Of a stretch of 33,461 bases of DNA, positions 1 through 33,461 are shown in pieces (within the stretch, counting starts at the first letter, position 1; the number at the start of each line of letters is the position of its first letter). Position numbers and translations under genes: made by a program. Source of the stretch: Oscillospiraceae bacterium (GTDB taxonomy: Bacteria > Bacillota > Clostridia > Oscillospirales > JAAYXM01); assembly GCA_017409405.1 (NCBI GenBank), contig JAFQSU010000061.1, positions 1-33,461 on the forward strand. Direction: 5' to 3'. Under the pieces are notes generated by a model that saw only the letters and a list, made by a program, of their open reading frames with translations, made no database searches and was not told the DNA's origin.

Positions 1-146
1 CAAAATAAGCGGAAAATCCCTTGAAGTTCGACACTTCAAGGGATTTTAAATATGCGTGCATTTGCTTTTGACCAATGTTTGTTTTACGAAAAAACTCTCT
101 TTAAATTTTTTCTCCGCTTATGCTCTCGCGCCTTTTTCGACAGTCT
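1..146. repeat. MITE-like inverted-repeat element, partial copy
   Basis: The first 70 nt are identical to the sequence starting at 33321, and the rest matches with scattered substitutions and one indel. It contains a perfect hairpin (aaaatcccttgaag / cttcaagggatttt). It ends with tctcgcgcctttttcgacag (from 124), the inverted complement of the agactgtccaaaaaggtg found at 33243 in the other copy. Only the right two thirds of the element are in the window. No transposase is encoded, so it would be non-autonomous if mobile at all. Confidence 0.75.
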
Positions 147-147
147 G

Positions 148-178
148 AAGCGTTTGGGTTTTTGCCCAAACGCTTTTT
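148..178 (+). terminator. Rho-independent terminator hairpin
   Basis: A 12-bp stem (aagcgtttgggt / gcccaaacgctt) with a short T-rich loop is followed by a T run on the plus strand. It would therefore stop rightward transcripts entering from outside the window. It also sits just past the stop codon of the leftward GH20 gene, but on that strand no T run follows. Confidence 0.6.
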
Positions 179-193
179 ATCATGTCTTGAATA

Positions 194-2392
194 TTATCTC
201 AGCTTATAAAACGCACGGCTTCCGATTTCTCTGAGGTCGCATACGTTAAGACTAAGCTTTTCCGGCTCTGTCTCGTGTACATACGCTTCGATGTCGGAGA
301 AAATCTGCATGTAAATTGACTGATTGCGGAGATGCGAGGGAATGAGGTATTCTTCCTTAAAGCTTTCCATCTCAAGCATAAGTGAAAGTCTTTCACTCTT
401 TCGTGTCTTTGCAATATCGGCAATCGCCTGAGAGACCGTCTTATCTCGCTCGCTCTTTTCCAATATGTCGTGAATCTCAAGCAGAGCAAGAAAATCCCTT
501 GCAATCGCACGGTAGTTTTTCATTTCACAGCCGAACCTTTTTGCAAGATGGGTGTTGCATCGTGTGTCCTCTGCAAGGCTTTCAAATATCGGAATGGCCT
601 CGTCAGCAAAAGCCACAATCTCATTGAAATGGTGCAAATAAAGCTTTCTGTCGCTAAGTAACGTTTCCATCGCTTCACCCGGATAGTTTCTCGGCATATC
701 ACGGTCTTTTGCAACGTATGTAAAGAAGTAATACGCGAAGCTTCTCTGGAGCATATAACCGTTACCGTTGATGTCAGTATCGCTTTGCGGCTCGGTGGGC
801 TGCTCCTCCGTGATTCTGTCCATAAGTGCAATTGCACGGCGTGCCTCCTCATATCTTGCGCCGAACTCTCGGAACGTGTATCTGTCGTTGAATTCCTCCA
901 TACTGCCTGTGCCTTTGAAGTTCCAGCTGTAATCCGCCATGCTCATGTGATTCTTGTCATTCGTTCTGTCCCAGCCGGAGTAGGAAACAAGCCCCTCTGC
1001 ATTTTCGTTGTGCGCCATTTCTGCGAGATAGTATACGTTACCTACCGTATCACGTGAGTTGTTCCAGTGGAAGTATGAGTTGTGCGGCTTGACAATAGAA
1101 CGCATACCGTATTCGGGATAAATCGTTTTAAATCTCAACTCTTCCTTTTTATTGCGGTATGTCCACCAGTCTATGACCGTTACGTCAAGAAGGTCGTTTT
1201 CACGAAGTGCATTAACATAATCCTCGCGGTTTTTAATATATCTCTCAACTGCATCGCAGTAGACATATACATTTTCCATACCGCGTGACTTAAGGTGTGA
1301 AATGAGCTTGACCGTATGCTGTATAAACTGCTGCTCGCTTGAGAGCTTTGAACATTTTTCGCACTCACACCAGGGCGAGAAGGTTTTGAACATATCATCC
1401 TTATCAAGTGCCTTTTCATCACGAACCTCGTCCATGCCGAGATGGAACGATTTGATTCCGTTAGGTAAAAGATAAGTGTCAATTATATGGTCATATATGT
1501 TAAAGAGCATTTCGTATGTCTTCGGGTTTGAAATGCAAAGACTGTTCTTTCCCGGCTCACCGTTGACAATGGGCGCAACCTCCGGGTACTTTCTCGGAAT
1601 AAGTGAATTGTGCCCGTAGCTGTTCCAGAGCGGAACAACCTCAACGCCCCATTTCTTTCCGTATTTTACAACTTCGCCGAAAAAGTCCTCGCTCGCCATA
1701 GGAACATCGACTATCTCACGAATCCATCTGTTTTTCTTGGGAGAGTAATAATGCTTGATTACATTTGTTTTGAGCAGGGGATAGGCAGGTATCGGAACAT
1801 ATACATACTCGCTTATAACTCCGTCATACTGAACACTCCAGCAACCGTATATTCCGATTACAAGCTGATTCATTTTCTTGCTCACAATATCGTCAATAAC
1901 CTCTGTCCAATCACGCAAAGTCATAAGGTTTGAGCCGAATCTGCACTCTGCAAAGTGACCGCGCGTTTTAAGGTCAGGCCAGTCAAGAACGCTTATTTCG
2001 GGGACATAAACCGTGTTGTTCTCTACCTCAATGCACTGAAGTAAGGTGGTGACGGCAAAGTTAAGCCCTGCCTCACCAAATCCCGTAAGGACTATCTTGT
2101 CTTGCTTTATCTCAATACGGTAGCTCTGGTCACGGTTTTTTAAAACCTCTGCTGGAGCCTCGTCGGAAAGCTCAATTATGATATCAAGTGCTCCGTCAGA
2201 CTCTCTTGCCGGAGCATCACATATACCCGACAGCTCGTCGTAGAGACGTGTGACGGCGAGTGTCGCAAGCTCGCCTGTAATCCCTTTCTCGATGATTTTA
2301 AAATCAGCTTCTCCGAGACGGGCAAGAACCGCACGTCCGTCTCCCGAGACAGCCTTTTGCGGCACCGGCTTGATTTTTGAAATTACGTTCAT
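194..2392 (-). CDS. Cytoplasmic GH20-type beta-N-acetylhexosaminidase (732 aa)
   Basis: Predicted glycoside hydrolase family 20 enzyme that removes terminal beta-linked hexosamine residues from oligosaccharides. Residues about 20-135 resemble the GH20b N-terminal alpha/beta domain and end in the typical 'LDWPDLKTRGHF' entry to the barrel. Residues about 140-500 form the catalytic TIM barrel. The motif FHLGMDEV supplies the family's Asp-Glu pair (D321, E322), in which Glu is the acid/base and the substrate acetamido group acts as nucleophile. A CECEKC cluster follows about 25 residues later, as in some relatives. The C-terminal 200 residues look helical. There is no signal peptide, so it should act on imported oligosaccharides. 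The ATG start has AAGGAGC 8 nt upstream. The gene lies 199 nt downstream of, and in the same direction as, an AraC regulator, with a repeat cluster between them. The exact sugar specificity cannot be read from sequence. Confidence 0.88.
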   Translation of the reverse strand: MNVISKIKPVPQKAVSGDGRAVLARLGEADFKIIEKGITGELATLAVTRLYDELSGICDAPARESDGALDIIIELSDEAPAEVLKNRDQSYRIEIKQDKIVLTGFGEAGLNFAVTTLLQCIEVENNTVYVPEISVLDWPDLKTRGHFAECRFGSNLMTLRDWTEVIDDIVSKKMNQLVIGIYGCWSVQYDGVISEYVYVPIPAYPLLKTNVIKHYYSPKKNRWIREIVDVPMASEDFFGEVVKYGKKWGVEVVPLWNSYGHNSLIPRKYPEVAPIVNGEPGKNSLCISNPKTYEMLFNIYDHIIDTYLLPNGIKSFHLGMDEVRDEKALDKDDMFKTFSPWCECEKCSKLSSEQQFIQHTVKLISHLKSRGMENVYVYCDAVERYIKNREDYVNALRENDLLDVTVIDWWTYRNKKEELRFKTIYPEYGMRSIVKPHNSYFHWNNSRDTVGNVYYLAEMAHNENAEGLVSYSGWDRTNDKNHMSMADYSWNFKGTGSMEEFNDRYTFREFGARYEEARRAIALMDRITEEQPTEPQSDTDINGNGYMLQRSFAYYFFTYVAKDRDMPRNYPGEAMETLLSDRKLYLHHFNEIVAFADEAIPIFESLAEDTRCNTHLAKRFGCEMKNYRAIARDFLALLEIHDILEKSERDKTVSQAIADIAKTRKSERLSLMLEMESFKEEYLIPSHLRNQSIYMQIFSDIEAYVHETEPEKLSLNVCDLREIGSRAFYKLR

Positions 2393-2450
2393 ACTGTATT
2401 GCTCCTTTATATGTAAGTTCGTTTTTTGTCTGTTGTAGGTACGCCACCCA

Positions 2451-2580
2451 TGTCATTCTGAGCGCCTTGCAGGGGACGGATGCCCACATCAAAGCCTCCC
2501 CTCAAGGGGAAGCCTTTCACGCAGGGCTACCCGTCTTGTCATTCTGAGCGGAGGACGAAGTCCGTTGTCGAAGAATCTCC
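2451..2580. repeat. Cluster of dispersed intergenic palindromic repeats
   Basis: Two copies of the 'gtcattctgagc' unit flank a 'cctcccctcaaggggaag' palindrome. Positions 2494-2553 (60 nt) are identical to 3713-3772, and 2478-2497 is identical to 3599-3618. The cluster therefore looks like a deletion derivative of the longer one at 3481-3796. It separates the AraC gene from the GH20 gene and could form RNA structure in a shared transcript. Confidence 0.85.
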
Positions 2581-2591
2581 GACACCCAACC

Positions 2592-3452
2592 TCACTCCAG
2601 CGGCGTATACGTAAACTGCCTCTTCTTGCCGACCTTGCGGTACTCGTTGGGCGTAACCCCGTACGCACGGTGAAACGCGGTACAGTAAGCGGAGGTGTTC
2701 TTAAATCCGACCTCCTCGGCAACCCTTGAAATCGACATGTTTGAATGAATCAGCACATCGAGAGAAACCGTAAGCCTTATCGAATACAGATAATCAATGG
2801 GGGAAATGTTGTATCTCGCCTTAAACTTCTTTGCGAAGTGATACTTGTCCATATGAACGATATTCGCCATGTCGGAGAGCGTTATGTCTTCTTTTATGTT
2901 GTTGTATAAATACTTAATCAGTGAGAAGAACTCGTCATCCTCGTCATGCTTTGTGCTTTCTTTAATATGATACTTCTTTGTCGCACTTGCTATCATCGAC
3001 AGAAACTTGACAAAAAGGTCTGCCCGTTTTTCTGTTTCGTCCGGCTGTAGTACTATTATATCGGAAATCAACTGTTGCATGACCTCACTGCACGGTATGT
3101 CAAGAGGAATATTGCCGACCTTTTTTGCAAGCTCTGCATCGGGTATGCGGAACTTGAAGCTCACACTCCAGTTTTCGGTGTTGAATTTACACGGAGTAGT
3201 GTAAATTGTGTGCGGCGGAATGAGATAGGCATGCCCCTGCCTGAAAACGTATTTCGTATCACTGATACGGACGGGAATATCGTCGCACTTGAAAAAGTAC
3301 ATTATAATATAGTAACCTGCACAGTGTAAACCAAGCTCGTGCGGAGCAATGTCAACGATTTTCGGATTGCGTAAAACTACCGAATCATAAGCCCCGTCTG
3401 CCGAGTGATAGCCCATTTGAACGGCTAAAACATTAACAAGCGGATTAAGCAA
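2592..3452 (-). CDS. AraC-family transcriptional regulator (286 aa)
   Basis: The N-terminal part (about 1-120) resembles a cupin-like sensor arm of AraC proteins. The C-terminal part (about 178-275) is a double helix-turn-helix with 'LSDMANIVHMDKYHFAKKF' as the first unit and 'ISRVAEEVGFKNTSAYCTAF' then GVTPNEYR as the second, which is the family signature. It probably senses a sugar and controls neighbouring glycan genes. The start is a TTG. It is preferred because AAGGAGGTGA lies 7 nt upstream and the next in-frame ATG would cut 12 residues from a region conserved in the paralogue at 6601. The gene is transcribed toward the GH20 gene at 194. It is clearly paralogous to the AraC protein at 6601 over the DNA-binding half. 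Confidence 0.9.
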   Translation of the reverse strand: MLNPLVNVLAVQMGYHSADGAYDSVVLRNPKIVDIAPHELGLHCAGYYIIMYFFKCDDIPVRISDTKYVFRQGHAYLIPPHTIYTTPCKFNTENWSVSFKFRIPDAELAKKVGNIPLDIPCSEVMQQLISDIIVLQPDETEKRADLFVKFLSMIASATKKYHIKESTKHDEDDEFFSLIKYLYNNIKEDITLSDMANIVHMDKYHFAKKFKARYNISPIDYLYSIRLTVSLDVLIHSNMSISRVAEEVGFKNTSAYCTAFHRAYGVTPNEYRKVGKKRQFTYTPLE

Positions 3453-3459
3453 GCGTATC

Positions 3460-3469
3460 TCACCTCCTT
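3460..3469 (-). promoter_or_regulatory. RBS supporting a TTG start of the AraC gene
   Basis: Reading leftward the sequence is AAGGAGGTGA, almost fully complementary to the 16S rRNA 3' end, followed by a 7-nt gap and TTG. This decides the rare start codon. Confidence 0.75.
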
Positions 3470-3480
3470 ATTATATAATT

Positions 3481-3796
3481 GTCATTCTGAGCGGAGGACG
3501 AAGTCCGCAGTCGAAGAATCTCATTGTCCCATACCCGTAGGGGATCCTTCGACAGGCTCAGGATGACAGCGTTGGTTATGTCATTCTGAGCAGGGGGCGG
3601 ATGCCCACATCAAAGCCTTCCCCTTGAGGGGAAGGTGCCGAGGGATGAGGCGGATGAGGTGGAAAAATAACGATTGCTTCGCAATCTACACCTCACCACC
3701 GCCTGCGGCGGAGCCTCCCCTCAAGGGGAAGCCTTTCACGCAGGGCTACCCGTCTTGTCATTCTGAGCGGAGCCGTAGGCGCAGTCGAAGAATCTC
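3481..3796. repeat. Long composite of dispersed palindromic repeats
   Basis: This 515-nt intergenic stretch contains no gene. Its left part is a chain of repeats: gtcattctgagc...gaagaatctc, an inverted counterpart (gatccttcgacaggctcagg), another gtcattctgagc, the ccttccccttgaggggaagg palindrome with its gatgaggcggatgagg tail, a second cctcccctcaaggggaag palindrome and a last gtcattctgagc...gaagaatctc. Spurious translations through it give Ser/Arg-rich peptides. It lies upstream of the leftward AraC gene and upstream of the promoter of the secreted-protein gene. Confidence 0.85.
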
Positions 3797-3834
3797 ATAC
3801 TTCATACATCAATTATGTCATCTTCCGTCACCTA

Positions 3835-3911
3835 TGTCAAATGAAAACACAATTTGAACAAATCGAAAACACAAAAAACAGTTGCAAAACATGTTATAAA
3901 CATGTTAAAAT
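3835..3911 (+). promoter_or_regulatory. Promoter with conserved upstream box for the secreted-protein gene
   Basis: TTGCAA (3882-3887) and TAAAAT (3906-3911) are spaced by 18 nt. Upstream, tgtcaaatgaaaacacaa (from 3835) and the following tttgaacaaa match the region at 7662 in front of the GH20-giant operon, with two substitutions and one inserted base over 28 nt. The distance to the -35 is 47 nt here and 48 nt there, and similarity continues through the -10. Placement upstream of the -35 fits an activator such as AraC. This is an inference from conservation. Confidence 0.7.
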
Positions 3912-3967
3912 TATGTTACCAAATATGTTAGAGCGTTAACAAAAATATTTTTTAGGAGGAAACAATA

Positions 3968-6448
3968 ATGAAAAAAGCACTTTCCCTTATCCTTGCGATT
4001 ATCATGGTCGTGGCTATGATACCTGCAGGGGCAATGGCGGCTGACGCAACCGCAGAGTCGTATACCTATAATTTTAAGAAAGGACTGCATGGCACCACAA
4101 CTCATTTGCAGCAATGCCTTGAATGGGAAAGCACTGACGCCGATGAAGGTGAGTGGATATGGGAAAGATATCTGCTTAGTGGCGGATACGCAAATGGAAC
4201 TAATCTTGGAACTACTTTAAAGGACGGCACTTACTGGTATAACTATAGGCCGAAGGTTACGAATCCGGGTGCAAAACCTGTATACTCTCCGGGAATCAAT
4301 CTTGCCAGTGACGAGTTTTTAATATATCTCACACTCAAAATAGAGGTTAAACAGTCTGGTACATATATTCCTTCGCTTTCACTTATAACAGAAAACTCTT
4401 CTCCGATGTGGGATGTTTACCTTACGAAAGCGGATACCTCTGTGAGTGAGCTTAATAACTCCCAATATATTAATTGGATTAACGCTCTTGATTCATCTGA
4501 CAGACTCGGAATGATTGACGGCTACGGAACTGGCGATTACGTAACAGAGACCTTCTTGAACCGCAAACTCGAAAAGGGTTCATATTATCTCGTTTTCATT
4601 GCAAACGGAAAGAATCCTTCTTGCACTTTTGATTTGGAATCAACAATCTATCGTATAGAGATTATCTTGAAAAACTTCATATTGAAGAATGTTAACGCAA
4701 AACCGGAAAGCTATACTTATAATATGACTTCCTCTGCACTTAAAGATCCTAGTACTGCTTCAACATATTGCGATGAAAAGACTGCTGATTTAGGGCTGGC
4801 GATAACAAATTTTGCCAACCTGACATACGATGTTGTCTCGGATACCGAAAATAAATTTGCGTATGGAGCGTCCATATATGCAAGAAACGGTGAAATAACT
4901 GAGCAGGGAATAAGTTTTTATTTATACCCGGATAGATATCTTTACATTGGATCCTACTTCAAGGATTCGGATGGAGACGGCATTAAGGATGCTCCGGATG
5001 TGGATGGGAGCACCAGTTCCTACTTGTCGAGCTCAAATGTGGCATTAAAAGTACAGGTTCCGACACAAGGAAAATACAAGCTTTATCTTTATAACAAAGT
5101 TGCCGATGAATATGGCTGTCTTGCCAACGTGTACTTTGCAGATTCACGCACTAATGATATTATGGATGACAGAACAAGCGAGTATTTCCTGGAAAACCGC
5201 TTTGACAGTGCGGTTGCTCATCCCGAGGGTGTTTATATTGGTGATGTAGAAGTTACAAAAGATAATGGTGAATACTACCTCATATTTACTGCGGATTCAC
5301 GTAAACAGACAAATACAAATAAAATCACTGTTGCTACAGGCAGAGATTGGCAGACGGTAAACCTCTCCGGAATTCGCCTCGAACCAATCACTGAAGAACC
5401 CTCTCCGGAGATTGTCGAAGCACAGAACAAGTTCAACGAAATAGAAACTGCAAAGAAAGCAGAAATCGCAACGGCAAAGAACGAGGGTCTTTCCGAAACA
5501 GCTTTTGTAAATGTCTTAAATACCTCAATCGACGGAAGCTTTTCAGAGCTTGAGGGTAAGATTGTTGCAACACGAGGTGAGGATGTAACCGTTAAGGCTG
5601 ACTCTTGGAGTGGCTATGACTTCCTCTACTGGAGACAGGGCTTGGGTGCAGATGCAAAGGTTATTGCAAGCAGCACTGAGTGCACTGTCAAGGCAGCACC
5701 GGGCACATGGCTCACGGCTGTATACAAACCGGCTTCTTCGACAGATGTTTCCGTTCTGTTCTACAATGCAGACGGTGAGATTATAGACAGTGACCTTGTT
5801 GCAAAGGACGAGACAATAACTTTCCCGTCGGCACCCACTGCACCTAAGGGTTGCGGCGAGTTCCTCGGCTGGGCACTCAACACACCGGATAACATTGTAA
5901 CAGAAGCAACGGCAGGCGGAAAGTCAATGGTATTTGTTGCACAGTTTGCAGCTTCAACAGAGAAGAACATCGCGGTTACCGTTAACGGCGGAGCAACAGG
6001 CGGCGGAAGCTATGCTTACGGCGAGACAGTTACAGTCACGGCAACAGAGCGTGAGGGTGGTAGCGGCTCTAACGTATTTGTCTACTGGAAGAAGGGTGAC
6101 GAGATAGTCAGCTTCGACAAGACATATTCCTTCCTCGCATGGGAGACCTGCACACTCACACCCGTATATGCCGCATACAAGCCGGTAACAGACGCTCTCC
6201 GCAAGATTATCGTCAGCGGCGACGGTACTGACCTCATGGCAGAGTTCATTGGTATCGGAAACGTTAAGGAAAAGGGCATTCTCTTTGATAAGAACAAGAG
6301 TGAAGACGTAACCTTTGCAAACGCAACACACAAGATTGCAATGACAAGTGACGGAAACTTCCTTTCTGCAATCAATGACATTGCAAACGGCGCAACCTAT
6401 ACAGGTTATGCTATCCTTTCCGATAACACGGTAGTATACGATAAGTAA
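3968..6448 (+). CDS. Secreted multi-module protein (826 aa)
   Basis: A Sec signal peptide (about 1-24, ending AGAMAA) is followed by two beta-rich modules (about 31-240 and 247-475). Both begin with 'YTYN' and share the layout of the giant protein's modules at 9756: an opening YTxxY strand, a 'VPTQGKYKLYLY'-type strand, then 'YIGDVEV...GEYYLIF'. Module 2 contains DSDGDG (D333, D335, D337), a calcium-loop-like motif. A short Ala/Lys/Glu-rich helical linker follows (about 485-520). After it come InlB/Flg_new-like strands ('FLYWRQ', 'FLGWALN', 'FVYWKK', about 535-735) and a C-terminal domain ending in 'YAILSDNTVVYDK'. There is no SLH domain, LPXTG motif or recognisable catalytic motif, so it is probably a released glycan-binding protein. 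AGGAGGA lies 8 nt before the ATG. It shares its promoter box with the GH20-giant operon. Confidence 0.85.
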   Translation: MKKALSLILAIIMVVAMIPAGAMAADATAESYTYNFKKGLHGTTTHLQQCLEWESTDADEGEWIWERYLLSGGYANGTNLGTTLKDGTYWYNYRPKVTNPGAKPVYSPGINLASDEFLIYLTLKIEVKQSGTYIPSLSLITENSSPMWDVYLTKADTSVSELNNSQYINWINALDSSDRLGMIDGYGTGDYVTETFLNRKLEKGSYYLVFIANGKNPSCTFDLESTIYRIEIILKNFILKNVNAKPESYTYNMTSSALKDPSTASTYCDEKTADLGLAITNFANLTYDVVSDTENKFAYGASIYARNGEITEQGISFYLYPDRYLYIGSYFKDSDGDGIKDAPDVDGSTSSYLSSSNVALKVQVPTQGKYKLYLYNKVADEYGCLANVYFADSRTNDIMDDRTSEYFLENRFDSAVAHPEGVYIGDVEVTKDNGEYYLIFTADSRKQTNTNKITVATGRDWQTVNLSGIRLEPITEEPSPEIVEAQNKFNEIETAKKAEIATAKNEGLSETAFVNVLNTSIDGSFSELEGKIVATRGEDVTVKADSWSGYDFLYWRQGLGADAKVIASSTECTVKAAPGTWLTAVYKPASSTDVSVLFYNADGEIIDSDLVAKDETITFPSAPTAPKGCGEFLGWALNTPDNIVTEATAGGKSMVFVAQFAASTEKNIAVTVNGGATGGGSYAYGETVTVTATEREGGSGSNVFVYWKKGDEIVSFDKTYSFLAWETCTLTPVYAAYKPVTDALRKIIVSGDGTDLMAEFIGIGNVKEKGILFDKNKSEDVTFANATHKIAMTSDGNFLSAINDIANGATYTGYAILSDNTVVYDK

Positions 6449-6471
6449 ATTTACAGCAAGTAAATAAAACA

Positions 6472-6508
6472 CAAAAAGTTCACCGAGAAAATCTCGGTGA
6501 ACTTTTTG
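6472..6508. terminator. Bidirectional rho-independent terminator
   Basis: A 16-bp stem (caaaaagttcaccgag / ctcggtgaactttttg) with a 5-nt loop carries A runs on the left and T runs on the right. It works on both strands between the convergent secreted-protein and AraC genes. Confidence 0.9.
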
Positions 6509-6514
6509 TGTCGG

Positions 6515-6598
6515 AGATTCTTCGACTGCGTGCTACGCACTCCGCTCAGAATGACAGTGCCCCCTCGTGTTATTCTGAGCGTCGTCGAAGAATCTCAC
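6515..6598. repeat. Dispersed palindromic repeats
   Basis: Inverted and direct copies of the gagattcttcgac...gctcagaatgac unit abut the 3' end of the AraC gene. Together with the cluster at 7519 they bracket that gene. Confidence 0.85.
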
Positions 6599-6600
6599 TT

Positions 6601-7470
6601 TTACGAGAGACGGTCATGAAACTTTTGCTCCGAAACACTCTGTCTGTATTCACTCGGCGATAAACCGTATGCGCGCCGAAATGCCGTGCAGTATGCCGCA
6701 ACGTTTTTAAAACCCACCTTTTCGGCAATAGCGGCAATGGATATGCTCGAATACATCAGCTCGTCAAGGGAGCGGAAAAGGCGTACTGAGTAGAGATAGT
6801 TTACAGGTGTTATATTAAAAAACTGCTTGAATTTTTTTGCGAAATATGTAGGCTCCATATACACAACCCTTGCAAGGTCGGAAAGTGAAAGATCTTCCGT
6901 GTAATGTGCGTACATATACTCGATGAGCGGAAAGAAAATCTGACCGCCGGAAGGGACATTGTCGTCGGGCACAATGGGCACTGCCACTGGGTTCTTGTTA
7001 ATCCGTGAAATGAGCTCTGCTACCAGACTGTTCAGAGAACCCTTTTTAGACGTTCCGCCCTTTGCGTATTCTGAAATTTCAGAGATAAGCTCAAGCATAT
7101 CGTCATCGGCAGGTAAACAGACAGGGTGCTTTGAAAGCTCTTTTTCGAGCTCTTTGTCCGTGACATAGAATCTTATTGAAACAGAGGAAATTGCACCGGT
7201 GTAGAGGTTTGTCGGAGTGTGAAGTGTGTTCTTCGGCTGCATGTAGATATGATTTTTTTTGAAATTCACTTTGCAATTGTTGATTTTCGTCGTGAACTCA
7301 TCACAGTCAATGACATAGTTGATTGAAAAATACGGATGAGAATGAACGGTAAATTCAGCAGGAGAAACGTAGTCAATATTACGCTTTCCCTTCAGAACAG
7401 CATTATCAAAGCTGTGCGCAGGGGAGTGACCAATCATTACGGAAACAGCATCAATCGGATAAAGAAACAC
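6601..7470 (-). CDS. AraC-family transcriptional regulator (289 aa)
   Basis: Paralogue of the AraC protein at 2592. It has an N-terminal sensor-like half and a C-terminal double HTH ('LSDLARVVYMEPTYFAKKF', then 'IAAIAEKVGFKNVAAYCTAF' and GLSPSEYR). I place the start at the GTG at 7470 (MFLYPIDAVSVMIGHS...), because AGAGGTG lies 6 nt upstream of it and this start aligns with the paralogue. An upstream in-frame GTG at 7479 would overlap that RBS. It is divergent from the GH20-giant operon, separated by about 400 nt that hold repeats and the conserved promoter box, so that operon is its likely target. Ligand unknown. Confidence 0.9.
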   Translation of the reverse strand: MFLYPIDAVSVMIGHSPAHSFDNAVLKGKRNIDYVSPAEFTVHSHPYFSINYVIDCDEFTTKINNCKVNFKKNHIYMQPKNTLHTPTNLYTGAISSVSIRFYVTDKELEKELSKHPVCLPADDDMLELISEISEYAKGGTSKKGSLNSLVAELISRINKNPVAVPIVPDDNVPSGGQIFFPLIEYMYAHYTEDLSLSDLARVVYMEPTYFAKKFKQFFNITPVNYLYSVRLFRSLDELMYSSISIAAIAEKVGFKNVAAYCTAFRRAYGLSPSEYRQSVSEQKFHDRLS

Positions 7471-7518
7471 ACAAAACACCTCTCTTATAATTCCTGATAG
7501 TTATACACGCCGTGTAGT

Positions 7519-7620
7519 GAGATTCTTCGACTGCGCGAAGACTACGCTCAGAATGACATAACCAACGCTGTCATCCTGAGTGAAGCGGACACATAGTGTC
7601 TGCGTAATCGAAGGATCTCC
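7519..7620. repeat. Dispersed palindromic repeats
   Basis: Contains gagattcttcgac...gctcagaatgac followed by gtcatcctgag...gaaggatctcc, which is two units facing each other. It lies between the start of the AraC gene and the operon promoter. The rest of the 7471-7868 intergenic region holds the promoter and one more repeat unit and no gene. Confidence 0.85.
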
Positions 7621-7661
7621 TTTGAATTTCTGATATTATTATTACATTTTCAACATGTTTC

Positions 7662-7739
7662 TGTCAAGTGAAAAACACAATTTAAACAAACTGAGGAAGC
7701 GTTTTACAGTTGAAAAAAATAACATAAATATGTTACAAT
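7662..7739 (+). promoter_or_regulatory. Promoter with conserved upstream box for the GH20-giant operon
   Basis: TTGAAA (7710-7715) and TACAAT (7734-7739) are spaced by 18 nt. The block starting tgtcaagtgaaaaacaca at 7662 is the counterpart of that at 3835. Sequences after the -10 (attatattactaaaa versus attatgttaccaaat) are also alike. It is likely a binding site for one or both AraC regulators. Confidence 0.7.
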
Positions 7740-7786
7740 TATATTACTAAAATAGTGCTTGTTTTTTTGCTCTGTATTTATGCACT

Positions 7787-7812
7787 GTCATCCTGAGCCT
7801 GTCGAAGGATCC
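7787..7812. repeat. Dispersed repeat unit inside the operon 5' leader
   Basis: A gtcatcctgagcctgtcgaa unit followed by ggatcc lies between the -10 (7734) and the GH20 start codon. It is therefore transcribed as part of the 5' untranslated region. Confidence 0.75.
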
Positions 7813-7868
7813 CATACGGGTGAGGTAGGGTGTACAGAGATTCTTCTCACAACAAGGAGGAAGATAAA

Positions 7869-9731
7869 ATGGAAAGAACAACAGTCAATTTAACCTTAAA
7901 TATCGACAAAGAGCTTTTAGACGCGGCTTTGGTGCTTCGTGATATTCTCGGCTTTGAAGCAGGCGACGGAATTACGGTAACCGCCGAAATGTCCGACAAA
8001 ACAGGTGTTGTGTTGAAGGACGGCAAGGCTCATATATACTACGCACAAAAATATCTCTTCTTCCGAGAACTCGGACTTTTCGTCGAGTATGCAAGAAAAA
8101 CGGACGAATTTGAGCTTTGGGAAGACGGATATTTTGAATGCATTTCAGCTATGATAGATGCCTCCAGTGCCGCCGTACCCTCTGTTTCGGGAATGAAAAG
8201 ACTTATAAACCATCTTGCCGTAATGGGCTACAGTATGGTAATGCTTTACACCGAAGACACGATAAAGCTTTCCGATTACAAGTATTTCGGATACATGCGC
8301 GGCAGATACTCCGAGGACGAGCTTCGCGAAATAGATGATTACGCTTACAGGTACGGAATTGAGGTCATCCCGTGTATTGAATGCTACGGTCACATGGGGA
8401 AATACCTCATGTGGAATGAGGCGGCACCCATAAAAGACACAGCCAATGTCTTGCTGGCAAGGGAAGAAAAAACCTTTGAGTTCCTTGACAAGCTCATTTC
8501 AACCGTTTCCTCTTGCTTCAGGTCAAAGCGTATACATATCGGTATGGATGAAGCGTTTGATATGGGCAGAGGTAACTTCCTCACAAAGCACGGCTATGTT
8601 CCGATTTTTGAGATATTCAGCGAGTTTATGGAAAGACTTTGCAAAATCACCGACAAATACGGGCTTACCCCGATGATGTGGAGTGATATGTATTTCCGTG
8701 TAAATACAGACAACAACGGATATTACGGTAAGGATATCGTTGTTGCAAAGGAAGTTATAGACAGAGTCCCCGAGGGAGTAGAGCTTGTTTTCTGGCACTA
8801 CGGAGAAGAGCCGTACTGTGACAATTACATGATTAAAAAGCATAAAGAGTTCAACCGCAAGGTTATCTACGCAGGAGGCTTCTGGAGCTGGATAGGGCAT
8901 TTCCCGGAAAATAATTATACTCTCGATGCAGTGAGGTTTTCGCTTGATGCCTGCCGCAAAAACGACGTAAGAGAAGCAATGGCGACTGTCTGGCTGGGAG
9001 ACGGCTCGGAGTGTGATTTGTTCGCAAATCTCCTGCCGCTTTCGTTCTTCGCAGAGCTTTGCTACGATAACGGTGCGGACGATAAAAAGCTTAAAGAAAG
9101 ATTCGAGGCGACAACCGGCGGAGATTATGATGCATTCTTTGCCATGAGCAACTATCACAATACGTTTGAAAACGGTGAAGTATACGAAACCTTCCCACAG
9201 AGATTCATGGGAAAGCAGCTGTTCTGGCAGGATATCCTTGAAGGCTTATATGATACGCACTTCTTTAAAAAGCGCATGAGTGGACATTATGCCGAAAATG
9301 CAGAAAGAATGAAAAAATATTTCGGCGGCAAGTGGGATTATCTTTACAGGTTTGCAAGCCTTGTTTTTGATTATCTTTCAGAGAAGGCATACATTGCAGA
9401 AAATCTGCACCCTGCTTATAACGCAAATGACAGAGAACTTTTAAGAGCGATTTCCGAAACGCACATACCTGCTCTTATCGAGAAGACAAAGCTTGTTCAC
9501 AACATGCACAGAGAAATATGGCATGACAAGTTTAAGGCGTTCAGCTGGAGCCTTCTTGACGTAAGATACGCAGGCGTGGTCGCAAGATGTGAGACCGCAA
9601 AGCTCATGATTGACAGATACCTTGACGGAAGTCTTGATAAGATTGAGCAGCTTGAAGAGGTAAGGCTTGAAAAGCCTCTTGGCGGCTTCACTCATTACAG
9701 TATGATAGCAACACCGAATTTGAAAATATAA
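7869..9731 (+). CDS. Cytoplasmic GH20-type beta-hexosaminidase (620 aa)
   Basis: A GH20-like exo-hexosaminidase smaller than the enzyme at 194. A short N-terminal domain (about 1-85) precedes the TIM barrel (about 90-400), with 'MIDASSAAVPSVSGMKRL' at barrel entry, 'VIPCIECYGHMGKYL' in the middle and HIGMDEAFD carrying the catalytic pair D227-E228. The last 200 residues are mostly helical and include several Trp. It has no signal peptide, so it is cytoplasmic. The start is the ATG preceded by AAGGAGGAAGATAAA. An earlier in-frame ATG at 7830 has no RBS, and its reading lies in repeat-derived sequence. It is the first gene of an operon with the giant surface protein, whose RBS begins 12 nt after this stop. 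Substrate is inferred to be oligosaccharides released by that lyase and then imported. Confidence 0.88.
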   Translation: MERTTVNLTLNIDKELLDAALVLRDILGFEAGDGITVTAEMSDKTGVVLKDGKAHIYYAQKYLFFRELGLFVEYARKTDEFELWEDGYFECISAMIDASSAAVPSVSGMKRLINHLAVMGYSMVMLYTEDTIKLSDYKYFGYMRGRYSEDELREIDDYAYRYGIEVIPCIECYGHMGKYLMWNEAAPIKDTANVLLAREEKTFEFLDKLISTVSSCFRSKRIHIGMDEAFDMGRGNFLTKHGYVPIFEIFSEFMERLCKITDKYGLTPMMWSDMYFRVNTDNNGYYGKDIVVAKEVIDRVPEGVELVFWHYGEEPYCDNYMIKKHKEFNRKVIYAGGFWSWIGHFPENNYTLDAVRFSLDACRKNDVREAMATVWLGDGSECDLFANLLPLSFFAELCYDNGADDKKLKERFEATTGGDYDAFFAMSNYHNTFENGEVYETFPQRFMGKQLFWQDILEGLYDTHFFKKRMSGHYAENAERMKKYFGGKWDYLYRFASLVFDYLSEKAYIAENLHPAYNANDRELLRAISETHIPALIEKTKLVHNMHREIWHDKFKAFSWSLLDVRYAGVVARCETAKLMIDRYLDGSLDKIEQLEEVRLEKPLGGFTHYSMIATPNLKI

Positions 9732-9755
9732 AGTATAATTTATCAGGAGGTAACT

Positions 9756-12700
9756 ATGAAAAAAAGGATTATTTCTTTGGCACTTGCGCTGTGTATGATT
9801 ATCGCGCTTTTGCCGTCCATTCCGCTTGTAAGTGCGGATAACGGTTATACGTTTTTCTATGACCTGAATCCCAAAAAGATTACCAGCGACGGCAATCCTT
9901 ATGTATATGATAAGGAATTGTTTGGTTCTGAGTATACCCAGACTCATAATATGTGGGAGTATCTGTCAAAGACTACGGGTGCTGTCCGCGGCTATCCGGT
10001 CGGCAGTAAATTCGGTTGGCAGATAAGCAGCTCAAAGGCAGGGACATACGTTGCTATTGAGCTCAACATTCCCGAGGCAGGAGAATACACTGCTACATAC
10101 AACTACGGTGCACATAAAGTAGGTGCATTGGGCAGTCTGTATCTTCTTCCGCCGTCTGTCACTGACATTGCGGCAGGCATTGCTGACGACACATATAAGC
10201 TCAACAGTGACAATATAGACTACGACCAGGGAGTAGCAGGTGCAACGGAAATGCCACTGCTCACCCTGGATAAAAAGGTAACTGTTACAGATCAGACAAA
10301 GGGTAAGTGGAAGCTTATCATCTATTGTGTTGATAAGGTCAGAAACTGGGCGATGTACCCGATTTCGTTCACGCTTTCCTCCGGTAACGGTGCGATTCCG
10401 ATGGATATTTCTGCAGACTGCAATGAGGTTATTCTCGGCGAGTCCGAGGAAATAACGCTTTCCGGCTATATGAGCGACGGGACGGGATTTGCTGCTTCTA
10501 AGGTAGACAGCATTGTGTATACAGTAAAGGACGGCAACCCGGATGTTGCATCTGTAGATGCTAACGGAAAGGTTAAGGGTATCAAAACGGGCACAGAGGT
10601 AATAACCGTTACTGTAACAGCAGGGACTCACACGGTTTCAGATGAGGTTACCGTTGTGGTCGATGACATCGTAACAAACGGTAATTATACGTTCAAGTAT
10701 GACTTCAACCCGAAAAAGATTACTGCCGCAACACCTGCAGTAAACGAAACGGCATTGTTTGGCTCGGAGTATGCCCAGACATACAATATGTGGCAATATC
10801 TGACCAAAACCACGGGTGCTGTCCGTGGCTATGCGTTCGGTACGCAATACGGCTGGCAGATAAGCAGTAATGCATCGGGTAATTATGTTGCCGTTGAGCT
10901 CAACATTCCCGAGGCAGGCAAATACACTGCTACATACATCTACGGTGCACATACGGTTGGCGCAACGGGTGATTTGTATCTTCTTCCGCCGTCTGTCACT
11001 GACATCGCAGCAGGCATTGCGGATGATACATATAAGCTCAATAGCGAGCCTATAGACTATGACCAGGGAGTACCGGGAGCAAGAGAAATGGCACCGCTTA
11101 CTCTCCCTAAAAAGGTTGTTGTCAAGGAAAACATGACGGGCAAATGGAAGCTTATTATCAGATGTGTTGATAAGGTCAGGAACTGGGCAATGTACCCCGG
11201 CTCTCTCACGCTTTCCGCAGGCAGTGACGTGCTTCCGTTGGGAGTTACGGCTGAATATGATAATTCATCAGCTCTCCGCATAAATGAAACACGAAAGATT
11301 TCTGCTTCCGCCTATATGAGCGACGGAGAAACGCTGACTGTCGCTGATGCAGGTACGGTTTCGTACATTCTGAAAGAGGGCGGAGAGCATGCATCTGTTG
11401 ATGCTGACGGTGTTGTTACCGGACTCTCTGAGGGCACTGCAAAAATTGCCGTTTCCGTCACAAAAAACGGTGCTACGGTAGAATCAAAGCCTGTTGAAGT
11501 AAGCGTATCGAGCAAGGTGTTTAGTCTCGCTGATTATACCTTGAAGTATGACTTCAGCAAGACGGGCTCAAATATCAGATTTGAGGAAATTCCCGAGGAA
11601 AAAACCAACAACTTCTGGATGCCGCATTCGTATTCCTCACCGATATCAACACTGCGCTCCACAGGCTACGGTCTCCAGCTCGGAACCAATGTTGACCAGT
11701 GGGTTGCGCTTAAGCTTTACATTCCCGTTGCAGGTATTTATAAAACACGTTTCTGCAATCTGACGGGTACAAGCGGCGGTATAGGTGAGCTGTACATCGT
11801 TGACGGTGATACGGCAGATGTTGGCGGAGCGCTTTCAACAGCACAAAAGCTCGGCAAGGTATGCTTCTATTCCTCAAGCACGATATATAACAATTATTCG
11901 GATTTGAATAACGTCGAGTTTGAAGAGGCAGGCGAACATCTGCTTGTTTTCAAGGCTACTGCAAAGGGTGACGGCATAAATAACGTCGGCAGCTATAATA
12001 TGTACCCCACATCTATTGAGTTTATCGGTGCAGATGATGCGCAAACCGCAGTTACCAGCCTGTTTGTTTCAAAGAGCGATATTGAGCTTTCAATCGGCGA
12101 AACCGATACGGTTTCCGTAACTGAAGCATGGCTTTCGGATGTTAGAAAGGCAACATCGGAAGACTACACCGTTTCATTTGACAGCTCGGATGATAACGTT
12201 GCTACGGTTGATAACGGGCTTATAACTGCTGTCGGTGCAGGTGATGCTGTTGTTACGGTCACTGCAACACGCGGAGAGTCCTCCGTTTCACGCAAGGTTA
12301 AGGTAGCTGTTTTGCCTGAAACATATTCCGGCTTTACGGCAAAATATGACCTCACCGCAAATGCTGACTTTGCAACTGCTTCATACGCAGCAACAAAGAA
12401 TTTGTGGAAGTATAGCAGTGCAAGCGGTGCGGTCACCGTAAACGACGGATATATTTCATTTGGCGAGTCTGCTGATTCTTATGCAGAAATTAAGGTAAAT
12501 GTACCTGTTTCAGGCGAATATCAGATAAAGCTTTCCCACGCTCAGAGTGCATCGGGCGCAGTTGGTGCAGTGTACCTTGACGGAACCGAAGTAGGTGAGG
12601 TCGACTATTCTGCAGCGAGCGGAGAAGTAAAGCTCGCAGTTAAGAACATCACAAACGGAGAGCATACAATAAAGCTTGCGTGCAAGGATGGCGCAAACGG

Positions 12701-15700
12701 CTTTGTTCAGTCTCCGTCGGCGATTACGCTCTACGGCGGAAAGAAGCTTGCTCCCGTTGATGCAGACCTTTCCTTTAAGAACAACGCGGCAAGAGTTACA
12801 AAGATTTATCTTTCTGACGGAAGTGAGCTTGCTGTTGAAAATGCTTCCGTAAGCTACAGTATGGTCAGTGATTCAAATGCCGAGATCAATGCTGAGACAG
12901 GAAGTGTTGCCGCAGGTTCGACAGATGCTGAGGGCGATATTACTGCAAAGATAAAATACAACAATATTGAGTATTTTGAAACTCTTGAAAATGCAGTTAT
13001 AAGAGGTATTGACGAATCTGCGTACACACTCAATTATGTATTTAACAAAGCGGATTTGACAGACCATACACGTCTTCTCGGGGTTGACTATGATAAGACC
13101 TACGGCTTCTGGAAATATCATTCCTCAAATTTCGAGAATACAAGTATAAAAAAGGTAAGCTACGGTTTTTATCTGAGTCTTGCGGATAAAAAATGGGCGG
13201 CTATTACTATTTACGTTCCGGCCCCGGGCAGATACACAACTACTTTGAATTATCTCTGTGGTTCATCCGGCGGCAAGGGCGAAATTCACATTCTTCCGGG
13301 CGATACTGTTGATATAGAAACGGCTATTGCAAACGGTGAGTCGCAAAAGCTCAGTGACGTTATAAGCTTCTATGAGCCGGCAAGTACAAATAGATCTGCT
13401 TCTCTCCGCGATGCAAACTTCTTTGAAGCAGGCGAGTACATAGTCGTATTCCGAAGTGTAGGCAAGGGTGCTGAGGGTAGCTGGAATATGTACCCGACAG
13501 GCCTTGTCTTCAACGAAGCTGCGGCAAACCCGACGCTTCAGAGTGTTGTTGCAGACGATGTTGAAATCAGAGTAGGTGAAACGCTTGAGGCAGCACCTCG
13601 TGCGGTTTATCTTTCCGACTATACCACTGCGGCGGCAGGCACATATGAGCTTATGCTCCAATCCGGTGATTCCGAGACTGTTACGGCTGCAAATGCTTCG
13701 GTAACAGGTGTTAAAAAGGGTGTAACTTCTCTTGGATACACTGTCAAAAAGGACGGCGTTTCGGTAAAAGCATCTGCCGGTATCACTGTTTTCCCTGAAA
13801 CATATTCCGGCTTCAATGCAGTATATGACCTTACCGCAAACGACGGCTTCGCATCGGCTACGTATGAAAATACGCATAATCTGTGGAAATATCTCTCGGG
13901 CGACAATGTAGAAGTGGGAGAAAATTCCGTTTCCTTCGGTACAGGTACGGCTTCTGTTGAAATCTTTGTTCCTGTTGCAGGTGAGTACGATGTAAGGCTC
14001 TCATACGACAAGGCTTCTGACGGTGCTCTTGGTGCGGTATCAATTAACGGTCAGAAGATAGGAACTGTTGATTATAACGCTACTGAGGCGACAGCAGAAA
14101 ATGCTGTTCTCGGCTCTTACAATTTCGCTGAGGCAGGTAATTACACGGTTGAATTTACATGTGAAAGCTCACAAAGCGGAACAAAACAGCTTCCCGGCGT
14201 TCTTACACTCTACGGTGGAAGAAAGGTAGCTCCGGTTGACGCTGACGTTAACTTTGCGTTCAATATTGCAACCGTAACAAAAATATACATGTCCGACGGC
14301 AGTGAGCTTTCACCGGAAGAGGCTGTTGTAAGATATAGAATGGTCAGCGATTCAAATGCTGAAATCAACTTGGAAACAGGCAGTATTACAGCAGATTCCG
14401 AGGATGCAGAGGCTACCGTCACGGCAACGATAACATACAACGGTGTAAGCTATCCGAAATCGGTTGATGTTACGGTACGTGGTATAACAGAGTCTCCGTA
14501 CAACCTTAACTATAATTTCACTGATGCGGACATCAATGTCGAGGAACCGCTGTGGGGAGTAAAGTTCAGCCAGACAAAGGGCTTTTGGCAGTACAACTCC
14601 GCAAAGACGGAAACTGCAAGCAACAGATTGAAAAGCTACGGATTCTATCTTTCCATTGCTGCAGAGCACTGGGTTGCATTTGATATCTATGTTCCGGCTC
14701 CGGGCAGATATACAGCCGAGCTCACGCATCTTGCGGGTTCTTCGGGCGGCTTTGGTGAAGTCCATATTCTTCCCGCAGGAACAACGGATATAGATGCAGC
14801 TATTGCAAACGGCAATTCACAGAATCTCGGTGTTGTAAATTCTTATAATCCCACGACAATTTATCCCACAACTACTCTTCGTGATGCAAACTTCTTTGAA
14901 GCAGGCGAGTATATCCTTGTTTTCAAGAGTATTGCAAAGGGAGCAGGCGGTTCGGCTGCAATGTTCCCACAGTCACTTACGTTTAACAAAGCAAAGGATA
15001 AGTATGTTCTTCAGAGCGTGTTCGCAAACGATTATGAGCTTGAAAAGGACGAAGAACGCGTTATTTCTGTAAATAAGGTATATTATTCCGATTACAGCGA
15101 GGCTAGTATCGGGGAGTATACAATGAACGCGTTTACCGCGGATGAGAATGTTGCTGTTGTAAACAACGGAATTCTCAGAGGTGTCGGAGAGGGCACAACA
15201 ACGCTCATGGTAACGGCGACAAACAGTGACGGCACCGTTAAAACCGTGAAGAATGTAAATGTTCTCAACGTTGGTGCTTCCGGGTATACAATGCGTTATG
15301 ATTTTGCACTCTCAAAGGCTCAGAGCTATAAGGAATCAGTTTATACGGACACATATAATTTCTGGAAATTTGATTCTTCAAAGGCTGATAATCTCAACGT
15401 AGATACCGATAACGGAATCGTCTCTTTCGGAGAATCTGCAGAGGATTATGTCGCCTATGAGATTAACGTTCCATTCTCAGGCAAATACAAAATCGAGCTT
15501 GCCCACGGCACGTCTCCGGATGGTGCTGTCGGTTCGGTTTACCTTGGCAAGAGCATTGCCGATGCAGTGGAAGTCGGAGAAGTTGATTATAGCGGAGAAG
15601 CTGCATTTGATTCAGTTACGGCACTTGCGGAAACCGAATTTGATACAGCGGGCAAGTATTATGTAATCTTTAAATACAAATCGGGAACAGGCTTTGCACA

Positions 15701-18700
15701 GCATCCCGGCGCACTTTCTCTCGTCGGCGGCGGAAAGACAATGCCGATGGGCGTTGAGATTACGGCGGACGGCAATCTTGTTACTGCAGAATATGCGGTA
15801 ATGTCTGACGGTAGCATACTTTCACTTGACCGTACAGATGCCGATTATTCGCTTGAAGACAGCACGGTCGGAATCATAAACTCAAAGACCGGAAAGATTA
15901 CGGCAAGCAGTGTCGGAGGAACAACCAAAGCAGTTGCTTCTGTAGTTATAAATGGTGCTGCAGCAAGAGGCGAGACATCTGTAACCGTTCTCCCGGAAGA
16001 GTATACGGTATCTGACGCATATGCAAATTACAGATTCTATGAGCACAGTGCATCTTGGGCACAGCCACTCAGAGCACCCGATGACAAATACAGTAACTAC
16101 GATATCCGCGGAATCACACGTGAAGATACGGACGGAAACTGGGCTTGGTTCGGTTCATCGCCCGGTACAGCAAGCCGTTCGGGTATTGCGTATGCTTATA
16201 CAGCGAATGAAAGCGTACCGAGACTGCATCTTACGGTTTATAAGAATGAGTGGGTAGGCTTTGAAATTGATGTTCCGGCTGCGGGCACGTATCTTGCATC
16301 AATGACAAGTGCAAAAGGAAACCGTCCGGACGCAGGGCAGGCGGATATATACATTGTTCCGTTTACAGAGAATGCAACAAGCGAAGCTGTAAATGGAATG
16401 CTGACTGCAAAAAATTACGTTGGACGTGTTGACTTTGCCGAGAAGTCGATTACAAGCGGTACATGGGTGAATGACGTAAAGGACGTTCTTGGTGCGGTTG
16501 AGCTTAATGTAGCAGGAAAATACTTTGTCGTCTTCAAGAGTGCAACAGGTGATTTGGCAATGACTCTTACACCCAAAATGCTTATTCTTGACGGCAGCAG
16601 TAACAAGATTGCCTCGGTAGGTATATCTCTTGACAAAGACACATATGAGGTCGGGGAGGAGGGCACTTCTGAGTTTACTGCAAAGCTCCTCGACGGAACC
16701 GAACCCAATCTCTCAGGTGCAGGTGTTGTTTATGCTTCAAGTGATGAAAGCGTTGCAACCTTTGAGGATGGAAAAATTAAAGCGATTTCAAAGGGAACAG
16801 CCAAGCTTTCCGTAACCGTTATTTACGGCGGTGAAAGAATTTCTGCAAGCAAAACAATCACTGTTACGGATGCGGCAGATGTTGTAGGAATTGAGCTTTC
16901 GGCAGATAGCTACGGCTTTACGGAAGAGCGACTTGTGCTTTCTGTTAATAAGCTTCTTTCAAGCGGAAATAAGCTTCCGCTCGGCGATATTCCGGTCACA
17001 TTTGAAATCCTTTCAGGTGATGCGGAGATTGTAAACAGCAACCGTCTTATTGCTCATACTCCCGGAACTGTTGAGGTTCGCGCAAAGGCGGTTGTCAGCA
17101 GGGAAGAGAGAATAAGTCAGCCCATAAGCATAAACATTAAGCAGAGGACACAGAAGACTGCATCCACATATTATACAGAAGAGCGTCGCACAGCAGCTCA
17201 GAAGAACATGCAGACATATGATTGGGCAAAGAGCTCGCTTAAGACGACTTTGGGTTATGCAGATAAGTTCCTTGAAACTTATGAATATCTGTACGACCAT
17301 ATGGTAGGTGAAGGACTTCCGCGTTCACAGCGTGTCGGTGAAGAAGCTGACCCTGACATGTACAGACGCTGCCGTTACTGCGGAGTTGATATAACTACGC
17401 TTTACGGATCGGGTGCTTCCGGCGCGTATGATGTTGATATCTATAACAATAAGTGGAAGATTAAATGTCCTGATTGCAGACGTAACTTCCCGTCCAACGA
17501 CTTCGGAAGCTTCTTTGAACTCGGTAAGGATGAATACGGTTGCTTTGATGTAAATGTTGCAAGACAAAAGCACCATGAAATGCTTTTCCATGCCGACGGC
17601 TCTGTTTGCGATTGTAAGGCACCGACTGAGGAGTACACACCCGAGTGGTATATCTTCTACGGCTACGGCAATCCCAAAGGCTTCCTGTACAACGAAAGCT
17701 ATTCAGAAGTACGCGAAAGCAATAAGGATCCGCGCGGTGAAGCGATAACATGGAACGGAGAAACCGGTGCTGATCTCGGTACGTATACATCACCCAAGAC
17801 GGGAGAAGTCTGGACCGGCGGCTCCATATGGGGTGTAGATGACGGCCTCGGATATCTGCCGGGCAGAACGTATGCAAACGGTGCAAATGAGCGCCACAGC
17901 TATATTGCCGTTTACATGCATGAGCTCTGGCAGCAGGTAGACTATACAGTCAGATGGTTAAACCGCGGATATGTATTTTCCGGCGATCCGAGATACGGAA
18001 GAGCCGGCGCAATCATTCTTGACCGTATGGCAGACCTGTATCCGACCTTTGAACAGAAGCAGTGGGATAACATGTATCTTGTTTCTCACGGCGGCAGCGG
18101 ATTCGGTAAGATATTCGGATGTATCAACGACTGTGAATATGCTACATCATGGTCAACAGACGCCGACGGTCTTTATCCGATAGTTATGGCAAATGACCCT
18201 GAGGTTATTGCCTTCCTGTCCGAAAAGGCTCAGACCTTCGGCTTTAAGAGTAAAACAGGTAATCCGAAGACAAGCGGAGAAAAGATTTGGGCGAATGTCG
18301 AAGACGGCTTGCTTCGCGAAGTTTACAAATCCGTTAAAAATGGCAATCTCAACGGTAACTACGGACAGGAGCAGAAAGCTCTTGCCGCTGCTGCACTTGT
18401 ACTTGCCAACGAACCGGAAAGCCGTGATATAATTAACTTCCTCTATAAGCCCGGACAAAACTATAACAGAGGCAGCACGTCTGAAACAACGGGCGGAAAC
18501 CTGAGTGTACAGTTTATTGACGTCATTGACCGTGACGGTATGGGTAACGAGGCTGCGCCGAACTACAACCTCGGATGGATTGCAGACCTTTACGAATGTG
18601 CAGACATGCTCAGTATGTACAGTGAGGAATACGATCTTTACAAAGATGTAAAATTCGCAAAGATGTTTACCGCCGCGATACCTGTTGTTCTGACCGACGA

Positions 18701-21539
18701 CCACACGGTCCAGGTAGGTGATACAAGCTGGCCGGCAAGTATCGCAATTTCCGGAGATATGGAGCTTATCAAAAAGGGCTTTATGCACTTAAAAGACACA
18801 AATCTCGGAAACGAGCTTGCAGAGTATATTTACAGACAGAACGGATATAAGGTTGACGGCTTGCATTATGACCATTTCCATCCGGATCCTGACAGTCTTC
18901 AGGATGATGTGCTTGCATGTATTGATGATGATGTTCTTCCGAGAAGTGAAATGATGGCAGGCTACGGCTTTGCTGTCCTTCGCAACGGCGCCGAGTACAA
19001 AAGTGCGAACTTGTCGACGTATAATAACAATATGCGCGACTACTGGCTCTATTTCGGAAGAAACGCAGGTCACGGACACGAAGACTCGCTGACCTTAGGT
19101 ATAGAAGCTTTCGGTCTTAATATGGCTCCCGATAACGGCACACCTGAGGTTAAGAGTTCTACTGACCAGAACCGATACCAGTGGGTAGAACCGACAATTT
19201 CACACAATACGATAACCGTAAACGAAAAAGGTCAGGACGATATCGGCTTGCACGGATATCCGCTGCACTTTGATTCCTCTGACGAGGTTCAGCTTATGGA
19301 TATCGACGCGTCAAAGGCATATACAACAACGTCTATATATCGCAGAACGCTTGTTATGGTAGATGCAGGCGACGACGTTTCTTACGGTGTCGATTTCTTC
19401 CGTGTAAAGGGCGGAGATGATCATCTTTACAGCTTCCATAGCCAGTCTGAAGAAATTTACGAAACCGAGGGACTCGGAACTATTGAGTATCAGACGGATG
19501 ACGGCACGGCAAACGGAAACTATGTTGGCAGTTACGCCGGTGCAAATGTCGATTTCGGTCCGGATCCTTCAAAAACTCATGTTAAATCGGCATGGCACTA
19601 TCCTGCAGGTTATACATGGATGAAGAATGTAAGACGTGCAAAAGATGTCGGAAAGTTTGCTGTTGACTTCAAGGTCACGGACTACAGAAAGGTCCTCAAG
19701 GACGGTAACGGACTGCATCTTCGCATGACAATGCTCAATGACTTCGATTTACAGGAAGTTGCACTGACGAGCGGATATGTTACAAGAACATCCGGCACGA
19801 AGGGACTTCCCGAAACATTCGAGTATGTTATTGCACGACGTCAGGGTAAGAATCTTGATTCTCTCTATACGACCGTATATGAGCCATATCGAAATGACAG
19901 ATATATTTTAGATATGGAAGCTATTGACAACATTACAAGTCAGGGAACCGAGAAACCGGATGACACAGTGAAGGCTGTAAAGGTTATCCGCAAGGCAGAG
20001 GACGGTACTGCAGGAAGAGTAGATTACATCATTTACGCGACCAACAACAGTGTTCTCTACACGATAACGGATGATCAAAACAACGCTGATCCGACTGACG
20101 ATGTAAGCTTTAATTTCCGCGGCTTTGTGGGTGTTTACAGCTTGAATGCTGATGGATTTAATATCTATAATTATGTCCATGACGGCGATGTTATCGGTGA
20201 TGTTACAGATGCACCTAAGGCAGTTAGCGGAAAGGTTGTTGATTTCACGAAAACGCTTACATTCAATAATAACGTTGTGATTTCAACAGACAGCAGCGTT
20301 GATCCTGCAGCTCTTAAGGGAAAATATCTCTTTGTGGAAAATGACGGTAAACAAAATGCTGTTTATGAAATCAAGAGTGCAGAAGCAATTTCCGGCGGAA
20401 TAAATCTGAACATCGGTGCGACAACGCTTATCAGAGGACTTAAAGACACCTCAGATCCGTCCTCATATGTATTTAACATTGCTAAGGGACAGCTTGTTTC
20501 GATACCGCTTTCTGCAGAGGATGACAACGGTCCGGTATTTGCTGGTTCTGAAAGTGAACTGACAGCTACGGCCGGCAGTACGCTTGAAATGTCGGTAAAT
20601 GCTACGGCGGATGGTGGGGCATCTGTCGAGTATATTGCAACGACTCTTCCGAGAGGAGCTTCACTTGATAAGGCTACAGGAAAAATTACCTGGAAGCCGA
20701 CAGCTTCCCAGATAGGAACAAACCATTTTGCAATTACGGCACGCGATGAATACGGTCGTGAAACAACGGAACACTTTAATGTAATTGTTTACGGTTCAAC
20801 AACCGGTGCACCTTCACAAGGCGAAGATAACACAGGCTCGACTGATTCCACCGAAACACCCTCAGGCGGCGGTGCCGCACCTGCCCCGGATGAGGACGAT
20901 AATGCCAATACTCCGTCGGACGATGAAACCACACAACCTGATGATGGCGGCAACACCGACGTCCCGTCCAAAGGTTTTGTTGACCTCGGTAACCACGCAT
21001 GGGCGTCTGATGCCATCAACGAGCTTGCAGAGGCAGGTATCATCAAGGGCACAAGTGAAACAACCTTCTCACCGGCAAACAACATAACACGTGCCGACTT
21101 TGCAATACTCCTTGTCCGCGCATTTGGTCTTGAGAGTGACAATACCGAAAACTTCGCAGATGTTAGTGAGTCTGACTACTTCGCAGCCGAGCTTGCAATA
21201 GCCCGAAACTGCGGCATTGTCGACGGTATAGGTGATAACAAATACGCACCGCGAAATACCATCACACGTCAGGATATGATGGTAATAGTATATCGTGCAC
21301 TGCAAGTCCTCGAAAAAATGCCTTCCCCTCGAGGGAAAGGGGGACCGCTTGCGGTGGATGAGGTGGGAAGAACCTACCCCGATTTCACCAAAGTTGCACC
21401 TTACGCAACCGACGCCGTCTCTGCACTTATAACCGAAGGTTTAGTAAACGGCAAAAACGGTCTTATCGACCCGATGTCGTATACAACCCGTGCAGAGGTT
21501 GCAGTGCTTATAAAGCGCATATTGGATTACATTAAATAA
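9756..21539 (+). CDS. Giant SLH-anchored surface protein with heparinase II/III-type lyase (3927 aa)
   Basis: Signal peptide 1-27. Nine beta-rich modules start near residues 29, 308, 593, 856, 1089, 1349, 1581, 1842 and 2088, most followed by a Big_2-like Ig domain ('VASVDANGKVKGIKTGT' style). Two more Ig-like domains occupy about 2286-2462. The enzyme spans about 2465-3475. It starts with an alpha-toroid-like part containing a CxxC pair (C2539, C2542), a CPDC pair (C2571, C2574) and C2618/C2620. It then has 'GHGHEDSLTLGIEAFG' (H3106, H3108) and 'SHNTITVN', the hallmarks of the heparinase II/III beta-sandwich half. A putative-Ig domain (about 3592-3680), an acidic Thr/Ser/Pro linker (about 3682-3739) and three SLH domains (3740-3927) bind the wall polymer. 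It probably depolymerises a uronic-acid or amino-sugar polysaccharide at the cell surface. RBS AGGAGGT lies 6 nt before the ATG. SLH 2 carries a 20-residue repeat-derived insertion (3856-3875). The polymer cut is unknown. Confidence 0.88.
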   Translation: MKKRIISLALALCMIIALLPSIPLVSADNGYTFFYDLNPKKITSDGNPYVYDKELFGSEYTQTHNMWEYLSKTTGAVRGYPVGSKFGWQISSSKAGTYVAIELNIPEAGEYTATYNYGAHKVGALGSLYLLPPSVTDIAAGIADDTYKLNSDNIDYDQGVAGATEMPLLTLDKKVTVTDQTKGKWKLIIYCVDKVRNWAMYPISFTLSSGNGAIPMDISADCNEVILGESEEITLSGYMSDGTGFAASKVDSIVYTVKDGNPDVASVDANGKVKGIKTGTEVITVTVTAGTHTVSDEVTVVVDDIVTNGNYTFKYDFNPKKITAATPAVNETALFGSEYAQTYNMWQYLTKTTGAVRGYAFGTQYGWQISSNASGNYVAVELNIPEAGKYTATYIYGAHTVGATGDLYLLPPSVTDIAAGIADDTYKLNSEPIDYDQGVPGAREMAPLTLPKKVVVKENMTGKWKLIIRCVDKVRNWAMYPGSLTLSAGSDVLPLGVTAEYDNSSALRINETRKISASAYMSDGETLTVADAGTVSYILKEGGEHASVDADGVVTGLSEGTAKIAVSVTKNGATVESKPVEVSVSSKVFSLADYTLKYDFSKTGSNIRFEEIPEEKTNNFWMPHSYSSPISTLRSTGYGLQLGTNVDQWVALKLYIPVAGIYKTRFCNLTGTSGGIGELYIVDGDTADVGGALSTAQKLGKVCFYSSSTIYNNYSDLNNVEFEEAGEHLLVFKATAKGDGINNVGSYNMYPTSIEFIGADDAQTAVTSLFVSKSDIELSIGETDTVSVTEAWLSDVRKATSEDYTVSFDSSDDNVATVDNGLITAVGAGDAVVTVTATRGESSVSRKVKVAVLPETYSGFTAKYDLTANADFATASYAATKNLWKYSSASGAVTVNDGYISFGESADSYAEIKVNVPVSGEYQIKLSHAQSASGAVGAVYLDGTEVGEVDYSAASGEVKLAVKNITNGEHTIKLACKDGANGFVQSPSAITLYGGKKLAPVDADLSFKNNAARVTKIYLSDGSELAVENASVSYSMVSDSNAEINAETGSVAAGSTDAEGDITAKIKYNNIEYFETLENAVIRGIDESAYTLNYVFNKADLTDHTRLLGVDYDKTYGFWKYHSSNFENTSIKKVSYGFYLSLADKKWAAITIYVPAPGRYTTTLNYLCGSSGGKGEIHILPGDTVDIETAIANGESQKLSDVISFYEPASTNRSASLRDANFFEAGEYIVVFRSVGKGAEGSWNMYPTGLVFNEAAANPTLQSVVADDVEIRVGETLEAAPRAVYLSDYTTAAAGTYELMLQSGDSETVTAANASVTGVKKGVTSLGYTVKKDGVSVKASAGITVFPETYSGFNAVYDLTANDGFASATYENTHNLWKYLSGDNVEVGENSVSFGTGTASVEIFVPVAGEYDVRLSYDKASDGALGAVSINGQKIGTVDYNATEATAENAVLGSYNFAEAGNYTVEFTCESSQSGTKQLPGVLTLYGGRKVAPVDADVNFAFNIATVTKIYMSDGSELSPEEAVVRYRMVSDSNAEINLETGSITADSEDAEATVTATITYNGVSYPKSVDVTVRGITESPYNLNYNFTDADINVEEPLWGVKFSQTKGFWQYNSAKTETASNRLKSYGFYLSIAAEHWVAFDIYVPAPGRYTAELTHLAGSSGGFGEVHILPAGTTDIDAAIANGNSQNLGVVNSYNPTTIYPTTTLRDANFFEAGEYILVFKSIAKGAGGSAAMFPQSLTFNKAKDKYVLQSVFANDYELEKDEERVISVNKVYYSDYSEASIGEYTMNAFTADENVAVVNNGILRGVGEGTTTLMVTATNSDGTVKTVKNVNVLNVGASGYTMRYDFALSKAQSYKESVYTDTYNFWKFDSSKADNLNVDTDNGIVSFGESAEDYVAYEINVPFSGKYKIELAHGTSPDGAVGSVYLGKSIADAVEVGEVDYSGEAAFDSVTALAETEFDTAGKYYVIFKYKSGTGFAQHPGALSLVGGGKTMPMGVEITADGNLVTAEYAVMSDGSILSLDRTDADYSLEDSTVGIINSKTGKITASSVGGTTKAVASVVINGAAARGETSVTVLPEEYTVSDAYANYRFYEHSASWAQPLRAPDDKYSNYDIRGITREDTDGNWAWFGSSPGTASRSGIAYAYTANESVPRLHLTVYKNEWVGFEIDVPAAGTYLASMTSAKGNRPDAGQADIYIVPFTENATSEAVNGMLTAKNYVGRVDFAEKSITSGTWVNDVKDVLGAVELNVAGKYFVVFKSATGDLAMTLTPKMLILDGSSNKIASVGISLDKDTYEVGEEGTSEFTAKLLDGTEPNLSGAGVVYASSDESVATFEDGKIKAISKGTAKLSVTVIYGGERISASKTITVTDAADVVGIELSADSYGFTEERLVLSVNKLLSSGNKLPLGDIPVTFEILSGDAEIVNSNRLIAHTPGTVEVRAKAVVSREERISQPISINIKQRTQKTASTYYTEERRTAAQKNMQTYDWAKSSLKTTLGYADKFLETYEYLYDHMVGEGLPRSQRVGEEADPDMYRRCRYCGVDITTLYGSGASGAYDVDIYNNKWKIKCPDCRRNFPSNDFGSFFELGKDEYGCFDVNVARQKHHEMLFHADGSVCDCKAPTEEYTPEWYIFYGYGNPKGFLYNESYSEVRESNKDPRGEAITWNGETGADLGTYTSPKTGEVWTGGSIWGVDDGLGYLPGRTYANGANERHSYIAVYMHELWQQVDYTVRWLNRGYVFSGDPRYGRAGAIILDRMADLYPTFEQKQWDNMYLVSHGGSGFGKIFGCINDCEYATSWSTDADGLYPIVMANDPEVIAFLSEKAQTFGFKSKTGNPKTSGEKIWANVEDGLLREVYKSVKNGNLNGNYGQEQKALAAAALVLANEPESRDIINFLYKPGQNYNRGSTSETTGGNLSVQFIDVIDRDGMGNEAAPNYNLGWIADLYECADMLSMYSEEYDLYKDVKFAKMFTAAIPVVLTDDHTVQVGDTSWPASIAISGDMELIKKGFMHLKDTNLGNELAEYIYRQNGYKVDGLHYDHFHPDPDSLQDDVLACIDDDVLPRSEMMAGYGFAVLRNGAEYKSANLSTYNNNMRDYWLYFGRNAGHGHEDSLTLGIEAFGLNMAPDNGTPEVKSSTDQNRYQWVEPTISHNTITVNEKGQDDIGLHGYPLHFDSSDEVQLMDIDASKAYTTTSIYRRTLVMVDAGDDVSYGVDFFRVKGGDDHLYSFHSQSEEIYETEGLGTIEYQTDDGTANGNYVGSYAGANVDFGPDPSKTHVKSAWHYPAGYTWMKNVRRAKDVGKFAVDFKVTDYRKVLKDGNGLHLRMTMLNDFDLQEVALTSGYVTRTSGTKGLPETFEYVIARRQGKNLDSLYTTVYEPYRNDRYILDMEAIDNITSQGTEKPDDTVKAVKVIRKAEDGTAGRVDYIIYATNNSVLYTITDDQNNADPTDDVSFNFRGFVGVYSLNADGFNIYNYVHDGDVIGDVTDAPKAVSGKVVDFTKTLTFNNNVVISTDSSVDPAALKGKYLFVENDGKQNAVYEIKSAEAISGGINLNIGATTLIRGLKDTSDPSSYVFNIAKGQLVSIPLSAEDDNGPVFAGSESELTATAGSTLEMSVNATADGGASVEYIATTLPRGASLDKATGKITWKPTASQIGTNHFAITARDEYGRETTEHFNVIVYGSTTGAPSQGEDNTGSTDSTETPSGGGAAPAPDEDDNANTPSDDETTQPDDGGNTDVPSKGFVDLGNHAWASDAINELAEAGIIKGTSETTFSPANNITRADFAILLVRAFGLESDNTENFADVSESDYFAAELAIARNCGIVDGIGDNKYAPRNTITRQDMMVIVYRALQVLEKMPSPRGKGGPLAVDEVGRTYPDFTKVAPYATDAVSALITEGLVNGKNGLIDPMSYTTRAEVAVLIKRILDYIK
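9840..16614 (+). repeat. Intragenic array of nine paralogous modules
   Basis: Modules 1 and 2 are near-identical in places at DNA level (ttcttccgccgtctgtcact at both 10143 and 10980). Modules 3, 5 and 7 form one type ('SSGGKGEIHILPGDT', 'LRDANFFEAGEYI'). Modules 4, 6 and 8 form a shorter type ('TYSGFTAKYDLTAN', 'GAVGAVYLDGTEVGEVDYSA'). Starts of like modules recur every 1476-1486 nt, so 3-8 look like a two-module block present three times. Module 9 is the most divergent. Confidence 0.85.
17150..20180 (+). other. Heparinase II/III-type lyase region within the giant gene
   Basis: Approximate extent of the catalytic part (residues about 2465-3475). It opens with 'YYTEERRTAAQKNMQTYDW', typical of the helical toroid start in this superfamily. 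The toroid core includes 'ERHSYIAVYMHELWQQ' and the sandwich half includes GHGHEDS. In characterised relatives, His and Tyr residues of these halves perform beta-elimination next to a uronate. The specific PL family cannot be assigned by eye. Confidence 0.75.
21320..21376 (+). repeat. Intergenic-type palindromic repeat inserted in frame in the SLH coding region
   Basis: The DNA ccttcccctcgagggaaagg followed by gggaccgcttgcggtggatg and aggtggg belongs to the same family as the intergenic copies at 3613 and 24063. Here it is translated as PSPRGKGGPLAVDEVG between two halves of SLH 2/3 spacing. The frame is kept (60 nt, 20 codons). Confidence 0.8.
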
Positions 21540-21542
21540 TTA

Positions 21543-21576
21543 AATCCTCTGGCAGATATTTCTGTCAGAGGATTTT
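21543..21576 (+). terminator. Rho-independent terminator after the giant gene
   Basis: The stem aatcctctg-gcag / ctg-tcagaggatt is followed by TTTTT, starting 4 nt after the stop codon. It closes the GH20-giant operon. Confidence 0.88.
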
Positions 21577-21617
21577 TACTAATCAAGAGTGTAAAACAAT
21601 ATTTCTGTTTTTAGGGG

Positions 21618-21646
21618 TTGCAAAAATGTTCGTAAAATAATACAAT
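21618..21646 (+). promoter_or_regulatory. Sigma-A-type promoter of the DUF212 gene
   Basis: TTGCAA, a 17-nt spacer and TACAAT lie about 30 nt before the start codon region. It follows directly after the operon terminator. Confidence 0.65.
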
Positions 21647-21675
21647 AGTATTATAATTTTTACGGGGGTCTTTTT

Positions 21676-22137
21676 ATGAAGTGGATTACAGATTTAATAA
21701 CCAATCCGTTTCTTATAACAGGCATAAGCGCATGGCTTATTGCACAGGTGTTAAAGGTTATTATTCATGCTATTATATATAAAAAATTTGACATCGCAAG
21801 ACTGTTTGGTGATGGAGGAATGCCGAGCGGTCATTCTGCAACGGTATCTGCACTTGCAGTAATTTGCGGTCTCGTTTACGGTACACATTGCTTTGAGTTT
21901 GCTCTGAGTGTTTTGCTTGCAATAATTGTTTGTCACGACGCAATGGGTGTACGCCTTGAAACAGGAAAGCAGGCAGTCATTTTGAATGAAATCATTGAAT
22001 CGTTTAATGTTCTGACCACAAAAGAACTGCCGGAGGTCAAGCTGAAAGAGTTTGTAGGACATACACCCATTCAGGTAATATCGGGCATTCTCATCGGTGT
22101 GGCAAATGCTTTTTTTATGCACCACATATTGTTTTGA
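21676..22137 (+). CDS. Divergent PAP2 family (DUF212) membrane protein (153 aa)
   Basis: A small integral membrane protein with about four hydrophobic segments. The conserved family motifs are visible: GGMPSGHSA (about 51-59), DAMGVRLETGKQA (about 94-106) and GHTPIQV near the C-terminus. These resemble the phosphatase motifs of PAP2 lipid phosphatases, so a phospholipid- or polyprenyl-phosphate-related role is plausible, but the family has no settled function. The length is normal for the family. The upstream gggggtc is a weak RBS about 7 nt before the ATG. It has its own promoter and ends at a bidirectional terminator shared with convergent trpB, so it is monocistronic. Confidence 0.88.
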   Translation: MKWITDLITNPFLITGISAWLIAQVLKVIIHAIIYKKFDIARLFGDGGMPSGHSATVSALAVICGLVYGTHCFEFALSVLLAIIVCHDAMGVRLETGKQAVILNEIIESFNVLTTKELPEVKLKEFVGHTPIQVISGILIGVANAFFMHHILF

Positions 22138-22183
22138 GATATAAATTGAGTCAGGTTTAATCAACCTGGCTCAATTTATATCT
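22137..22183. terminator. Bidirectional terminator between DUF212 and trpB
   Basis: Long near-perfect stem agatataaattgagtcaggtt / aacctggctcaatttatatct with a 5-nt loop between two converging genes. It starts inside the last codons of the DUF212 gene. The A/T-rich ends serve both strands. Confidence 0.8.
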
Positions 22184-22188
22184 TCTCA

Positions 22189-23409
22189 TTATCTGATTCC
22201 GTACTTTTCGATTATGTAATCCATGTCCTTGTCTCCGCGACCCGAAAGGTTGATAAGAACAGAACCGTGTTCCATGCTTTTTGCAAGCTTCATACCGAAT
22301 GCAACAGCATGTGAGCTTTCAATAGCCGGAATGATGCCTTCAAGCCTTGCGAGCTTATAAAATGCATCAATGGTTTCCTCGTCGTCGATTACGTCATATT
22401 TTACTCTGCCGATTTCCTGCAAAAATGCGTGTTCAGGACCGGATGACGGGTAATCAAGTCCGCTTGCCACAGAATAGACGGGTGCAGGATCACCGTTTTC
22501 GTCTTTGAGCATTATACTGTTAAAGCCGTGCATAACACCTTCGGTACCGTATTTGAGGCTTGCCGCATGGTCGCCGAGCTTTGGCCCTTTACCGAGAGGC
22601 TCGATTCCGTAAATATCAACAGGGTCATTCAAAAAGCCTGCAAACAAACCTGCCGCATTCGAACCTCCGCCGACGCACGCAACGATGGCGTCGGGAAGGT
22701 GACCTGTCATGTCAATAAACTGATCTCTTGCTTCGATTCCGACAACGCTCTGGAAATCGCGCACCATCATCGGGAACGGGTGCGGACCGAGAACCGAGCC
22801 TATACAGTATATTGAATCTTTATATTCCTTGCTGTAAGCGTCAAAAGCGGCATCAACGGCTTCTTTCAGAGTCTGAAGTCCATGGGTTACTTCAACAACG
22901 TTTGCGCCGAGAATTTTCATTCTTGCAACATTCGGTGCTTGTTTTTTGATATCAACAGAGCCCATGTAAATATCACATTTAAGACCGAAATATGCCGCAG
23001 CAGTTGCAAGTGCAACACCGTGCTGACCGGCACCTGTTTCGGCTATGATTTTGTTTTTGCCCATGTATTTCGCAAGTAGAGCTTCTCCCATACAGTGATT
23101 GAGCTTATGTGCACCTGTGTGGTTTAAGTCCTCGCGCTTGGCGTAAAGCTGAACCTTTCCGCCGAGGGCATCTGACAGTCTTTCAAGATGGGTGACAGGG
23201 GTAGGTCTTCCTTGAAATTCTTTTCTTATTCTGCGAAGCTCTGCAATGAATTTTCTGGACTGGCAGATTGAATAGTATGCCTCTGTAATCTCAGCCATGG
23301 CGGCTTTTAATTTGTCATCAATGTATACTCCGCCGTATTTTCCGAAATAACCGTTTTTGTCCGGATAATTGCTGAAATAGGTATCAAAGTCAATGTTGTT
23401 TAATTTCAT
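22189..23409 (-). CDS. trpB: Tryptophan synthase beta chain (406 aa)
   Basis: PLP-dependent enzyme that condenses indole with L-serine to form L-tryptophan. The N-terminal '[14 protein letters not shown]' resembles the canonical beta-chain start. [14 protein letters not shown] contains the PLP lysine (K102). GGGSNAAG is the phosphate-binding loop, and 'PSSGPEHAF' and '[10 protein letters not shown]' are the later conserved blocks. The length is that of a normal TrpB1. The start at MKLNNIDF is chosen because GGAGG lies 8 nt upstream. A five-codon longer reading begins inside that RBS and is rejected. No trpA or other trp gene is adjacent, so it may use free or salvaged indole, or pair with a TrpA encoded elsewhere. 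Expression is governed by the T-box upstream. It is convergent with the DUF212 gene. Confidence 0.96.
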
Positions 23410-23452
23410 TTTTATTTCCTCCAAAGTATATAGTATAGGTGATTGCGGTTTA

Positions 23453-23488
23453 CTATAGGCAACGCCATCGTTTTGTTAATAATATCAT
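23453..23488 (-). CDS. Candidate 11-codon leader ORF with a Trp codon
   Basis: Between the T-box terminator and trpB lies ATG ATA TTA TTA ACA AAA CGA TGG CGT TGC CTA TAG (peptide [11 protein letters not shown]), with AGGAG about 7 nt upstream of the ATG. It holds a single Trp codon. It could be a translated leader tuning trpB translation, or chance. There is no obvious attenuator hairpin after it. Confidence 0.25.
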
Positions 23489-23520
23489 ATCATCCACTCC
23501 TGTTGAATATAACAAAAAAC

Positions 23521-23553
23521 GTCCTTGACAGAAATTCGTTATCTGTCAAGGAC
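23521..23553 (-). terminator. Regulated terminator of the T-box leader
   Basis: An 11-bp perfect stem gtccttgacag / ctgtcaaggac is followed by GTTTTTTGTT on the transcribed strand. Its 5' arm overlaps the part that pairs with the T-box bulge in the antiterminator. Confidence 0.92.
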
Positions 23554-23800
23554 GAATAAATCTTATCCGCGGTGCCACCTTGATTCACGATTATACGTGC
23601 GCTTTACGGGATACAAGCATATCCCCGGCAACTGACGTGTGCCGTACGTTGCAGAATACTTTGCGAACATTTACGCATTTGACTGCACCCTCCGCGGTCC
23701 ATTTGATGACTTGTTTTTCGCCCGACTCTCAGCAACACGGACTCTCTGTGGAAGCATGATCACCTTTATCTCCGCCTCAACGGTTTAAGCTTTTAAATTA
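23521..23800 (-). ncRNA. tRNA-Trp-sensing T-box leader of trpB
   Basis: Reading leftward, a stem-I region contains the AGAGAG and GCTGAGAG elements. A specifier-loop segment follows with TGG (Trp codon) at 23701-23699 and then the usual purine. The invariant T-box AAGGTGGCACCGCGG lies at 23581-23567. Next comes a terminator hairpin that competes with the antiterminator. Uncharged tRNA-Trp should stabilise the antiterminator and switch on trpB. This fits the enzyme it precedes. Confidence 0.95.
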
Positions 23801-23805
23801 AATAT

Positions 23806-23834
23806 ATAATATCACGCAGTGATAAAAATGTCAA
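23806..23834 (-). promoter_or_regulatory. Promoter of the T-box-trpB transcript
   Basis: TTGACA (23834-23829), a 17-nt spacer and TATTAT (23811-23806) put the start of the leader RNA near 23799, just ahead of stem I. Confidence 0.85.
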
Positions 23835-24320
23835 GCACGATAAGGGAAAATGCTTGCAGAAATGTGTAATTGCTGTTGAGGTTGATAACAAATGAAAAAA
23901 GCAACAGGGAAAATTCGTTAAAAACGGCGGACTTGCTTTCCCCGGATTATGGGAAGGTAGGGGGAAGAGATTCTTCGACTGCGCTTCGCTCTGCTCAGAA
24001 TGACAGTGGTGGGGCGTTGCGCTCTGCTCAGAATGACACCTCATCCGCCTCGCAAGCTTCGGCACCTTCCCCTCAAGGGGAAGGCACAATGTAGCGAGAA
24101 TGAGCCTTAAGGATACAAGAGCAGAGGAGCGTGCTGTAGTGTCTGCGTATATAGAAAAACCGTCACAACAGACAAGAGATGTACAAGCCCCTCTTTCGAA
24201 CGTCCGAAACGCTTCTGTTGATAACAATTTTATAAATAGTACATCCGAAAATGAGCTGAATGTCAACGGAAAAGGAAAGATAAATCCTGTGGTGACAAGG
24301 GAAAATACTTGCAGTCAAAT
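23835..24320. other. Gene-free interval between the trpB promoter and the PQ-loop gene
   Basis: About 490 nt without a credible gene. The middle is the repeat cluster. The outer edges carry a 17-nt near-direct repeat (agggaaaatgcttgcag at 23843, agggaaaatacttgcag at 24298). The possible readings of 137-157 codons run through the repeats or are antisense to the PQ-loop gene, and have no RBS or family features. Confidence 0.6.
23967..24086. repeat. Dispersed palindromic repeats
   Basis: Contains gagattcttcgac...gctcagaatgac, a second ctctgctcagaatgac, then the inverted cctcatccgcct...ccttcccctcaaggggaagg unit. Both repeat families seen in region 1 occur here. Confidence 0.85.
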
Positions 24321-24353
24321 AAAAAACAGCTACGGAATGGGCTCCGTAGCTGT
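24321..24353 (-). terminator. Rho-independent terminator of the PQ-loop gene
   Basis: Reading leftward, the stem acagctacgga / tccgtagctgt with a 6-nt loop is followed by TTTTTT. It lies 8 nt after the stop codon. Confidence 0.9.
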
Positions 24354-24360
24354 CAGGGTT

Positions 24361-24663
24361 TTAGACGTTTACGCCGTTTTTCTTGTCAAGCTGTTTGTTA
24401 CGGTAGTAGAGAATGAGATCTGCACCGACCATGATGAAGTTGAGTATGTAGAAGATGAGAACATACCAGCTGTGTGCAAACCACTCTGCAAAGTCGGGCT
24501 TAACAAACTTTGATGCAATACCTGCGACATAACCGAACTCAATGAGGCAGAGGAACATAAGGCTCTTGCCTTTAGTTGTTCTTGCTTTGTAGGACTTGAG
24601 AACATTTGCCGGCCACGACACACCGAAGCTTACTACCATTATGATTTCGAGTAATTCTGACAT
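24361..24663 (-). CDS. PQ-loop / SemiSWEET-like small membrane protein (100 aa)
   Basis: A three-helix membrane protein of half-transporter size. The first helix and loop contain 'VSFGVSWPANVLKSYKARTT', in which SWPAN...K takes the place of the PQ motif. Two further hydrophobic segments (about 34-52 and 66-87) complete the unit, and a Lys/Asn-rich tail is cytosolic. SemiSWEETs dimerise to move small sugars, but bacterial relatives with this SWPxN form have no clear substrate. The RBS is AAAGGAGAG about 8 nt before the ATG. A promoter with TTTACA and TATTAT precedes it. It is divergent from a LysR-type regulator with 131 nt between starts, which makes that regulator its natural candidate controller. 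Confidence 0.8.
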   Translation of the reverse strand: MSELLEIIMVVSFGVSWPANVLKSYKARTTKGKSLMFLCLIEFGYVAGIASKFVKPDFAEWFAHSWYVLIFYILNFIMVGADLILYYRNKQLDKKNGVNV

Positions 24664-24687
24664 AATTTAACACTCTCCTTTGCTTAT

Positions 24688-24716
24688 ATAATATCAGAAT
24701 ATCACGTTATTGTAAA
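24688..24716 (-). promoter_or_regulatory. Promoter of the PQ-loop gene
   Basis: Reading leftward: TTTACA, a 17-nt spacer, TATTAT, then about 25 nt to the start codon with AAAGGAGAG between. Confidence 0.75.
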
Positions 24717-24744
24717 TAATCAAATGATGTAACCTTGCTTTAAC

Positions 24745-24773
24745 TTGACAGTGAAGGTAGGGTTTGTTAATAT
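24745..24773 (+). promoter_or_regulatory. Promoter of the LysR gene
   Basis: Consensus TTGACA, a 17-nt spacer and TAATAT. It is divergent from the PQ-loop promoter with about 30 nt between the two -35 elements, where a LysR site could act on both. Confidence 0.85.
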
Positions 24774-24794
24774 ATATCGTGAAAGGAAGATGAA

Positions 24795-25664
24795 ATGGTG
24801 GAACTTTTACAGCTTAAATATTTTTGTGATGCGGCAGAAACTGAAAATTTTTCGCAAACAGCAAAGAAATACAATGTTCCGGTATCGAATATATCTCAGA
24901 CTATTCAACGGTTGGAAAAAGAACTTGGAACAGAGCTTTTTTATCATATGTCAAACAGAATTACGCTCAACGAAAAGGGGCATATATTTTACAACTGTGC
25001 GAAAAAAGCTCTGACAAGCATTGAGGACGGCAGACGCATGCTGTCGGATTTCGAAGATAAAATTGCCGGTGAGATTAAGGTTTTGGTTCTTACAAACCGC
25101 AGAGTAGTTACCAAGGCTATTGAAAATTTCAAGAGAGAATACCCCGAGGTATCCTTTGTCATAAAACATAACACCGGTGAAAATGACGATTTTGATTTGA
25201 TAATAGCAGACGAATATTTTCCTGACAAAAGCTTTGAAATGTCGGTTTTACTCGGAGAGAAAATCTTGCTTGCGGTACAGAAGGGAAGCTTACTTTCACA
25301 GAAGGAAAGGATAAACATTGAGGAGTTAAAAAAAGAACGCTTTATAACAATGCCTGAGGGCAGCAGTATGTACACCATAACAAACAGGCTTTGTTCGGGC
25401 TTTATTCCGAATATAGCAATACAAAGTGATGACCCGTATTACATAAGAAAATATGTTTCTATGGGACTGGGCATTGCGTTTGTGCCGTCAATGTCATGGC
25501 GAGGTCAGTTTTCTGAAAACGTGGTTCTTAAAGATGTGGGAAACATAATGCGGAATACCGTTATTGCAAGAAAAAAGGGGAAATACCTTTCAAAACAAAC
25601 CGCTATTTTTATTGAAATGCTCAAAAAAGCTGCTGATAAAAGTAAGTATAACGATTTAGGCTGA
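24795..25664 (+). CDS. LysR-family transcriptional regulator (289 aa)
   Basis: The N-terminal winged HTH (about 3-62) reads 'LQLKYFCDAAETENFSQTAK', then 'ISQTIQRLEKELGTELFYH', the classic LysR pattern. A linker helix follows (about 63-88). The effector-binding region (about 90-280) is somewhat divergent but retains 'YVSMGLGIAFVPSM' near the end. The start ATG follows GAAAGGAAGATGAA. It is divergent from the PQ-loop gene and upstream of rsmE, which has its own promoter starting 7 nt after this stop. LysR proteins commonly regulate the divergent neighbour, so the PQ-loop gene is the first candidate target. The effector is unknown. Confidence 0.92.
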   Translation: MVELLQLKYFCDAAETENFSQTAKKYNVPVSNISQTIQRLEKELGTELFYHMSNRITLNEKGHIFYNCAKKALTSIEDGRRMLSDFEDKIAGEIKVLVLTNRRVVTKAIENFKREYPEVSFVIKHNTGENDDFDLIIADEYFPDKSFEMSVLLGEKILLAVQKGSLLSQKERINIEELKKERFITMPEGSSMYTITNRLCSGFIPNIAIQSDDPYYIRKYVSMGLGIAFVPSMSWRGQFSENVVLKDVGNIMRNTVIARKKGKYLSKQTAIFIEMLKKAADKSKYNDLG

Positions 25665-25670
25665 AATCTG

Positions 25671-25699
25671 TTGTAAAATAAAGAAATATTTGATATACT
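25671..25699 (+). promoter_or_regulatory. Promoter of the rsmE-rluB pair
   Basis: TTGTAA, a 17-nt spacer and TATACT lie about 31 nt before the GTG start of rsmE. Confidence 0.75.
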
Positions 25700-25730
25700 T
25701 ACAGCAAGTACAAATGAAGAAGGTGTTCTG

Positions 25731-26465
25731 GTGCCGAGATTTTTTGTTGATTCATCTCAGATTTCGGGGGAGAAAATATATATAACCGGAGATGATGTAA
25801 AGCACATTTCACGCGTTTTGCGTCTGCGTACGGAAGATTGCATCACCGTGTGCGACAAATGCAAAACTGATTATGACTGTAAAATAAGTGAGATATCGTC
25901 CGACAGAGTTGTTGCGGATATAGTAAAAAGATATGAAAACCGTGCTGAATCTGATTTGGAGCTTGTTTTGTATCAAGGGCTTCCAAAAAGCGATAAAATG
26001 GATTATATAGTTCAAAAATGCGTAGAGATGGGAGTGTCTCGGGTTGTCCCCGTAATAACCAAGAGGGCGGTCAGCAGACCGTCTGATGCAGACAAAAAGA
26101 TTTCAAGGTGGCAAAAAATAGCTGCAGAAGCGGCAAAGCAAAGCGGCAGAGGTATTGTCCCCGATATTTCCGATATGCTCACTTTTGAGCAGGCTATACG
26201 AGAAGCAACGGGTGAGTCTGACAGTATTGGTATAATGCCTTATGAGTGTGAAATGCAGACAAAGCTTCGTGAGGTTCTGCTTTCGTGCGCAGCAAAAAGA
26301 ATAAATATTTTCATAGGTCCCGAAGGCGGTTTTGACGAGCTTGAGGTTTCTGCGGCGAGGAACAGCGGAATAAAGACTGTAACACTGGGTCCGAGAATTA
26401 TGAGGACAGAAACTGCGCCTATCGCTGTTTGCGCAGCCGTAATGTATCAACTCGGAGACTGGTAA
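25731..26465 (+). CDS. rsmE: 16S rRNA (uracil-1498-N3)-methyltransferase RsmE (244 aa)
   Basis: SPOUT-class, SAM-dependent enzyme methylating U1498 of 16S rRNA in the small subunit. The N-terminal PUA-like domain (about 1-70) begins MPRFFV, as in most members, and contains 'HISRVLRLRTEDCI'. The trefoil-knot domain holds 'QKCVEMGVSRVVPVITKRAV' in the middle and IFIGPEGGFD with 'TLGPRIMRTETAPI' near the C-terminus, which form the SAM pocket and knot. The length is typical. The GTG start is preferred because it gives the canonical MPRFFV N-terminus and follows AAGAAGG at about 7 nt. rluB follows after 21 nt, so the two rRNA-modification genes are likely co-transcribed. Confidence 0.95.
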   Translation: MPRFFVDSSQISGEKIYITGDDVKHISRVLRLRTEDCITVCDKCKTDYDCKISEISSDRVVADIVKRYENRAESDLELVLYQGLPKSDKMDYIVQKCVEMGVSRVVPVITKRAVSRPSDADKKISRWQKIAAEAAKQSGRGIVPDISDMLTFEQAIREATGESDSIGIMPYECEMQTKLREVLLSCAAKRINIFIGPEGGFDELEVSAARNSGIKTVTLGPRIMRTETAPIAVCAAVMYQLGDW

Positions 26466-26486
26466 ACTGAAATTGGAGAAGATAAT

Positions 26487-27188
26487 ATGCAAGAAAGACT
26501 TCAGAAGATAATAGCTGCATGCGGAGAGTGTTCGAGACGTAATGCAGAAAAGCTTATTTTGGACGGAAAGGTAAAGGTCAACGGTATAGTTGCATCCCTC
26601 GGTGATAAGGCCGATGCTTCGTCAGATGTCATTGAAGTGTCGGGGAAGATAATCTCCGGTACCGAAAAATATTATATTATGCTCAATAAGCCGCGCGGAT
26701 ATATAACCACGCTTGATGATGAGAAGGACAGAAAGACTGTAAGTGAGCTTGTTGATGTCGGCACACGAGTACATCCGGTAGGCAGACTTGACTACAACTC
26801 CGAAGGTCTTCTCATTATGACAAATGACGGTGCGCTGACATACCGACTCACGCATCCGTCGCATGATATCCCAAAAGGATATATTGTAACGGTGAGAGGA
26901 CATCTTGAAGAGGCACTCACAACGCTCAAATCTTCAATAATGATAGACGGAAAGGCAACCCGTCCGGCAGATGTAACAGTTTTGCGTGAAAATTCGGACG
27001 GCGGACTTCTCCATATCATAATACGCGAAGGCAGAAACCGCCAGATTCGTCGTATGTGCGAGGCTGCAAATCTTAAGGTTTTAAGGTTAAAACGAGTAAC
27101 AATCGGCGACCTTACTTTGGACAAAATGCCGGCAGGTAGATGGAGGCACCTCACTGACAAAGAAGTTCAGTATTTAAAATCTCTGTAA
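26487..27188 (+). CDS. rluB: RsuA/RluB-family rRNA pseudouridine synthase (233 aa)
   Basis: Converts a specific uridine of rRNA to pseudouridine. An S4 RNA-binding domain (about 1-60, 'RLQKIIAACGECSRRNAEKL') precedes the catalytic domain. The motif GRLDYNSEGLL carries the catalytic aspartate D102. 'LNKPRGYITT' and 'REGRNRQIRRMCEA' are the other family blocks. RluB (23S rRNA) and RsuA (16S rRNA) share this layout. In Clostridia a single member is usually named RluB, so the symbol is a family-level choice. TTGGAGAAG lies just before the ATG. It follows rsmE in an operon and ends at a strong terminator. Confidence 0.92.
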   Translation: MQERLQKIIAACGECSRRNAEKLILDGKVKVNGIVASLGDKADASSDVIEVSGKIISGTEKYYIMLNKPRGYITTLDDEKDRKTVSELVDVGTRVHPVGRLDYNSEGLLIMTNDGALTYRLTHPSHDIPKGYIVTVRGHLEEALTTLKSSIMIDGKATRPADVTVLRENSDGGLLHIIIREGRNRQIRRMCEAANLKVLRLKRVTIGDLTLDKMPAGRWRHLTDKEVQYLKSL

Positions 27189-27196
27189 ACTATGTT

Positions 27197-27234
27197 AAAA
27201 CAAGCACTGTTTGATTATCAAACAGTGCTTGTTT
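27197..27234. terminator. Bidirectional terminator between rluB and the lipoprotein gene
   Basis: Perfect 17-18-bp stem aaaacaagcactgtttga / tcaaacagtgcttgttt with a 3-nt loop, flanked by A and T runs. It lies between two converging genes. Confidence 0.92.
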
Positions 27235-27244
27235 ATTGTATTAC

Positions 27245-27724
27245 TTAGTATTCGATTTCTGCTCCGAACTCTGCAGCTAATTCCTCTAAAGCGGCATTGT
27301 ATTCATCGAGCAATGCAACGCCGTTGGTGAGGGATTCCTGTGCTGAAGTGATAGTTGCTTCGTCCTGTGTTTCGCAACCCTTAAGAAGTCCTTCAAAGCC
27401 TTCCTTGTAAGCGTTCATAACACTGACGTATTTTGCTTTGAGTTCTTTGACTTCTTCTGTCTCGGGAGCGATGCTTTCAAGCTTTGTAAGAGAATCGTTT
27501 ACAAGGGGAAGGAGAACATCGCTTAAGCTTTTTGCAAGAAGAGCATCATCTTGAATGCCTTCCCAGGTGCCGACTTCTTCTGTAATCTTGGTATAATTTG
27601 CATTGACGTCTACCATTTCAACGTTGAGGAAGCTTTCCAAATCGTCATAAACGGGGTTGCTGCAACCTGCAAAAAGTGCAGTAGCTATAACTACCATAAG
27701 TAAAAGTGATATAATTTTTTTCAT
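27245..27724 (-). CDS. Small predicted lipoprotein (159 aa)
   Basis: A lipoprotein signal with lipobox LFAGC (Cys 21 after MKKIISLLLMVVIATALFAG) precedes about 138 acidic, helix-prone residues rich in Glu and Leu ('VKELKAKYVSVMNAYKEGF'). This resembles a small helical bundle exposed on the outer face of the membrane. I recognise no family. The start is the ATG with GGAG 9 nt upstream. A TTG five codons earlier overlaps that RBS and is rejected. It is the last gene of a leftward surface-protein set, 41 nt after the 462-aa SLH gene with no terminator between, so co-transcription is likely. Confidence 0.85.
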   Translation of the reverse strand: MKKIISLLLMVVIATALFAGCSNPVYDDLESFLNVEMVDVNANYTKITEEVGTWEGIQDDALLAKSLSDVLLPLVNDSLTKLESIAPETEEVKELKAKYVSVMNAYKEGFEGLLKGCETQDEATITSAQESLTNGVALLDEYNAALEELAAEFGAEIEY

Positions 27725-27765
27725 AATAGATATCTCCAATTAAATTATTTATAAAATGTTTTTTA

Positions 27766-29154
27766 TTAGTCCAACAATCCGCGTCTGCTTGCCTCAGACC
27801 ACAAATCAAGCTCACGGGAATAAGGTCCGTCGCTCATATATATGTCACGTTTGCGGAAATCTTCAATTACCTTCTGGATGTTTTCGTATTCCGCCAAAAG
27901 GCGCTCATCGCTCATTTTGTGTGCAGGAGTAAGTGAGCCGTACCAATCGGGCTGCTTTCTGTAATCCTCGGGCGGATTCGGGTCAAGCGTCATGCTTGTT
28001 ACGGTCTGTGTAGCTGCCTTTGTAAGGTCGGAGATGAGCTTTGAGTTGTCAAGTGCAGTTACATAGTAACGGTGAAGGAAAGTCACAATCTGTGCACGTG
28101 TGCAGGTTGCGTTCGGAGAGAAGGTTGTTCCGCCGGTACCGTTTGTGATACCCTTTCTTACAGCCCAGGAAACTGCCTTGTCAAGTGTGCTTGATTCTGC
28201 TACATCAGAGAACGGAACTCTTGTGACGGAGGAAGCACCTGCGAAACGCCAGAAATATTCAACGGTGGAAGCGCGTGTGCAGAGAGCGTTCGGACCGAAT
28301 GTAGAACCACCCGGATTATAGATGCCCTTTTCTTTTGCCCACAGAGCAACCTTGTAGAAGTAGTCGCTTGACTTTACATCGGTGTAGGGGTTGCTGATTG
28401 TCGGAGCAGGGGAGCCTGCGGCACGCCAGAGGAATGTGAGAATCTGTGCACGTGTGCAGGTTGCGTTCGGCGAGAAAGCTGTATTGCTTGTTCCGTTTGT
28501 GATGCCCTTCTCGACTGCCCAGTTTACGGGCTCGAAGAAGTAGTCTGCCTTTTTGACGTCCTTGAATTCGGGAGTTGTTGCTACGCCGCCCTTAAGAACA
28601 GTGAAGTTTCCGTAGCTGTTGCGGCCGGTAGCCGGTGCAAACTGGAATGTGCCGTTCTTTACCTGAAGTACCATAAAGAGGTTATCGGGGTAATAGTGAC
28701 CGCCGTAGTAGGTCCAGAGATACAGGTAGTAGGTGCCGTCCTTTTTGAGGGAAATGTCTCCCTCTTCAAAGTAGAGAGAAAGTGTGTTTGTTTTGCCGGA
28801 CTGCATCTTGTGCTCATCGGCATAATAAAGCATACCAAACTTGTCGTTGTTGTTGAGAACCTCGTCCCATGAACTGAAGGCTCTGCCGTAGTAGCCGAGG
28901 TCGGTGAAGTCGCCGTAATACTTGTCTGTTCCTGCCTCACCCTCAGAGCGCAGGCGCTTTGTCATAACTGTAAGACGGCTGCTTGCCGATGCTGTATCCC
29001 AGCCGAAGTTGATATTGAGGCTTTTTACGTCACCGCTGTTGTAGTAGGCGGCGGATGTTACCGAAATATTGGTTGCTGCTGCAAATGCTGTTGTTGAGAC
29101 GAGTGCTACTGCCATGCAAAGGCACAGCATTAAGCTTAAAACTCTTTTTGTCAT
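27766..29154 (-). CDS. SLH-domain surface protein (462 aa)
   Basis: Signal peptide 1-25 (ends STTAFAA), a beta-rich N-terminal domain (about 26-190; 'LNINFGWDTASASSRLTVMT', 'YYLYLWTYYGGHYYPDNLF') of unknown function, then three SLH domains (about 195-252, 253-311, 312-369). A C-terminal helical tail (about 370-462) ends 'LDLWSEASRRGLLD'. The SLH repeats anchor the protein to pyruvylated wall polymer. Each carries Cys in the ITRAE position (CTRAQ, CTRAS, CTRAQ), which is less usual. SLH domains in the middle followed by an extra tail are also atypical. RBS GGAGG lies 8 nt before the ATG. It lies between the 961-aa SLH protein (106 nt upstream) and the lipoprotein. Confidence 0.88.
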   Translation of the reverse strand: MTKRVLSLMLCLCMAVALVSTTAFAAATNISVTSAAYYNSGDVKSLNINFGWDTASASSRLTVMTKRLRSEGEAGTDKYYGDFTDLGYYGRAFSSWDEVLNNNDKFGMLYYADEHKMQSGKTNTLSLYFEEGDISLKKDGTYYLYLWTYYGGHYYPDNLFMVLQVKNGTFQFAPATGRNSYGNFTVLKGGVATTPEFKDVKKADYFFEPVNWAVEKGITNGTSNTAFSPNATCTRAQILTFLWRAAGSPAPTISNPYTDVKSSDYFYKVALWAKEKGIYNPGGSTFGPNALCTRASTVEYFWRFAGASSVTRVPFSDVAESSTLDKAVSWAVRKGITNGTGGTTFSPNATCTRAQIVTFLHRYYVTALDNSKLISDLTKAATQTVTSMTLDPNPPEDYRKQPDWYGSLTPAHKMSDERLLAEYENIQKVIEDFRKRDIYMSDGPYSRELDLWSEASRRGLLD

Positions 29155-29260
29155 TTTTGATTACCTCCTGAATTAAAGTTTTTGGTATTTGCCGGAGTGT
29201 GCGAAAAATGGTTTGTTTCTGTCGTGAACCGCCTCCTTGGTTTGTTGAAGTATGGCTTTT

Positions 29261-32146
29261 TTATTTGCCGCCTTCAATAAATCTGTGAAGTATTGCCGCT
29301 GCTTCTGCGCGTGTTGCACTGTCCTTCGGGTTGAGTGTTGTAGCCGTCTTACCGTTCAAAAGACCTGTGCCGACTGCCCAGTTCATAGCTGAAACAGCGT
29401 ATTCGGAGATTTCGCTTGCATCTGTGAAGTGGAGGTTTTCCTCAGTCGTTACGGCATTCATGCCCTTGTACTGTGCATATCTGAACATAATAGCAGCAAA
29501 CTGCTCACGGGTGATATTGTTATCAGGTGCGAACTCGGTTTCGGAAACACCCTTTACAATACCGTTCTGCTGTGCCCAGGAAACTGCGCTTGCGTAATAT
29601 GTGCCCATGTCAATATCACCGAACGGAATGCTTTTGTTTGTAGCAGGCTCATTCTCTATACGGTAGAGAACGGTGACAAGCATTGCACGTGTGAGCTTTG
29701 AACCCGGTGCAAACGAGCTGTCTGTTACGCCCTTAAAAATTCCGTTTTCAATTACATAGTCGATATCTTCGTGATACCATGCTGTAATATCAAGGTCACC
29801 AAAACGCTTTGCAGGACAATTGTGAGTGTTATCCTCGGGCTTTGCAGTCCATTTTGCGTAAAGAGTAAAGCTCTTTGTTACTTTTGAGTCAAAATCATAA
29901 GCTGTTTTGAGATCATTATCAGTATACCAGCCGTCAAATACAAAACCATTCTTTACCGGGGCTTGCGGCACTGAAAGCTTGCCGTTTTTGCCTACTCGCT
30001 TGCTTGCAACAGCAGAACCGCCGTTTGACTCAAATTTGACTGTGTATCTGCTTCCTGTGAGTGTTCCGCTGACGTTGGTAGGAGCGTCGGCAGTGTATAC
30101 AAGATTGCTTCCGTCGCGTTCAAAATGGAAGCCCTGATTCTTCTCACTTGAAAGTGAAATCTTTCCTGCGGTTTCGTCGGTTACACCTGTAACAACAATG
30201 TCGCCGGAAGCGGCACTTGTGTTTGCGTAATAGACGGTAACGGGGTTGCCTGTATAGCCGGTTGCATCAATAAGTGATACATTATATGCTTTTATGCTGT
30301 CAAAACTGCTGCCGTGAGAAATAACTGTGTTGCCGCAAAGATTAAGTATTGCAGAATCAAGGAAAACAACGCCGTTGTTCTGTGAGGTAGAAACCGTACC
30401 GCCGTAGAGGTTGACGGTTACATTGGCAACACCTATGGCAGGAATGTCTTCGCCCGTTACAGCACCGCCGTAAATGTTTGCCGTGTTGCCTGTCGTGGGG
30501 TTATCTTTGTCTCCGATAGTATTACCGTCCTTGCTGTAAAGTGTACCGCTATATAAATTAAACTCGGCATTATCTCCGTTAAAGCCGATGGCAGTGCCTG
30601 TGGGAGCGGAAATCTTTCCGCCTCCTGTGCAATCACAAACGCTGAGAGCATCGTTGTCCTCTAAGTCACAAAGGATGTAATCTCCGCCTAATTCGATTTC
30701 GCAACCGTTAAGACACAGGTTTACAGAGTCGGGGATATACCATGTTCCGCTTAAAGTGACGTCCTGTGCGAGATAGTAGTTACCTGCCGATGTGGGGAGA
30801 GAATCGGCTGATGTCCACTTTTCCCATGTGATATTTGTGTGGTTTGTATCTGTGCATGCGTTGTCACCGCATACGGGGTGGCTGTGAGTTGTGCTTTCTG
30901 CGGCATGCTGGCTGTCTGCACCGCCGATACCGATAAGAACGGAGAAAGTTGTGCTTTCACCTGCACCGAGGGTCCGGTCTGCCCAGTGCCATGAAGCGGC
31001 AGAGTCAAAATTTCCGGAGGCAGATTCGTTCTTGCCGTAAAAGACCGCAACACTGTTATTACCGTTCCAATGATATTCGGCTCCGGAAGAATATTTACCG
31101 TACCAGAAATCGCTTACATCGGTAACGCCTACATAGCCCTTACCGAAGAAGTTAAACTGTGCATATTCGTCCTCGCTGTTTTTGTCATAATCAGAGGAGG
31201 ATACCATCTTAAAGCCGCTTTCATCGGCAAAGGGGGTAATGGTTGCATCGTCATCTGAACCGATCTGTATATCCGTACCCGTTCCGAGGGAGAAGGTTTT
31301 TTCTTCGGAGGAGTTGTTTTTGACGGTATAGAGAAGCTGCAGTGTTTTGCCATTGTTCATGAAGTTGAAGTCAATGGCAACATTCATGTTAAGGTCCGTA
31401 ATATCATATCCCGTAGGTGACGCTACAGCTTTGACTTCTTTCGTTGTCTCGCCAACCTTTAAAAATGTGGAGTAGGTATCGATGAAAGAGGTCTCTTTCC
31501 ATTTGCTGTCGAATATGCCGCGGATGTCGAACCCCGGGTCGTTGTACTTGTATGCCATAACCCCGTTTATATTGGTTGTATAGCCTGCAGGGGCTTCGAA
31601 TTTACCTTGCGACATAACAAGCTCTGTGCCCCGAATCCGCCAGTCCTCGGTCTGTGCTGTAGTGTTTTTTTCGTTTGTGAAGTAGTCGCTGCCATCTTTT
31701 TTGAGGGTGAAGTAGTCATATCCGTCCTCAACTGCAAACTTAATGATTGCATCCCAGGTGTATATGATATTGTTATTACCGGTCTTGATGGTGCCGCTGC
31801 CCGTGATTGTAAAGTTTCCTTCAAAATTGTTGTCAAGGCAGATGCCCTCATTAAACGATGTGCCCGGGTCGATTGTTTTGCCGTTGAGGTCAAGAACAAA
31901 GTTACCTGACCACTCGGAGAAGTTATCTTCGCCGATGTGAAGGCGTCCGTCGATGTCATCTAAGAGAGTTATTACTATGTCGGTTCCGTTCTGTTGTACA
32001 TCCGCAACACCGGAAAGAGCGGATTCTACGCTACTGAAGTCATAGGATGTGATGTGGTAATCTGTGTAGCTTGCCGCAGTCGCTACGGCAGGGAGCAGGG
32101 TCATAACCATGCAAAGGCACAGCACGACGCTCAAGAGTCTTTTCAT
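29261..32146 (-). CDS. Large SLH-domain surface protein with beta-helix-like and Flg_new regions (961 aa)
   Basis: Signal peptide 1-24. An N-terminal part (about 25-430) has beta-helix-like strands ('LDLNGKTIDPG', 'FTITGSGTIKTG') and a beta-sandwich-like segment. It is followed by a second right-handed beta-helix-like stretch (about 435-690; 'LCLNGCEIELGG', 'VNLYGGTVSTSQNN'). A Listeria-Bacteroides/Flg_new repeat (about 701-768; 'FVFDGWYTDNDLKTAYDFDS') then leads to three SLH domains (about 777-961) that attach it to the wall. No catalytic residues are evident, so adhesion or an S-layer-type role is more likely than enzymatic activity. AAGGAAC lies about 6 nt before the ATG. It heads the leftward trio of surface genes and is divergent from the MerR gene. 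Confidence 0.9.
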   Translation of the reverse strand: MKRLLSVVLCLCMVMTLLPAVATAASYTDYHITSYDFSSVESALSGVADVQQNGTDIVITLLDDIDGRLHIGEDNFSEWSGNFVLDLNGKTIDPGTSFNEGICLDNNFEGNFTITGSGTIKTGNNNIIYTWDAIIKFAVEDGYDYFTLKKDGSDYFTNEKNTTAQTEDWRIRGTELVMSQGKFEAPAGYTTNINGVMAYKYNDPGFDIRGIFDSKWKETSFIDTYSTFLKVGETTKEVKAVASPTGYDITDLNMNVAIDFNFMNNGKTLQLLYTVKNNSSEEKTFSLGTGTDIQIGSDDDATITPFADESGFKMVSSSDYDKNSEDEYAQFNFFGKGYVGVTDVSDFWYGKYSSGAEYHWNGNNSVAVFYGKNESASGNFDSAASWHWADRTLGAGESTTFSVLIGIGGADSQHAAESTTHSHPVCGDNACTDTNHTNITWEKWTSADSLPTSAGNYYLAQDVTLSGTWYIPDSVNLCLNGCEIELGGDYILCDLEDNDALSVCDCTGGGKISAPTGTAIGFNGDNAEFNLYSGTLYSKDGNTIGDKDNPTTGNTANIYGGAVTGEDIPAIGVANVTVNLYGGTVSTSQNNGVVFLDSAILNLCGNTVISHGSSFDSIKAYNVSLIDATGYTGNPVTVYYANTSAASGDIVVTGVTDETAGKISLSSEKNQGFHFERDGSNLVYTADAPTNVSGTLTGSRYTVKFESNGGSAVASKRVGKNGKLSVPQAPVKNGFVFDGWYTDNDLKTAYDFDSKVTKSFTLYAKWTAKPEDNTHNCPAKRFGDLDITAWYHEDIDYVIENGIFKGVTDSSFAPGSKLTRAMLVTVLYRIENEPATNKSIPFGDIDMGTYYASAVSWAQQNGIVKGVSETEFAPDNNITREQFAAIMFRYAQYKGMNAVTTEENLHFTDASEISEYAVSAMNWAVGTGLLNGKTATTLNPKDSATRAEAAAILHRFIEGGK

Positions 32147-32306
32147 TTGAGTTCCTTCTTTCTTTGAAATGATATATATTGACTAAACGGCAGGTCAGGG
32201 ATGCCGCAAAATCCGTATTTTTTTATAAAATACATGAAACGATGATATATAAAATTGACGCTCATTCACCCGATTTTCTCAGGATAAAGATATTTTTTTC
32301 TATATG

Positions 32307-32335
32307 TTGAAAACTTTAACAGCATATGATACAAT
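32307..32335 (+). promoter_or_regulatory. Promoter of the MerR-type gene
   Basis: TTGAAA, a 17-nt spacer and TACAAT, followed after 7 nt by an interrupted palindrome. The spacer is normal length rather than the 19-20 nt of MerR-activated promoters. The remaining divergent region (32147-32300) is A/T-rich and must also hold the leftward promoter, which I could not place with confidence. Confidence 0.8.
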
Positions 32336-32342
32336 AATTATA

Positions 32343-32364
32343 CATCGTACCCTAAGGGACGATG
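32343..32364. promoter_or_regulatory. Imperfect palindrome, possible MerR operator
   Basis: catcgt-a-ccct / aggg-acgatg lies just downstream of the -10 and before the start codon. The position suits autorepression by the MerR protein. It could also form a small hairpin in the leader. Confidence 0.45.
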
Positions 32365-32401
32365 CAATAGTAATTTGGGAAAAATTTAATGGGGATTTTT
32401 T

Positions 32402-33166
32402 ATGAAGAATAAGGGTTTATTTTCAATAGGCGAGGTTGCAAAAGCTATAGGAATTACGAGAAAAACAATATTGAATTATGAAACAAAGGGGCTCATAAAG
32501 CCTGACAAAAAAGACGGAGTGAGCGGCAACAGATATTATACCATTGATACTTTTACGCAGATTCGCACGATCCGTGTGTTTCAGAACCTGGGTCTTTCTC
32601 TTGATGAAGCCCGTGAATATTTCAGCGATTCCTCAGATTTACAGCCGATGATAAAACGACTTGAAACTATAAGAGATGAGCTAAACCTTACGATAGAGAA
32701 GCTGAAAGAGAGAAGCAATAAAACCAATGATGATGTCAAGGAAATTACTATAGAGCCGCAAACGATTTATTGCCGTACATATAAATCATCTTCTGTTGAA
32801 GATAAGACAAATCTTTTGAGAGATACAGCGCTTGAAGCTATGAGAAAGCACGGAACGGACACAACAAGGCGTATGTATTTTACTGAGTATTCCGCAAATG
32901 CGCCGGAAGAAATTTCATATTGCGTTGCCGTACCGTCTGAAAGTTGTGGAGAATATATCAGTCGAATTCCCGCACTTAAAGCAATTTCGTTTTTTCATCA
33001 TGGAGCTTATGAGGATATTCCGGATGCACGGAAAAGGCTTATTTCTTATGCAGAAGAAAATAACATAAAGCTTTCCGGAACTTTCAGAAATCTTTATCTT
33101 GAGGGTCCGCCGCAGCATAAAGACAAAAGCAGATTCATCACTCAGTTAATAGCTATAATTGAATAG
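32402..33166 (+). CDS. MerR-family regulator with GyrI-like effector domain (254 aa)
   Basis: The N-terminal MerR winged HTH (about 6-75) reads 'FSIGEVAKAIGITRKTILNY', then 'GNRYYTIDTFTQIRTIRVFQ'. A dimerising coiled coil follows (about 82-107, 'MIKRLETIRDELNLTIEKLK'). The C-terminal 140 residues resemble the GyrI-like/BmrR effector-binding fold ('EPQTIYCRTYK' at the start, 'ALKAISFFHHGAYEDI' in the middle, 'LYLEGPPQ' near the end), which binds hydrophobic or cationic small molecules in known members. The upstream ATGGGGAT is a modest RBS. The divergent neighbour is the 961-aa SLH gene, but BmrR-type regulators typically control efflux genes, and none is visible here. Regulation of the surface genes is possible but unproven. 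Confidence 0.9.
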   Translation: MKNKGLFSIGEVAKAIGITRKTILNYETKGLIKPDKKDGVSGNRYYTIDTFTQIRTIRVFQNLGLSLDEAREYFSDSSDLQPMIKRLETIRDELNLTIEKLKERSNKTNDDVKEITIEPQTIYCRTYKSSSVEDKTNLLRDTALEAMRKHGTDTTRRMYFTEYSANAPEEISYCVAVPSESCGEYISRIPALKAISFFHHGAYEDIPDARKRLISYAEENNIKLSGTFRNLYLEGPPQHKDKSRFITQLIAIIE

Positions 33167-33175
33167 TGCTAAAAA

Positions 33176-33211
33176 GAACAGAGCCACCGAAATTTTCCGG
33201 TGGCTCTGTTC
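33176..33211 (-). terminator. Terminator hairpin after the MerR gene
   Basis: The 14-bp stem gaacagagccaccg / cggtggctctgttc has its T run (TTCTTTTTAG) on the leftward strand, so it is strongest for transcripts coming from the right. It may still help end the MerR transcript. Confidence 0.7.
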
Positions 33212-33240
33212 AGCGTGTCGATAAACCTATCGACACGCTG
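33211..33240. repeat. Perfect 12-bp inverted repeat abutting the terminal element
   Basis: cagcgtgtcgat / atcgacacgctg surrounds a 6-nt loop. It lies between the preceding terminator hairpin and the inverted-repeat element and may be part of that element's full unit. Confidence 0.7.
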
Positions 33241-33242
33241 GG

Positions 33243-33461
33243 AGACTGTCCAAAAAGGTGTGAGATTGTCCGAATGGAACCCGAAGGTGTATGTGTATAC
33301 TCCGAGAGGTGACATTCGGACAAAATAAGCGGAAAATCCCTTGAAGTTCGACACTTCAAGGGATTTTAAATATGCGTGCATTTGCTTTTGGTCAATGTTT
33401 GTTTTACTAAAAAACTTTCCTTTATCTTTTCTCCGCTTATGTTCTCGCACCTTTTTCGACA
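33243..33461. repeat. MITE-like inverted-repeat element, nearly complete copy
   Basis: The outer inverted repeat agactgtccaaaaaggtg (33243) matches the complement of tctcgcacctttttcgaca (33443 to the window end). Inside are a gtccgaatg / cattcggac stem, a 13-bp hairpin identical to that at position 15, and an ataagcgg / ccgcttat pair. The second copy begins mid-element at position 1. It is strongly self-complementary and apparently non-coding. The predicted full length is about 223 nt. Confidence 0.75.

Follow-up and report, generated by a model that had tools for sequence, protein, structure and literature searches.

A giant SLH-bearing protein with nine carbohydrate-binding-like modules and a heparinase II/III-like core is one copy of a multiplied, companion-paired family in an Oscillospiraceae bacterium

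What would a gut bacterium do with a 3927-residue protein, encoded in one uninterrupted 11.8-kb reading frame, when heparinase II/III-type lyases, which part of it resembles, usually span 600-1000 residues? We address this question using the 33,461-nucleotide contig that carries the gene (GenBank JAFQSU010000061.1; hereafter, the window) and related genomes, all of which appear to be metagenome assemblies. In the reading that we favor, and to which we give a probability of roughly 0.7, the product is a secreted polysaccharide lyase that would be held on the cell surface by SLH domains, with nine modules binding one uronic-acid polymer and a core cutting it by beta-elimination, and it would represent one copy of a multiplied family with swappable heads.

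The frame is open from start to stop, as the preliminary description of this DNA had stated, and AGGAGG at 9745-9750, just 5' of the ATG, constitutes a good ribosome site. Chance or a frameshift artefact as the source of 3927 codons was ruled out by the length of the frame together with its domain order, in which a signal peptide is followed by nine beta-sandwich/Ig-like pairs, a heparinase II/III-type core, a He_PIG domain and three SLH domains. The features of the gene are as follows.

9756 to 21539, plus strand: giant lyase gene, 3927 residues, ~424 kDa; open frame from ATG at 9756 to TAA at 21539.
9756 to 9836, plus strand: signal peptide, residues 1 to ~27, MKKRIISLALALCMIIALLPSIPLVSADNG, read by eye from the sequence rather than with a cleavage-site tool.
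9828 to 10538, plus strand: module 1, type A, with Ig-like domain; profile, and predicted CBM-like beta-sandwich plus Ig fold.
10668 to 11372, plus strand: module 2, type A; profile, 62% identity to module 1.
11517 to 12209, plus strand: module 3, type B; profile.
12315 to 12884, plus strand: module 4, type C; profile, with a CBM_35 match (0.0019) under the gathering score.
13008 to 13685, plus strand: module 5, type B; profile.
13794 to 14357, plus strand: module 6, type C; profile.
14484 to 15164, plus strand: module 7, type B; profile.
15267 to 15869, plus strand: module 8, type C; profile.
15999 to 16748, plus strand: module 9, type D; profile.
17148 to 20540, plus strand: predicted catalytic core, alpha-toroid plus antiparallel beta-sheet domain, residues ~2465-3595; alignment of 45 cores, structural model, and fold matches to PL40 and PL17.
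17370 to 17477, plus strand: CxxC-x28-CxxC (C2539, C2542, C2571, C2574), a zinc-ribbon-like insert in the toroid domain; 45 of 45 cores.
19068 to 19088, plus strand: GHGHEDS, residues 3105-3111, with the putative catalytic His3106 and metal-side His3108; alignment column counts, roles from the PL40 study (PMC12915356).
20550 to 20789, plus strand: He_PIG Ig-like domain, residues 3599-3678; Pfam 1.1e-10.
20976 to 21503, plus strand: three SLH domains; Pfam SLH 9.8e-28, three copies.

Both ends of the protein bear out the preliminary description, which had noted a signal peptide and three C-terminal SLH domains. A gene for the CsaB pyruvyl transferase of wall pyruvylation (csaB) matched above the cut-off in five genomes, and the combination of three SLH domains in the lyase and csaB in the genome is that of an SLH-anchored surface protein; the SLH domains would hold the giant lyase on the cell surface. 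SLH domains are abundant in this genome (87 matches overall, part of them in short frames), and Monoglobus pectinilyticus, as an SLH-rich pectin specialist, may be comparable. Two more secreted SLH proteins, to which we assign no function, are encoded in the window at 27766-29154 and 29261-32146, both on the minus strand. Sequence identity falls along a gradient from the anchor outward: the SLH part is mostly 60-69% identical wherever the full stretch exists, the window core is 37-52% identical to those of other giants in its own genome, and modules are mostly 12-30% identical to module 1.

A profile iterated from the window returned exactly nine modules, the number of repeated beta-rich units first proposed, with starts at residues 25, 305, 588, 854, 1085, 1347, 1577, 1838 and 2082. 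Each consists of a CBM-like beta-sandwich and an Ig-like (Big_2) domain. Their types, four in all, run A A (B C)(B C)(B C) D, a pattern suggesting that a unit of two modules was duplicated as the array grew. The model of module 1 with its Ig domain (pLDDT 89.7) places the beta-sandwich closest to modules of a Paenibacillus xanthan lyase and MiXBM (6f2p, Z 13.4; 7ehg, Z 12.8; rmsd 2.4-2.7) and the second half closest to Big_2 folds. Assignment to CBM35 was rejected, the Pfam CBM_35 score being 19 bits against a cut-off of 28 and confined to a single module. We therefore describe the modules as CBM-type beta-sandwiches by predicted fold, a match that names neither a family nor a ligand. At the outward, N-terminal end of the protein, the nine modules would hold one uronic-acid polymer.

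The catalytic part was searched for by domain, fold and residue. Pfam Hepar_II_III_C (PF07940) matches the window lyase at 1.5e-7 (31.6 bits against a cut-off of 24), in agreement with the heparinase II/III-like part first described, and 43 of 45 aligned cores match at E<=0.01. This alignment draws its 45 rows from eight genomes; two of the rows (L043 and L050) are one and the same gene. The region had been thought to end at residue 3475; it runs instead from ~2465 to 3595. Structure prediction, which the preliminary description had proposed, yielded, with the 45-core alignment as input, an alpha-toroid plus antiparallel beta-sheet fold (residues 2441-3600; pLDDT 87.9, pTM 0.87). In a VIA-align comparison, the PL40 ulvan lyase Uly1040 (PDB 9vtk) came out on top (Z 34.6, rmsd 3.5, 722 residues), followed by PL17 alginate lyases at Z 31-33 (Alg17C at ~33) and by PL12, PL39, PL15, PL35, PL21 and PL33 at Z 21-27; matches to PL40, PL17, PL12, PL15, PL39 and PL21 structures cover both core domains. 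Among sequence profile matches, AlgL17 of PL17 was best (1.5e-15) and Uly1040 scored 2.2e-10, the match to one PL40 structure at that value lying mainly in the beta-sheet domain. Likeness in sequence to characterized lyases is weak beyond the catalytic motif, and identity to Uly1040 is 13%. By domain, predicted fold and predicted catalytic triplet, the core belongs to the heparinase II/III-like lyases (PF07940 superfamily).

GHGHEDS lies at 3105-3111, as first reported, and SHNTITVN, for which only a later position had been given, at 3149-3156. In the PL40 study, structure, docking and mutants assign Asn245 to neutralization of the carboxylate, Tyr305 to the acid, and His485, Asp358 and His487 to forming and tuning the base (PMC12915356). 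A PL40-type Asn/Tyr/Asp/His/His network is present in the window at 2868, 2937, 2989, 3106 and 3108, with the first three upstream of GHGHEDS; equivalence was set by sequence alignment rather than by superposed active-site atoms. Asn2868, Tyr2937, His3106 and Asn3151 occur in all 45 cores, and Asp2989 (43), His3150 (42), His3108 (41) and Asp3126 (41) are nearly invariant. By analogy with PL40, Asn2868 would neutralize the carboxylate and Tyr2937 would protonate the leaving oxygen; the C5 proton would go to His3106, which Asp2989, His3108 and a metal would tune. The Trp (or His) that PL40 enzymes have beside the catalytic Asn is absent from the window, which has Tyr; at the position of Trp246 of Uly1040, 39 of the 45 cores have Phe (29) or Tyr (10), and one has Trp. 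The PL17 enzymes Alg17C and AlgL17 share the GHGH(F/E)D motif with the core, but simple assignment to PL17 was rejected, since neither neighbor of the catalytic Asn is His (GNYG in the window), the residue listed as adjoining it in PL17 (PMC12088678).

The CxxC-x28-CxxC motif at 2539-2574 had escaped the preliminary description, as had the paralogous and companion families treated below. Uly1040 is a marine enzyme of 856 residues described as two-domain, and the available part of its description mentions no such insert. Two proteins (L081 and L097), from one genome in a distantly related family of the phylum, are free-standing, full-length cores with the four cysteines and a GN.GMHQ motif. They differ from the giants in having only 1041-1054 residues, which leaves no room for modules or SLH domains, and they are likely a simpler relative. 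A motif scan of the other weaker relatives fetched did not find the four-cysteine insert, and a search of the genome of L081 and L097 did not find the companion family.

The giant is not alone in its genome, where PF07940 has 21 matches: 20 in long open frames, several ending at contig ends, and one minimal form. Together these loci amount to 157.8 kb, or 8.1% of the 1.94-Mb assembly. The other genomes of the genus have 59, 1, 69 and 57 matches, the three high counts belonging to sister species, and other genera of the family have 1-10. The genome with one lyase (G002), a 1.4-Mb assembly, has two companions; the expansion is hence uneven within the genus. In a sample of 299 genomes from the phylum, 35 had any match, and outside the family there were at most 11 first-look candidates per genome, the longest frame being 1441 residues, which agrees with the usual size range given at the outset. 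Paralogues of different species interleave in the core tree (at least 10 changes for the window's genome), indicating that many duplications predate the species or that genes were exchanged between species. Two cross-species core pairs, L031/L046 and L032/L069, are near-identical (branch lengths 0.009-0.032), possibly through recent transfer or strong constraint; the remaining cross-species neighbors differ by 0.1-0.2 each. In a sister genus, the gene at L043:9566-16780(+) has the inverted order, with an N-terminal core followed by four modules, and a second lyase gene lies directly downstream. The longest branch of the tree is the minimal form of 969 residues (L039:7052-9961(-)), which starts without a signal peptide, has neither modules nor SLH domains and is surrounded by housekeeping genes; it may act in the cytoplasm as a lyase on oligosaccharides taken up by the cell.

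A second family accompanies the lyases. The upstream part of the window contains one of its members.

194 to 2392, minus strand: GH20 enzyme, no signal peptide seen; profile match, start read from the sequence.
2592 to 3452, minus strand: AraC-type regulator; profile match.
3968 to 6448, plus strand: companion-family gene, 826 residues, secreted, two modules plus a conserved C-terminal region; profile, module comparison.
5492 to 6445, plus strand: conserved companion C-terminal region, InlB-B-repeat-like, with no curated family of its own; profile search.
6601 to 7479, minus strand: AraC-type regulator; profile match.
7830 to 9731, plus strand: GH20C-type beta-N-acetylhexosaminidase, ending 24 bases 5' of the lyase, without a visible signal peptide; Glyco_H_20C_C 4.5e-39.

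Companions are secreted, mostly ~730-920 residues long where complete, and combine two modules of the same kind as those of the lyases with an unannotated C-terminal region of ~310 residues that resembles InlB B-repeats. Of the 20 giant loci in the window's genome, 15 have a companion on the same strand, and the other five are at or near contig ends. Companion and lyase counts per genome (22/21, 69/59, 2/1, 66/69, 49/57, 5/10, 0/1, 1/3 and 3/8) have a Spearman coefficient of 0.95, which is descriptive only because the genomes are related. Of 111 lyases listed in the three sister species, at least 49 have a companion no more than 10 kb upstream on the same strand, at least 7 have one downstream and at least 8 have one only farther away; none of the matches listed is on the opposite strand, and for 47 no companion is listed on the contig. 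The heads of a companion match those of the neighboring lyase above all 21 others in 11 of 14 pairs (permutation p ~1e-5), and above any other companion in 10 of 14. Duplication of the pair as one unit found no support, because core and companion C-terminal distances are uncorrelated (Mantel r 0.06, p 0.25; 14 pairs). Likeness of heads in the absence of such co-divergence makes it appear that heads are exchanged locally between neighbors. In each copy of the family, a head set of its own would be mounted on a common core and anchor, and in most cases a secreted companion with related heads would be the neighbor. The window companion and lyase were rejected as a matched pair, the lyase ranking 12th of 22. 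An AraC gene and a very strong 20-bp hairpin (6468-6512) lie between them; the hairpin, in the interval between the companion and AraC genes, is probably a terminator between these two converging genes.

Long stalks of beta-modules with Ig and SLH domains, highly varied heads and tens of copies per genome could also be expected of adhesins or S-layer-like surface proteins. In that view the core would persist for structural support or as a lectin, and the heads would attach the cell to surfaces of plants, mucus or bacteria, or would vary its own surface. We consider this improbable: the catalytic Asn, Tyr and His persist in every core sampled while the remainder falls to ~40% identity, and pure adhesins would be expected to drop them in some copies, although the few copies lacking a metal-side residue could be inactive. 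Far less probable still is that mixing of strains in bins, or counting of fragments, produced the copy number itself. The assemblies are indeed fragmented (80-200 contigs in the genus) and several lyases stop at contig ends; however, the 37-52% identity of the genome's other giant cores to the window core is not that of strain variants, contamination of the window's genome is 0.37%, most frames run for 2000-3900 residues without stops, some loci have housekeeping neighbors (spoIVA and the gene for formate-THF ligase are examples), and breaks at the conserved SLH part would more likely reduce the count. A surface lyase that binds and cleaves a long polymer near the wall, as the preliminary description had proposed, is the best reading of the predicted fold, the conserved catalytic residues, the CBM-type modules and the SLH domains with csaB; the anatomy in that proposal stands, and its activity is to be read as probable.

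The cell would take up the oligosaccharides released by the surface lyase and complete their breakdown internally. In favor of uptake are the solute-binding proteins that adjoin several lyases and the minimal copy, which has neither signal peptide nor SLH domains; GH88/105-type genes, at 1-4 per genus genome against dozens of lyases, count against our reading, and none were found in three other family members. The solute-binding protein, extracellular and 503-520 residues long, recurs at eight of the loci fetched (L022:4242-5801, L024, L028, L033, L034, L038, L040 and L041) and is itself a multiplied family.

As to the substrate, the two neighboring GH20 genes suggest, with low confidence, an unsulfated uronate-hexosamine polymer for the window lyase. 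No GH20 was found beside those other lyase loci that were scanned, so this guess draws on the window only; one locus has a GH127. Sulfated GAGs as a general substrate are disfavored by sulfatase matches of just 1-2 per genome. At L041:2387-4207(+), a GH127 beta-L-arabinofuranosidase, together with a GFO/IDH/MocA oxidoreductase, lies upstream of a companion-lyase pair. The GH20s of the window set against the GH127 and oxidoreductase of L041, with few GH88 and sulfatase matches, suggest that substrates differ between loci. That the lyases act chiefly on plant cell-wall material (side chains of pectin, glucuronates of arabinogalactan-proteins) rather than on hexosamine-containing polymers is a tenable minority view, to which this GH127 and the goat rectum origin of one relative's assembly lend weight; the GH20s adjoining the window lyase speak against it, and both may hold if loci differ in substrate. 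Uronate-bearing capsules are highly diverse. Capsules or exopolysaccharides of other gut bacteria would, with this diversity, explain dozens of heads on one chemistry, and the near absence of sulfatases and the best structural match of the module, from a lyase for the bacterial exopolysaccharide xanthan, point the same way; as that predicted fold match conveys no ligand information, we regard such substrates as rather unlikely.

Our literature searches, which covered neither subscription papers nor preprints, found no description of this lyase family or of its expansion. The novelty is in the very large paralogous lyase family with its companion family more than in the domain combination, because a 201-kDa multidomain PL39 alginate lyase of 1799 residues, Dp0100 of Defluviitalea phaphyphila, has a related fold (Z 26.9) and CBM-type domains (PMC9971899). 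Dp0100 is half the size with an N-terminal catalytic part, and the available portion of that account mentions neither SLH domains nor multiplication of the family nor a companion paired with the enzyme (PMC9971899). The tens of paired genes, each a giant anchored lyase with a secreted companion, may form a Gram-positive glycan-harvesting system in which local sharing and swapping of heads between partners would direct each pair to another uronate glycan, with core and anchor unchanged; we advance this tentatively and would not bet on it. The SusC/SusD proteins of Bacteroides are paired surface families present in dozens of copies, with one pair per glycan. The system proposed here would be a counterpart of their multiplication built on one lyase chemistry. 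Both have a repeated two-gene surface unit in dozens of copies; the proteins themselves, however, are unrelated to SusC and SusD, and the unit here pairs a lyase anchored at the surface with a secreted binding protein, the two having heads in common.

That a bacterium commits approximately one-twelfth of its assembled genome to a single type of enzyme suggests a gut habitat whose uronate polymers are so varied and so valuable that dozens of dedicated surface lyases can be maintained on them. With core and anchor varying far less than the heads, the family offers a ready series for studying how binding heads set lyase specificity. The nearly one-to-one occurrence of companions with lyases raises the testable question of whether each pair binds one glycan.
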